A DNA stretch of 64,000 bases from Ophioderma brevispina (Eukaryota > Echinodermata > Ophiuroidea > Amphilepidida > Ophiodermatidae). A program made the translations under genes and the position numbers. A model generated the notes under the pieces. The model did not search any database, was not told the DNA's origin, and saw only the letters and a program-made list of their open reading frames with translations. This document shows positions 1-64,000 of this stretch, piece after piece (positions within the stretch are counted from its first letter, which is position 1; every line of letters starts with the position of its first letter). The stretch lies in assembly GCA_023653785.1 (NCBI GenBank), contig JAMKCH010057147.1, forward strand, positions 87,520 through 151,519, written 5' to 3'.

Positions 1-140
1 TTGACTTGTTATAATTAGCGAATTTAAGAAAATTGCACCACTTTGGTACCACATTGGGTTTGAACGCAACTATTTATATGTTTTTTTTTTACTTTATCAA
101 AAATGATTTCAAATATTACCATGAAATACTAAAAACATAC

Positions 141-655
141 CTCAAGTGGGGATGATGTTCTTGGTCCACTTTGTGGAATGAATGGTCCCCTTAGTGGAGG
201 TGGTTCACGATGATCTGGATAGCCATGTGGTCCTCCATTGGGTCGTGGGGTCAACGGGGAGTCATCAGGGCCCTCTGGGGCCATAGGTCCACGGGGGCCA
301 TGTGGCCCAAATGGACCATGGGGTCCATCAAGGGGAGGTCCTGGTGGTCCATCAAAAGGAGGCCTTTGGGGACCAGGAGGTCCATGTGGGCCAGGTGGTC
401 CATGAGGGGGAGGTGGTCCATGAGGACCGGGAGGTCCATGAGGACCGGGAGGTCCATGCATGCTGGGAGGTCCATGAGGGCCGGGTGGTCCATGAGGACC
501 AGGAGGTCCATGTGGGCCGGGTGGTCCATGGGGGCCGGGTGTTCCATGAGGGCCGGGTGGTCCATGTGGGCCGGGTGGCCTCATGTGGGCCGGGTGGTCC
601 ATGCATGCTGGGAGGTCCAGTGGGCCAGGAGGACCTCTGCTACCTGGTCTCATTC
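141..655 (-). CDS. mia3: TANGO1 exon: proline-rich domain with Gly-Pro-His/Gly-Pro-Pro triplets
   Basis: The acceptor is ttatttgcag before GAATGAGACC and the donor is TTGAG|GTATGT. The exon is 515 nt, entered in phase 1 and left in phase 0, matching the upstream exon that ends in a single G. It encodes about 171 residues of proline-rich sequence, beginning [12 protein letters not shown] and ending RTSSPLE. The middle is a run of GPP/GPH triplets. The TANGO1 proline-rich domain is cytosolic and binds Sec23 through PPP-type motifs, and this exon sits exactly where that domain should be. The reading frame continues into an exon left of the window, so the stop codon is not seen. The uninterrupted Gly-X-Y pattern is unusual for a cytosolic domain. 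Confidence 0.9.
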
Positions 656-3600
656 CTGCAAATAACAATATCAATTTTAATGAGGCTTTTCTAATACTAT
701 TCTAAACTACCATTTCAACTCATCTCCATTGGGCTGAATATCACAACACACTTTAGAAAGTACTTTGAATATCCTCAACAAATAGCCACTGTGATAAAGA
801 CATGTCTATTTTGTATTTGGGTAGCATAATAAACACTAAACAATAAAATAAATGTCAATATTTATATAGCACCTTTCACAAAGTATAAAAGAGCTTTACA
901 TTTACATAAATCTAATGGCTTACCATTATTATGGAAAGGCCCTGGTGCTCTCATTGGTTCTGGATGGAGTGGTCCTCCAAAATGTGGTTCGTCCATGGGT
1001 CCAGGTCCTCTCATGCCAAATGGAGGTGAATGTGGTCTTCGCGGACCCATATCGGGTGGAGGTGGACCAAAGTCTGACCTTGGAGGGGATGGTGTGTATC
1101 TTTCATACTCATCTGCAAAGTGAGGGGGAGGAGGTCCCCTAGGTGGAGGGCTGTCATAGATTGGTGGAGGGCTGTCCATGAGAGGTGGGGAATGACGAAT
1201 ACTGTTGCGGCTTGGGCCTCTTCTAGATGGAGGTCCTCTATTGTCACTGGGAAAAGGGAAATAATCAATAATATAACCGAATAATAATAATGATAACCAA
1301 TTTAGTGAACATCTACAAGCTCAATGCCCATATTTTACTATTGCACTTCAGGTCGGACTGAAGCACGATGGCCAAACAACATTAGACATTATTGGCAGAA
1401 AGGAAGGAGGAGAAGGGGTTGGGGAAATAGTAAGAATTGACTTGTAAAGAAGATGGTTCTTGAATGCCCTAGTGTCGCATACTTTTGTGATCCAACTTTT
1501 TTTCACTCTCTGCAGAAGATGACCTTAAATAACCTCTGACCTTGGTATGTGACATGCAAGTCTCTATGGTGCCCCTATAACTCAAATTTGGTGGCAATTG
1601 GAGTTAGTGTCCATACACAAGCAATTTAACCAAGTTAACCCAAACTTTAAACATACACATGCACCGACGCTCAAGTATTTGCCCACACGTAGCATACAGA
1701 GTACTCACCATATTACAAGTAAAATACTGACAAGCTCAGTGAAATTGCTGTTTGAGTATGTCCATTACTCATTTCTAGTCAGAAAATTCATGTTTCTTGT
1801 GGAGATAAATCATTTATGACCCCTCAAATTTGACTTCTATCAAGGAAGTACACAATCTTCTACACTTTCGCCGTAGCGATTTTCTCATGAATAATTAATT
1901 AGCTCATTATCACTGAAGACATGTTATGGGAAACTTCAACTTGCTTTAAATGGGCTTTGCAAACCAGTGACTGTTCTTTATGATAGGAAAAAACACATGT
2001 GCATTGAACTTGGCAATCCTCAAAAGGATTTGTATTGGTTTAAATCTGCCCATTTTTACGTCATGCCATTGTTCCAATACAGTCAGAACCAGTGAAACAT
2101 CACTTGGATCCACACTCGACAGCTTTATTGCTTGCGGCAAGTTCAAAGACCTTATTTGTATGGCAAGAAGCACACAGTGTAAACATGCCAAAAACAATTG
2201 CTGCAGAAGTACTCAAATGCAGGGCTACACACTTGTGTGATTAACTCATTAAAAAACAGTATTTTTCAAGCCTACAAAAATTTGTAACAAGGCGGTTCTC
2301 GAACTACAAAGGTCCCCCACTCGTCGCGGTAGTTAAAAGGAGGAAAAGTAACATAACTTGAAGATCACAGGGAGGATTGTGATGGAAACTAGAGAGGCTC
2401 CTACCATAGTTATTCAATACCTTGATGACCCCAGATGAACTTGAAAAATTCTGGTATCAATGTTGACTACACCCACCAAGTTCATGACCATACAACCATT
2501 TGTAGTGGCTTTGACTTGGATGGCCCCACATGACCTTGAAATGACCTTCAAAAATTTTCAGCACTGAATGTTGACCACACCCACCAAGTTCATGACCATA
2601 CAACCATTTTACAGTGAATTGACCCTAGATGACCCAGAAATGACCTTGAAAAAAATTGGCATAAAATGTTGACTGCACCCACCAGGTTTCATGACCATAC
2701 AACCTTGCATAGTGATTTGACCTTAATGACACTTCAAATTTTGAGGCACCGCAATGGTGACAACACCCCCAAGTTTCATCATCCTACCACAATTGACAAG
2801 ATTTAAAGCAATTTTTGACCACATTTGACCTTTGACCCATGGCACATGACCCATCTCCGAAACTCATCCGCTGCCTACTTAAGTGACACATATGGTGCAA
2901 AGATGGACACCTATACTTACTTAGACCAAAAGATATCGTGTTGACAAGGTTTATATCAATTTAACCACTATTTTTTACATATTTTTGACCTCTTTTTGAC
3001 CTTTGAACCATGACCCACTCATCCCACCCAGCGTGTACTCGAGATACATCTATGTTGCGAAGATGGACACCCACACTTGCTTAGTTCCAAAGATATCACG
3101 TGGGACACACACACACACACGGACGGGGAGCATTTCTATAGTCCCCCTTAGCCAACTAAAGTTTGGCGGGGACCAAAAAGAACAACTGATCAACAAATAT
3201 ATTCGAAACAATGTCCCTCACAAAACAAAAATGTGTCTTATTGTGATCGTTTTATTAGGTTTAAGTTAAAAATAAAAAATATCCCCAGGGTCAATTTAAA
3301 TCCCCAGTAAGACTTGATCAATAACACAGTAAGTCAATGGGTTCCTGGTTGATTCTTTGCAACCTTAGTGGATAAGGTGTGGCCAAACTTTTGTAAGATG
3401 GCAGTGTACATTATTCACAGGTGAACACACAATTTGGATAATATTATGTGCCTTCTGTAATTCTTACCGAACACATAAACGTACTTAATTTGCAGATTGC
3501 TCAAAAAATGCTCACTGATACACAAACGTATGTTCAAAACACAAAGATTCTCTGGAAAAAACACTCGTATTTGTCTAAACAAGACTGTTCAACAACAGCA

Positions 3601-6600
3601 ATATGTGGATCATGGTTCTTTGCTTTGTGCCTGCCATGCTTTGTGTGTAAAATTGCAAACAAAAGCAATTTCTAATGCCATCAAGAATCCCCTATGAAAC
3701 CTGGCCAAAAATAACATATCTGTCTTGCAGAAAATATAATTATAGGTTTATTTGGGATAAATGGTGGCTTTTTCTTAAATTTAATCCTAATTGTTTTTTG
3801 GTTTTTTTTTGCAGTAGAAATCATGTATTTTAGGTGCAAAATTGGGTTTAACCATTATTTTTTAATTAAAGAAAAAGGTCTCAATTTCGTAAAACATTTA
3901 AAGGGATAAGCAGCGATTTGCTGATCCGAACATCGAAAAAAATCATATGATGATCATGTCAAAGCTATATGACCTATTTTCCCTTGCTTGCCCAAAGTGC
4001 CAAATGCAAAGAAGCCAAACTGCTTCTATGACAACCTACAGTAATGGCAAAGTATGTAGTGCCTGAACTGGTGAGAAGACTGACTTATGGAAGTGAAAGC
4101 CTGGAGATGTAGCACCACGGGAAGTTTCTATATCAGTCAGCCTGCAATCAAAAAGGCAATCAAGTTCTCTTTTAAGGCTACTTATTTCATCTTAAATATT
4201 TTATTATTATTATTATTATTATGCAAGGGGAACACACCCTTTTTCAAAAGCTAAAGGAGAATTGTCCAATAAGAGAATATTTCAACACAATTCATTTCTT
4301 TTGTAATATTTAAAGTGACAGGAGGAGATTTTTGAGGATACAAATTTCTCTCAAATTGCACTGGATCGGTTGTAGACCACCTACCGAGAACTTTTCGAAG
4401 GTTTATTGGACAAAAAGAAAAACCGCAAACCTTGTTTTGAACTTGCCTGGTATCGTAATCGTCCCTATAGAAAACCATGCTTTGAATTTCTGTGTGTCGT
4501 GCACGACAGAAAATATTAGATCATCATCTTATGACATAAAGACGTCATATTCGGCTTATTCACTTCAGGTGTGATCTAATACATTGGTAAGCATTCCAAA
4601 TATGGGAAAAAATGGGTTCGACAAAAATTGGGGGCGCTTCTTTCTGGAAATGTCCTCATGTCTCTTTAAAAACAATTTTGAAGCCTGTGTTTTGAGCAAT
4701 TTCAAGGTAAGACTGGCTCCTGTGATGGTAATCGGCACAATGACATCACTCTGTTAATTCTCTTTTACTGTCTATGTCACATATTTTGAAAGCACACACC
4801 CACCTGTTGCTTTTGTAGGTACATACCGATGCTCAAATTGATTGGGAGGCATTGTGATTCTGTCAGGTGGAAGGTGGATTAAGAAAGTGATGTCATTATG
4901 TCGAATTAGCATCACTGTAGATTATTTTTTGCCAGTCTTGCCTAGTAACTGTTCAAACTTCAAAATTGTTTTTTAAATTACAAAATAACTGGATGATAGG
5001 GACCATATTAATAAAAAAAATTAATACTTGCAACTTGGTAATTAAAGGTGTATTTTGTGATCCCAACACATTACTTTGTATTTATGGTTCATTATAACAT
5101 CCTTGCAAAAGGGGTTAAAATTTTTTACAAAATCAGTTTAATGACCAAAATGTTCATATCACAATTGGTTCATATCACTTTGTCCATTTACACAGAGAAA
5201 AAATTCATATATTTTTTCCAGAATAGATAAAATCTGCAAGTAAGATAAAAGCAAGCATTCTTTTCCATGCCAACAGTTCAAATGATACAAAAATCTGGAA
5301 AATTTTTAGGTAAGTTGGGGGACAAGGCTGTGGATCACAAAAGACCCAGAAAATAAATCTAGCCGCTATCTTGGGAGAGGAGTCAGTGTATTTTTGGTGT
5401 ACTGCCAGCCTTGTAGAGATACTTGGAAACTGGATTTGGAGAAAGATCACAATTTTAAGTGCTGGTATGGACCCATCACACACACAGTGCCAGTCATTTA
5501 TAATAGGGACTAAAAAAGTAATTTCTTGTGTTGGTTGGCCTACCTGTGTCTAAGACCAGCATTTTCTCGTTGCAGTTCCTTCACTTGACGCTCAGCTGCT
5601 CTTACTGCCAGCTAAAAGAAGAAGACATTTTAAAGAACAAAATATTCAAATAATGATACGTAATATAATGATGATGTTGATAATGACAGAATGGCAGAAT
5701 TTTACTAGCAGCAATTTAGTGGGGGGGGGGGGGGGGGGGGGAGATGGCAGTAAAGCCATTGTTATGTGCATACATATTTTCTTATTTTTAGATTATAGTA
5801 GTTAAATTGTCAATTTATCTTAGTCCAAGATTTTTCAAACTGATGCCTCTCATAAAGGGAGTATGCCAAGGAGAGTAAAATAACAAATTCTTTCACAAAG
5901 GAGGCAAGCATAGAGATGTGCATAAAAGCAAGACATATCTCTTGTTTTAAGTTACTAGACGGAAATCGCAGAAAATAATCATAATTGATTGATTGATTTT
6001 TATCAAGAATGATATCAGTTAATAATCATTACATATTCTTACCTCCCGTGTAAATAGATTAATTTCCAAAATACCCGAGTTTAAAAATAAATTCAAAATT
6101 AAGTTTTCAAGAGAGGCGATCCATCCAAGGAACCGTGTGATTAGAAGCACTGAAGCCTTGTCTCATGTAGATTTTTTTTAATCAGTGCTTATCTTGGTAT
6201 TTCTTATAAGAAAAATCAAAGATGCACTCTAGCCACCCTAATGCAACCCCTTAAAGGTGCAACAAGAGATTTCACATATCAGGTGTCCCTACAAAAATCA
6301 GAAATACTGATTCTTGCCCTGATGTAAAGCTTTCTATCAAGAATATTCCTATCTGAAAGGATTAAGCTGAGAAATGATTCTTTGGTACAAAAATTGTGAA
6401 ATTTCTATTTTTGTATAGGAGCAAATATGAAATTCAGCCTATGTGTTATATTGAAATATAAGCAAATCAAAATCACCTTTTTTGTCTTTTTAAAGACATT
6501 TCTGTAGCCAAATACAAGGTAAGAAATCTATTGAGTGTCTAATCCAGGGATATAGCTACGCCGGCCGGCGGTGGCCGGCCATGTCCGGCACTCGCTCCCA

Positions 6601-7115
6601 CCGACCGGCACAGAAGGTCATTTGGGAGATTGCCGACCGGCACTTTACTTCAGTGAAATGAAAAATTACCACATAAATTGGCAAATAACTCATAGTTTGT
6701 CCATATGTGCCAAAAAGTGTAGTAAATTTTAAGATTTACAACTGGCACTCAGAGTAGCCTTGCTATAACCCTGGTCTAATCTATATGAAATTACTATTAT
6801 GACACAATATTTGGGTGCCACAAAATCTCTCGTTGCACCTTTAACACTTTAAGTGGGCAAGGGGTAGCATGGTACTCATGATTCAGTTGTTGTGCAATAG
6901 TTTGATAACACACAATATTTGATAAACCGATGTATTGAGATAATCAAACTGGGCCATACAAATTCCCACTTCCAACAAACAACTTTTTTATTTCAGTATG
7001 TGACCTTTGCCCTCATTAACATGGGGGCTTCCAATGTTGCATCTATGACCAAGTTTGGTAACAACTGGACTTCAACTTCCCCAAAACTTTAATGTGAAAC
7101 CTTATAAACAAACAA

Positions 7116-7146
<31 letters not shown>

Positions 7147-10100
7147 ATGTAGGGCTGGCCTCTCTTAAAAAAAAAAAAGCAAACACTTTCAAAACGCACA
7201 CACAAATTTTCCAAATTCACCCACTCAATAACATACACATGCGCGCACACCAAATTCAAATTAGAAGATATTCATGAATTCTTACCCAAGCTTCATGCGC
7301 CTTCTTGTCATAGGCAGCAACCTAAACCAAGTAAGAAATATTGAACATTAGTTTAAAATATTAAAGAATCTTGTGCTCATAACAAAAAGTAAAACTATAA
7401 CACAACCGTCAGGAAATGGCATTTGGTCTTTTGCTCATAAATCCTCAGGCATCAGTAAGCTGGAAGTGAAGTGAATCCAGTCACCCCCTTTGGTGGACAA
7501 ACTGGATTTAAAACTTTTGTTTACTTTACCTACATACCTTACCACAATCCAAACACAAACATACACAATTATGAAAAATTTCACTCTTGTTTGTGACCAT
7601 TCAGATGCAACAAATGAGTAGTTTCAATTATATTTCTTACCATTCACATCACATGTGGGTGCAACCGATTGGCAACCTCATTACAACCCCCAATCAACAT
7701 TTCATTTACCTCTTCCTTGTTTTCTTTTCTCTGTCTTCCTCCATTTCTGTCAATCAATCTTTGGTCTTCTTTCTGCAAAATACAATTTATAGACACTTCA
7801 ATGAGAACGCATCAGGTTGCATTTACCTAATTGTTCATGTTTGCCATGTAACAGCTCCAAAATTTGAGTAAAGCCCCTTGAAATACAGCCAAAAGATAGG
7901 ACAATTTTTACTTTGTAATTTAGGAGACATCAAAATGTATGTCCAGATGTTGCACCGGACCCTGACTTTTGCCCGCATGGTGTCCATCTTGCTAACGACA
8001 ACATTATGTGTTTTGTTTTTCTATGTCACCAAAAGCTTTATGTTCTGAATTGGGCTCTTCTTACCATACATAATAAAGATGTGCAAAAATTGACAGGTGA
8101 AGCTGTTTTGGCATAGAGCAGATGGTGTTTTGAATCAATTTCCACAATGCTTGCAATTTGCCTATACTTCTTACTTTATGCCTAAACACATGTCAGTCGG
8201 GGATAAACGTGTTCCAGAAGTTAAGAACCACAAGACAATTCCTGATCATGCTAAAAATTCAGTGGGATTAAAAATTACTTGGAAGTTGGACAGGAGATAC
8301 GCACACCCCCATGTAAGCGCCATCAGCTATATGAGGTTCGGCGAGTGAAATTTCTTTCAAACTGTTGCATTGCGGGATGATTCAATACACTCTCTTGGTA
8401 TCATAGTGTGTCCCACATCATGGAAATGACCCACATACCGTAGGAGATAGCTAAGTACAGACAAGCCTCCCTTACAGGATTCATCACGCTCTGAAGGATG
8501 GACCACTTGCTGTCATTTCTTCTCAGCATGTTGTCTATTTGCAGACGCTGGACTTTCTTTCTTCCGCACCTTTCCTGCAAACACAAAAATTTAGGCCAAT
8601 TGTTGAAGTGTTTTACTGAAAATGTACTAAGTTAACAAAGAAATCATGAGAGTAAACGAGCTGATTGCAATCATTGATTCGTTTCAGGCCCTTTTGGAAT
8701 CATTTGGCACATTATAAAACTTAATTGGCTACTAGTTACCTTCATCAGAATTTCTTATTCATGGCGTGGTTTATCATGCAAACACACACTATCATTGTTG
8801 TTGCCTATCTAACTGAGATGATATTATAAGGTTTACTCGCATGTGTTAACGGTTACATAGTGCACGCAGCTAGTACGGGTTGGGTTCTTTTTTACCACGG
8901 GGATAAGTTTTTGTGTTTTTAACTAATTAAATGGGAATATTTTTGGCGATTAAAACCAACCAAAACTAAATAAGATGAGAATAAAAGACAGGATTTGTTT
9001 TGCCTATCTAATATCGTGTCAATACTTGGATGGGCAGTCCAATATTTTATTGTTGTGGATACCTCCCGGCTGCGCCTGCATCCACTACTCAAATATTGGA
9101 CTGCCGCATCCACTATGACATGTAATTAGATAGGCAAAACAACAAATCCGATCTTTTATTCCCTAATCATTAATCTTTTGGTTAGTTCCTCACTAATCAA
9201 TATAAACTTCATGTCAATGATACTGCAGGAAGTCCGTCTCCATATCAACTACCTGAAGCACTTCCCTGACATTCATGTAATACTCTCACCTTTGCATATC
9301 AACTTCTCTATTTCTGAGATTCGTCCAAGAGTTGTGTTTTGTTATGGCTTCATCTCTCTCATGTTTAATTTTCTTGTTCTCCTGCCTCAGTGCCTCCAAT
9401 GTCTGTATGTCATCACTCTGCTTGCTGTCAAAGCAAACAATACAATCACTTACATTGATTCACCAATATAAAACAAATTACCCAAATTATTCAAACACAT
9501 TATGTTTTATAAATCATCTAACTGAAGGCCTGATTCCTTTCCAATGTTTGACTGAAACATATGCATTTTTGAGAAGTGGAATGCCCCCAAAAATACTATT
9601 TGAGCCCCCTAAAGAGACATGGTCTCACAACCAGTGACCCCTGTCACACCCTGTTGCCATACCTTCCCCAATTCCGTTTTGGCTCAAAAGCCCACACGGA
9701 CGCAGTCCTCTCATGTTGTGGGCGGGGGGCGGGCGGAAGCGGGAAGTCAACATTGGACAGGAAATCCATGGGCTTCAGTTAGATGATTTATAAAACAGAA
9801 TGTGTTTTTGAATAACATTACAACTGAAACTGATTTCCTTTACACTCAACTGTTGACTGAAACATATGCATGGGTAACCCCGTTGAATGAATATTTTCAT
9901 CACCCAAGACTAGCACCTCAGTCGGAGTGAAACATGATATTTCGAGAGCAGCCATAGATGCAGTCAAGGTAACCAAAAACGCCAGAGCCAAAGAACACAT
10001 GGAATCTAGATTCTAAAAGTCAGGAGCAAGAACTACCTAGATAGTTTTTTTTTGGAGTACACCAGGGGTGAGTAAAAGGACCTCTGACTTTATAATGTGA

Positions 10101-13100
10101 TTCAAGACCTTGCCAAGTTTTTTGGAGGAGAGCCAGATCCGCGAATCCCGCAGAGAAAACCCCAGCCTAAGGAATAGGCGAGAGGAATAGCTCCGACAGA
10201 GAACTGGAGTGCGCGTAGGCCCTGGACAAAGAGCCCGAAGCACCCCGCGGCAAAGGCGGAGAACAGGCCTCCCAGCCTTGCGAACAACTGCGGATCCGAG
10301 AGGGAACCAGAGGAGCGCAAGGCGGACCCGCGGAAGACGCGGGCTAAGAAGCCCTAACCGCAAAAAAACGGGGAGCGGGCCCCTCGAGGGGGGGTCCGAA
10401 CCCGCGGAGAGAGGCCCGGGGGAGATAAGGGGTGAGAGACTGTAATGAAGGCTACGGCCCCAGCCCCGTGGAGGGCCTGGAGAGAAAAGTCCTACCCTGA
10501 CCCGGAGGAAGAAGCTACAAGGAGAAATCTCCGAGCTAATCCATCCTGGAAGGGACCCGAAAGAGTAAATAAAGGCGAGGGCTAGAGCGACGCCGCACCC
10601 AGGACGATTGGGGGCTTCGCCAAGAACTCGCCGATAGAACTCAGACGCCAAGAGGGAACTATCTTTCGGGTCAGAAACAGACCCTGCAGGAGCTCAATGG
10701 CACAAACCAACGTCACCGAAGACGAACCGAACAACCTAGTGTGGTAGCCTGAGCTAGTTGACCGAAAAATCCAGAAAACGGATGATCGGAAACAGCCAAC
10801 AAAGCCTCAAAATAAGGGCGAAAAGTCCCACCTCAGACTGTCACAGTCAGGAGGTGGAGGACGATTCAGGCCTCGACCTCAGACGATGCAGACCGCCGCA
10901 ATACCGGAAGCCGCGGCACCAGAACCGGCAAACCGACGAGCAGTCGAAGGCTAGATTGATGATAACTAGCACCTCCCCAGAACGGGCCAGAGTCAAACCT
11001 GGCCCGAAAGGTACAAAGTGGGTAAACCACCGATATTCCCCCAGAGGGGAAAACCCAGGGTTAGCCCGCAGGAACACGAGTCGAGCCTCGAGAGGCGAAC
11101 CGAGCCGAGAGCTCACTAACTGCACGGTAAAGCCCGAGCAGAATCCTAACCCATGTCGACTGCAAGCAGAGAGCATTGACAAAATTCGTAAAGGACGAAT
11201 GGATCCAAACATGAGGACTTCTTGGCCGAACGACGAATCGTATCGAGGAGTCAAACAGTAGCTGCGTAGCCAAACTCCCCGGCTACGGGCATATAAGGAT
11301 GCCACCGAGAAAAGGTCCGCGGGCAGCATAGCGGCTTCGACACAACATCATCCCGAGATAAGAAAGTGGAAGAGAGCCACCGAGAAGTTCTAACCCGAAC
11401 GGACAAGATACCGATTAAGGATCACCAAGCCTCGAGAAAAGGGAATAACCAAACTCATCAAACAAACTCGAGACGTCAGAGACCTGGAAGAATGACTCAC
11501 AACTGGGGTTTACGCCCCAGAGACTTCCCCCACCCCGGAGCGAGAGCTCCCAACCGACTTTAAAGTTCAGTTCACTTTGACCGACCAAGATAGAGGGGAA
11601 TAAAAATCGCCCAGTCGGAAGTGGGCAACCACCATGTCAAGGGCTTCCCAGGTCATAAAGACAGGAGCCAGAGCAACCGAACGTGCCCCCCGGACCCCGA
11701 GGGTACTAAGGGAAAGGCACAAGATCCTCGCAAGCACGGCGGGAAGACAAACCAAGTCAACTGCCAAGTCAACTGAAAAGCCACCTGTAAGAGCTATTTC
11801 TGAGAACCCACCACACTAGGGAATACCCCGTCGCGGGTATTCCCACTAGGCAGCACAGTTGAGACAGAAGGCGTGGCAAGAAACCCGCCAGTGAAGAGAT
11901 CGAACAACGGTAGCCTGAAAACCATCTGGATGTAGGGGGAGGGGGAACCCCCTAAGACACCCCGACGAATCGGGAAGGCACACCCTGCGTTAGGCCCGGC
12001 GAGCACCAACCTAGGCCCGACGAGCCCCACGTAGGGACCGGAAAAAGGCCCGACGCTAAGCCCGTACTACGAGCCCCAAAGGGGCATCGTCGAGCCGCCC
12101 AAACACCCGTGTCCAGGTCCCCTCCGAGGGAGACAGTGGACCAGGGTAGTCAGCTTGGAGCCAAAGGAATGTGCGTGAACTGCCAAAAGCCGCCCCTAAC
12201 TCCCGAACAACGGGAGAAGGGATCCACTGTCAAGACCCGCCCAACAGTGGCGGAGTCCAGGCGAAGTCTAAAGACGCTCAGGCTAGGAGTTAGGCCTGGG
12301 AGCATGGGTAAGGTTAGGCAACAGAGCTAAACCACCACGCACAGGACAAACAAAGCCCAGAGGGGGCTAGGGGCCCACCGGGGTGGGAGCCAGGCCCATG
12401 AGGTAACCCGAGCAAGGAAGAGGGAAAGCAAGCAGCACTAGCCAGATTAACCCCGCGGGGGCTAGCACTAGCCCAGCGGGGTGTGCCGTAACGACTGAAC
12501 CGTAGCGACTAGCTCTGGACGAACAGCACAGTCACCGCGGACGTAACCCGCTTGAGCGGGGACCAACCTGGCGAAGCGCCGCGCGCCCCACACCTAGCCC
12601 GCGAAAGCCTGGTGAAGCATGCAGCCAAGCCAGATTTGCACCACGTGGCTAGCAGCCTAGCCATGCGGGGAGCAGTGAGCATAATAGACACCCACCCCTC
12701 GGCGCCCGAACGGAGGCCGAGGAAACCACCTCATGGCTGGACGAATCAAGCCTCGAGACCGGTACCACGGCAGCGCGGTCGCAGAGTCCGATGACTCCAA
12801 ACCACGAGCGCCGGGTGTCGGTACTAGCGATGGATCGAGAAAACCCGGGCATCACCATAGCCAACACACCGCTAACGGAAGGACTGCAGCCGCCTAATCC
12901 AACAGGGAAAGGGCAGAGCAGACCACGCCAGCCTGCACGATAAAGCACGAGCTAACTAAATCAGGCGAGCCAAGCGCCGGCAGCGTACTGTCAGTCAAGC
13001 CCCACCCAAAGGAGGCGGCACAGACTAGCACGCTAGAAGTCAACCGAGTTGGCTGCTATACCCGGATGTCTGCAGCCGCCAAAATACCCAGGAAAAAGAA

Positions 13101-16100
13101 GAGAAGAACCGCGCTAGCCTGCACCGAGAAGGAGAAGCCCCTAGGCTAGACCAGGCGAGCCAGCGGCGGTTTGCGAGGTAGACGGGTGGACTCCCGAGGA
13201 GGAGAAACGCCCTACTAATACGCCATGATATAGCCGAAGCTACAACATCTTAGGTGCTCCCAAAGCAACGGGACGCATTGGAAGAACCTCGGACCGGAGC
13301 CGAACACCACCCCCCCCTTTCCCTTATGGAAACATAAACAGGGAAACTGTGTCCAATGGCGAACCATTGAACACAGAAAGGCCACCGCAAAGAACAAGAC
13401 CAAAGGAGCGACAGCGGAAGCAAGACCCGTATGAACGCACGGAAAAAGAGGGTGCGGGGGGCGGCAAGCGCAAAGACGCTGAAAAGTGGGTTGATGGAAG
13501 GCAGGAGCCAACATGGGCTGCGCGGTGTCGGAACGAAAACGAGCGATGAAAAACAAAGGCGTGCCGCGGTAAGACCCGCCCCGCCAACGCGGAGACCAAG
13601 GGGGGAGACAAAGAACCGTAGCGGAACAAAGTCACAAACGGTTAAAGAATTTTCCAAAGGCAGTTTTCCATATTTTATTAAATTACAACAGCATAAGAAT
13701 AAAATAATGGACACACTCACCCAATAGAACTGTTTTATTGATAGTATGGACAACTAAAGAAACAAAACGACTCACAAAAAGCAAGGATCCAGAAGCACGC
13801 AACACGTGCGCCAATGGTCGCCTTTGTTACCTTATTTTACCGCTAAACAGATCACATGACCGCATCGGCGGCAAAAAAAAGGATACACAATACAAAAGCT
13901 CTCCGACGGGCGTAAAAGTCACTGTTTATTCCGTCCAAATCGAGCGTTATAAATCCAGTATTAATCCAGTAATATATCCAGACAGTATATGGAATGTAGT
14001 AGGAGAGATTCCGTATGCGACGACAACTAGTCAGTATCAAAATGCTCAGTAATGTTGGCATGCTAATGACAGAGCTGCGGTTGGTAACACGATACGTCCG
14101 TTTGGTCAGGTGCCAAACGGAATTGAGGAAGAGTAATGGCTATCAGGGTGTGACCTGGGCACTGGTCGAGACCATGTCTCTTTTAGGGGTGCTAAAATAG
14201 GTATTTTGGGCATTCCACGTCTCAAGCAAGGAATGCATTGTTTCAGTCAACATTGGTTGTAAAGGAAATTAGTTCAGTGTATGGATTTCGCCCAAATCAG
14301 AGACACTTGCAAAAAAAGCATCCTGACAGGGAGTATATGTGCCTAACAGGGTTCAAGGTCACATGGGGTCATTAGAGATCAAACTGTGCACACCTCAGGT
14401 AAGTCTTGAGACCGATTACCCTTTTGACTAAAATGAAGTTCTCAGTTCAATCTATAAGAGTAAGAAGGTCATGGACTTTTTTGAAAAAGCTCTGCAAAGG
14501 ATGAGAGATTTTACACAACCTTCAAGAGGACAGACAAGAGCACAAAACAGATAAAAGACAATTTCACAGATATGACCTTGACCTACACCAGATATTAGTG
14601 TTACCCAACTAAGTTCCTTTGGTGAAAGTCATTGAAATTGACAAAGGATAATGGCAGTACAGCAACGTGTTTGTGGAGACGACAACAACAATGCTGACAT
14701 CATAACGTGCTACGGCAAAATCCCCCTTCTGGATAAAGCGGCTTATTTAAACACTCACGTTCATATTCTCTGATCTGCTTAGTGAAATGCATCAAGTTCT
14801 TCTTGCATTTTCTTAAGTTCACTCTCCAAAAGTGCAATTTTTGGCATGGACCTGCAAGGACATAAAATAATGCACAGGTAATTAAAAAGGTAAACAAAAT
14901 GTATTACACTCTGTCCAGTCTAAAGTATGGAGTAAACTGCAAAGTGAGGTGTGCAGTATCAGCACGCCTTAACGCTTAGTCACAGCCAAATCACTGGTCA
15001 AAGCCACAAGCCAATGAAGATGCAATACAGGGCATATCTCTTGCAAAGATAAAAAACGTTACGGTATCAATGTTGAAGAATACAAGCAATACTTGGGCGA
15101 CTTGTATAGAATACTCATACTTATAGGTAGACAGAGTATACATGACTTATTAGAAAGGAGGGAAGATAATTGTATGTCCCTTCTAAAAACTTTGTTCAAA
15201 CTAACCATCCATTTTTATTTGTCATACTTATGTCACCATATTCCTCTCTGTCACCTAAAACACTAAATTTTGAAGTAAATATTACTCACCCGGGATGCAT
15301 CCAAGAGTGGTCTTACATGTGTTCATTATCATCTGAAATGACAACAAAATAACAAAGGTTGGGCTAACTCCCACTTCATAATAATAAAAAACATAATAGA
15401 ACACCAGATTGACATAAATTAAACACACACTTGTGTGCCTGAGTCTTTGCATGCATGTGTGTGTTGCAATGGCAAAATGAGCGGGAACATAACAACCACC
15501 GCCGTGGACACCCCGTGAAATGAAAATGTCTTTCTAATTATGTCCAGGAGTCAATGTTGAGTGGATTAATGCATTTTAACTATTTTGTTGTATCTTTGTT
15601 TTTTTAACATCCATCACCATGTATTATTACCCCACTATCAGATTTGAACTTTAGTATCAAAATTTATTTATTTTGTATTTTTATTTTTTCTTCACCCTAT
15701 ACTGATGGATGCAGGATAGAATCTTCTTATAGCCTGATACATCACCACATGAAATTCCTTCAAATGAAAACCCTGACATCTTCCCTCTAAAATGCATGTA
15801 TTATTTCCCTATGATTTTTGTTCATAAAAAATAATCAAAATGTACCACTTTCCTATATTACATCAAGCAGAAATTTATATTTCATTGACACCGATTTTAC
15901 ATTATAAGTCCAAATAGTTGACAATATCTTGGCTAAAACTGTTGGCACATTGGTTTTTTTTTTAAAAGGAGTACTTTGTTGTGATGTCACCAAGTCAATG
16001 GGGAACTGTTAAGTGTTCAACTGTGTGGCATGTGAATACATACTGGTGCTTCAATCTATTTTGAAAAACTGGTGGTTCCGTTGGTCTAAAATCAGTGACT

Positions 16101-19100
16101 TCACAGCAGGTGATGTTGTCATTATTTCAAATAAACTTAAACCTCCGGTACCATCCTCATCACCCGGTCTGGTTCCCTTTCACTTGGCTCAAACAGTCTT
16201 TCAAGACCTATACAATTAAGAGAAGGTAGAGTTAACATGTGAACTTTAATTTCACTCAATTGCATGAAATAAAATTAAAAAACGCAAATTTTGATTCATT
16301 CAAACATGTTACATGACTGCCCTTAGAATACAACAATAGGTTGTAAATGCGTTTAAATCATAAAGCAGTAAGATGCTTTTTAAGCACGAGTATGAGTGCC
16401 ATTTGTGTACTCATATTCATACTCAAGCCTAGGTACTCATACTCAGGCGTAAGTACTCATACTCATACTTGTGATTTAAATCACACTATATTCACTTATT
16501 TTACCTAACATCTATCCTGATTAGCTATAGCATACACAGAGTGTACGAACAATAACTAATACACAGCAACTCACTTCAATCTCATTGTCTTTGTCATTGA
16601 CTTTGGTTTCCAAGTCTTTGGTAATCTCCTTCTGGAGCTCAAACTTTTCCTTGACTTCAGTCAACCTATACAATGTGGAAAAAAAGCAAACGGAACAAAA
16701 AATAAGCATTTACTTCTATTTATGCAACATGCCTTTGGAACTTTTGGTAATGTAGACACTTTGGTAGACACTTTGTTAAAGTGTCACTATAATATACAGT
16801 AGTATTTTCTGAATAACTATGTCCCAGAACCATGTATTGCTTAAGATTTAACTAAACAAGTACAGAAATAATGACTTACTTTTCAGTCAACTCGGTTATC
16901 TTTTTGTCCATCTGAGGGAAAATGTAACACATTAACACATTTGTTAAATATCTGAATGTAGGTGTGATCACATCAACAAGACTTTGATGATGATAGTAAT
17001 GACAAGTCCTAAGACAGTGCCAAATCCAAATATGCCTCAAACAAACAAACAACAAACAAGAACATGATAAAAAAAACCGCACTAAACCGAAACTTACCTA
17101 CTGAAGAGGGCCTAAATATACAAAAATGCAATGGTAACAATGACGCATCATTATCCCGGTTGAAAAGCTGCATGAAGAGGTGGTTCTTGAGACCAGACTT
17201 GAAAATACTCAAGACACCCGACGAATGCTGTTTGGGAAGATATTCCAACAGTACACTGCTGAAGAGAATTATCTATCGATTTTGCATGTCTAGAAATAGT
17301 GGGGGAACTTGGGAACCACATTCTTAAGAAATTTTGCTATTTGGGGGAAATTTTTTGTCATTTAAATAAAGAAATACATAAGAATTGAAGGTAAATTTTG
17401 CAATCTTGGAGGGAATTTTTGATTGTGTTCCAGGAATTTGGATTTTTTTCCAGTCCTGGATACTTATAATTGAACAAGGTCTGATTTCAAATTGGGCATA
17501 TTATGCCGCATGCCATGAATATTCTTGTAAATGACTAAAAGGACCGTGAATTAATCTGTTTGATTTGAAGCCAATGGAGCTGGTGTAGCACTAGTATTAT
17601 GTGGTCATGATTTGAGACACGACTGAAATTTTTGGGAAAATATTTCTTGTTAACTCCACATTGCAGGCCCCAAGAGTATCCTCCCAAATTGTTATATTAT
17701 TTTGTGCTTAAGTCGATAATCTGCTCCAATCAATACATGTCTACAATGTAATTTTAGAGTTTACTATAAAGGTGACATTCTCACAAAAATTATCAAAATC
17801 TTGAATTTGTCCTTTTTAGATTATAAAGTGCAGTACATAAATGCATGTTCAAACACAGAAGTCCTCACCAAAAGAGTTTTAATCAATACTGAAACTTAAA
17901 CTATGATAGTCAATAACTGAAACAAAAATTATCAATAATATGACAAGACTTCAAAATCAAACAATTACCTGTGTGTTGGATGAAATGAGCTCTTGGTTTT
18001 CTTTACAAAGGTTGGCATTTTCTTCATTCAGTTGCATGTTGGTTTCTTCCGACTTCTGGCTACTCTTTTTCAACTAAGTAAATAAGGCAACAAGAAAGGG
18101 GTCATAAAATTAGAGAAGACAAAAAGGGCATATTACTTTTATCAGGAAGTGGAAGAGCAGTTGGTTAAACCTACAGAATAAAAAAAAATCACAAATTGGT
18201 AGACTGGAATAGAACACTATTGGTAGAGCAATTGCGATTTACTTTGCCTCAGGTAAGATTTGCAAGTTTTATCACAGAATATGTCTTTGAGCTGGTGTTA
18301 CCTCTATGTTTCTTAATCTCTAGCTGACATTTGAGGGTCTCTTTCTATAATTTGATATTAATTACAGTGATATTTAATAAAACTCACCTCTTCCAGCTGT
18401 TGCATCAGCAATGCATTTTGTCTCACCGCCTCCTCATACTTTTCTTCAGTATCTTTGATCTAAGAGAAAATCATAAAGAAAACATTATTAACAGAGCATT
18501 TTCGTGAACCACAGCCCCCTTGGCAGAGTGCCAAAATCAGTTCCTGAACAAAGTCGATGGAAAATTGAAAATATTAAATTTGAAATATCTCAAAAACACA
18601 TTTCTGTAAAAAAAAAATGAAATTTGGTATACATGCTTCTGTCACCATTACCCACATTTCATTCAATTTACAACACATTCTATCAGGATATCATCGCTGA
18701 TAATCCTACCTTAAAAGGCAAGATTTTGATGCAAGGATTAATCTCAATGGACCTAGGAATTTACCTTTCCCTCTGCCTCAGCCAAGCCTAATTTGGTTCT
18801 ATCATGTCCGTTTTTTTCTTGATCCAATTCTGTACAGACACCATCATGTTTCCTTTCCAATGCAGCACACTGAGCCTGTGGAAGATAAAAGAGACAAAAT
18901 GCTCTTTGTTATGAATTTTGCATGTTAATGAGCTTGGTAACACAAGGACACCCATAGCGTCCTTCTGTTACCAAGCTCATTAACTCTAACGCCATATCTG
19001 TTTCTCCTGGGAGGGAGTGAAGGAATAAGGGAAGAGGAGAAAGAAAGTTTTTTAAAAGTTCCCCCGGAAATTGGGGTTGGTCTCGAACCACATGACCGGG

Positions 19101-22100
19101 GATATCATGCTATGGCGGTGTTGCTGGCCTGGCCAGCGATTTTGTGCCCATATGTGTCTTTGTTTGATGACGCAATCGCTGCATCCAGGACTTAGTGCAG
19201 TTTTCTCACTCGGTGCATTGACATTTTTTGGCTTTTAGTACCGCTAGGGTTAATAGGCAAGACTTGTTAACTAAAAGTGTTTTGTTGAAAGAAAGTAGTT
19301 GAAATTGTGTAAAGTAGTAGCATGCATAGAATTATGGAATATATTTTCCATGTAATAAAATTCTTTTGTTTTGCACTGGTTTGAAAGTCAAGAGTGTCTG
19401 AATGTCCTTCTGTTACCATGGAAATGCCCTATAGTCAACATGTTTGTGTCCATGGGCAAGATACTTTATCTCAATTACCTTGTCGACCCAAGCGAAATCT
19501 GGGGAGCTGTTATGGGGACTATTATAATCTAATAGTGCTGATAGGATTGTAAGCTTGGCAAGCTGCCAGCCTTGGTGAAGCAAAATGATTGTGACGATTT
19601 CCTGATGGTAGCGTAATAATATTAGGCAAAAGTGCTTTGTCTACTTGAGTAAAAGGCGCTACATAAATCTCATTATTTATTATTTATTCTTTCTTTCATT
19701 TATCTACAAGAATGTGATGACTTATCCCTTTGTCTCACTGGCATCAGACACCATTTATTCAATATTATATATTTAAAGCCTATTTTTGACTAACTTAGTT
19801 AATAAAAAATTACAATGAACACCTCCTGCACACTTACTGCAAGTTGATGGTTCTCAGTTTCCATATTCTTATAGTTTTTCTTGATCTGAGCAAGTTCCAT
19901 ATGAGATTTTTTCCACTGAAGAGGATTAAAAAAAACAATTACATGTTAACTAAAACATTTAATTTCAAACACAAACTTCCAAGTCATAGTGTTATACTAA
20001 CAAGAACACATCAATTGCAGGAAATCCATTCTTTTCTTGGGAAAAAGGATAGGCACCTGCATCAATTCTAAATTCAGCTTTATTACGATGAGACTTCATC
20101 TATACTCCGTTTTACTTCGTCGAGGCAGTGGGAAATCGCACACGCAGCAGTCATGCACTAATTTTGCATTACCGTCTTTGTTCGCACTTGTATTTCTGCC
20201 CACACTTGGGTGTGGCACCAGCGCTTGTGCATCCACTCTTCTGCCAAGATGAGGGTGAAACAGATTATAGCTGGTGTAGACCTACACAAGCAGAACTAAA
20301 ACAATTTTGTGGTAATTATGTCCCTGATGATCTCATAATGACCCCTTGATGACCTATAACTCACATAATGGGATAGTTTCAAAGCTCAACTCCCTCCAAA
20401 GTTCCTTGGAAATTCATCTACACATGGACGTACGATGACTGTAAATTACCCTTAATGATACTTGACCGCATAGCTGTTGGGCTCACATGTGACTCCACCC
20501 AAAATCATCATTTTCAGGTCCCGTTAAAATCCATTGTTGTATTTGGATACAGTGACCAATTATGTACATACTGACCTTTTGGATCAATGACCCCAAATGG
20601 TTCTTAGATGACCTTTGATCTCACACTTGTCGGGGGTCATATGTGTAATTTTACCCAAGGGTCATTGTGTGCAAATACCATTAAAATCCATCAAGGAATA
20701 TAAATGCAGAGACAAATTATGTACAGGGTTATCATTTTGCACATTTATGCACTTGGAGCATGAGACAGTCTATAGTTATACTCTATCTCAGCTTGTGTGG
20801 CATTGTGAAAATAAAGGGAAAGTCCAGTATCTGAGTGCATAGATGAAAAAGAGAGCTGTGCTGTTAAAATGGAACTCAACGGGTGAGTTGAGCCAATTAT
20901 TTATTTGTGGATATGAAAGGCTTATTGATTTGAAATCAAACAACCATGTATGAATCATCTTTCAGCTAATTGATGGGCCACAACTATGCTCGCTTTTGGA
21001 CCCGTCAAGTGACGGCCTAAAACATTTCCCGAACTGACACGTAAACGTGGACAGATTATGGTCAATCGAGTTTGGACTGAAAACCAATTATACGGAAAGC
21101 CTCTGGCCCGATCCAGGGATCGAACCTGGGACCTCAGCGGTGTAAAGTGAGAACTGTTATGCTACCTGCTCAATCGGCAAATTGCATTGCCAATTTCATT
21201 TGAAAGATATTTTACAAAATGGGTAAACGGTCACATGGGATCATTAGAAGTGCATGTGTACACCCGATGAGTCTTGGGCCAGTGTTTCTTTTTTTAGTAA
21301 GCCTCAGGGGGATAAAGATAATTATCTCCTTTCTAGCTACTCCCATAGCTGTTATGGCTGATATCTGAACCATCAGACTCACTGCCAGTGATGCTAAGTC
21401 TTTCTGCTTACCAGATTAGTATTCATGTCCAGGGCATCTTTAGTGTCTCTGCACTGACCCTCTACTGTTTCCAATTCCAGTCTGTGGGCTAGTAGCATAG
21501 CTGTTGGATAAAATATTTGAAAACTTCAACTAATTTGCTTAGCAACCAGTGGATCTCCAGTCCACCCAATAGCACTTTGAAAAATAGTCGCAAATAACTG
21601 AAGATACTGATTTAAAGATACATTTTTAAGTCTCAACTAATAATAACATCTTTCTCATGATGTACAGCTCCAATTGTGGAAAGTTCAGGATTTAACAATT
21701 GCTTTCAATACACCAAGTAAACTAGAATTTGGCGGTTTTCGGCTTTCGCACTCGCTATATTCAAAGATATTTGGACGCTATGAGCTCATTTTAATATGCA
21801 TGTTTACCATCAACACTTCACATAGGTAATATGAGTGTGTCCACCACTACCCACATACCAAGTGTTATCAAATTTGGACATTGCATTCACCTTTTATTGT
21901 CAAAATGTTGACGAGAGACAAACATGTACCCATACAGCATACAACCAAATGCAAAGTGTGCCTTCCAGCTGAGCTGGCTGCCCACAAGTTATTTCACACA
22001 TTTTACTGTGAAACAGGGAGTTAGAGTTTATTCCCCAAACCAAACTAACTGTACTCTACTCATTACCTACCTGTGGTCTTTCTGGACCCACAAAACTGTA

Positions 22101-25100
22101 AAGAAAAAAAAAGATGTATCAATTAAAACAAGAAACACAAAAGTACAGCTGTACAAATAGGTTCCACATCAGTTAGTCAATTAGCCGATGAGAGTCATAT
22201 CTACTTGGGGCACCTACCTACCTTAAATTTACTACAGAAGGGATAAATTATGAGAAAAATTTATACACAGCCAGACTCATCTTCTATCAACCATGTGATT
22301 TAGATCATTCAACACATCAAATGAGCAGATCATGCTCTCATCAGCAATCATATATGGCTGCTCCAGCTTTGTAAAGTCACACAAGATAATTTTAAACATC
22401 TAATTCACTGGTAAGCATTAAATTTAAGATTAAACACTTTCAACCAAGCAACGACAGATCTCCCAGTTAACAAGTGAGAGAAAAGTATACCTAACAAGAT
22501 TGGAAGCAAAGCTGTGATCCCTGTTAACAGCAATTTTAGTATATCACACCAGGTCTGCTTCAACTTGCAATGACTATGCTGCATGACAGCGCTATGAGTG
22601 CCTAAGTTTTCTAAGGGCAAGGCTTCCTGTAAATCAGGCCATTTTGCCAAATTTTGTGTTTCAATTCTTGACCTAACACGCGTAAAATTCAGAGTTTTGA
22701 TGTATTAAAGAATAGATATTTGGTGGGATCACATGACCGTATGGGTGAAATTTCCCAAAACTGGTGCATTGGGGAGTGACTCAATACACCCTTTGGATAT
22801 ACATTGCATGGTGTTTGATAACAATCATTGCTTTACTATCAGTCAAGAAAATAGTGGAATTAACATAATACTACACCAAACCCGCATGCATTCTACAACC
22901 AATGCATTGACTAATGTTTCAAATCTCTTAGGTATACTTGTCTCAGCTGAGACCATTATTGTTACTTTGGACAAAATAGTTGCAAACTTAGTATCTAGCC
23001 TAGCAGCAAATGCTATGATGATATACTCAGAAATATGCTACTTACACAGCATGTTATTGTGCAGAAAATTGACCAGAATGATAACCCTTAAGCAAAATGA
23101 CTACCGGCCAGGGAATGCCAAGATGGTTACTGTGTAGCACTGCTTGAATACTATCAGGGAGCTGCAATGGTATAACAATGGCTAATTAATAACACAGGTT
23201 TTAATGAAGCAATACGCATACCAACAGCTTCACTATCAAATAGTCTCTTGATATTGCCAGTCAATATAAGAAACTGGTGGGAGACTAAAGTAACAATGCA
23301 CATCAAGGGGTGAGTGGGAAAAAGATGTAACTCCATATTAGGTAAAAATGAGATCTTACACTTGATATCAAATTATCAGAAAATGTGGGGTCTCAAGGAA
23401 AAACAAAGACATAACTCCATCCCCATTCAAGTCAATGGCTAGTCAAACAGAGACTTTGCTCCTTAATGCCTAAATGCTCAGCAAAAAATAGACTTCTGTG
23501 GGAAGTTTTTAAAATCGGACAAAAATGAGTTTCATCTTTATGTCACAGACCCCTAGATATGCGGTGTCTGGAAGAGTAAATCTCGAACTAACTGCATTAA
23601 TTGGCATTTACCTGCGTAAGTAGTGCATGTTGCATTTGGCATGCTTTCTAACGGTGTGCAGGATGTGTGGTGTGAGGATGGTGGGTGTGTGGGTGCATGT
23701 GAGGCATGGTGTGCACATGTGCATGTATGTGCATGTGTGTGTGTACTTGTACAACATAAATTATCTATTGAAATTCTTCAAAACCAAGGTCCTCGGAAGG
23801 AAATCTTTTGTTCTCGGTAGTTTAAAATGCAGTTTGTTTTAACAATAGGTGGTTCTTTTGATATCCTCAGAAGTATATACAAAACAACAAAATGTGTGTG
23901 TGTGTGTGTGTGTGTGTCACTGTATTACCCCCTAATACAGGAGTTCTCAATTTAGCTGAAGGGCCAGAGAATGCCGAACAAGTTTGAAAGTTCTGTATTT
24001 GAAAGAGCCAAATACACTTGAATTTCTTTATATTTTACAGCAACCCAAAAAGTAATGGTTGGCGGCCGATTTGGCCTGCGGGCCGCCTATTGAGAACCCC
24101 TGTCCTAATATGGCTTATTTAATCTGGTCACACTCGATTTACCTCAGACTGACTACATTACCACTAACTCAGACCTCAGGATAATGGAAGGTTACCCCTG
24201 TGAGGCTGTTTATGTGACTGTCCAAAAGGAATGAACACTGTATCTTTGCTCCAATAAATCCTCACACAGCAAGTATGCTAAGGTGTATCCGGCCACCCCC
24301 CGTGAGTGGGGACAAAACCGGATTTAAAACTGGTTTAATTAACACTAACGAAACTGTCCCTTCACACTTTAATACGAGTACAGTCAGTGCAAACTTCATC
24401 CATTACTCCCTAATCCAATCTAATTCTATTGCTTACCAATTCAACAGCCGGTTCACAATAGTGGTTCAATGTCGATAACATTGGTTGAAAAGACGTCAAT
24501 GTAGATGTAAGAAAATCACCAAATTGATCATACAAGGTACTTGAATTCTGTGCCTGGGTTACATCTGTCTCACCCTCCTCTTCAACTTCAATGGTCACTC
24601 CATCATCATTTAGCCCATCATCAAGATGGTTATGTGCAACCTGAAGATCAAAGTTTACAAATACACCAACTGAATCCAGTCCCCAAGTCATTCCATTTAC
24701 AGCAGCAATTCTAGTGTGCATATCTCCTGCACTAGGCTAAATATATGTTACTTTTGTTAGTTTTCCCAATTATAATACCCATTACAAGTGCACTCCCAAA
24801 TCCCTAAAGCAGCCTGGCACATTCACAGTTCAATGATCAACATGCATACCTACATGCAAATCTGGTTGGGATATAACAAGTTATGCTAAAATCCTAATGC
24901 GTCAATGCAATTGTCAATATAAGAATATCTACTCTATTCGGTTTCCTGGCACCCTCAAGTCCTAAGAATCAGAAGAAAATGCCTAATCAAAATTAGTTTT
25001 TGTAAAAAAAAAAACAGCAGAAAATAAGTTTTCTTGTCATGTGATCACTAAGCTGCATCAAATCAAAGCAAGCTAATGGAAAGAAGAGGGTTAGCAAAAC

Positions 25101-28100
25101 AGATCCCTAGAAAGCAGTGTATTTATTTGCTCTATTTACCCTAGCCTAAAGATCACATCACAAATACTCTATTATTTGGTTAACATACTGCCACCTGTTT
25201 TCCCAATGTGCTGAGTTACATTAAAGATGGTTAAAATGAGGGGGGAGAATTTGTGTCCCAATGCCTGTGAATGAGCCTGATTGCATTGCTTTATTTTTGA
25301 GCAAGGATTGAAAAGGGAGTAAAAATAGTCAAGTCTGAACTCAGATGGACTTCACCACATACTCAGTCAGGACCATGGCTTGTGAAAATGTAAGGAAAAT
25401 ACTAAAAGGTTATTTTGATCTTCATTTCCCATTTATTTATAAACCAAAAATGAAAGAACTTGAAATGTCAATAACTTAATGTGTATGTAACACGCTAAGC
25501 AGCTTCCAACTAAAAGAATACTCAATAACATTTTGGTATAACATTAATGTCTCAGTTTTCTCCCCTTTCCATCAATCTCATTTACTTTTGTTGGGTCACA
25601 TTTGTTAGTCTAAATGCATACATATCCCCTGCCCATGTGCAAAAACAAACAACTTTTGAGTTCTGTCAATTTGAAATGACATTTTACACAACCAAATTAA
25701 GTCTTTTTACTAAAATGGATAGGATATTGAGGCCAGTGAATTTAACTTATATTGAGGGATCATTCCATATAAAGAAAATTACCAACATTTTGTTGGGATC
25801 ACTCGCCAGAATAGTTCAATATTAAAATACCATGTCTTAAATCATTCATGATTTACAACAATAGTAAAACTGCACGTACTAGTTAAAAAGAGGTCGTCCC
25901 CAAATTGTTTGTTTTTTCCTAAACTGTGACTTTGTACACTGATGGCAACCATACACAACATGATTAAAAGGCAACAACAAACACAAAATCATACTTCAAT
26001 GCTAAAATAAATATACAAAAGAACAAGATACATGGTGGAAAAAGTGACTGCAAAATTAAATACAATGTGTGTGAGCGTTTACAAATGGGAGAAAAAGTCT
26101 TATCAGGAACATTCTTTGGTAAACATATTAGAAATACTAATCTGAGGTTTGGGCAGGTTGAAAGCTCCAATGCCCAAGATACTGAACAGTTATAATTCAC
26201 ATCTTTGACTACAATCTTGGATATTATCATGCTGATTTCAGTATTTCAGATTGTAGCAACTATATAAAAAATTTTTGAACAAACTCCTCCTTAGAGCTAT
26301 CAAAGAATGTACCTCATATGACTTGACAGCAACATGACATCATAGATGTAAACAAAATCATCTACTCCACACAACCAAATAGTGAAATAGTGGACAGAGG
26401 CATGGAAAGAGAGAAATAACAAAAATGGCTACCAAGCAGGCTGCAAACAGCAATGTGACCTGATCTTAAGCAGGCATGCTTACTTTGCATATTGCCGCTA
26501 CAAAACAAAGAAACAAAGACAAGTCATGTCTTCAATCTCTCACCCTTCTCCCGAACCTTCCTGTGTTTTTCCCGGCAACCTCAGGCTCATCCTGAATGTT
26601 GGGTCTCTTGTGAACATTTCCCGCTCTTGGATGGTTGACTTGACCATGCTGGTGGGATCCCAAATTTGACTGGGTGGGTTGAGAGGAAGAAACCACCCTC
26701 TCTGCAGTTCCTTCGTTAGCCTTCTTTTCTTCAGCCTGGCGTCGTAGTTGATGAGATTTCAAATGATTTAGATCAATTTCCACAGTTAACTTATCATCAG
26801 TATCACCTTCAAAGACAAAATCACCAGTTTGGTGTTCATCATAACTAGAATGTTCTTTGCCTTTATTGTCGGTATTGCCGTGTTCTGTGCTGGTTGTCTG
26901 CTCAAGTGGCTGATGTGATTGATGATTACCTTTCCACACTTGTTGGCTGGGCATTGTTGGCTTAGGCTTGGTTTCATCACCTGCCTCTGCAGAGGTGTCG
27001 CTATCACTAGTGACCATTTCTTCATCTTGAATTGTGTCAGCATGCTGCTCAACACTTTGATCAATCTCATTTTTATTGGCTTCATTTTGATTCCCTCTAC
27101 TGACTCTATCCTGATTAACATCTTCATCCTGGTATTGCAACTCCTGTTGTTCTTTAACTTCATGACCCTGTGCAGTTTCTCCACCATCTATGATAACTCG
27201 ATCTTTCTCCACACGCTTTGTACTAGGCTCACGTTGTTTTGGAGGTGGTGTGGAAGAGCCTTCTGGATGTGCTATGATTCCTTCCTGGGTCAGTGTAGTT
27301 TCTCCAAAGCCACTGTCGGTCGGATTTTTCCCGTTATGATTTTCATTAGGCTCCTGTTGCTTTGTTTCAGAATCCAAAATTGATACTCCATCACTGACAC
27401 CATCAGTATTGGGTTGATCTATTTGTTTGTCAGGAGACACATCACCACTTGATTCATCAAGAATGGAATTATCCACTTCCAAATCAGCGGCTTTCAAATC
27501 AGGTGGATGTTGATCAGTTGGTTTGTCCAGTACCTGTTGTTGATCGAGGTGTTGAGTGGAAGAGACTTGTGGTTGCTCTTGGAATTCCTCTGTGTAGGTA
27601 TCATCAACTGATGGATCCTTTTCATCAAAAGGGATTTGTTGATCCCCAATTTCTCCTCCAGAAGGAACCCCCATATCTATCTCATTAGATTCTAGTGACT
27701 TAGTTCCCTCTACTGGTTCAGTTGAATGGTGGTCCGTTGCTGCATCTTTCTGCATCACTGGTTTGGGGTCTTCTGATTTTTTAGTTTCCTGCTGTTTGAC
27801 ATTCCCAGAATCACTTGGAGGACTGCCAGGTTCCTTTTTGGCATCAGCTATTTTATTCAATGGTGGTTTGGAATAGCCAGATTTCATGAAGCCTCTCCTG
27901 TGTACTGGATCATTGACCAATATTTCAATTTGTGCAATTACTGCCTCTGGCCGCCCTATAAAATGTGGCTGTCTAGATAGAAGACCAACATATTCAGCCA
28001 TTTTCTTTTGATCAAGATCAGGGTCTGAAGGAAGAGAAAGACGTTTTTGGGGAGCAGCATCATTATTTGAGCTGGAAGTCTGGCTAGCATCCTTCTGGTC

Positions 28101-31100
28101 ACCATGGAAATTCTTTTGGGTTTGATCGGTTGGAAGGCTTGGTGTTGCAGTAGGAAGCTGGTCTGGTCTGAAGGGCATATCTGTGTTTGGTGTTGGTTCT
28201 AAGTGTACTCCAGTCTGTTCTGAAGAACCAGAAATGGGTGTAGGTTGGATATTGTCTGATATAGATGCCTTGTCAGGTGCATGACTTGAAGGAGGCACAG
28301 GGTCCTCAAGATCTTCCAATAAAATGGTTGTTCCATCAATGACCTCAAATGCTGGACTTGCTTCAACTTCTTGTTGATACTGCGGGGTTGGCATATTGCC
28401 CTTAAATACACTGTTAAGCATTTCTGAGGAATCGGGTTGGCCATCTTCAGTACTTGCTCTATGGTTTACATCAGCTTCTATATTAACACCACTCTTATGA
28501 CTAGATACATTTATATCAGGTTTGTTTACCTCAGGGTTTTCCATGTTATCTACTTGGTCTGCATTATCTACATCGAGATTTGCATCAGGACCATCACCTT
28601 CTTCAACAACATGATCATCACTGTTACTATCTTCAGGCGGTTCCCCATCCTCTTCATGATCACCTCCTCCGCCATCTCTATCTCCATCTCCATATGCAGC
28701 ATCAGCAGTATCTTCCATACTATTGTCATTTTCCTGTCCAGAGTCAGTCTGATCTTGCTGCTGACTAGAGGATCCATGGGGATCTTCGATGTCGCCTTGG
28801 CCGTCATGTGTCCCATGGCTGCCAGGGGTGTCAGATTTGATAGGCCCATCATGGGTTGGGGCTTCATTTATGGACTCTACAGGAGCACCTCCAGCAGAAT
28901 GCTCATCAGACATCTGTTCTGGAACTTCTTCCTCAGTTGTAGCCTTTGGGAATTGCTGAGGATCAGAGTCAACTGCAGGTTCAGTGTCATCAGAGTTGGT
29001 TGGATCTGAAATGAACAATATTCCCATTAATATTTCAATTATAATGCAAATAAACCAAACAACATTAGCTAACATGAAAATTGTTGATTGCAGCATCTGT
29101 AAACATGGGAAGAGTTGCTTCTTATTCAATGCAACAAACACAACAATTTGAAGTAGTCCAAAAAGTCAATAACCCAATAATTCTATGTAGGTGATTGTCA
29201 ATTCTCGCTTCACTAGATGAAAATGTCAGGTCTTTGATTTGAGTGCACCATCAGGACCTGTAATCCTGTTGTCTATGCTCTGGTATAAATTGTGCATACC
29301 ATATTTTCTGTAATAAACACCACCCCCCAATAAATGCCACTATATTTTTTTTACCCAATATTCCTAAAAATACCATAGATTATGCCATGCATGCACATAT
29401 ACACTGATAATTACCAATTGTTATTGCAAAATTGCAGGCATATTTGCTGGCCTTTAATTTGGCTATTGTGTGCACAATTCGCAGATTATGTTGTCAAGTA
29501 TAGATACCTTTGACATATGTAGATTCTTGTAGAAACAACATATTGTGTATCCAAAATGTGTTAAATAGACTCTTTTAGTGGGAAGGTTTGCTATTTTCAT
29601 ACAGCTTGGGATACAGCAATTGTAGATGTTGTTGACCAGTAACCATGACCAGCATCTCTTCAGGAATGGAAGAATGGAATATTGCTAAAACATAACAACT
29701 CTTCTAGTATGTTTCTAAAGTCTGTAAACATAAGGAACCACTTTTCACTAACAATTACAGCAATCCACCAGAATTACATGTATTGGGCAGGGTCACATAT
29801 TAGTAAGGTGAAGCTGTGACAGTGCGTGTTAGTTAAACCAAAGTTTTAAATCCGGTTTTGTCCCCGCTAATGGGGGTGGCCAGATACACCTCACACTCAG
29901 CAATACTGCTGTGTGAGGATTTATTGGAGCAAAAAGATAATTGACCAGATGCCCTTCCTGACGTCAATCCACAGTTTTCGGCGGTGGGCCTAGCCTTTGG
30001 GCAACCATGCCCACCATGCAAGGCAGCATGTGCTGGATGGCAGCCATTAGCTCTCCAGAGCTGACACCAGGGTAACCAGCTACCCTCCTCATCAGATTTC
30101 CTTAGAAACCCAATGGGGGTGACGGTATACCCGCCGACACTCTGCCCTGGGACAGGTAGTACTGGTTACCAGGATACCAGTAGCGGGCCCTCATAGGAAA
30201 CCTGACCTGCGACAATACCGCCTTTTCAAACTTGAGGATGCCACAACAGAGATTCTGACTTAGGCAACTAACTGCTCAATCTTTTCAGTTCATGAAATGG
30301 TACATTTTAGATGTGTGTTTGCTTGCCAATGTATCTGCATACCGTATTAAAAATTATGAAATCAATATGGGTGAGGCTCTACTGGTTGAGCAAGATTATA
30401 ACATTAATTATTACTTCTTTGATCTAGACTTTGTTGAAAGCAGATGTACTTACCTTCAACACCTTCATTCTCAGATGTTTCTGAAGCTGCCTCATCACCT
30501 ACAAAATGAAACAATACATTATGTTAATACGAACATTAAAAATCTGCTTGAAAATCTATGCATACACATCTGTCATGGGGACTAAAACACTTCACAATTC
30601 CACCTCCCCTTTCATGTGGGTAAATTATTGTCTTAGTTATCTATCTATTTATTATCAAACAAATGGCAAACAATACAAGATCACTTCTGGATGATAATAT
30701 ACAACATGCATTGAGATGGAAGCATGCATTTGAAGGTTGTGTTGTGAATGGTTCATCCATGCAATACGGTGAGTGATTAGAAAGTACAAGTTAATGAGCA
30801 TGTGCAATGCAAGTGGACATGAATCTGAGCAGTACGCATAACAATCAGGGCTCCTATATGTAGTTGTTACACTGACAATACTTTCACCTATCAAAAGATA
30901 ATAAATTAATTTTAAAGTAAGTCTTTGCTTTTTTATTTTTTGACAATTTTTAAGAAAAAAAATTCTAAGCCTTGGGGGTATCTATGCATGTGTATGCATA
31001 CACTTACAACATGACAAATTTACAAATTTAACCAGATTCAGCTGAACGTTATCTTTTCGTCCTGTGCCACCACTTCTTAGCGTACCCACAAGTCATTTTG

Positions 31101-34100
31101 GCAATGGCTTTATGGTGGTGTCAGGATTTATTCAACTGAGTAAGCTAATCCGGGCCACGCGTATCCATGATACGGACGCTCCTAACATGGCCCACTAAAA
31201 TCACATAATACTCGCAAGTGAAAACATAAGTATACAGCTGAACAGCATGTTATAATGCATGCATACATGCTTACTGTAACAATCATTCAATAAATAAATC
31301 AACAACACTTCCTTCAGCTCTAAATCCATACATCAGTCTACGTGTCAGTCCAGTACATTCTACCACAGATCTTGGCCAAAAATGCAAAGTCGTCTTACTG
31401 GCACATGCAAAACATTATAAACAGAGGTATAAACCACAGGAGTGTCCCGATCAGGCAAATATACACATACAGGTAAACTTGGGGAAAGTGACAGTCTAGC
31501 AAATTATTTCTCTGAGTTTACCAAAGATTGAGCTCAGCCAAGAGTAAAGAGCAGACAACCAAGAATAAAGAGTTGAAAGGAAGTTCTCTGTTGGGATCAG
31601 ACATGTAACAGAAAAACAGAACAGAATATGTGTACCATTCTTTTGAAAGAAGTTCTTTGAAAGGCATTCCTGAATAATGTTTATCAAGCGAAAACTGAGG
31701 CATACAGTTTTTACCATCTTGATAAGAAATGACTTGCACATTACAAATATTCTTTGTTATGTGCAGTCTCAGTGTAGTAGCAATAATAAATAATGGATTT
31801 TGTCTTAAAGGGGATGATTCAATTTAATTTTATAGTTTTAAGTTTTCATCTTGATTGAAAGACCTTGCCCCCAAAAACCCCATCTGTAAATTTTAATGCA
31901 GACATTTTATTCTGCTTTGATGTGAGATTTAAAATTGTGATTTTGTAAGCCCCATAGGGTACTGTGTCAAATTTACAATGTATATTGCTCAACCAAAATA
32001 ACACAGTTTCACTCATAACATCCAAATAAAACATCCTTCAGCCCGAAAATATCCAGGGGTAAATGAAAAAAATAGTAACTTTCTTTGATACCAAAATTTG
32101 GACCACTTCCAGTAAAATTTGGGGTTCTGAGGATGAGGCTATTAGCAATCGGGCCATGGATATGTTCAGATGGTCAAAGATTGATTTTTTGAAATTCATT
32201 TTGGCTACTGCATGCTATCAACATACTCAGAAAATGGGTAGCTTGTAAGTTAAATAAATTTTTGTAGTCACTTTTGAAAATTAAGATAAATACAAGTTAA
32301 TATATGGTAGTTTCACCACAAAATTAAGTACTGATACTTTAAGAAATATTCTCATTATGACTTATCAATTCTGATTTTAGAGTTACTAGTAGTTTATATC
32401 CTTGCTGTATGAGAAACCATAGAGTAATATTAGATGAATTTCATACAAGAGAATTGGAGATCCCTTACCACCATGTGGAAATTGCTGTGCAAGGTAGGGG
32501 AACAGGCTCAAAGGGTGAACAAAACTTTTCATCACCACCTTGGATTTTGGGAGGTCCTGTCCCATTTATACTGTGATCTTTGTCATCCTCGTCTCCAGAT
32601 TTTTCATGAAGCAACTGAACTATGAAGTCATCCACAGCAGCTGAAGTCAAGTCGCTGTTTGGATAAGCAAGCCTTTCAAATGGACGTGGACTGAGACATA
32701 GTTTATTGGTGGGAGGTAGCGTCACCGTTGTCCATTTCTCAACATTCAATGTGGCATGGGCTTTCATGTTTGACATTGTTTGTGGGGCTATGGTACTGAC
32801 ATGTGTAGATGTTTGTGTTAGTGATACATGTGATGGTGTCACCTGTTCAATATTTGGATTTTGGATTGCTCTTAGGTACAACTTATTTAAGCAATGCTGC
32901 AACAGAAAATCAGCAGAGTATTTAATATTCAAAAAGCTGTATCTATCAGACAATTTACATTTATAAAATTGGGTGTGATGAACATCTTTCTGTTCATCAC
33001 TTGCGCCTGTAGTTGCTATTGACAGATGATTACTATTTTCTGACCACATCTGGAAATATATATGCCTTGAGGACAACAAGCAAACTGCATCTTTTTCTTC
33101 CTCAAACTCCAAGTTATAAAATATATCAAGTGGACACACATCACCATCTCTTTCAATGCTGACACTTTGCATGTGTGTTTCTTCAAATACTGGTGCTTGA
33201 CATTGCAGCTGGAATCTCTGGGCATGGAAGAACTTTTCAAATGGAGGCCAGTGGGACTTCCCAAATTCTGATACTATGTGGTCAGCAGATTCCATATCTG
33301 CAAGGCAAAACTGCATAATCCACTGCTGAAATGGATGGTCTGGCTGTGAACAAATGGTGTCCTCTTCTTGCGCATCAATAGTAGACTCACTATCTCTTAC
33401 CACAAACGTTTCACATTGCACCTCAAATTTGTTCTTCCAAAAAGCATAAGGCTGCCAACACCTATCTGCATTACAGTAAGTATTATGCCTATCAGTAATG
33501 CTACCTGTGTCTTGCACACTGCAAGTTTGTTCATAACTTTCTTTGTAGAGCTCAGACAGCTTTAGAAAAGGTTCATAACATTCTGCTGTATTGAATGACA
33601 CACACAAATTATCAAGCCAATAGGGCAGATCTTGTGATGACTTGGCAGGACATGTGAACTGAGATTGCTGCCACTCATCAAGCATGGCTAAGAAGGAATG
33701 CTGGCACACATTCTTGTCCTGAACTGCAATATCCAAATATTCCACATGTGAGTCGGTTCTACTAGGCCAGGTTCATTCATCATACCCACAAGAGTTGGCC
33801 ATGTAACTGCCTGGCAAAAATTCTCAATTGGATTTTGTTTAGCTATAGAGGAACATGTGTGTTTACTACATACTGGTCTAGGTGACAAGTTGAAGCTCTC
33901 CACATGGCGAACTTGGTTCTGTACTCCAAACAAGTCCATCCAACTTGCAGAAAAGAATTTCACTGAACCTGGCAAAACAGGTTTTCTGATTCTTTTCTTT
34001 CTTAGTGCACATGTAAGGTGGTTAATTCCAACCAGTTCAGCAAAATCCACGACCTCAGAACGTTGCGACATAACATGCATTGATGGATAAGATCTAAGTC

Positions 34101-37100
34101 GACTAACCTCACAAGGGCACATTGATTCTTGTAGTCCAAAGACTTCTTTCCACCTAATATTTAAACAGTATTTTTTGACCTGCATGGATTGCTCCTGTAT
34201 GTTAGATGGAAGCTCATTTATACCACACTGTCTCTCCTGAAAATATGATTCAGACCAAGCTTTAGCTTTGCACCTTTGAAGTTCAAATGCAGCCTTTTCA
34301 GAAATGTTTGACAATTGACAGATCTGTTCCTTAGAAGTAACCAACTGATACCAAACTCTAGGTTTGCACCCGTATATCTTGACAACTTTTCTTAATGAAA
34401 CTTGGCTCATAAAGGGCTTAAGGTATCCCAATTCGAACCAATATAAAGCATGGCACTTTAGAGATGCAGAATCCATTTGCCTTTTCAGTGGACAAACTGT
34501 TGATTCTGTATGTCCAAATTCAAACCAAGATAACCGATGACACTTTTCATGTATTGCACCTGTTTGTGTCTTCAATGGACAAACCAATGGCTTAAAATGT
34601 CTCAAATCATACCAAGCTAAAACTTGGGACTTTTGAGGTGCTGTAATGATTTGCCTCCCCAATGGACAAACTTCTGGCTTAGGGTGTCTTATTTCAAACC
34701 ATGATAAAGCATGACATTTCTGAGGTGCTGTAGTTACTGGCTTTTCCAATGGACAAGTCGATGGCTTAGAATGTTGTATTTTAAACCAAGATAAAGCAGG
34801 CACTTCTTTGGTGGTATAGGCATTGGCTTCTTCAATAGACAAGTCGATGGCTTTGGATGTTGTATTTTAATCCAAGATAAAGCATGACACTTCTTTGGTG
34901 TTGTAGGAATAGGCTTCTCTGACAAACAAGTCAATGGTTTAGGATGTCTCATTTCAAACCAAGATAAAGCACTGCACTTCTTTGGTGGTGTAGGCATTGG
35001 CTTCTCTGATGGACAAGTCGATGGTTTAGGATGTCTCATTTCAAACCAAGATAAAGCATGACACTTCTTTGGTGTTGTAGGCATTGGCTTCTCTGACAAA
35101 CAAGTCAATGGTTTAGGATGTCTCATTTCAAACCAAGATAAAGCACTGCACTTCTTTGGTGGTGTAGGAATAGGCTTCTCCAATGGACAAGTCGATGGCT
35201 TACGATGTCTCATTTCAAACCAAGATAAAGCATGACACTTCCTTGGTGTTGTAGGCATTGACTTCTCTGATGGACAAGTCGATGGTTTAGGATGTCTCAT
35301 TTCAAACCAAGATAAAGCATTGTACTTCTTTGGTGGTGTAGGCATTGGCTTCTCTGATGGACAAGTCGATGGTTTAGGATGTCTCATTTCAAACCAAGAT
35401 AAAGCATGACACTTCTTTGGTGTGTAGGCATTGACTTCTCCAAAGGACAAGCTGATGGCTTTGGATGTCTCATTTCAAACCAATATAAAGCATGGCACTT
35501 CTTTGGTGGTATAGGCATTGGCTTCTTCAATTGACAAGTCGATGGCTTAGAATGTTGTATTTTAAACCAAGATAAAGCATGACACTTCTTTGGTGTTGTA
35601 GGCATTGACTTCTCTGATGGACAAGTCAATGGTTTAGGATGTCTCATTTCAAACCAAGATAAAGCACTGCACTTCTTTGGTGTTGTAGGCATTGGCTTCT
35701 CCAATGGACAAGTTGATGGCTTAGGATGTCTCATTTCAAACCAAGATAAAGCATGGCACTTCTTTGGTGGTGTAGGCATTGGCTTCTTCAATTGACAAGT
35801 CGATGGCTTAGAATGTTGTATTTTAAACCAAGATAAAGCATGACACTTCTTTGGTGTTGTAGGCATTGACTTCTCTGATGGACAAGTCAATGGTTTAGGA
35901 TGTCTCATTTCAAACCAAGATAAAGCACTGCACTTCTTTGGTGTTGTAGGCATTGGCTTCTCCAATGGACAAGTCGATGGCTTAGGATGTCTCATTTCAA
36001 ACCAAGATAAAGCATGGCACTTCTTTGGTGGTGTAGGCATTGGCTTCTTGATGGACAAGTTGATGGTTTTGGATGTTGTATTTTAAACCAAGATAAAGCA
36101 TGGCACTTCTTTGGTGGTGTAGGCATTGGCTTCTCCAAAGGACAAGTCGATGGCTTAGGATGTCTCATTTCAAACCAAGATAAAGCATGGCACTTCTCAC
36201 TTCTTTGGTGGTGGTGTAGGCATTAGCTTCTCTAACTTGGACAAGTTGGTGGCTTTGGATGTCTCATTTCAAACCAATATAAAGCTGGCACTTCTTTTGT
36301 GGTGTAGGCATTGACTTCTCCCAAAGGACAAGCTGATGGCTTAGGATGTCTCATTTCAAACCAAGAAAAAGCAAACCTTCTTGGGTTGTAGCATTGACTT
36401 CTTCCAATGACAGTCGATGGCTTAATGTCTCATTCGAACCAGAGAGAGCATGGCCCTTCTTGTGGTGTAGAAATAGGCTGCTCCAATGGAGAAGTCGATG
36501 GTTTAGGATATCTCATTTCAAACCAAGATAAAGCACGCACTCTTTGGTGATGTATGCATAAGGCTTCTCCAATTTACAATCAGAGCTTAGGATGCGCAAT
36601 TTCAAATGCCAAGACCAAGGCATGGCACTTCAGAGGTGTCATAGCCACTTGTCTCTTTGCTGCTGCTGAGTATTGGTCCCAATTCAAACCAAGATAAAGC
36701 TGAACACTTCTTTGGTGGTGTAGGCATTGGCTTCTCCAATGGACAAGTCAATGGCTTAGGATGTCTCATTTCAAAACAAGAGACGAGCATGGCACTCTTC
36801 TTTGGTGGTGTAGGCATTGGCTTCTTCAATGGACAAGTTAGTGGCTTTGGATGTCTCATTTCAAACCAAAGAATAAAGCATGACACTTCTTTTGTGGTGT
36901 AGCATGTCTTCTCCGATGGACAAGTCGATGGCTTAGGATGTCCCTTTCAACCAAGATAAAGCATGGCACTTCTTTGGTGGTGTAAAGGCATGGCTCTCCA
37001 ATGGACAAGGCAGTGGCCCCTAGAATGTCTCACTTCAAACCAAGATAAATACAGCAGGCATTTCCCTTTGGTGGTGCAAATAGGCTTCTCCAATGGACAA

Positions 37101-40100
37101 GTTGATGGCTTGGAGGTCATCATTTCAAACAAGATATAAAGTCTGGCACTTCTTTTGTGGTGTAGCATTGGCTTTTCTCCAATGGACAATCGATAGCTTG
37201 GATGTATCATTTTGAACCAATAGAGAGCATGCACTCTCTTTGGTGGTGTAGGCATTGGCTTCTCCAATGGACAAGTCGATGGCTTAGAATGTCTCATTTC
37301 AACCAAGATAAAGCATAACACTTCTTTGGTGGTGTTAGCATTGGTATCTTCATGGACAAGTCGTGTCTTAGGATGTTTTCTTTCAACCAAGATAAAGCAT
37401 GGCACTTCTTTTGTGGTCTAGGCCTTGGCTTCTTCTTCTTGATGACTGTCGATGGCTTAGGATGTCTCATTTCAACCAAGATACAGCATGGCACTTCTTT
37501 TGTGGTGTAGGCATTGGCTTCTCCAATGGAACGTCAGTGGCTTAGGATGTCTCACTTCAAACCAAGATAAAGCAGGGCATTTCTTTGGTGGTGTAGGATA
37601 GCTTCTGCTTCTCCAATGGACAAATGGATGGCTTTTGGATTCTGTTTCAAACAAGATAAAGCATGGCACTTCTTTGGTGGTGTAGGCATTGGCTTCTCCA
37701 ATGGACAAGTCGATAGCTTAGGATGTATCATTTTGAACCAATAGAGAGCATGGCATTCTTTGGTGGTGTAGGCATTGGCTTCTTCTCCAATGGACATTCT
37801 ATGCTTAGGATTTCTCATTTCAACCCCAGATAAAGCATAACACTCTGTCTTTGTCGTGTAGCATTGGCATCTTCTTCATCTCAATGACAAGTCAGTGGCT
37901 TAGGATGTTTCATTTCAAACCAAGATACAGGCATGGCACTTCTTTGGTGGTGTAGGCATTGGCTTCTCTGATGACTAGTCGATGCTTAGGTGTTTTTCTC
38001 ATTTCAAACCATATTAAGCATGACACTTCCTTTGGTGGTGTAAGCATTGGGTTCTCTGATGGGCAACTCGATGGCTTAGGATTGGTCTATTTTCAAACCA
38101 GAACAAAGATAGCATTTTTGAGGGCCACAGCCATTTCCTCTTCAATGGACAAAAATAAAGACCGTAGGAATGTTGATTTCAAACCAAGATAAAGGATGAC
38201 ACCTCTGCGGTGGCTATAGTCATTTGCTTTCAATGGACAAATCAATGGAGAAACTGCCGGCTTAGGATATTTCCATTCAACCAAGGTAATGCTTGAACAT
38301 TTTTGGGATGTGCAAGATTGTTGCCTATTCACTTGACAAAACATGGGCTTAAACCCTCCCAATTTCAAACCCAGGATAAAGCAACTGGCCACTTTTGAGG
38401 TCTTGAAGCGCTTTGCCTTTTCAGTGGAAAAAAACCGCTGGATTGGGATTTCTCTTTTCAAACCAAGATAAAGCATGGCACTTCAGAGGTTGTGTAGTCA
38501 GTTGCCTCTTTAAAGGACAAACCAAAGGTTTAGGATGGCCCAATTCATACCAATGTAAAGCATGGCACTTTCGAGATGCTGTAGTCATTTGGCTCTTCAA
38601 TGGACAAGTGGATGGCTTACGATGTTTCATTTCAAACCAAGACAAAGCATGGCACTTCTGAGTCTGCAATGGCATGTCCATTTCCCTCTTCACAGGACAA
38701 ACTGCTGGCTGAGGTTGTCTTATTTCAAACCAAGATAAAGGATGACACTTCTGAAGTGTTGCAGCCATTTGCCTCTTCAATGTACAAACCAATGGCTTAA
38801 AATGTCCCAATTTAAACCAAGCTAAAGCATGGCATTTTTGAGATGTACTCATTTGCCTCTCCAATGAACAACCTTCCGGTTTAGGTTGTCTCATTTCAAA
38901 CCACCGTAAAACATGGCACTTTTGAGGTGCTGTAGTTATTGGAATTTCCAATCGACAAGTCAATGGCTTAAAATGTCCCAATTCAAACCAAGCTAAGGCA
39001 TGGCACTTTTGCGATGTAGTCATTTGCCTCTCTAATGAACAAACTTCTGGCTTAGGATGTCTCATTTCAAACCATGATAAAACATGGCACCGCTGAGATG
39101 CTCTTGTATTGTGTCTCGCTAAAGTTGATGGGATAAACCACAAGTCAGTGTAGCACTCAGACAGCTGAGTTGAAGTTTGCTGGGGCTGCTTGGGGTTGTT
39201 CAACAAATCAGTCCCAGATTTCACAGCCTTGCTCTTAAAATTGCCCAATTCAAACCAACACTGAGCTTGGCATTTTGGTAGTACCTTAACTACACTTTCA
39301 ACTGGTCTTTTCCAAAGAGTAACTTCAAACCACTGTGGCACAATGCAATGTTGTTCAAATTGAGCAGATTTTTTCATTAGCTTTTTGCACAGTGGGGAAA
39401 TCCTTTGCTCAAGTTCATACCACATTTTAGCTGAACACACCTCTGGTCTCTGTGCAAATTTGTGAAACAATCCCTTAACTGGACAGATTGCTTCCTGCAA
39501 CTGTGCGGACTCAAACCACTGCAAACTTGGACATGTTGATAGTCTACCGGCTAGGTCCAAATCATTTGATGTTGACCACATTTTGCTTTTACTATGATTT
39601 GAGTTAATGAGTTGGCATTTAGACTCAACCACAGATCGTGCTATTGTATTATTTATCCAGTGCTGTCCATAATGTTCACTTTCACCACAAGCACTTTCCT
39701 TTTGCCCACTATCACCATCATGCAGTGACTTCACCACAGTTCCAATACTTTTCACCATCCCCTTTACCAAACACACATTGTCCATCCTAGGCAGTACACC
39801 AAATGGATTGTCACTCACACATGCACCATTATCATGCCCCACCCCATTGTTAGTTTTTCCCACCACCACACTGTTAGTCATGTGAGAATGTTTGGTATCA
39901 AACACACCACAGTAATCAATATTCCAACCAGACAGGATTAGTATTGGATGAATACATTTGATCCCACAGCAACCATTTTCATCCAAACATGGAGTCGTCA
40001 GTATGGTTTCAGTGTTTGACTGAAGTATATGACAACCTGTTCCACTTTTCACAAGTGCCTGCCAAGCTTCAGCTTGATATTCTCCAGTACTTACTTTTTT

Positions 40101-43100
40101 GTTGGCTAATTGAGCATTTTTAACTTTTGGTCCCTGCTTACTATTCTTTACAGAATTATCAAGACAATACAATCTATCTAAAATAAGCATTAGCAAAGGG
40201 TGTGTACTAGAGCCTATGCTGTTGAACATGTGAGGTGATATAAATATAGAATGTGATTCTCTGTGGTAAGCTGTTGAGGCATGGTCATGAATTTCTACAT
40301 AATCACTGATATTTGAAAGGGCATTATTCTTCAAAGTGTCTTCATTTGATGTGCACATTCTTCCAACATTCCCATTAATAAATTTGAAGGCCTTCTCCGG
40401 ACAATATCCTAATAGCTGTTGAACAGGATGGCAAATAAAATATGCTAATTCAAATTGTAAGCATTTTGCGTCATGTGCATCTTTTGAGTAGGAAATAATC
40501 TTTGCTTTGTCTTTGAAAGTAGCACTTACTGAATTATCAAGAGTAAATAAATTATGTGAAGTTGACACTGGGCAGTAATTAAAAGCACCGTTTAGCAATG
40601 GATCACGTAGTGGAAGAACATGTGGGTTACAATGTTTGCATGTTTTGAATGCATAAAATTGTGTGTTTCTTTCTATGCTGTTGGTTGTGATGATTGAATG
40701 CATGTGAGATTGTGTTCTGCCACCTTTGGTTTTAAACATTTCCAGTCGCTTCATAATATCCCACAATTCTCTGTACTTCCTGGTGGGAATTATCCAAGTT
40801 GGACTTGTATATCCTTCGAAAAGGATTCCTCGGTGAGTTCTTGTAGGATATAGAGGACTAGAACGTAGCCACTGCCAGGACCACAACAATGGATGTTCCA
40901 CCAAATCATTTTTCTTTGACGCTGCAAATTATATAGTTGGGTTAGTAAACCAAGGTTAGTCAAATATAGGTAACAAAAAAAATTGCAGAAACTAGAAGAT
41001 GACTGATAAAGGTAATGTTTTAAAAGTTTGCTTACTATGAAAAGCAGTATTATTAATTTTACACTAATTATTGTGAACATTAAAATTATTATGTACAATA
41101 GGTATTCACCATTCCTTACATACATCATGAATTCAGAGCTCATTCAGAGGTATGAAAGAACACAAGCCAAAGAATTAATTCCAGTGTTCACTGCTTTGAT
41201 GGGCAAACTCTGTAATGACATATACACTAAATTTTGCAGAAAGCTTTTTACACGAATGCAACAGTAACTATACAGTTAGAATGTATGTTGTGGGTTTCAA
41301 CACTACAAAGTTTTAAAAGGCTCAATCACCTATACTGACAAGTTATTATCATTCTACCCAGGAGTCCATCTACCTACCAACATGTTATTGGCATCATATA
41401 ACACCAAAAACATCTATCTCTTCTTAACATTACCCTTCCATCATTCTTTGAGCACTTACGCTATTCCAGAATGCAAGAATAATTTATGAAATGCATGTTA
41501 TCTGCACCAATTGGTGGCCATTCTCAAACTAGCACTCCATGTACACACATGGTTTCTAACACTAAGCCATGACTATTTCGTGTTAAAACCTATTTTTCAA
41601 TTAAATTCAAAATAGCTCGTTCTTATTATCAACACAACATTTTCACAGTCACGATCAACAACAACAAAATCACTCCACGGTAGGTTAAGTACAAGTGACA
41701 GGTCCATTAACTCATCATGTTGTAATCCTAACCTTCATCCAAAATGGCAGAAACCAATTTGCATGCGTACGACTTTATGTCTCTGTTGCTATGATTGCAC
41801 TTCGAATCTAAAGTCACAACACACTTGGGTTAATGATTTAAATGTTAGATGCTAATGCAACACTCAACACGGTAACTCTGACAACCAAATATTGTTACAA
41901 TAAGTGTAGTTTTCATTTGTGATTTGAGTTAAGAGTGACAGTATACATCACAGGATTTAGAGGTAATATCAAGTACAAATTTACAGAGGTTTAAGATTTG
42001 GCCATCAGCTTTGAGAACAAAACTGAGCTGATCATGATTAACTGAAATTAAGTAAAGATAAAATAGATAGAAGATAAAATGGCAAAATTAATGTTGGTTT
42101 GATTGTTGTTCCAATAAGAGCCATGTGAGTGATATTTCAGAGTTATGTGTATTTAGACATCTAAGGTGTTTTTGTTCAAGTGTTATGGATGCAAATCTTT
42201 AGTTGATATTTTTTTGCATTAGTTGATGCATTAGTCAACAGGGCATTTTGTGATTCTTAACCTCAATCCCTTATTTTGTGTGTCTAACTGCAGAGTAGAT
42301 CTCCTATGCAAGAAACTTGAGAATTTTATTACAACACAGTAAGTAGCTATGGAACCCTGCAATACCAATACCAGGAGAGGAAAATACATCAGAATTGCCT
42401 AAAATTCTGACAATAATCTTTTCTCAAGGGTATCTAATGAAGCATACACAAAAAGGAGGAGTGTTAGAATCACAAAATGTAATTTAGGTTCTAATGTCAT
42501 GAGGAATTAATATTAGTAACAAGGCTATCACTTACCCCATTGTCTCTAACAAATGCCCTCTAATAACAGCATGTTTTAATTTTTTTGTCAGGTAAAACAA
42601 TCTAATGTTAAGATCATGCCAACAAACTTTGGAATAATAAATTTTAGGAACTTTACACATATCAATCACCTTGGTAATTCCAAAGAAATAGAAAGTTTTT
42701 TATTTTTTTTTATTTACTTATAACATTCGGCGATCATGGCAGGCAAACGCAATATTGAACTAATAACAATAAATTAAAGGGATGCCTACAGTTAGATTTT
42801 AGTGTGTCTGTACTCACTGAAAAAAATGTTAATTATGTAAATGGATTATATAGCTGTAGCTGAATAAATTAACTTGTAATAAATGCCCCTTTTAACAAAA
42901 TGCTATGTCCCTGGGCATTTTGAAAGACAATATGGTACATATGTTAATAGTAATGTCCTGATTTGATATGCTGGGCTTTAATTTAGAAATTCTAAATTGG
43001 GTATCGATCAGAAATTCTGGTTTACGATTAAATTGCATGTTTTGCAGTTTTGGTAGGAACAGAGACACTCGGTTAAAACACCACACAAGTGCATTAGAAA

Positions 43101-46100
43101 TCGCATAAGATGCTGCTGTAGCAAGCAATGAGAGTTGGAGTGAACCAGTGTTTTGACCAAGTTTCTATTTGTAACTGTGAATAAGGCTCATACAACCAAA
43201 AACTACTCCATCAATGGTTGTCCTGTTTAGTTAGTAAAGAAAACATGGCAATCACTTCATCAATGGTTGCCCTATTTTTAAAACACCCCTTACCAACTAA
43301 ACATTCTAACTGCATTTTAAAAAAATAGATTGGTCTGCATGAAGTAGTACGCAGATTAAAATCACTGCTGCTTTTGTAAAAACATACCAGAAGTTGTGTC
43401 ATATTAAACATCCTTTTAACCGATTCAGGAAAAAAAGGCTTATTGCAAAAATCTGGTGAAAATTTGTATGTCTCAATTGCTCTGCTAATTGTTGATTACC
43501 TAACTCACAACAAATCAAACCAGCACATCAGGTGTTAGTAACAATTGCAATGCACTTCTATTTTAGTAGCAAGTGTTAGTGATTATCACATGTTGTGATA
43601 CAGACAGGGCGGTGGTCAAACATCCATGCACATGGTGTACCTGGTGCATATCTTGGCACTGTAACTTGTTCACTGTCTGCAGCATCTTTCACAGAATCTT
43701 CTTTGAGGCTTGCATCACTTTCCGTCTCTAAGGTGCCATCTTTCTTATTAACATCTCTTGCATCAACTCTCTCAGTGTTTGATGCAATCCCAATGCCTTC
43801 ATTTGCATTGAGATCCACTCCTTCCATGTCTTGACTCATTTTGTCTATTATATCACTTTCATGTTTGTCTTTATCAACTTCATTTTCAGATGGGTTATCA
43901 AACTCATCATCAGGTGTAACTATTAGTCCTTCCCCTTCTTCCGATAAGGTTGCAACTTTATCATCAATAGATTGTGCCATCATACCTGCAGCTCCTCTTT
44001 CTGTGCTCTCTATCCTTGCTTCCATTTCTCTTCTCTCCTCTTCCATTGATTTCATTTCTGACTTGTCAAGTTTCCCCATGTCACCATGTAAGGGCTGCCT
44101 TTCTTGTCTTTGCTTGACTTCTACCTCCCACTCTTCACGTTCTTCCTTTGATTTTTCCAAATCTTGCAATACAATAGCGTCAACCGATGAGAAGTATTTA
44201 GAGATAACTTTATCTGAATCTTCGGGGTCATGGTCACGAATGTCAACCCCTCTCTTAGCATGTGCTTCTGTGAAGGTTCTCTCAGCAGAAAGTTGATCTT
44301 CATCTACGCCACTGTCTCCTCTCTTACTTTTATGTACACGTTTTATCTCCTCCTTTTTCTCCTCCAACTCTATTGCATCACTATCTCTCTCTTTTGCATC
44401 AAATATATCACCAAGGAGATCGTCTTCATCATCATCATCTTTTTCAAGGTAATGGCGATAGTATCTGTCATATTCATCCTCGTCATATTCATCCTCAATG
44501 TTCTGTTCATCCCCCTCAGCTTGATTTACGTCTTCATTATATCCAATATCGTCTGCCTGGTGCGAGTTTGAGGGATCATTACTAGATGCACCCTCATTCA
44601 CACTAATTTCATCATATTGCATATCCTCATCACTGATATCTTTATCTTTGAACAGGTTTGTATCCTGAGAATTCACTTCAGCTCTATCAACAGAATCTTG
44701 AATTGTATCAACTTGTTTTTTCACAACACTTTCATTGTCCACTCCCTCTTCGGTATTTCCTTTTCTGTGATTTTGCTGGCTTTGTTCTTTATCCTCTAGT
44801 ATTTGATCTTCTTCTGGCAATACAAATTCTCTGTCTTTTACATGTGATCCACTAGATGGGTCTACCTGAATCTCTTCTATACCAGCTTCTAGTTGAGTGG
44901 CATATGGAGAATCTCTAGGAATGTCAATATAAATTTCCTGAGAATCAGGCATTTGCATTAGCTCATCTTCTCCAGGTATAGTACCTACTGATTTATCATC
45001 ATGGTTGTTTAGCTGCTGAGGTACTCCATTATTTCTAGGTTGATGATGTTGGTCTTGAGAAACCACTGTAGTATCTGCTGCCTCGGTAGTACCATGTTGT
45101 TCCTCTATTGACTCTACATCTGGAATTGCATCTGCTGGAATGAGTCTATCCTGAAAACTTGATGAACCATGTTGCGTTTTAGAATAAACTTTAGTATAAT
45201 GTTGGTTTTGAGGCTGACTTGGCAACCTATCATCGGGAACACCTTCTAGATCGTTTTCTGAATTGACACTTTCTCTATGCTGTACCTGTAAAATTCTTTG
45301 ATTATCATATTGGTTATCATCATTGAATTTAACATCAGTTCTTATTTGTTCTTGATTTATTGTAGTGTATTTTGTTCTTGTTTCATCTATTTTTACAGTA
45401 CTGGAATGCTCTTGCTGATTGTTTACATGTTGACTCTGTTGGATGGAAGACTGCAACCTACCTTCTGTGCCTTTTTCCTGAGTAGCTGATTGAATATTAC
45501 CAGGATCTGAATCTTCTACATCAGAAACAGGAATGTTGGGTAAGAGAAGCTGAAAAAAAAAAGTTTGATATTTTAAGTGCACATTAGCCATATGCGTATT
45601 GTCAAAAGACTCGCATCATATAAACAGTGTGAGCACATTCCTGTGAAGCAGCACAAAGGCATGACAAAAGATGGAAAGTTCATACTGTTAGAAGCAGTAA
45701 CTCTTATCACTGACATGAGGAGTAATAGTGATCTATTATTAAGTGTTATGCTTTTACCCACTACAAAGTCTGAACATTATAAACCGAACCTGGTTTGAGG
45801 ACTTAGAAGGGATTATGCCGGTCTTCAGCCTCGACCCCAACACTCAGCACATCAAACATCGGATAAATAAGAAAGCTACAATGATACATGGGCTACTGTA
45901 ATACACGCAATTACCTCTCACATCAAAATTATGCTGCATCAGATTGAAATTAACTTTGGAATTAAAAAATGTAGGTGATGGCCTTTCTTAAGAAACACAG
46001 GGAGGAAATATAGATTTGTAACCAGGTGGTGTACCTAATGGCAGGGCTCTATAAAAAGTTTTATATTACTCATGTAGTGATGGACCATCCATAATTGTGA

Positions 46101-46296
46101 AATTCAAGTCAGAACTTGTTTCTGTAGTAGGCCATACTCGTGACAATCTGATGCTTTAGTGACTTAAACGCCTCGTCTACAATTATGTCTCAATCTGAGG
46201 AAACTACCTGGGTTCGAACCTTGTGGTAGGCGTGTGGTTCAAGCACACTAACCTCTTCAACAAGCTCTCTTCTGATGAGCCCCTTCTTGCCTGTCT
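141..46296 (-). CDS. mia3: TANGO1/MIA3 orthologue, multi-exon, incomplete at both ends
   Basis: TANGO1 is an ER-exit-site membrane protein. Its luminal SH3 domain recruits bulky cargo (collagens, via HSP47 in vertebrates), and its cytosolic coiled coils and proline-rich tail recruit tethering membranes and Sec23/Sec24. Seen here: more than 20 minus-strand exons, almost all with AG/GT borders and mutually compatible phases. They encode two long acidic luminal blocks, a hydrophobic anchor of about 20 residues, coiled-coil exons, a segment reading [12 protein letters not shown] then LAVRAAERQ (the family's most conserved coil motif), and Pro-rich C-terminal exons. Order and topology match TANGO1. 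The large acidic luminal part fits TANGO1 better than the short cTAGE5 form. Missing: signal peptide, most of the SH3 domain and the final C-terminal exon(s). A few coil exons need a 1-nt shift to stay open, which I attribute to sequence errors. Exon details are in separate entries. Confidence 0.93.
340..610 (-). repeat. In-frame 18-bp minisatellite coding for GPHGPP units
   Basis: Within the proline-rich exon the plus strand shows tandem ggtccatgaggaccggga-type units of 18 bp, with 9-bp half-units. On the minus strand they encode repeated Gly-Pro-His-Gly-Pro-Pro. Units differ by substitutions (GTP, SMH, PPP variants) but keep the glycine spacing. The long open frames in the other five frames here are by-products of this low-complexity repeat. 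Confidence 0.85.
924..1246 (-). CDS. mia3: TANGO1 exon: start of the proline-rich domain
   Basis: The acceptor is cccttttcccag|TGACAATAGAGG and the donor AATAATG|GTAAGCC. The exon is 323 nt, phase 2 to phase 1. It encodes [20 protein letters not shown] followed by PPP-rich sequence ([40 protein letters not shown]) and ends at APGPFHNNG. The clustered PPP motifs and the Arg/Ser-Pro sites resemble the Sec23-binding, phosphorylatable tail of TANGO1/cTAGE5. Phases fit both neighbouring exons exactly. Confidence 0.92.
2440..3180. repeat. Intronic ~105-bp tandem repeat ending in a CA microsatellite
   Basis: Units begin near 2463, 2570, 2670 and 2757 and share ttgactacacccaccaagtt then catgaccatacaacc and tgaccttgaaatgacc. 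They drift in sequence and run into repeated tttgacctttgacc motifs, a (CA)n tract near 3105, then gacggggagcatttctatag. No long open frame is maintained across the units, so I read it as a decayed non-coding dispersed repeat. Confidence 0.7.
4085..4141 (-). CDS. mia3: TANGO1 exon: end of second coiled coil ([10 protein letters not shown])
   Basis: A strong acceptor tttttgattgcag|GCTGACTGAT is entered in phase 2. With the preceding CG it reads [19 protein letters not shown]. The most plausible donor is CATAA|GTCAGT, a weak site, which gives phase 2 and joins to the next exon as an Asn codon. The family has a short helical segment here that passes into the Ser/Pro-rich tail. The frame stays open past this donor until about 4035, so the 3' border is less certain than the 5' border. 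Confidence 0.7.
4827..4859 (-). CDS. mia3: TANGO1 33-nt exon ([11 protein letters not shown])
   Basis: A small exon between ccacctgacag and |GTATGTAC. It is 33 nt and phase 2 on both sides, so including or skipping it keeps the frame. It encodes [12 protein letters not shown]. Its position directly after the LRHR of the coil end and before LTDIE, and the matching phase, support it. It could be an alternatively spliced cassette. Confidence 0.72.
5544..5611 (-). CDS. mia3: TANGO1 exon: conserved coil segment [14 protein letters not shown]
   Basis: The acceptor is cttcttttag|CTGGCAGTAA and the donor CACAG|GTAGGC. The exon is 68 nt, phase 0 to 2. It encodes [20 protein letters not shown] then RHR. 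The RAAER...E.R..A.LRH pattern is the signature that follows KKAH.W in the second coiled coil of vertebrate TANGO1 and cTAGE5, which makes this one of the most diagnostic exons in the window. Confidence 0.95.
5721..5741. repeat. (G)21 homopolymer
   Basis: A run of 21 guanines inside an intron. Its length in the assembly is likely unreliable. Confidence 0.9.
6255..6840. mobile_element. TTAA-flanked MITE (copy 1), interrupted by a second MITE
   Basis: The element begins AGGTGCAACAAGAGATTTC and ends AATCTCTCGTTGCACCT, so it has near-perfect terminal inverted repeats of about 19 bp. Both ends are flanked by TTAA, the target preference of piggyBac-type transposases. It contains no open frame, so it is non-autonomous. 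Two relatives lie at 61.6 and 62.2 kb. A different inverted-repeat element sits inside it (6544-6774). The family assignment rests only on the TTAA target. Confidence 0.88.
6544..6774. mobile_element. 231-bp MITE nested in the TTAA MITE
   Basis: Ends are CCAGGGATATAGC and GCTATAACCCTGG (inverted, one mismatch). It is flanked by the direct duplication TCTAAT on both sides, and the relative at 62.2 kb has the single uninterrupted TCTAAT at this point. The left part is GC-rich (ccggccggcggtggccggcc). No coding capacity. Confidence 0.87.
7120..7146. repeat. (CA)n microsatellite
   Basis: About 13 uninterrupted CA units within an intron, followed by further imperfect CA-rich sequence to about 7250. 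Confidence 0.9.
7286..7321 (-). CDS. mia3: TANGO1 36-nt exon: [12 protein letters not shown]
   Basis: Acceptor cttggtttag|GTTGCTGCC and donor GCTTGG|GTAAGAA give 36 nt, phase 0 to 0. The product [12 protein letters not shown] is followed directly by LAVRAAER from the next exon. KKAH.W joined to a RAAER-type motif is the hallmark of the second coiled coil in the TANGO1/cTAGE5 family. The small size was set by exact splice consensus on both sides. Confidence 0.95.
8476..8574 (-). CDS. mia3: TANGO1 coiled-coil exon with uncertain frame
   Basis: Good acceptor (gtgtttgcag|GAAAGG) and donor (AATCCT|GTAAGGG) bound 99 nt. The fully open frame is phase 0 to 0 and reads [20 protein letters not shown] then [13 protein letters not shown]. 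The entry phase dictated by the 9.29-kb exon instead starts [13 protein letters not shown], which aligns better with the conserved QKK..EE.E.. stretch of the family but hits a stop. I therefore suspect a one-base error inside the exon. It is a real exon by position and splice sites, but its protein is not settled. Confidence 0.65.
8978..9163. mobile_element. Fold-back (palindromic) element
   Basis: Two arms of about 70-85 bp are inverted copies: the left carries gcctatctaatatcgtgtca and a cagtccaatatttt core; the right carries aaatattggactg and attagataggcaaaacaaca. They surround a short GC-rich loop (tacctcccggctgcgcctgc). RNA or single-stranded DNA from here would form a long hairpin. No coding content. 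Probably a fold-back MITE. Confidence 0.82.
9290..9424 (-). CDS. mia3: TANGO1 coiled-coil exon ([20 protein letters not shown])
   Basis: Acceptor ctttgacag|CAAGCAG and donor CAAAG|GTGAGAG give 135 nt. One frame is open throughout: [44 protein letters not shown]. The last third in an alternative frame reads [11 protein letters not shown], which also looks helical, so a small indel near the ACAAAACACAAC run cannot be excluded. Strongly charged heptad-like sequence fits the second coiled coil that binds the cTAGE5 partner. Confidence 0.78.
10030..13730. other. GC-rich, purine-skewed non-coding island inside an intron
   Basis: Over about 3.7 kb the base composition changes abruptly to GC-rich (cccgcgg, gcgcccg, ggcccgg) with strong A/G skew on the plus strand, then returns to AT-rich near 13.65 kb. 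Open frames are short, low-complexity and resemble no transposase or reverse transcriptase. There are diverged internal repeats: 12.85-12.99 kb and 13.06-13.17 kb share ctgcagccgcc, gccagcctgcac and aggcgagccagcg blocks. Read on the minus strand, the island ends near a run of nine A. I could not find terminal repeats or a target duplication. It could be a non-autonomous retroelement, inserted foreign DNA, or a non-coding RNA locus. Confidence 0.6.
14759..14851 (-). CDS. mia3: TANGO1 exon: start of second coiled coil, with a 1-nt frame break
   Basis: Acceptor gtccttgcag|GTCCATGCC and donor ATGAAC|GTGAGTG. In phase 2 it reads [23 protein letters not shown] then stop. One base later the other frame continues as TKQIREYE up to the donor. 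The two halves together give a coil that aligns with the family's VVEEDLK.LQ region, so one extra base near GCATTTCACT is the simplest explanation. It could also be a natural frameshift allele. Confidence 0.75.
15317..15332 (-). CDS. mia3: Candidate 16-nt microexon (DDNEHM) of the acidic linker
   Basis: gtcatttcag|ATGATAATGAACACAT|GTAAGACC gives a 16-nt exon with excellent splice sites. In phase 1 to 2 it would encode D-D-N-E-H-(M), completing the acidic linker between the two coiled coils, and it hands over in the phase needed by the 14.8-kb exon. A longer alternative, ending at CCCGG|GTGAGT, is open only in phase 0. Confidence 0.45.
16164..16207 (-). CDS. mia3: TANGO1 exon: end of first coiled coil, [11 protein letters not shown]
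   Basis: Acceptor taattgtatag|GTCTTGAAAG. The frame reads [15 protein letters not shown] in phase 0, directly continuing NDKDNEIE of the previous exon; family members have a comparable I..LT..I.QLN. The simplest donor is ACCGG|GTGATG (phase 2), which can join the 14.8-kb exon directly. Removing one G from the GGG there would instead extend the exon with the acidic residues GDEDGTG before a weaker donor. That is attractive because family members have an acidic linker at this point. The 3' border is therefore open. Confidence 0.72.
16385..16470. repeat. ACTCAT-type short tandem repeat
   Basis: Irregular repetition of tactcatactca over about 85 bp within an intron. Confidence 0.75.
16575..16665 (-). 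CDS. mia3: TANGO1 first coiled-coil exon ([20 protein letters not shown])
   Basis: The acceptor is attgtatag|GTTGACTG and the donor GATTGAA|GTGAGT. The exon is 91 nt, phase 2 to 0. It encodes [31 protein letters not shown], an uninterrupted charged heptad pattern. It is the membrane-proximal coiled coil (CC1), which in TANGO1 recruits the NRZ tether and ERGIC membranes. Confidence 0.92.
16880..16911 (-). CDS. mia3: TANGO1 32-nt coiled-coil exon ([11 protein letters not shown])
   Basis: Acceptor attttccctcag|ATGGAC and donor GAAAA|GTAAGT. It is 32 nt, phase 0 to 2, and hands over to the 16.66-kb exon to form TEK-LTEV without a break. Part of the first coiled coil. Confidence 0.9.
17969..18073 (-). 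CDS. mia3: TANGO1 first coiled-coil exon ([20 protein letters not shown])
   Basis: Acceptor atttacttag|TTGAAAAAG and donor ACACAG|GTAATT. It is 105 nt, phase 0 to 0. It encodes [20 protein letters not shown] then [15 protein letters not shown], with Leu/Asn heptads typical of CC1. Both borders are canonical. Confidence 0.92.
18388..18459 (-). CDS. mia3: TANGO1 first coiled-coil exon ([20 protein letters not shown])
   Basis: Acceptor ttttctcttag|ATCAAAG and donor GAAGAG|GTGAGT. It is 72 nt, phase 0 to 0, and encodes 24 residues of charged coil ending QQLEE. It is flanked by exons of the same phase class, so it could be skipped without a frameshift. Confidence 0.92.
18765..18875 (-). CDS. mia3: TANGO1 first coiled-coil exon ([20 protein letters not shown])
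   Basis: Acceptor cttccacag|GCTCAGTG and donor GGAAAG|GTAAATT. It is 111 nt, phase 0 to 0. It encodes 37 residues ([37 protein letters not shown]). Helical and charged, with two cysteines on the cytosolic side. Confidence 0.92.
18924..18984. repeat. Perfect-stem palindrome, 26-bp arms
   Basis: GTTAATGAGCTTGGTAACAC(AAGGAC) and its reverse complement surround a 9-nt loop, with a single mismatch. Part of the arm (ggtaacagaaggaca) recurs near 19.4 kb. A terminator role is unlikely in this intronic setting. It is probably a remnant of a fold-back element. Confidence 0.85.
19838..19915 (-). CDS. mia3: TANGO1 first coiled-coil exon ([20 protein letters not shown])
   Basis: Acceptor aatcctcttcag|TGGAAAAAA and donor CTTGCA|GTAAGT. 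It is 78 nt, phase 0 to 0. It encodes 26 residues ending ENHQLA. Lysine-rich coil following the membrane-proximal exon. Confidence 0.92.
20950..21186 (-). mobile_element. tRNA-derived SINE (tRNA-Val-like head)
   Basis: On the minus strand 21186-21105 folds like a tRNA. There is an A-box-like TTGAGCAGGTAGCA, an anticodon-loop region CTTTACAC (TAC, Val-like), and a T-arm CCAGGTTCGATCCCTGG with a perfect 5-bp stem and B box. The acceptor stem does not pair, and unrelated sequence continues downstream (aattggttttcagtccaaac), so I call it a SINE rather than a functional tRNA gene. The tail end is not defined. Confidence 0.6.
21412..21500 (-). CDS. mia3: TANGO1 exon: cytosolic start of first coiled coil
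   Basis: Acceptor ttttatccaacag|CTATGC and donor AATCTG|GTAAGC. It is 89 nt, phase 1 to 0. With the G from the transmembrane exon it encodes [20 protein letters not shown] then [10 protein letters not shown]. The first residues complete the hydrophobic segment; the arginine and the charged helix mark the cytosolic side. Confidence 0.9.
22491..22554 (-). CDS. mia3: TANGO1 transmembrane exon
   Basis: Acceptor aagttgaagcag|ACCTGG (weak polypyrimidine tract) and donor TTGTTAG|GTATAC. It is 64 nt, phase 0 to 1. It encodes [21 protein letters not shown], joined to G-AMLLAHR by the next exon. The hydrophobic stretch of about 20 residues is flanked by an acidic luminal domain upstream and charged coils downstream. 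This is the position of the TANGO1 membrane anchor, where family members have a tryptophan just before the helix. Confidence 0.85.
23893..23917. repeat. (TG)n microsatellite
   Basis: Pure TG repeat. A longer imperfect TG-rich zone lies just upstream at 23.65-23.75 kb. Confidence 0.9.
23938..24102. mobile_element. hAT-like MITE, 165 bp
   Basis: It starts CAGGAGTTCTCAAT and ends ATTGAGAACCCCTG, inverted repeats of the CAGGGGTTCTCAA type common in hAT non-autonomous elements. The flanks are CCCTAATA and TCCTAATA, an 8-bp target duplication with one mismatch, as expected for hAT insertion. No coding capacity. Confidence 0.88.
24248..24345 (+). repeat. Dispersed repeat, inverted partner of 29.84 kb
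   Basis: tgctccaataaatcctcaca through gtgtatccggccaccc to ggacaaaaccggatttaaaa matches the reverse complement of 29838-29932 almost throughout. A weaker relative lies at 7455-7525 (ctggatttaaaac). The two close copies are inverted, 5.6 kb apart, and flank the second acidic exon. Confidence 0.8.
24437..24736 (-). CDS. mia3: TANGO1 exon: luminal juxtamembrane region
   Basis: Acceptor atatatttag|CCTAGTGC and donor GAATTG|GTAAGC. It is 300 nt, phase 0 to 0, matching the exons on both sides. It encodes [20 protein letters not shown], then an acidic stretch ([20 protein letters not shown]), then an amphipathic aromatic segment ([20 protein letters not shown]) ending HYCEPAVEL just before the membrane helix. 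The amphipathic part may correspond to the intramembrane or membrane-hugging segment described for TANGO1. The acceptor was chosen because only it gives phase 0 and no stop. Confidence 0.88.
24737..26543. other. Intron without further recognised features
   Basis: AT-rich intron between the second acidic exon and the juxtamembrane exon. I found no additional exon with good splice sites and no complete mobile element. Confidence 0.6.
26544..29005 (-). CDS. mia3: TANGO1 large acidic luminal exon (820 codons)
   Basis: Acceptor gttcatttcag|ATCCAACC and donor AGAAGG|GTGAGAG. It is 2,462 nt, phase 1 to 0. It encodes about 820 residues of Asp/Glu/Gln/Ser-rich, apparently disordered sequence (SNDDTEP-, [20 protein letters not shown] and similar), as in the long luminal region of TANGO1. 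There are few cysteines. One ordered-looking island, [20 protein letters not shown] followed by [17 protein letters not shown], stands out near residue 340. A single exon of this size matches the TANGO1 pattern of one or two giant luminal exons. The ATG that opens the frame upstream of 29005 is intronic. Confidence 0.93.
29838..30245 (-). repeat. Dispersed repeat, longer copy
   Basis: The 29838-29932 part is the inverted partner of 24.25-24.35 kb. It continues rightwards into GC-richer sequence (ggcggtgggcctagcctttg, ggtgacggtatacccgccga) that ends near 30245, where AT-rich intron resumes. No open frame of note. Confidence 0.65.
30454..30498 (-). CDS. mia3: TANGO1 45-nt cassette exon ([14 protein letters not shown])
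   Basis: Acceptor ttcattttgtag|GTGATGAGG and donor TTGAAG|GTAAGTA are both strong. It is 45 nt, phase 1 to 1. It encodes [16 protein letters not shown], acidic like its neighbours. The symmetric phase allows optional inclusion. Confidence 0.85.
31522..31587 (-). CDS. mia3: TANGO1 66-nt cassette exon (aromatic [12 protein letters not shown])
   Basis: Acceptor ctgatcccaacag|AGAACTTCC and donor ATCTTTG|GTAAAC. It is 66 nt, phase 1 to 1, so it fits between the phase-1 exons around it. It encodes [20 protein letters not shown] then IFG. It contains an internal duplication (LYSWLS twice) and is strongly hydrophobic and aromatic, unlike the acidic exons. It may be a membrane-associating helix. Its only support is splice signals, phase and strand. 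Confidence 0.6.
32469..40921 (-). CDS. Giant Cys/Trp-repeat exon, probably in the TANGO1 luminal region (frameshifted)
   Basis: The 5' border is an excellent acceptor (atataatttgcag|CG) with a TACTAAC branch site 18-24 nt upstream of it, entered in phase 1 as the upstream acidic exon requires. About 500 codons of unique Cys/Trp-containing sequence ([38 protein letters not shown]) lead into roughly 55 copies of a 29-residue repeat, then about 700 codons of diverged repeat-like sequence ending [14 protein letters not shown] at 32465. Long open segments are 38421-40904, 35384-36058, 34734-35450, 33688-34842 and 32465-33745, all on the minus strand in shifting frames. Between them, indels in near-identical repeats look like assembly errors. 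The likely 3' end is TGGTG|GTAAGG at 32468. It leaves phase 2, not the phase 1 the next exons need; weaker phase-1 donors lie near 32530, or the TAA may be a real terminus. Function unknown. The alternative is an independent nested gene. Confidence 0.65.
34350..39090 (-). repeat. 87-bp coding tandem array, about 55 copies of a two-cysteine WF repeat
   Basis: The period is 87 bp (for example starts at 34944, 35031 and 35118), 29 residues per unit. The consensus begins [20 protein letters not shown] and ends with a Lys/Pro linker (KPMPTPPKK). Cysteines fall at positions 1 and 17 and Trp-Phe at 6-7. Central copies are almost identical; copies at both edges are more diverged ([19 protein letters not shown]). 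There are higher-order units: a 261-bp trimer occurs twice in 35.45-36.0 kb and a 174-bp dimer twice in 34.85-35.2 kb. Copies between 36.2 and 38.5 kb are littered with 1-3 nt indels. Confidence 0.95.
40922..40950 (-). other. Branch site and 3' splice site of the giant exon
   Basis: The minus strand reads ggtttactaacccaactata then taatttgcag at the exon border. TACTAAC at 40947-40941 is an exact match to the optimal branch-point sequence at normal distance. This is among the best acceptors in the window, which argues that the repeat block is a real exon. Confidence 0.75.
40951..43640. other. Intron between the giant exon and the upstream acidic exon
   Basis: AT-rich sequence with no repeat structure or exon that I can support. 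Two short candidates near 41.12 and 43.41 kb were tested and dropped because their phase or frame failed. Confidence 0.6.
43641..45549 (-). CDS. mia3: TANGO1 acidic luminal exon following the SH3 domain (636 codons)
   Basis: Acceptor acttttttttttcag|CTTCTC and donor CACCAG|GTACAC (moderate). It is 1,909 nt, phase 0 to 1. It encodes [20 protein letters not shown] and then Gln/Asp/Glu-rich sequence with an extremely acidic Tyr-containing block ([20 protein letters not shown]), a dibasic-rich stretch, and charged helical segments ([16 protein letters not shown]). It ends VTVPRYAP-G. The composition is typical of the TANGO1 luminal region just after the SH3 domain. The donor could also lie slightly downstream, since the frame runs to 43576, but this one gives the phase required by all following exons. 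Confidence 0.9.
46253..46296 (-). CDS. mia3: Probable TANGO1 exon: end of MIA-type SH3 domain
   Basis: Acceptor gttctagtctttag|AGACAGG and donor GAAGAG|GTTAGTG. It is 44 nt, phase 1 to 0, matching the phase-0 acidic exon. It encodes [15 protein letters not shown] followed by LLLPN. The G-L-I-x-x-E-L-V pattern resembles the last strand of MIA-family SH3 domains (GYFPKDL-type). The match is short. A GGTTCGAACC B-box-like sequence sits about 33 bp downstream in the intron, so the region may contain a SINE fragment. Confidence 0.6.
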
Positions 46297-46676
46297 CTAA
46301 AGACTAGAACACAAATTATCAATGGTATAATCATTTTTGCTGCACATAGGTGGTTTACAATATACAGACTCTCATTATATTGTGGCTCTGCACTATTGTT
46401 GCACTGACTTCATGGATTGTATGCATGGCTCTCCTTCATAACACACGTATTCAGAAAGAGGTTTTTCAATCATGGATACATTATTTGCTATATTAAAGAT
46501 AATACCTCTGTAGTTTTCTGGACGCCTCCAAATTTCAACCAAATAATCAGGTTTTTGTTAGATAATATTTGGCCTCTAATAAGCGGCTTTCACAATGGTC
46601 GTGATCACTGTGGCCCAACCATACCATAAACAGTTTAATCATCATTTCTAGGGAGTGCAGCATCATGAATGCAGCA
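46297..46676. other. Upstream intron, nothing recognised
   Basis: No further SH3 exon with acceptable splice sites was found here. Confidence 0.5.
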
Positions 46677-46937
46677 CTTACCTATATACAAACATACAAT
46701 CCGATAACCAGCTCCCAAATTCGCATGGGTAAATCGGGGACACTAAGCAGTTAATTTCTTGTCCAGGGAATGTCAGATGAAAAAAGGTAAAAAATGACAT
46801 TTGGCAGACATATTCCCAAAAATGTCCATTCATCACCCTGCAAGTACTTTGTTCTTGTTTGAAAGTTGAAATGCTATTTTGGCAAATTATGAAAGCTGAT
46901 AGTAGATCCTTTGCTATGAAACTTGTCTTTTAATAAA

Positions 46938-46970
<33 letters not shown>
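46677..46970 (+). mobile_element. Retroposon 3' end with AATAAA and a 28-nt poly(A) tract
   Basis: cttttaataaaattt is followed directly by 28 A at 46943-46970, giving a polyadenylation signal about 10 bp before the tail on the plus strand. This is the hallmark of an RNA-mediated insertion. The 5' limit is not defined; the stretch from about 46677 is my estimate. No open frame. Confidence 0.5.
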
Positions 46971-46973
<3 letters not shown>

Positions 46974-47249
46974 ACATCTGCATGGCAATATTGAAAAGTT
47001 TACCTAAAGATTCTTTCTTTGCTGTTTTTTTTTTAGTTTGTGTACCTCTTGCCAACCAAAACTACCATTTTCCCATCACGGTCTGTACACTTCAGAGCAA
47101 TTTGTTACTAAACATAACTTGTATGGTAACTCAAAAAGTACAAACGTACTTTCTTAAATACGTCCAGAATATTGTTTTTTTTTTGTGACTTGACATGCTA
47201 ACAGGAACATGGCTGTTGGAATTATATTTTCAAGTATTATACTTCTTAC

Positions 47250-49612
47250 AGCGGGAGGCCCGCGCTTCTCGCGGTCTCCCCGGTAGTGTGAGTGAACGCA
47301 GCTGATCACTGAAAAGAAAAGATCACTGAACTGAAGCGATCACGGAAACCGAAATGATCACTAAACAGAAGCGATCACTGAACTGAAGCGATCCCTTGAA
47401 ACAGAAATGATAACTAAAACTGAAGCGATAACTGAAGAAGTAACACAGATGGCGACACCGTCATAATCCAACCAGTGGAATACACAACTTCATCAATTCA
47501 CCCCGTATGATTTACCCGTCATCCGGAAGTTTAAGACTCCCCCAGTCACAAAACACTTTTAGTTAACTCAATTTCCCGTACTTCCTGTATCTCGTTTAGA
47601 GTTTACAAATTGTTAGTGTTCCTTTTCTCGTATTTTTTAAAATAATAAAAATGCCAGAGTAATCCCGTTAAGTTTCCATAACCTTTTCATATGTCATCCT
47701 CATGGGTGGTGTTGTCCTCTCATAACTCCTCAAATTCCCGTATAAACTTGTCCTCATCCGCAGTTTATGCATTCCCCTCGCAACATCCCGTGAGCGTATT
47801 TTTTCACAACTCAAGTTCCCGTATAGTTTCCAGCACAACAAAAAAAAAAAATAAATCCCGTAAGCTTAGCCTATGTGTGCCTACTTCCTATTTCTAACTA
47901 AACCGCAATATTTCATCCGTAACTTACCGGTATAGTTTCAATTTTTTTCTCAAAACTAATCTCAAAACTACTTCCCCGCCTGTGTTCTAACCCGTACTCT
48001 CCATTCACAATCAAGCGCAATAATAACAGGAACTGTTATTGATCATTATTTTTCTTACCCACATACCGTTGTAAATATAGCTCGTGGTTTTACACTACCG
48101 TACACAATGTATAAGGCGCCTGTTACTTGCGTATCCGCATGTAGCGTATCACTCGTAACCGTTGCCGTACCGCAGATACGTCTCAATCAACACACGCGTA
48201 CCACCCGTCGCAACGCACCACGCATACGCGCCGCTTAGTAACGCGTGCAAACAATGGTAATTACCATAGGCACCTAGCCACATTGTCGTTGATTTTCAGT
48301 CATTTTCTTAACGATTTCGTCCAAATTATGCGCTAAACCGTCCGGTATCCTCACGCACCTTTCATGTGAAGTTGGCGAAATATGGATCGAAACTGTCGGA
48401 GCCTTTTTAGCGGGGGAACATACATACTACATACAACAACAGGGTTGGCAAATTATAGTAAATCTTTAAATGCAATTGCTCAAAATTAAAACACCTGTAT
48501 AGGGCCATTCTTCGGTCATGTTGTGACTAAAACCAGTAAATTTTTACTTTCAACCCAATGCTGTTTTGGTCAATGTAACCAATCTGTTATTCTTTTTACA
48601 TTATTATAACCGTCATCCAAACCTAACACAAAATGGTTTCCACTTTATTTTGATTGGTTAGTTTTGTCATGGGACAAATAAAGTTCGGTCCCATGTGTGA
48701 CTGAAGAATTGGCCATAATTTGAATGTTCTTGGGTTCTCTCATCCCTGAAATGTACAACCGCAACTATGGAATTTCCCAGCTGTGCAAGTAACTGCTTAA
48801 AAATGTTTTGCAATTTGACGCATTTGCAAGTGCTCATCCTTACTAGATAATTCAAGAAATCCTTTATTTAGATATGTTGTGTCGCCTATACATGTATCAC
48901 GCCTTCAGTTTCGTCAACATTCGCCAAATTTCCACCGCCTATAGTTTCTACATAGTGGACGTGTCTTGCCCGAGAAGCTTGCTCAAAATCGATACCTTTA
49001 CCAAGGAAAAATTATGAAAACAACAGAAATTGTCAAATCCATCACTGACGTAACGTTTTGGCAACACATTTCCCACCGTAGTAGTTATGTGTTGTAACAC
49101 TAGCTGGCTGGAAAACTAAACTGCTACGCACCCCCCCCCCCCCCCCCGGTGCCTTGCATCCGGAGGTCATGGCTGTATGTCCTTTAAGCTTTTAGTAGAA
49201 AATAAGATTGCGGTAACTGACGGGACTACGCAAGATTGATACCTTTAAATTCTTACCTTTTATTTTTATACAAGATGTACCAGCGGAACGACTACTACGT
49301 AATACGGATAGATAGAACTATTCTGAGTTTTGAGGAGTTTATGAGAACAAAAAGTCGAATCGGCGTGCAATGGAACACGGGTCCCGGCACATGGTAGAGG
49401 GATTAATAAAAAAAATAGAAACATTAAAACCTGTGATAATTCGGGTTGTCAGTTCCACATTTACTGAATGAGAACTCAGGAAAGACAGTACCTGTTCCTT
49501 CTTGATCGCTTCTGTTTCAGTGATCGCTTCCGTTTCAGTGATCGCTCCATTTCTTTGATCGTTCCTGTTCACTCAGCTAGCGGGAGCCCGCGCGAAGCGC
49601 GTGCCTCCCGCT
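47250..49612. mobile_element. 2.36-kb element with hairpin-forming inverted ends
   Basis: Both ends carry the same sequence in inverted orientation. The tip (agcgggaggcccgcgcttct at left; gcgcgtgcctcccgct at right) can itself fold into a GC hairpin. Then come gtgagtgaac and several units of an ~18-bp subterminal repeat (gcgatcactgaaacagaa). The interior is non-coding with short cccgta motifs. It is non-autonomous; the superfamily is not clear. Hairpin plus CTAGT at one end recalls Helitron termini, but the long inverted repeats favour a TIR or fold-back element. Confidence 0.8.
49131..49147. repeat. (C)17 homopolymer
   Basis: A run of 17 cytosines inside the hairpin-ended element. Its length is probably unreliable. 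Confidence 0.9.
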
Positions 49613-50539
49613 AGTCATAAATAATATGGGCTTTTATGTGTTGGCAACATATTCATAATAGGCACCGAATGTACTAGAATTATATTACACCCTTACCTGG
49701 CACTACCATATGTTACTACTACTGCTTTTGCCCAATATGGCCACTTCTTCCTTCCTTATGTGAAAGAAAGGCTTTGAAGTACTGGTAAAGGTTGAAAGCA
49801 TTTTGCCATTGGAATATAATGTACTGTAATGAGAACATTTATGATAATGTGTTTTCTACAGACTCGGGTTTAAATTCTTCCTTGTCAAAATATAGCACAT
49901 TTTGCATGTGCCCCTTTACAATGTGCCTGTTTCCAACCTGAACCCCTAAACAGGTTTGTAGTCACCCCGGCCGCATACAACAGAAAAATCCCGACCACCT
50001 AAAAATTCATCCAAACTTTTTTTTTCACCGATGCAAAAAATCACCATGCTTTTTCTCACTATATGACATTTAATCATTGTTTGGAGATGGAAAATCACAA
50101 CACTCACATCACAGTAAATTACTTTTTAACTTCTGCTGTCACGAAATTGATACCCACCATCTTTAACCCTAAACTTCACAATGATAGTCGGCTATAGAAT
50201 GGCCGAAGTGCAATATCATGCAATCAGTGCTGTTGCATTGCCAGTGACCGTTTCCTGCAGCGGAATACGGCGGAAAAAGCTTTTTATCTCACATGCAATT
50301 GGCAGCAAACGGTCTTCTGAGGGAATAGGTCCAGGTTGCAACAGAAAGCAATTTTGCTTTTCAACGTTTCCTGTGGGGAAAGCGACTGAAAGTCAATACT
50401 AAAGCAATGACCTGATGTATGCTCTACTTCCGGGTTTGCAAATCTTGACCTTGACACATCTGCTAACTTCGGAGGTTCCAACGTACTGTTGGAAAACCCA
50501 GCGTAACTCCGGAAGGTAGTGGCATGGTGTGATACAAAA

Positions 50540-50728
50540 ATGTCGAACCAACACGACGTGATACTGGAACGCGTGTGGAACTTCTCAAGTGCAAGGAAAA
50601 ACAATTGGTATGGTTTTTGGCGATCCCCTCAGGAAAGCGGCTGGGTGCCAATTGAAAGCAATATTGTTCGTGAGAAAGGGAAGGCATTGCAAGTGCAGGG
50701 ATGGCCTTTGGTCTACCTTGTAGATTAA
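50540..50728 (+). CDS. Small plus-strand ORF, possible first exon of another gene
   Basis: ATG at 50540 in a reasonable context (caaaaATGTC) opens 62 codons: MSNQHDVILERVWNFSSARK, NNWYGFWRSPQESGWVPIES, then NIVREKGK and on to a TAA. The Trp/Tyr-rich, low-repeat composition looks protein-like. ETS-type motifs, CTTCCGG near 50427 and CCGGAAG near 50510, lie just upstream, as in animal promoters. I do not recognise the protein, found no clear downstream exon, and the length is within chance. Confidence 0.25.
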   Translation: MSNQHDVILERVWNFSSARKNNWYGFWRSPQESGWVPIESNIVREKGKALQVQGWPLVYLVD

Positions 50729-51254
50729 AAATTTTAGTTTCTGTGTATGCAAAAAATAGCCACTTAAAACTCACAAAATCACAGAGTTTGCTCTGGCACA
50801 GTGGCACATAAGGCTTTTCACACTGAGCGGTGATCGATCGCTTTGCGATCCTTGCCGTTGTTGAAGACTAGTGCAGCCGTTTTTCTGAATACTAGACGCG
50901 CATTCGCAATAGCGCTTTAGTTTATAGCGATGTCAAAGGTTTTCCAAGAAAGGATTTAATTAGCTGCTGCTCTCACAAAATATTTCTTTTTGAGGGCAGT
51001 TACGGTAGTGGTTTGTATTGAACTTTTGTAAATCTGAAGTACATGTCCATCTTTTAAATGATATAAAAGGGCAATTCCACGGTAACTGAGACGTTTGGCC
51101 TCACTTTTGCCACTTGCAGATGCGTTTATTCACACAAATATGTGAAGGCGGTTATGAGCAAGCAAATACAACTAAGCTATGCCAGTTACCCATACCTTCC
51201 ATTTGTACTTTGGTTTGTTTCAGAAATATTTTTTGTTTCGGAAATATGCATATT

Positions 51255-51690
51255 AATAAGGCTGGTAACGGAATGACGGTAAAATGGACATGGGTTTTAC
51301 ACCTCACACATGTTTTGCAGAAACTCTGTGAATTTTATGAGGCAATATTATTTTAAATGTAAACAATGTTATCCTTAGAGTCTTATCTTAAATAAAACAC
51401 ATGAGTTTTGAAAAAAAATTCTTGTGTTATTAAAATACGAAACAATAAGCAGACAAGCATTTGGTAACGGAATGACAGTAACAGAATGACAGAATGTCCT
51501 CCCATAGAAACATGTACAAAATTTCTTTGAGTGGCCTAAATTCAGGAGGCCAAATATAAGTGAAAAAAATGGCTCATTATTGTTGAGCTACCTATTCTTA
51601 CTTTGAATATAAACTTTGTTTACATTCCTACCACAACTTTTGAAAATAATTTAAAAATATGGTATTTTTTGGTAACGGAATGACAGAAAT
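51255..51690. repeat. Recurring ggtaacggaatgac motif
   Basis: Three copies of ggtaacggaatgac(a/g)g at about 51263, 51462 and 51671, spaced about 200 bp apart. Related ggtaacagaaggac occurs in the palindrome at 18.9 kb and near 19.4 kb. Probably a remnant of a dispersed repeat. Confidence 0.5.
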
Positions 51691-52789
51691 CCCGTTTTGG
51701 AGTCACTGAAGTGTAACAAGCCACTCAAAACAAAAAATAAAAGTTGATATCACTTTTCTAGCACCTCATTTGTCTAATACAACTAAATATGACATTATTA
51801 ATACCTACTAAAAGTCTTTCTGAAGAAATTCTTTTCTTCCACTTTTAATCACAATTATTAACAAAATGGAGAAAAATCCATATTTTTTATACCGTAATGT
51901 ATAAAAAATTGAAATTTGAGATCATATCTCAAAAACTTGGTCCATAAGCTCTCTTTAGACACCAAGTTTATTGTTCTGGCATGAATTTAAATTTTTGGGT
52001 ACCAGGATGACCTTTGCTTGGAATTGCCCATAACTTGTCACCTTGGTTTCTTTCCGCACAGAAATTGTGAGTTTTCCGTTCATGAAATCGAACGGACTGG
52101 ATAATGAAATTCAACATGGCGGATAGACTCTTACGTAAGTGCATTTATTGGACGAATGTGTGCTGTTATTTGAGGAAGCACAACAGCGATACGTGTGTCA
52201 GAGTTGGCGAAGTATTATTTTCACTCAAGTAATTTTTCTGTTACTATTAAATACATGAAGCAAATCTGTGAAAATAAATATAGGTTTAAATCTGACTGTA
52301 TTTAAGTATTTTTTTAGTTCACTAACCCTCTCTCACCATCCCAAAGGCAAGGGCTTAGCCAGCCAGCCGTGTAGGCCGTGTTTTATGCGGCCAAATTCCG
52401 AATTTCACGGCCGATTTTTTGTTTGCACGGCTTTTGATGGCCGTGCACTTTTCTTTGTGTATTTATAGATGCTTTATTTTTCAGTGTAAATTTCCAACTT
52501 TCTAACCAACTTCGGACCTTGTGCGGCAAGATCTAAAGCTTTCACTAGCTCTCCAACCTCTCCCTATTGCCGAGCTGTGACTTGTAAGACCCTAAATTTG
52601 CATTTATATTCTTTGATGTGGCTATCTTAACCGCGTGTGCCATGTGCCAGTATACTGCTTCAACAACCTAAATTTACACTATATAATGAACAGATCGGTA
52701 TATACATGTATATAGCCACTACTTGCTAAATATAATTTCTATGGTGTTTTCTAAATGTGATTTTGTAAACAATGATGATTGAACATGAA

Positions 52790-54210
52790 CCAAACTACTG
52801 ATGGACTTTAAATTTGGTGGGATGATAGTCCTTGATTAGTTCTGATACTTAACCATGTTTGCTTACACCAGTGAATATTAATGAGCATTATAATGACATA
52901 ATTTGCATATTATAGCAAAAAGAGATGAATTCAATATACCTCCTGAATGCAATGGACTTCAAACTTGGTAGGATGCTAGACCAACACGGTTTGGTTACAT
53001 CACTGAATATATTGGTATATAGGTATAATATTGACCTAATTTGCATATTTTAAACAAAATGAGATAAATTCATTCTTTCTCATGTATTAAATGACCAAAG
53101 AACTTCAAACTTGGTAAGAAGCCAGACCTAGACTGTTTGGTTACATTCACTGAATATATGGGTATTATAATAACCTAATTTGCATATTTTGAGCAAAAGG
53201 AGAAGATTTACTCTACCTCATCATACTATAATTGGCTAATGTTTGATGTAGGATGTATGTTTGTTTTGTGAACAAAAGGCCTCCGTCAATTTCGATCCAT
53301 ATTGCGCCAAAATCGCATGAAAAGGTGCGGGAGGATACCGGAGGATTCTCGGCTATGTTTGGACGAATCCGTTCAAAAATGGCGGGAAAAATTAGCGAAA
53401 ATAGGGTCAGGTTGCCTACGTGTAAATTACCATTTGTTGGTACGCGTTACTAAGCAGCGCGTATGTGTTGTGCGTTGCAACGGATGGTACGCGTGGCAAC
53501 GGGGCGATGACGCGTAAGGACGCTATATGTGGGACGAAATGAACAGCTCCTTATAGTGCAAACGTTGTGGGAAAGACGGGAACTACGGGTTACCCCACGG
53601 GGAGTACTTTGGAAAAAAAGGACACCAGGGAAACTTCTTACGGTTTTAAATATTTAAGTTTTACTATTAAAATAATACGAGTAAAAATAAACATTAAATA
53701 TACTGAAATATACGGGATTAAATATCCAGTTGTCGTTTCCTTAGACACGGTTAACTACATGAGCTATAGGCTATGTAGGCACGGGATTTGGAGTTATTAA
53801 AAGTGTTTAAAAAATACAAAAAATGTTGCGACTCGAGGAGTTCTAAAGTTAAGGGGAAGGTTTGGGCGGTGGTCTCGCCATAGTGGGCCACTTCTTCAGT
53901 GATCGCTTAGTTTCAGTGATCCTCCGTCAATCAACTAGCGGGAGCCCGCCGCGAAGCGATAGTGAATACAATAACAATAAACTTCAAAATTGGTAGGATG
54001 ATAGACTTACACTACTTTTTTACATTCTTGTGAAGAGTGTTGGTAGTATTATAACCTAATTTACATATTTTGAGCAAAATGAAAAAAAAAAATCATCAAC
54101 CTCACCAATCGCCCAATAAAGACTTCAAAACTGGTAGTGTGCTAGACCTTGGTTATATGACACCAAATACCTCAAGTGGTATTATTAATGACATGTAATT
54201 TGCATTTGGT
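52790..54210. repeat. ~125-bp tandem repeat split by a transposon
   Basis: Units share acttcaaacttggtaggatg, tttggttacat-cactgaatat, and cctaatttgcatattttgag. At least four units run up to 53.25 kb and two to three more follow at 53.97-54.2 kb. The array is interrupted by the truncated hairpin-ended element at 53.28-53.97 kb. Confidence 0.75.
53278..53965. mobile_element. Truncated inverted relative of the 47.25-kb element
   Basis: It shares long blocks, reverse-complemented, with 47.25-48.42 kb: a ttcgatccatatt..cgcc block, the gcgttactaagc..cgcgtatg block, and the terminal gtgatcgcttagtttcagtg plus ctagcgggagcccgc hairpin half. It lacks one terminus. Plus-strand open frames here are incidental. 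Confidence 0.75.
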
Positions 54211-56990
54211 AGACAAAATACTTTAATTAATAATAATAATGCAGTAAACCCCTCAATACCCAATTGGAGTAATATTGAAACTTGTAGAGAATTTTACATG
54301 AAAGGTGCTATTCAAAAGGTTGCAAAACGGAACCTTGGTGTTAGTGTTAAACTAGCCCTGACCCCGATTGAATTAACTTCGCGCTCCGCGCTTGTGATGT
54401 GCTCCGATGCTAACAAAAAGTTACACAAACCCAATTTTTATTTTACACACCATGCTCCTTCAAATCTGCCTAAGGTCCTTGCCCAAAGTGTATTCAAGAT
54501 ACTCCAGTTCTTTTGGAGTTTAGGGTCATCAGGTGTAATTACATTTTCAAATGCCTAGTCTAAAAAACAGTTTTTGGAATTGGATGTTTTATGGATCGTT
54601 TGCATGTCGTTTAAAACGTGCTCATACCTGTTAAAACCTTGAACACGCATTAATTTGAGTAGAAACCTCACTTTTTGCACCTCGGGGTGAAACAGATTTC
54701 ATCCAAGCATGATGCACCAGTTTTAAAACCAGCTATGTGAACCGATAAATAGTTCCTTTAATGTTCGGTGTGGCAATTACACTGCAAAAAGTCAACTTGA
54801 TTGCTCTCTTCCAATTGCACCTCGGATGGGGGGTGTTAGGGTTAAATTAATTTTTCATAATTTATTATAATATATAATATTGGCCTTGGTGTACTACGCA
54901 TTGCTTGTTGCGTAAAATGCGTCTACGTGCAACCCAGTGGTGCGCCATTTTGGCGGGGAAGCGGGATACTACTTGGCCAAGAAATTAATACTCCAACTCT
55001 AAAGTACATAAAAATAATGGCTGCCATTCAATTATAGATTTTTAGGCTTCAACTCCAGAAGCAATGAATTGAAAAGCTAGGAGATTGAATGGTACTATGG
55101 TAGCAGATAACAAAATGAAAAAGTTGGCCACAGAGTGATCTCGTGGTGCATCAGTCCTGCAAGGATGCATGCATATATAAAACATACACATCATAACAGA
55201 AACAAAGCTCAATGTGGTAGCGCACAGCTTGTGTTTTCTTCTGTGCTATAAGTCCGTACTTACTTTCGCACTTAAATTGAGACATTTCTGATCATTAATT
55301 ATTTCACAAAATATTGAATCATAGGGACATAAAAAAATCAAATATTTGTACATATTAATTTGTGTAAGTTTTAATTGTGAACAGATAAGGTTCAGAATGG
55401 CTTTTATCTTTGTTACCTACTCATGATAACATCAGCATTCAATTTAATAAAGCAATTGGCACATTTTTTTGTAAAATGGCCCTTCATGTTGCAAAATTGG
55501 TCCTTGCATTATGCTAGACATTAATTGAATGTCACGCCAATATTGGGCACAAAATTGTGGCCATTGGGGAACACATGTTTGCTTAGAACTTCAACACACA
55601 TTACCCTGACAAAATACATGTTTTCCTACTACAGGGCTAACATAGACTGAACGACGCCCTCCTTTCTTTACGTTTACAGACAGTCTATTCCATGAAAACA
55701 TTTCAAGAAAAAATATTCTCTGGTCCAAAGTGTGTGGCGATTGTGGCTATATTACCTTAGGCTTTAGCTATGCAATTCGAGTGGTATGGCTAGGCCCTAG
55801 CCTAGCTAGCCCAGGCATAGGCTTTTATAGGCAGTCAATCAGGGCGTGCTAATTCCTGCAAGAGTGAAAATTGATTTCCAGTGTAAAAAGTGAGCTATAT
55901 TTAGAGGGGGATCAGTTAAAAATTCAGCCTAAAGTATTATAGTAAGTTTCACAAGTTCATCTTTACCATGTATATTTTTTTTAATGTTAAAGTATAAAAC
56001 ATTAATAAAGAATTGATAAACAACACTTTTTGTAAATGTGGCAACTGAAAGCGTTCGTGACCCGCGCCGTCAAATCGCAACATACGAAGAGAATGGAAGC
56101 ACATGTGTTCAAACTGCGATCTCGAAATCATCCCTCCTTCAAAAGTAAACATTAACCCCCCATTAAAAGTGTAAGAGTCCGCTTTCTGATATGTGTACAA
56201 TTACCATTACCCGATGTGCTCCATGTTAAAATTTTACCTTCGATAGACACCTTGAGATTTGAACACTGGCGCTACATAACATCCGTCGACATTGTGAACT
56301 TGCGATGGGATATTTTGAGAATGTTTTTATGGATTTCAAATCTTAATATTTTGGGAACAAAAGTTTCCCACATACCCAACTCTCCATAAATTGCATGCAT
56401 CACCCGAAAGTTTGGATTTTACTTTCTTAATCCGGGAGCAACGCGTTACAGAGCCACGCTATGCCTTGAAAGCCACAAAAACCCAACCCCCGGTGGTACA
56501 AGGTGAACAGCAAGAAACCTGCGGTGACCGAACGAGTACAATCCCACGCTGCACTGTGTGAAAGCGTTTTCGCGATGGACACGATAAACATAATAACCTG
56601 ATCATTGATAGATTACAGGTTTCATATTTACTTATTAGAATGTAAACTGTCATATTAAACTCCCCCATGAAATCTAAGAATTCAAAATTTAGACACAGAG
56701 TAAGTTTGGAGTTTGAATCGTGTGAATTGGACCGCGGACAGCATGTTTCCCTGACATTCTGGTTTTGTATGCGCGCTCGCGGGCCATTTAGTGAACGCAC
56801 TCCCTCCAGTCAATACTTTTTGATGGTATGATCAGTAATAATTAACTAGCAGTAGATTGTTGCTGAATTGAGTGATTGTTCATGATATATATCAGAAAAC
56901 ATATATCATATTTCCAATTAAGCAAAATAACATGTTTAATAAACTAGCCGTATTTAAATAGGCCTATTATTCACGGGTCTATATTTCAGG
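54211..56990. other. Intergenic or deep intronic sequence without recognised features
   Basis: I checked both strands. There are only short open frames, no splice-bounded exon, and no complete mobile element. A TATATAA sequence near 55.17 kb has no coding context. Confidence 0.55.
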
Positions 56991-56999
56991 TCACAAATA

Positions 57000-57335
57000 A
57001 TAATTTCTTTTTCCTTTTTTTTGCTTTTTTTCTTCATTCTTTGTCTTTCTCCTTTTTCTCATTGATTTTTTCTTTTTTTTTCTTTTTCTGTGTTTTCTTG
57101 TTCCGTTTTCGTTTTCCATCTTCTTTGTCTTCATTCGTTTTTTTTCTGTGCTCATTCGTTTTTTTTTTTTTTTCCTTTTTTTCTTTCATTTTCTTTTTTT
57201 TCATTTCATTTTTCATCGTTTTTTTTTTTTTTCAATTTGTTTTGGCTTTCTGTTTCCTTCTTTTTTTCTTCTTTCTTTTTCTTCTCTCGTTAATTTTCCT
57301 TTTCTTTCTCCCGTTTTTTCTTTCTTCTTATATAA
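57000..57335. repeat. Polypyrimidine (T-rich, TTTTC/TTTTTC) tract
   Basis: About 330 bp of almost pure pyrimidine on the plus strand. It generates Phe/Ser open frames on plus and Lys/Glu frames on minus that are not genes. Confidence 0.9.
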
Positions 57336-57459
57336 TGTGATTGTCTCTGGGGTTTTGGAGGACGTTCCTTTTTACTGTCCGATATGTAATTGCAATAAAG
57401 AGCAAGAAATTCACTAGTTTTAGCAATCTACTCTACAGATATTTACATGTATTTAATGA

Positions 57460-58110
57460 GGCCTTTTCCTACAGGCCGTGTACTTTAATTAAATAGCATC
57501 GCTCATTTTGCATTGTGTAAAGTACTCAGTTTGTTTACCACCTGTAAATGTAGATCCTAGTAGTGGTTTGATAAACTGCCAATTAAATCCAATATAGTCA
57601 CATTTTAGAGCCTCTATAACGCCTGCGCATAGGTTAATGAGGCAGTCCTTACAGGCATTTACCTAAGTAATTAATATGCATCTGCTCATTTGCATATTTG
57701 TAAATTCATTCAGTTGGTTACCACTTGAAATGGTAGATCCTATAGTGTTTCATAAAATTGCCTTAATTGCAAGCAATATCAATACTTTAGTCCTCTATAC
57801 ATTACCATATGTAATGGGCATTTTTCCCTATCAGAGGCGGGTATTTACGGTCATTAATATGCAGCTAATTTGGCATATTTATAAAACTTGTTCATTGGGT
57901 ACCACTTGAATTGGTAGATCTTATTATGTCCTTTATTAATGTCATTAATACATAAACCGTCATCATTTTTCGCTTATAAAAAACCATTTAGCCATATTAA
58001 TTAGCATTTTCCCCCCATAGAAACATACTTAAGGAAATTAATTATTCATCTCATTTGCATATTTTAACTGCATTTAAGTGGTAAACGCCTGAACTGGTAG
58101 CCTTACAGAT
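57460..58110. repeat. ~180-bp tandem repeat, 3-4 diverged units
   Basis: Units share taattaatatgcatctgctc and atttgcatatttgtaaattc, then ggtaccacttgaaatggtag and atcctatagtg. Divergence grows to the right. Non-coding. Confidence 0.7.
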
Positions 58111-59502
58111 ATATTGCTAAAGAAACTTTTTTAAGTGAAAAATGATCATACTGTAATCTGTAATGTCATTTACGCATATTAATGAGCTGGACTCTCGTCA
58201 TTTTTCTGAAACCAATCGCAAGGTCCATGGGTAAGTGTGAACAAAGACATATTTGTCCGGCAATGTTCGGAAACTTTGTTTTAATGGACTTTTTTTTTTA
58301 GTTTAGGCTTTTTGTTCTAGAACAGTTGGAAGGGAACATGTGACAATAACATCAATATTCAGTCGTAAGCTATTTACGACCACTCAAATGCAAATATGCA
58401 AATTTGTCATTTTTTCCAATTTTGCCTATTTTTCGGCAGAAAATTACAAAATGTTCGCATTTTAAATACTTATATTCTGTGGAACCGCGTGGCCAATTTT
58501 TATGAGCTGTGTCTTTTATACGCAGATGCCAGAGATTAATTCATTTCTGCATAATTAAGGAAAAAGTTACCTGAACTGCAAAATTTCATTGACAAGCCTA
58601 CTTTATAGCTCTAGCCTCTAGGGCTAGCCGGGCCCGGCCGTACACGGTTTGCGGTAACTTTACTTGTCAAAATCCCTTGCAGAGCCGGTCTATGTAACGC
58701 CCGCTTCCTCCTGCCATACGACGCCTCGTTTTGGAATGCATTACAGCGCGCTCATGCAAAGAGATACTCACGCGTAGACGCGTATGTCACCAAGCGATTA
58801 TGTATGACAAACACAGCAATATCATGTCCATGATCGGATGTTACACGAATTAACGTTTATATCTCAAGTTGTCAATAGTAATTTTTAACCATAACTGAAC
58901 TCTTACGCATTGCACGGCATCTAACGCATTCCTGATATGGCGGAATCTCTACATTCGAGTATCTTCGAATCTATAAATCGTTAAAACGCAAAGAAAGAAA
59001 CAGCAAGGGGGCCCCCCGGCCAAATAAATTGGTCTTCATTTTCCACATCACCACGTATACGCGACTTACGTCAATGTTCAAAACTTCACAGGGTTACATA
59101 CCTTAAACAACTACCCATAGTAACTCATTGCCATCGAACATCGCGCTGAAGTATGAAGTGGCGACGCGACGCGCGTGTACACCCAGTTGGCTTTTCAGTT
59201 GCAGTCATAGAATACAGAAAAATGTTGACTGCGACAGTTTTTGCTCTTTTTTTTTTGCTGACAAGAAAAAAATAATCAAATGAGGACAAAATGCCCGCGA
59301 AGCGCGTGGAAATGGTAAAATATGATGTTGAGGTTTGGTCAAAAACACACACGCACAGGCGTCAACATTACCTCCTAGCGGGACCTGTTTTTCAATAACT
59401 AATAGCTTTAAAAGGAATATTTCTTAATTCACCCCCCAAGAAGATCTCTGAACCCACATAAAAAACCAAACTTTTGCGATTGTAACTTTTTTGAACGAGC
59501 AT

Positions 59503-59886
59503 GGATGTATATTACCGACCCTGACGTGCGACCCCCGGGCCGTGCCCTTAATCGCAAATAGCCTGCGTCCCCAGAACCCAGATTTTCCCCGAAGTGATTA
59601 ACATTTGGTATCTGAAGAAGCTCAAAATTTATGGGGTCTTTGAGTGATAGACAGCCAAAATGCCCGTGAACACATTTTTTTTAGGAATTTTTGCAAAAAT
59701 TTCACCCAAACTAGGCCGAGGGGTCTTTGGAGTGAAATTTTCAAAATTTCCCAAAAAAAGCGGTCTAAGTTTATATGACAGTTTTGTAACATTTTAAAAA
59801 ATGGGGTCTTTTGGTGACATTTTTCAAATATGGGTCTATGGGTGACAGTGTGCTGAAAATGGGGTCTTAATACATCCTTACATGCG
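59503..59886. mobile_element. MITE with GGATGTAT-type inverted ends
   Basis: Left catggatgtatattaccgac and right gtcttaatacatccttacatg form an imperfect terminal inverted repeat. The interior has repeated aatggggtctttggtgaca phrases. Non-coding. Confidence 0.6.
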
Positions 59887-60840
59887 CGTCACCTCCCAGA
59901 TCGGGATGCCCCCCCCCCCCCGAATGTGAAACAGGAGTTTCCTCATCCGTTTCATTGATGTCATTTTGACGGAGCCGTGGGCTAGGCGGAACCCATTTTT
60001 GTGTTTCATTTTTCTCTAACTTCATTATTTTTATATGATGAAATGTCAGTGTCACAAATTATCCGATCCTAACGAGAAAAGCTTGTATATCACTATTGCA
60101 ATATTTCAACAGGCTACCACTCACCACCCCCCCCCCTCCCCCGGCCCCGGGGCACTCAAATACATCACGTGTTGGTTTAACTGCCCCTTTTTATCCATCC
60201 GGTAATCCAATGGCCGGCTTTTGCAGAGGCCTTATAACCATTGACACCCGACCCCATAAAATTTTTGGTGTATGGTGTGTGTGTGTGTTGGGGGGGGGGG
60301 TAAAGCAAAGCTGTAAGGAGTCTGAGCAATTTAAGTACAGCTATCAAAGTGTCAATGTTGTCCCACCAAATTTAGTACCATAAGTTCGAATTGACAGTAA
60401 ACCCCAACCTCAATCTATTTCCAATGGGCTTCATACTCAACGTGATGCATATTATTTTGAAGACATCGATGAATAAGGATTTACTCAGTGTAAAGGAACT
60501 TAATCGATAGCCTAAATACTTGCTTTTTCTTTGCTGTGAGAGTTGAGCAAATTGCGTGTCAAAGTCAATTACAGAGACTATGAATGAATGTGTCCAGGTA
60601 GGACATAACATCTCTCAATGTTTCAAATAATGACAACTTATACTACAGCCATTTATGGTGGATATTCAATAAGATGAGCGGCAGGCGGCTCGCGAAATGT
60701 AAAAATTGTACTTTTTTTCAATCTAAACCGTACAATGATCCATGAAAAGTTGTGTGAAAAAAAAAATGGTCACCAGATAGGAAATTGTGTATGCTGGGAT
60801 TCAGTGAAAAAAAAGGAATCATTCATATCTGAAAATCAAA

Positions 60841-61257
60841 TGGGCTATTCGACACCCCCCCCCCCCCATGAGGGCAAAATTTTGGTTCACAAAATATCGG
60901 GAATCCTGGCTATCTTCCATGAATTATGTGGAATTCCAGACGCTATACCTTCCGTAAATTACCAGGAATTCCGAACATTCCGTAAATCCAGGGAATCCTA
61001 GGACTACAATTGTAAAAAATGGAATTCACGGAGGATTATGGTTAGGGGTATATAGAAAGTGTTGCAAATTGATTTTTTCCGGAAATGTTCATCTGAAAAT
61101 CGTAAAAACACTGGGATTCCGTTACCCATCTATACCTAAAATGGCTGGAATTCTCACCCCATTAGACATTAAATTCTGGAATTCAGCTTTTAAAAAGTGA
61201 CAAAAGTCTGGAATCCGGCGCCCTCTATGGTGGGGGGGGATTTTTTGGAATAGCCCA
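60841..61257. mobile_element. GGGCTATTCC MITE, copy 1
   Basis: Terminal inverted repeats TGGGCTATTC and GAATAGCCCA are each followed by a poly-C/poly-G run and a ctctatgg/catgaggg block. The interior repeats ggaattcc-like palindromes. Related to 62629-63069. Non-coding. Confidence 0.85.
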
Positions 61258-61384
61258 ATCTACTCTCCCTTAAGTGTGGGAATTTTTATTGTAGTGGTTT
61301 AAACCCTATTGAAGTGAATGGCAGTGATGTTTAGAATCCAGATCTTAAACCTGGATGTCGATTTTTCAATACATTTATCCCATG

Positions 61385-62536
61385 ATGAATCCAGCGGCGT
61401 ACTGGGCGCCATGGGGGCGCGCGCCCCGGTTAAAAAGTAATGGCAAAAAAAATTATTTGAAATAATCTGAGCATCTCTTTCACAAAATACGTTTATTTTC
61501 ATAACCTGTCGTGTTGCACCCCATAATGGGTATATGTGGCCCCTGACCTCTTATCACAGGAACTCTCTATCTCAATAACCTTATTAAAGGTGCAACGAGA
61601 GATTTCACATGATCAGGTGGCCCTAAAAAATCAAAAGTATACTGATTTTGCCATGATTGTAAAGATTTTCATAAACATAATGATGCCATCTGATAAGGAT
61701 TAAAGATGAGAAATGTTTCTTTCGTACATAAATTGCAAAATTTTAATTTCGTCTAGGAGCAAATAAATACAAAATTCGGCTATGTTTTATATTGAAATAT
61801 AACGCAAATCAAAATACCTTTTTTCTCTCCTTTGAGATATTTCTGAGAGCCCAATACAAGGTAAGAAATCTAATGAGTGCATCTTTAAATTCGTATTAGG
61901 ACACAAATATCTGGGTGCTTCAAAAATCTCTCCAGAATCTTTAACCCTGACATTACGATTGTTTCAATAATGTATAAATGATATGAATCAAGCGCGTACT
62001 CGGGCGCCATGGGGGCGCGCGCCCGAGTTAAAAAGTAATGAAAAACAAGTATTGAAATAATCTGAGCATCTCTTTCACAAAATTACGTTTTAGTTTCTAT
62101 GATAGCTGTCGGGTGCACCCCATAATGGGTAGATTTGGCCCCTGACCTCTTATATAACAGGAACTCTATATATTTAAACTTATTAAAGGTGCAACGAGAG
62201 ATTTCACATATCAGGTGTCCGAAAAAATCAAAAGTATACTGATTTTGCCCTGATGTAAAGCTTCATAAAAATTATTACCCATTGAAAGGATTAAGCTGAG
62301 GAAAGGTTTTTCGTACAAAAATTGCAAAATTTCTTAATGTAAGGAGCAAATAAATACAAAATTCGGGCCTAGCTTTTATATTGAAATATAAGCAAATCAA
62401 AATCACCTTGTTTTCTCTTTAAGATATTCGGTAGCCAAATACAAGGTAAGAAATCTACGGGGTCTAATATATATGAAATTAATATTAGACACAATATTCT
62501 GGTGCTTAAAAGGGTTCAAAATCTCTCGTTGCACCT
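61385..62536. repeat. ~600-bp tandem duplication carrying two TTAA MITEs
   Basis: Two consecutive units start at about 61385 and 61985. Each has a gcgccatgggggcgcgcgcc block, taatctgagcatctctttca, then caccccataatggg, then a TTAA-flanked MITE copy (61588-61940 and 62187-62536) related to the one at 6.25 kb. Inverted ends are aaaggtgcaacgagagattt and aaatctctcgttgcaccttt; the right end of the first copy is degraded. The order suggests duplication after insertion. Confidence 0.85.
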
Positions 62537-62628
62537 TTATTTGGTAAATTTTCCGCGCAGGCAAGGGGTTTGTAAACGTCATTTCGAAAGGGACAGGGTC
62601 GGGATCTACCTTTGATGAGAATTGACAA

Positions 62629-63069
62629 TGGGCTATTCCAGAAAAAAAATTACCCCCCCCCATAGAGGGCAATTTTTTCACAAAATATCTGGAATTCCTG
62701 GCTACCCTTCAATGAATTATCTGAAATTCAGACAATACCTTCCCGTAAAAGTTACAGGAAGTCCGGGGACACTACCTTCCATAAATTCTAAGGAATCATA
62801 GACTACCAATGTAAATAAAAACATGGAATTCCCAGAGGGGATTATTGTAGGGGTATAGAGGTGTTGAAAATATTGATTTGTTCCGGAATTTTCCTCTGAA
62901 CATCGTAAAAACACTGTAATTCCGTCAACCTCTATACCTAAAATGTCTGGAATTCCCACCCCGTATTAGACATTAAATTCTGGAATCCAGCTTTCAAAAG
63001 TTGCCAAAAGTCTGGAATTCCGCGCTCTCTATAGAGGGGGGGGGGGGATTTTTTTTCTGGAATAGCCCA
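62629..63069. mobile_element. GGGCTATTCC MITE, copy 2
   Basis: Same family as 60841-61257, with longer inverted ends (GGGCTATTCCAGAAAAAAAA and TTTTTTTTCTGGAATAGCCC). Together the two copies bracket the tandem duplication. Confidence 0.87.
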
Positions 63070-63530
63070 ATTATCAAGTATTAGCAGAGCAGTTTGTGAC
63101 AAATGTGGGGCAATTGTGCTTTGATGATATCTCTGAAATTCGGTACGGAGTTAGGGCACGTCCAAAGAATTTTGGCTTTCGCGGCTATAGAAGCATCGCA
63201 AATTTCTCTTTTTCATCGTGGGGGCTGCAGGTTACATAAGGGGAAAACTTAAATTTGCTGCAATCATGTTGAAAAGTAATATTTAAAATCATTCATGGTT
63301 ATAAGGATCCAATATGTATATTTTTGTTCATGTAGGACCTATGGTTTTCGAGTTATGGGGTGATCATACTGCACCAAAATTGATTTTATAAAACTTCTGA
63401 ACTCTTTTGAAACAACAAATGGTTGTTTTTTCTGCTCACTTTTTTTCTAATTTACAATCATGGAGTAGCAACATAGGCTACTTATTATATAACCTAAAAA
63501 GAATAACGATTGGACCTTTCACAATTCATG

Positions 63531-63877
63531 GGCGTAACAAGATCTGAGCCTCCGGGGGGGGCAAGACTCAAGAAATTTCCCGATTTTGTTCAGGCTCCAA
63601 TTTTTCCGGGCGCACTGTGCCTCTCCGAGTAGAACCCAGCCGGGGCACCTTCACCCTTCCCTTTCTCTTCTTTCCTCCTCTTTCTTTTTCTCTTCTTCTC
63701 TCATCTTTTTTCCCCTTTCTCCTTTCTTCTTCTCTTTCCTCTTTTTTCTTTCTCTTTTTCTCTCCTTCCCTTTTTTCTGTCCCCATTTTTTGGCTCCCCT
63801 TCCCGATTTTACCCGATTTTCTGTGTCCGGGGGGGCAGCTTGCCCCCCGGCCCCCCCACTGGTTACGCCACTGCACA
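63531..63877. mobile_element. MITE with GGCGTAAC inverted ends and polypyrimidine core
   Basis: Left atgggcgtaacaagatctga and right ccactggttacgccactgca are inverted. Inside each end are runs of G (cggggggggcaag) and C (cagcttgccccccgg). The core is a C/T tract at 63.65-63.79 kb. Open frames on both strands are low complexity. Confidence 0.75.
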
Positions 63878-64000
63878 TATGTAGAAAATTATATTTTTTT
63901 TTTTTCGTCTACTGGTATCCGTTCCGGGGGGTACTCAACAAAATGACCAAGGGAACGTGCCGCAAATATGCCAGGCAAACATCTGGTATATCAATTACCC

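Follow-up and report, generated by a model that had tools for sequence, protein, structure and literature searches.

A giant cysteine- and tryptophan-rich repeat exon apparently embedded in a TANGO1-like gene of Ophioderma brevispina

A coding block of 8.4 kb, rich in cysteine and tryptophan, lies on the minus strand at 40921-32469 of a 64,000-nt stretch of the Ophioderma brevispina genome (the window: assembly GCA_023653785.1, contig JAMKCH010057147.1, forward-strand positions 87,520-151,519), between exons on the same strand that look like those of the collagen-export receptor TANGO1. The block is genuine coding sequence and not a product of chance. From its acceptor and branch site, its phases and the translated junctions, together with an intact homologue in a second genome, we give about even credence to the interpretation that it constitutes a single giant cassette exon of echinoderm TANGO1, phase-symmetric (1 to 1), which would be used either constitutively or by alternative splicing. 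All coordinates below are window positions, and genome searches were made against the 2.51-Gb assembly of this species.

An array of tandem Cys/Trp repeats

An earlier note on this DNA had placed a minus-strand coding block at 40921-32469, and the reading frames agree: the longest stop-to-stop ORF in the block has 835 aa, whereas none of 200 dinucleotide shuffles exceeded 194, so that chance ORFs were rejected. The note's figure of more than 2,500 residues does not describe a single frame: six ORFs, each 150 residues or longer, are spread over three frames, among them two of 435 and 392 aa. We put its length at roughly 2,800 residues, a figure that is uncertain because the middle of the array is noisy.

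The 29-residue (87 bp) Cys/Trp repeats that the note described are present as a regular array of about 53 copies running from about 39100 to 34570. Upstream of it (40500-39101) is a degenerate flank with the same C-x15-C core, while the degenerate downstream flank (34400-32873) has further C-x15-C cores and then one KCKL..YSFL..Q.C element. Three stretches outside the regular array together contain 10 adjacent cysteine pairs at spacing 16, compared to 1.17 in residue shuffles (reached in 0 of 2000); stretch E alone, with 2 such pairs versus 0.4 shuffled, is not significant (p 0.06). The repeat is confined to this locus (contig C54752), which holds all 30 of the matches listed at E 0.001 or better in the assembly (at least 30, match counts being lower bounds), and a homologous ORF used as query, P0001, gave 1 match, also here. 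A multi-copy or transposed repeat was therefore rejected.

Most of the frame breaks are confined to one bounded, indel-rich tract of the array, 38440-36150, with 166 indel positions in 2290 bp as opposed to 3 in the next 1573 bp, and these indels are probably assembly noise. The frame is also broken near 35.4, 34.8 and 33.76 kb. These few single-base breaks beyond the noisy tract are what one would expect if, in this species, the block were decaying as a pseudo-exon or repeat, as is the mild constraint, and no more than that, on the clean repeat copies (pN/pS 0.51-0.77, differences among copies showing no preference for third codon positions). Long ORFs (835, 435 and 392 aa) nevertheless persist on both sides and the ends of the block are conserved, and decay along the whole length is unlikely because the indels are concentrated in one sharply bounded tract and the homologue is intact. 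We consider the pseudo-exon explanation very improbable.

A homologue keeps the ends and has its own units in the middle

Two ORFs from ENA contigs, P0001 and P0004, are homologous to the block. P0004, from a second genome, is an intact ORF of 2970 residues, and its existence shows that sequence of this kind does code for protein and did not arise by chance. The N-terminal segment (40904-40530) is 55-57% identical to P0001 and P0004 (57% over 130 aa for P0004), and the C-terminal segment (32809-32528) is 46% identical to P0004, up to NGTGPPKxQGGD. Between these shared ends, block and P0004 have in common the C-x15-C core, mostly with Trp at +5, a core shared with P0001 as well; in P0004, 30 of 170 cysteine spacings are of 16, 20 of these 30 with Trp at +5. 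The P0004 array differs in being built from three other units (a double core of about 81 aa, one of about 27 aa and one of 54 aa), in having 16 KCKL..YSFL..Q.C elements and in its 27 N-glycosylation sequons, compared to 10 in the window ORFs. Block and P0004 have thus amplified their middle units separately from one core; units would turn over quickly by tandem duplication while loop geometry and both ends are kept.

Linkage to TANGO1 in a second species was looked for with a protein query, a conserved-looking stretch of the downstream acidic exon, and no relative was found: none of 12 candidates reached E 10 or better.

The block could not be assigned to a known family. Pfam gave nothing credible for four block ORFs, with a single match below cut-off (zf-CHCC, 17.1 of 27 bits). 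For P0004, five families appeared up to E 1, of which DMAP1_like and DUF4886 exceeded the cut-off; both matches lie in the 54-aa repeats and were judged repeat-inflated. Among sequences of solved structures, nothing matched the 835-aa ORF and a single entry matched P0004, at E 0.49; Rfam had no match in the window. Structure prediction, as the earlier note had proposed for the repeat units, was of unusable quality, with a mean pLDDT of 47.7 for four units (nine rows) and 34.3 for the N-terminal segment (two rows). No title on such an array was found among the papers listed for TANGO1 in echinoderms, for TANGO1 with tandem repeats and cysteine-rich domains (a human SH3 catalogue), or among the best-ranked titles of wider searches.

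The host gene looks like TANGO1

The earlier note had the block lying between two TANGO1 luminal exons. The acidic flanking exons and the phase-1 entry stand, while the identity of the host is best worded as a likeness: its acidic exons, two colinear coiled-coil motifs and proline-rich tail look like those of TANGO1. Long acidic low-complexity luminal sequence is present in the exon at 45549-43641, which ends in phase 1, and in that at 29005-26544 (phase 1 to 0); between the block and the latter is a 45-nt exon at 30498-30454 (phase 1 to 1). A probable next exon, entered in phase 0, is at 24640-24437, its ends placed by eye and unscored.

Further downstream, a human TANGO1 query matched TANGO1/MIA family coiled-coil motifs within 26.5 kb at 7321-7280 (E 0.42) and at 5611-5543 (E 0.021, or 0.44 when the whole window was searched), a colinear pair picked from a longer list of weak matches. 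The two motifs, KKAHEAW and RAAERxxxELxRExAxLRH, stand in the human order. The same query matched proline-rich C-terminal exons at 1320-129, with E values down to 6e-12 as computed without composition correction or low-complexity filter. Long acidic luminal exons and a proline-rich C-terminus are thus shared with TANGO1/MIA3 (TANGO1L), whereas its SH3/MOTH domain and membrane segment were not found in the host gene here. A human SH3/MOTH query gave nothing convincing in window or assembly; in the latter it had 2 matches up to E 10, the better one, at 4.26, next to what by eye resembles a reverse-transcriptase frame. For the membrane segment, the human query had no correctly ordered match, nor did a strict exon scan of 24.4-18.9 kb show one. 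The contig ends at window position 64000, and 5' exons of the TANGO1-like gene may lie elsewhere.

Boundaries and reading phase of the block

An exact TACTAAC branch-site consensus at 40947-40941, which the earlier note had seen, does precede the block's AG and is 1 of 3 on the minus strand of the window. The acceptor, described as strong, is not: a simple position weight matrix gives it -0.2 bits, against a median of -4.0 and a 90th percentile of +1.0 for 3769 AG sites. Junction translation confirms that the block is entered in phase 1, the phase that the upstream acidic exon leaves. As the first in-frame Met of the block, residue 56, comes after the conserved start, an upstream coding exon is needed.

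This exon need not be one of TANGO1. The block could belong to a separate gene for a secreted protein, nested within a TANGO1 intron and read in the same direction, and a giant secreted repeat protein could do without a membrane anchor. An ORF in the 2.7-kb intron upstream (ATG at 43411 or 43402, phase-1 donor of 3.5 bits at 43294) encodes a borderline signal peptide, with a hydropathy of 1.5, just below the cut-off, and the strong donor discussed below fits 0 of 3 downstream TANGO1-like exons tried. No convincing signal-peptide exon was found in that intron, though, and among its 65 ATGs only this ORF and an 11-residue peptide at a separate site, 41143, offered a first exon with a phase-1 donor above 2 bits. 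The same scan found no convincing first exon for TANGO1 itself and is therefore a weak test. Both boundary phases can also match those of TANGO1, and a nested gene seems to us unlikely.

At the other end, the donor at 32469 (GTAAGG), with which the earlier note closed the block, is strong at 5.1 bits, above the 99th percentile of 3728 GT sites, but leaves in phase 2 and overlaps a TAA stop. Joined to the candidate exons at 31.6, 30.5 or 29.0 kb, it runs into a stop within a codon of the junction, if not at the junction itself. Of the proposal that the array may be part of TANGO1, a coding array between luminal exons of a TANGO1-like gene, entered in the right phase, is supported, but the chosen donor would end the protein. 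Candidate continuation exons in phase 2 between 32.4 and 20 kb number 11. Two of them lie inside the 29.0-26.5 kb exon and keep its frame, behind fair acceptors (28818, 2.7 bits, and 27897, 1.1 bits), so that an in-frame though unusual join may exist there; the other 9 were unconvincing.

From phase-1 donors at 32539 (1.7 bits) and 32536 (1.3 bits), by contrast, the frame stays open into each of the three downstream candidates. Cross-species identity reaches QGGD(E/D) and then ends, in the region of these donors. Weak phase-compatible donors where conservation stops keep alive the reading of the block as part of TANGO1, with the exon at 40921-32536 entered in phase 1 and left in phase 1 at 32539 or 32536. 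Both ends are then phase-compatible with TANGO1-like exons (43641 to 40921 and 32539/32536 to 30498), which is not so with donor 32469; such a double match would be expected by chance in about 1 of 9 cases. Against this reading, the phase-1 donors are weak with the strong phase-2 donor 67-70 nt beyond, and the G-D-(D/E) match continues for about three codons beyond the first of the weak donors, into sequence that an intron need not keep. The breaks outside the noisy tract, the mild constraint on the repeats, the failure to find an SH3 domain or a linked acidic exon in a second species, and the lower sequon count than in P0004 weigh on the same side.

The segment between the two kinds of donor, 32535-32469, codes for a tail unlike that of P0004: past QGGD(E/D) the tails score 14, less than the average of 17 for shuffled sequences, of which 80% (of 2000) score at least as high, and a conserved C-terminal tail was thus unsupported. 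This dissimilarity, as expected of intron read-through, speaks against the block being an alternative last or truncating TANGO1 exon, which would yield a soluble, anchor-less protein of luminal N-terminus plus array. Truncation could come about at the TAA following TGG TGG, with intronic polyadenylation, or at the immediate stop produced by splicing from 32469. The strength of the donor overlapping the stop, the immediate stop with any of the three downstream exons, the ends of the ORFs in the two species 20 and 13 residues past QGGD(E/D), and four AATAAA signals within 32465-30500 (the first at 31911; strand average 0.78 per kb) all fit such an exon. On the other side, nonsense-mediated decay is an established mechanism acting on transcripts with a premature stop, and transcripts spliced from 32469 would probably meet it. 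We regard truncation, by either route, as unlikely.

Implications for TANGO1 and its cargo

With 43641 spliced to 40921, and 32539/32536 to 30498, the array would be joined in frame to TANGO1 and come to lie on the luminal side of the ER, after the acidic segments and before the membrane anchor. It would then form tandem cysteine loops (C-x15-C, mostly with Trp at +5) between a conserved start and end, each pair presumably closing one loop by a luminal disulphide, and could act at ER exit sites as a long cystine-stabilised spacer, a multivalent binding arm or a cargo comb.

Vertebrate TANGO1 offers a partial parallel, in which one gene yields forms differing in their luminal part: the short one, TANGO1S, lacks the SH3-bearing luminal portion, and part of a TANGO1S construct is given in PMC8524724. 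Here, in contrast, the array would either enlarge the luminal part or mark the point after which it is cut short. Passages of PMC10119292 and PMC8524724 make no mention of a large Cys/Trp tandem array in TANGO1; PMC10119292 asks how invertebrates without HSP47 export procollagen.

With a little less than even confidence, we suggest that the TANGO1 of some echinoderms carries an in-frame, ER-luminal and fast-evolving array of several dozen cystine loops behind a strongly conserved N-terminal cap, which would serve as a lineage-specific cargo-binding or spacing arm on the collagen-export machinery. If it is in TANGO1, this array would, on the same tentative reading, exceed in length all the remaining luminal sequence of the receptor. 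The block in any case represents a protein family that neither Pfam nor the solved structures credibly match, one that keeps its two ends but remakes the repeats between them from lineage to lineage. If the reading is true, the array bears on how a single receptor handles cargo of widely differing size and kind: it would naturally extend the cargo-facing side of TANGO1 in some echinoderms and allow a direct comparison with species lacking it.

The repeat block is coding but spread over three frames

The minus-strand block of Cys/Trp repeats carries ORFs of 835, 435, 392, 246, 232 and 156 aa between 40928 and 32465, with shorter ORFs between them, while no ORF in any of 200 dinucleotide shuffles was longer than 194 aa. 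Thus, of the earlier note's claim of more than 2,500 coded residues, the coding character stands, but the readings are distributed over three frames. About 53 copies of an 87-bp (29-residue) unit form an array at about 39100-34570 (minus strand), and cyclic alignment of this array to the 29-residue unit was used to locate the loss of frame. The 2290 bp at 38440-36150 contain 96 inserted and 70 deleted positions, compared to 0 and 3 in the 1573 bp at 36150-34577, while 39100-38440 has 8 of each yet retains an intact frame. Beyond the indel-rich tract a few breaks remain, near 35.4, 34.8 and 33.76 kb. So sharp an edge would fit a patch of long-read sequence left uncorrected, probably assembly noise, whereas such an abrupt end is unexpected under decay, which is therefore disfavoured. 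The clean array is under mild constraint (pN/pS 0.51-0.77), with no excess of differences at third positions.

The source assembly (G000) comprises 2.51 Gb in 65,844 contigs, and the window is C54752:87520-151519, with contig C54752 ending exactly at its last base. On the mitochondrial contig, C3, COX1 translates, judged by eye, as an ordinary COX1 when AAA is taken as Asn and ATA as Ile, which is the echinoderm code and makes the animal an echinoderm. COX1-like readings, some containing stops, also occur beyond the mitochondrial contig (G000:C46017:70301-71626 and C36015:3136-4345); these may be nuclear copies or foreign DNA.

Homologues share a cysteine core

Searching with the 835-aa ORF matched one protein among 3174 candidates (P0001, a 1010-aa ORF from an ENA contig), and a query made of the first 140 residues of the block, read through, matched one among 21, P0004, a single ORF of 2970 aa on an 88,979-bp contig. 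The block and P0004 are 57% identical over the first 130 residues, including an unbroken run of 24, and 46% identical over a final conserved segment from ERLAxP to NGTGPPKxQGGD. In contrast, the middle of P0004 has units of its own: a repeat of about 81 aa present eleven times, a series of lysine-rich units of about 27 aa, and a 54-aa element that occurs sixteen times there and once in the window (32962-32873). Common to both is a C-x15-C core, with Cys spacings of 16/13 in the block and 16/8/16/41 in P0004. In three block stretches beyond the regular array, spacing 16 separates adjacent Cys in 10 cases altogether, where shuffling predicts 1.17 and none of 2000 shuffles reaches 10, though the excess is not significant for the last stretch taken alone. 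Since the core is kept beyond the 29-residue array, that array seems to be a portion of an older domain that was homogenised recently.

The host gene is very probably TANGO1

Joining the minus-strand exons at 45549-43641 (acidic, 1909 nt), 30498-30454 (45 nt) and 29005-26544 (acidic, 2462 nt) gives a stop-free reading of 1472 residues, and a probable next exon starts from about 24640 on the same strand. Further along this strand lie two coiled-coil motifs, of 14 residues at 7321-7280 (E 0.42 in 26.5 kb) and of 23 residues at 5611-5543 (E 0.021 in 26.5 kb; 0.44 in the whole window), each weak by itself and both chosen from a list of weak matches. They match, in order, adjacent parts of the human TANGO1 coiled coil, and proline-rich exons follow. 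It is this order and context, rather than single motif scores, that make TANGO1 a very probable identification; searches for its SH3 and membrane exons found neither.

In the proline-rich tail, an 18-bp repeat coding for GPPGPH (129-701, minus strand) scores as Pfam Collagen (E 2.2e-8), though expected to be cytosolic. Long ORFs on both strands at 10037-13753, in the lower introns, are perhaps a mobile element; a Pfam scan of two of them gave no match.

Entry and exit of the block

The block exon starts at 40921 behind a TACTAAC and in phase 1, the phase in which the acidic exon ends at 43641, as the earlier note described; its "strong" acceptor, however, is a mediocre AG site. The acidic exon/block junction reads through in 24 residues. 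As the first in-frame Met (residue 56) comes only after the best-conserved portion of the start, the block exon probably does not begin its protein. Read-through past the acidic exon's donor (43640-43576, minus strand) gives 21 residues and a stop, a tail containing Cys/Trp that resembles the block's repeat.

At the other end, the donor proposed previously, 32469, is locally the strongest (5.1 bits) but exits in phase 2, meeting a stop immediately or one codon later in all three downstream exons tried. The donors at 32539 and 32536 are weak (1.7 and 1.3 bits; compare 1.4 bits for the acidic exon's donor at 43641) and exit in phase 1, and their joins are stop-free, reading NGTGPPKIQ(G) and 22 further residues. 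Identity between the block and P0004 ends within about three codons of these sites, and the tails past there are unrelated. Phase-1 entry, in-frame phase-1 exits and this end of conservation favour a phase-symmetric cassette in TANGO1, at about even odds, over a separate nested gene, which is rather unlikely, and a truncating last exon, which is slightly less likely still. A short reading of 25 residues at 31587-31522 (minus strand), whose acceptor is fair (2.6 bits) and whose donor is poor, would also join in frame to the phase-1 donors.

Possible role of the block

Structure prediction of block segments was uninformative (mean pLDDT 47.7 and 34.3). Cys pairs at constant spacing, together with N-glycosylation sequons (27 counted in P0004 and 10 across five window ORFs), suggest that the product would enter the secretory pathway. 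Small cystine loops strung in a chain, their number and linkers changing fast between fixed ends, would suit an enzyme less well than they would a long spacer or a multivalent arm.

Follow-up and report, generated by a model that had tools for sequence, protein, structure and literature searches.

TANGO1 is a protein that aids the export of very large cargo from animal cells. The excerpts available of two papers describe it with a luminal SH3/MOTH domain and mention no cysteine-repeat array (PMC10119292, PMC7829582). According to these excerpts, a 2023 paper called the delivery of procollagen to exit sites in invertebrates, which lack HSP47, unclear and went on to report direct binding of collagen IV by the fly domain (PMC10119292); the role of the luminal part of Tango1 was called elusive in 2021, and the MIA/cTAGE family is described as having luminal-only members in human and sponge (PMC7829582). 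Judged by titles and abstract openings, in a search that took in little of the subscription literature, there was no paper on a TANGO1 repeat array. The 64,000-nucleotide stretch of Ophioderma brevispina DNA analysed here (the window) contains an 8.4 kb protein-coding block of Cys/Trp-rich repeats flanked by two predicted TANGO1-type exons. The genetic code and gene order of the mitochondrion indicate an echinoderm, probably a brittle star. We propose that the block is probably one exon, joined in frame to the others of a TANGO1-type gene, and we put the probability of this reading at about 0.55.

The host gene, on the minus strand, resembles TANGO1/MIA3 of the MIA/cTAGE family in its acidic luminal exons, its coiled-coil exons with KKAHE.W and RAAER motifs and its proline-rich C-terminus. 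Exon prediction at strict thresholds gave three candidates and was rerun at lower thresholds. Upstream of the block lies a predicted luminal exon (45549-43641; net charge -97 in 636 aa, no cysteine) with two possible donors, 43641 (score 1.2) and 43986 (score 4.6), both of which leave phase 1. The next predicted exon after the block is small and acidic (30498-30454, phase 1 in and 1 out), followed by a second long, acidic, cysteine-free exon (29005-26544; net -105 in 820 aa), the start of which is uncertain between 29005 (phase 1, score -2.4), 28024 (phase 1, 8.0) and 29096 (phase 0, 4.3). Both exons agree with the long acidic luminal region of TANGO1/MIA3. Two signature exons (7321-7280 and 5611-5543) were named from exon prediction together with a human TANGO1/cTAGE5 probe. 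They follow each other directly and align in colinear order with neighbouring segments of this probe (E 0.009 and 0.21 in the 64-kb search); low-complexity stretches at 57 kb reached similar scores but are not colinear exons. Predicted proline-rich exons follow (1112-924 and 655-141, together spanning 141-1112). A probe for the luminal SH3/MOTH domain had no match in the window (best E 4.7), from which any exons further upstream are missing because the contig stops at the window end. With a probe that starts with the human membrane region, the best stretch over that region was unconvincing (E 3.8).

The block starts at 40921, where it is preceded by TACTAACCCAACTATATAATTTGCAG. Its entry is in phase 1, which agrees with the acidic exon upstream whichever of the two donors that exon uses. 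Both its strand and phase and its position between TANGO1 luminal exons had been proposed in the first-pass annotation and were borne out here. The acceptor, described there as strong, has a weak pyrimidine tract and scores -0.06. The right edge had been placed at 32469. A donor is present at that position (score 5.2), but it leaves phase 2, which does not fit the phase-1 entry of exon 30498-30454; splicing the two together would give TGG TGA and hence a stop. Seventy bases before it, at 32539, a weak donor (score 1.2; TCCAAG, then GTGGTGAT) leaves phase 1 and matches the entry of the next exon. Similarity to P0002, a related protein described below, runs out at QGGD/E, adjoining this donor. 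From the conserved tail and the phase-1 donor we therefore predict a giant exon at 40921-32539. An exon formerly suggested at 31.6 kb has no candidate nearby among the 75 listed. Entered in phase 1 and left, as predicted, in phase 1, the block would add about 2,800 cysteine-rich residues to TANGO1 in the lumen of the endoplasmic reticulum.

The block is built of distinct parts. A conserved opening module (40904-40530; VEHP.LWSW.W...) is followed by diverged W/C repeat units in an open frame (39539-38466), by an array middle with broken frames (38465-36178) and by mostly regular units of 87 bp, or 29 residues (36177-34441). A diverged C/W region without regular units (34440-32965), a single CKL..YSFL.....D...Q.C module (32962-32822) and a P/T-rich and acidic tail (32809-32528) complete it. 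The unit common to the window and P0002 is C-x4-W-x10-C. We counted 26 such motifs in the five open pieces of the window tested, against an average of 0.01-0.05 per piece in shuffles, which puts the repeats far above chance. A profile of the 26 window units matched the P0002 array at E 5.6e-35, while the best of 200 shuffles reached 0.0095. Unit-to-unit pN/pS over 13 units was 0.56 in frame, against 0.78 and 0.63 when read out of frame; over 18 rows, with one row counted twice, it was 0.70 in frame and 0.80 and 0.62 in the wrong frames. These values give no clear sign of selection between units.

P0002 is a single uninterrupted frame of 2,970 codons on an ENA contig of 88,979 bases. It shares 56% identity with the N-terminus of the block (127 aa, E 6e-39) and 46% with its acidic tail (95 aa, E 5e-17), and has the opening module, the C-x4-W-x10-C array, the CKL..YSFL..C module, the P/T stretch and the acidic tail in identical order. 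This unbroken homologous frame lends good support to the view of the block as a giant coding sequence rich in cysteine. A second relative, P0001 (1,010 aa), lies on a different contig and has the opening module and W units. The two are nearly one and the same protein: the first 300 residues differ at 5 positions, and the longest alignment is 79% identical with gaps within the array. The window array and the P0002 array have expanded different modules: in P0002 there are 20 W motifs, a lysine-rich unit pattern matches 19 times and the YSFL-type unit of 54 residues occurs in 16 copies, whereas in the window the W unit is expanded as the 29-residue repeat and there is only one YSFL module. The lysine-rich and 54-residue parts of P0002 were absent from the best 12 matches listed for the window-unit profile.

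Searches against known families gave no convincing likeness to Pfam or PDB entries. Six window pieces of the block hit no Pfam family above its cut-off, and the best Pfam-A score of P0001 was 21.0 bits (cut-off 22). P0002 passed for DMAP1_like (38.1, cut-off 30.8) and DUF4886 (31.8, cut-off 26.7), both only in the 54-residue repeats; no individual stretch passes for DMAP1_like, and these scores probably represent summed repeats. A PDB sequence search with P0001 and P0002 only found nothing better than E 0.49. Structure prediction gave no confident fold, with mean pLDDT of 37.8 for the opening module and 35.1 for six units. When the genome itself was searched with an 832-aa query, at least 13 of at least 22 scored candidates matched, all 13 inside the block. 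No relatives were found in plasmids or viral contigs (in the latter a pattern search had no match and another search gave one unconfirmed stretch), and none of the 27 stretches in genome contigs that fit a pattern was confirmed.

Cysteines abound in the block, most of which is basic, while the flanking TANGO1-type exons are acidic and cysteine-free. The positive charge is uneven: the W array of P0002 has little net charge (-14 in 805 aa), and 33772-32965 of the window is acidic (net -28 in 269 aa). P0002 contains 27 N-glycosylation sequons (shuffle mean 13.6, maximum 25), 23 of them within the W array and 16 starting two to four residues past a cysteine; this excess and placement are what a luminal protein would show. 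In P0002 the sequons track the units, but hardly so in the window, where there are few (10 across five pieces). No membrane span was found in the open window pieces, the highest mean hydrophobicity over 19 residues being 1.18 (1.47 in P0002).

The first-pass annotation had read more than 2,500 residues from the block. The size and coding character stand, but a single frame does not hold in this assembly: the opening is open for 832-835 codons (832 at 40919-38424, minus strand) and then breaks. Between 38465 and 36178 there are 129 indel events, 113 of them single-base, amounting to 66 bases gained or lost per kb; between 36177 and 34702 there are three, all single-base. Such damage could mean that the block is a decayed pseudo-exon in this animal, a reading favoured by the many frameshifts and by one, at about 33.7 kb, that lies outside the array. 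The distribution of the changes argues otherwise. Inserted or deleted bases nearly equal substitutions in the array middle (152 vs 172), but are few in the adjoining clean part (3 vs 5) and in the natural divergence of the flanks at 39074-38466 (14 vs 73, where unit lengths differ by codons) and 34701-34440 (0 vs 55). Stops number 0 in the 437 intact core codons of the noisy stretch, where 3.6 are expected, and 4 in its 645 codons overall, where 7.3 are expected. Together with the long open frame at the block start, these counts make decay very improbable, and the broken middle is most simply, and probably, uncorrected long-read error.

An intact block could also encode a separate protein. Secreted structural proteins commonly contain tandem, fast-changing arrays rich in cysteine, and the block could be a same-strand gene of this kind inside a TANGO1 intron, driven by a promoter of its own and starting with a small signal-peptide exon. 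Its composition, opposite to that of both TANGO1 neighbours, would fit, as would the Met at which the P0002 frame begins. The window, however, has Leu at the position of this Met, so that it is not necessarily a start. A scan of the 2.7 kb upstream (43640-40922) for a Met, a phase-1 donor and a hydrophobic start found, within its limits, no convincing signal-peptide first exon, only two weak, overlapping candidates (best 1.41). The matching entry phase, which chance alone would give in 1 of 3 cases, also speaks against a nested gene, and we consider one unlikely. Alternatively, the 5' exons could be spliced to a block that ends the protein, at the TAA of TGG TGG TAA near 32468 or at the stop created by joining 32469 to 30498, giving a soluble or secreted luminal TANGO1 isoform without membrane anchor. 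The best-scoring end donor and the closing frame both point this way, and the family has the luminal-only members cited above; AATAAA occurs downstream at 31911, 31132, 30937 and 30653, though little above chance in this A+T-rich DNA. The residues just before the stop, however, are not common to P0002, while the sequence through QGGD is, and an ending here appears quite doubtful. That the block is a TANGO1 exon is instead suggested by its position, strand and entry phase, by the tail ending at a phase-1 donor and by the upstream scan. Against it, when residues 54-877 of the TANGO1 exon downstream served as a protein query, none of the 7,991 candidates that were scored had E <= 10, and the P0002 contig was not hit. 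The weak scores of the block acceptor, of the phase-1 donor at 32539 and of the phase-1 acceptor 29005 also count against it, as do the many frame breaks in the window.

If the block is indeed spliced into the TANGO1 mRNA, as its context suggests, it would presumably lie in the lumen, and the two cysteines of every C-x15-C unit may pair with each other. The array might then serve as a spacer, scaffold or cargo comb; we can only guess at such roles. It could form a long, multivalent arm that extends into the lumen from exit-site TANGO1, gathering or aligning bulky or repetitive cargo through many weak contacts, and its length might be free to vary, as the number of units would not be critical. 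We tentatively suggest, as a possibility short of an even chance, that some echinoderms have a giant TANGO1 whose disulphide-linked luminal array, nearly 3,000 residues long, evolves by the unit: a cargo-export receptor with a comb as large as its cargo, which species remodel through the choice of the repeat that is expanded. If this is true, a giant luminal array with conserved ends and a free middle would amount to a natural experiment on the function of the luminal part, and the same animal would inform how cargo shapes its receptor.

The strongest evidence that the Cys/Trp-rich repeat block is coding is the unbroken homologous frame of P0002 (2,970 codons, 0 stops), a database protein encoded on an 88,979-base ENA contig. 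P0002 was the sole match at E ≤ 1 (E 1.1e-58) among 2,237 candidates in its length range, from 5.77 billion proteins. Residues 1-126, 2751-2797 and 2863-2957 of P0002 matched 40904-40530 (71/127 columns identical), 32962-32822 (20/47) and 32809-32528 (44/95), respectively, all three on the minus strand and colinear. The motif C-x4-W-x10-C was counted 26 times in five open window pieces (shuffle means 0.01-0.05) and 20 times in P0002 (shuffle mean 0.09). A profile of the 26 window units matched the motif-bearing segment of P0002 at E 5.6e-35; across 200 shuffles nothing scored better than 0.0095. Comparison among the window units gave no clear sign of selection. P0001, from another contig, was the sole match in a shorter length range (3,173 candidates); it differs from P0002 at 5 positions over the first 300 residues, and the two may therefore come from one species. 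Residues 1942-2750 of P0002 hold 16 units CKC[KQ][LM]VE..., which follow one another at exactly 54 residues in 14 of 15 intervals, whereas the window has only one related copy. The block's array has no Pfam name.

The block starts at 40921, preceded by TACTAACCCAACTATATAATTTGCAG, and is entered in phase 1. This bears out the first-pass annotation that the entry phase is the one left by the upstream acidic exon, whose candidate donors, 43641 (score 1.2) and 43986 (4.6), both leave phase 1. A single open frame of 835 codons spans 40928-38424. Units of 84-93 bases begin at 39.1 kb, mostly regular 87-base units with a 29-residue consensus begin at 36177, and Tandem Repeats Finder called an array at 34569-39090. 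An 832-residue query against the 2.51-Gb own genome (65,844 contigs) matched at least 13 of 22 scored candidates, all 13 within this block. Of the earlier claim of more than 2,500 coding residues, the coding nature was upheld by the P0002 match, but in the window the first 835 codons are open and frames then break in 38465-36178. Counted as changes needed relative to clean-unit alleles, this noisy stretch carries 152 indel bases and 172 substitutions, compared to 3 and 5 in 36177-34702, 14 and 73 in the diverged flank 39074-38466, and 0 and 55 in 34701-34440. By events it has 129 indels, 113 single-base and 126 not a multiple of three. Its core has 0 stops in 437 intact codons (3.6 expected) and the whole stretch 4 in 645 (7.3 expected). 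Judged from sequence, this pattern probably reflects uncorrected long reads across a repeat. Repeats do not account for a lone frameshift at ~33.7 kb, in unique sequence.

The window is the final 64 kb of a 151,519-base contig. Minus-strand exons at 7321 and 5604 match adjoining parts of human TANGO1. In the predicted exon list, coiled-coil exons fall at 18.9-16.6 kb and exons rich in Pro at 1.1-0.1 kb, also on the minus strand. The same strand carries long acidic stretches with predicted edges, upstream of the block at 45549-43641 (0 Cys in 636 residues, net -97) and downstream at 29.0-26.5 kb (0 in 820, net -105). Candidate starts of the downstream exon are 29005 (score -2.4, phase 1), 28024 (8.0, phase 1) and 29096 (4.3, phase 0). 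The exon for SH3/MOTH, a luminal domain of described TANGO1, had no match within the 64-kb window and may lie past the contig end. A TANGO1 intron contains a 4.7-kb insertion (9569-14225; 58-nt termini 76% complementary; GC ~0.55; strong A-over-T skew, ~+0.41; longest listed frame 218 codons) that may be a non-autonomous DNA transposon. A pyrimidine-rich stretch with long T-runs lies at 57008-57329.

Similarity to P0002 extends to QGGD/E and then ends. The right edge had been placed at 32469, where the donor scores better (5.2) but leaves phase 2 and would run into a stop if joined to the exon at 30498. The donor at 32539 (TCCAAG/GTGGTGAT) is weak (score 1.2), leaves phase 1 and fits that exon. 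We favour 32539 as the probable edge, since its phase is compatible and conservation goes no further. The block could possibly be the ending exon of its transcript, since AATAAA occurs downstream at 31911, 31132, 30937 and 30653. The newly scored splice sites and AATAAA sites weigh little for or against either reading. Of the proposed giant repeat exon embedded in TANGO1, the part that stands is a real, conserved coding array inside a TANGO1 locus; the best reading makes it a predicted in-frame part of TANGO1.

The mitochondrial contig of this genome is 16.8 kb, and its last 985 bases exactly repeat the first 985, which gives a circle of 15,831 bases. Its COX1 gives the usual protein only with AAA as Asn and ATA as Ile (NCBI table 9; judged by eye). 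The gene order, with names read from translations, is cox1-nad4L-cox2-atp6-cox3-nad3-nad4-nad5, as tabulated for a starfish in PMC6262923; cob, however, lies on the strand opposite cox1 here and not in that starfish. The same paper gives the starfish class one fixed order and describes sea cucumbers, brittle stars and crinoids as the most changed. Code and order together suggest an echinoderm, and the size of the genome makes a brittle star probable. COX1-like stretches on other contigs (C46017:70301-71626 and C36015:3136-4345), several with stops, are possibly nuclear copies or from another organism.

No membrane-like stretch was found in the open window pieces or in P0002. P0002 has 27 sequons (shuffle mean 13.6, maximum 25), 23 of them within its W array of C-x4-W-x10-C repeats, an excess as expected for a protein predicted to be luminal; across the five window pieces there are 10. 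Net charge is +12 to +14 per 100 residues in the basic, regular array of the window and higher in the lysine-rich part of P0002 (+19); the W array of P0002 is close to neutral, and 33.8-33.0 kb of the window is acidic. Published abstracts describe TANGO1 rings at exit sites, PMC10119292 states that invertebrates lack HSP47, and PMC7829582 calls the role of the Tango1 luminal part unclear. The repeats may form a multivalent luminal arm of TANGO1 that would gather bulky cargo, a putative role that fits their location and repetition.
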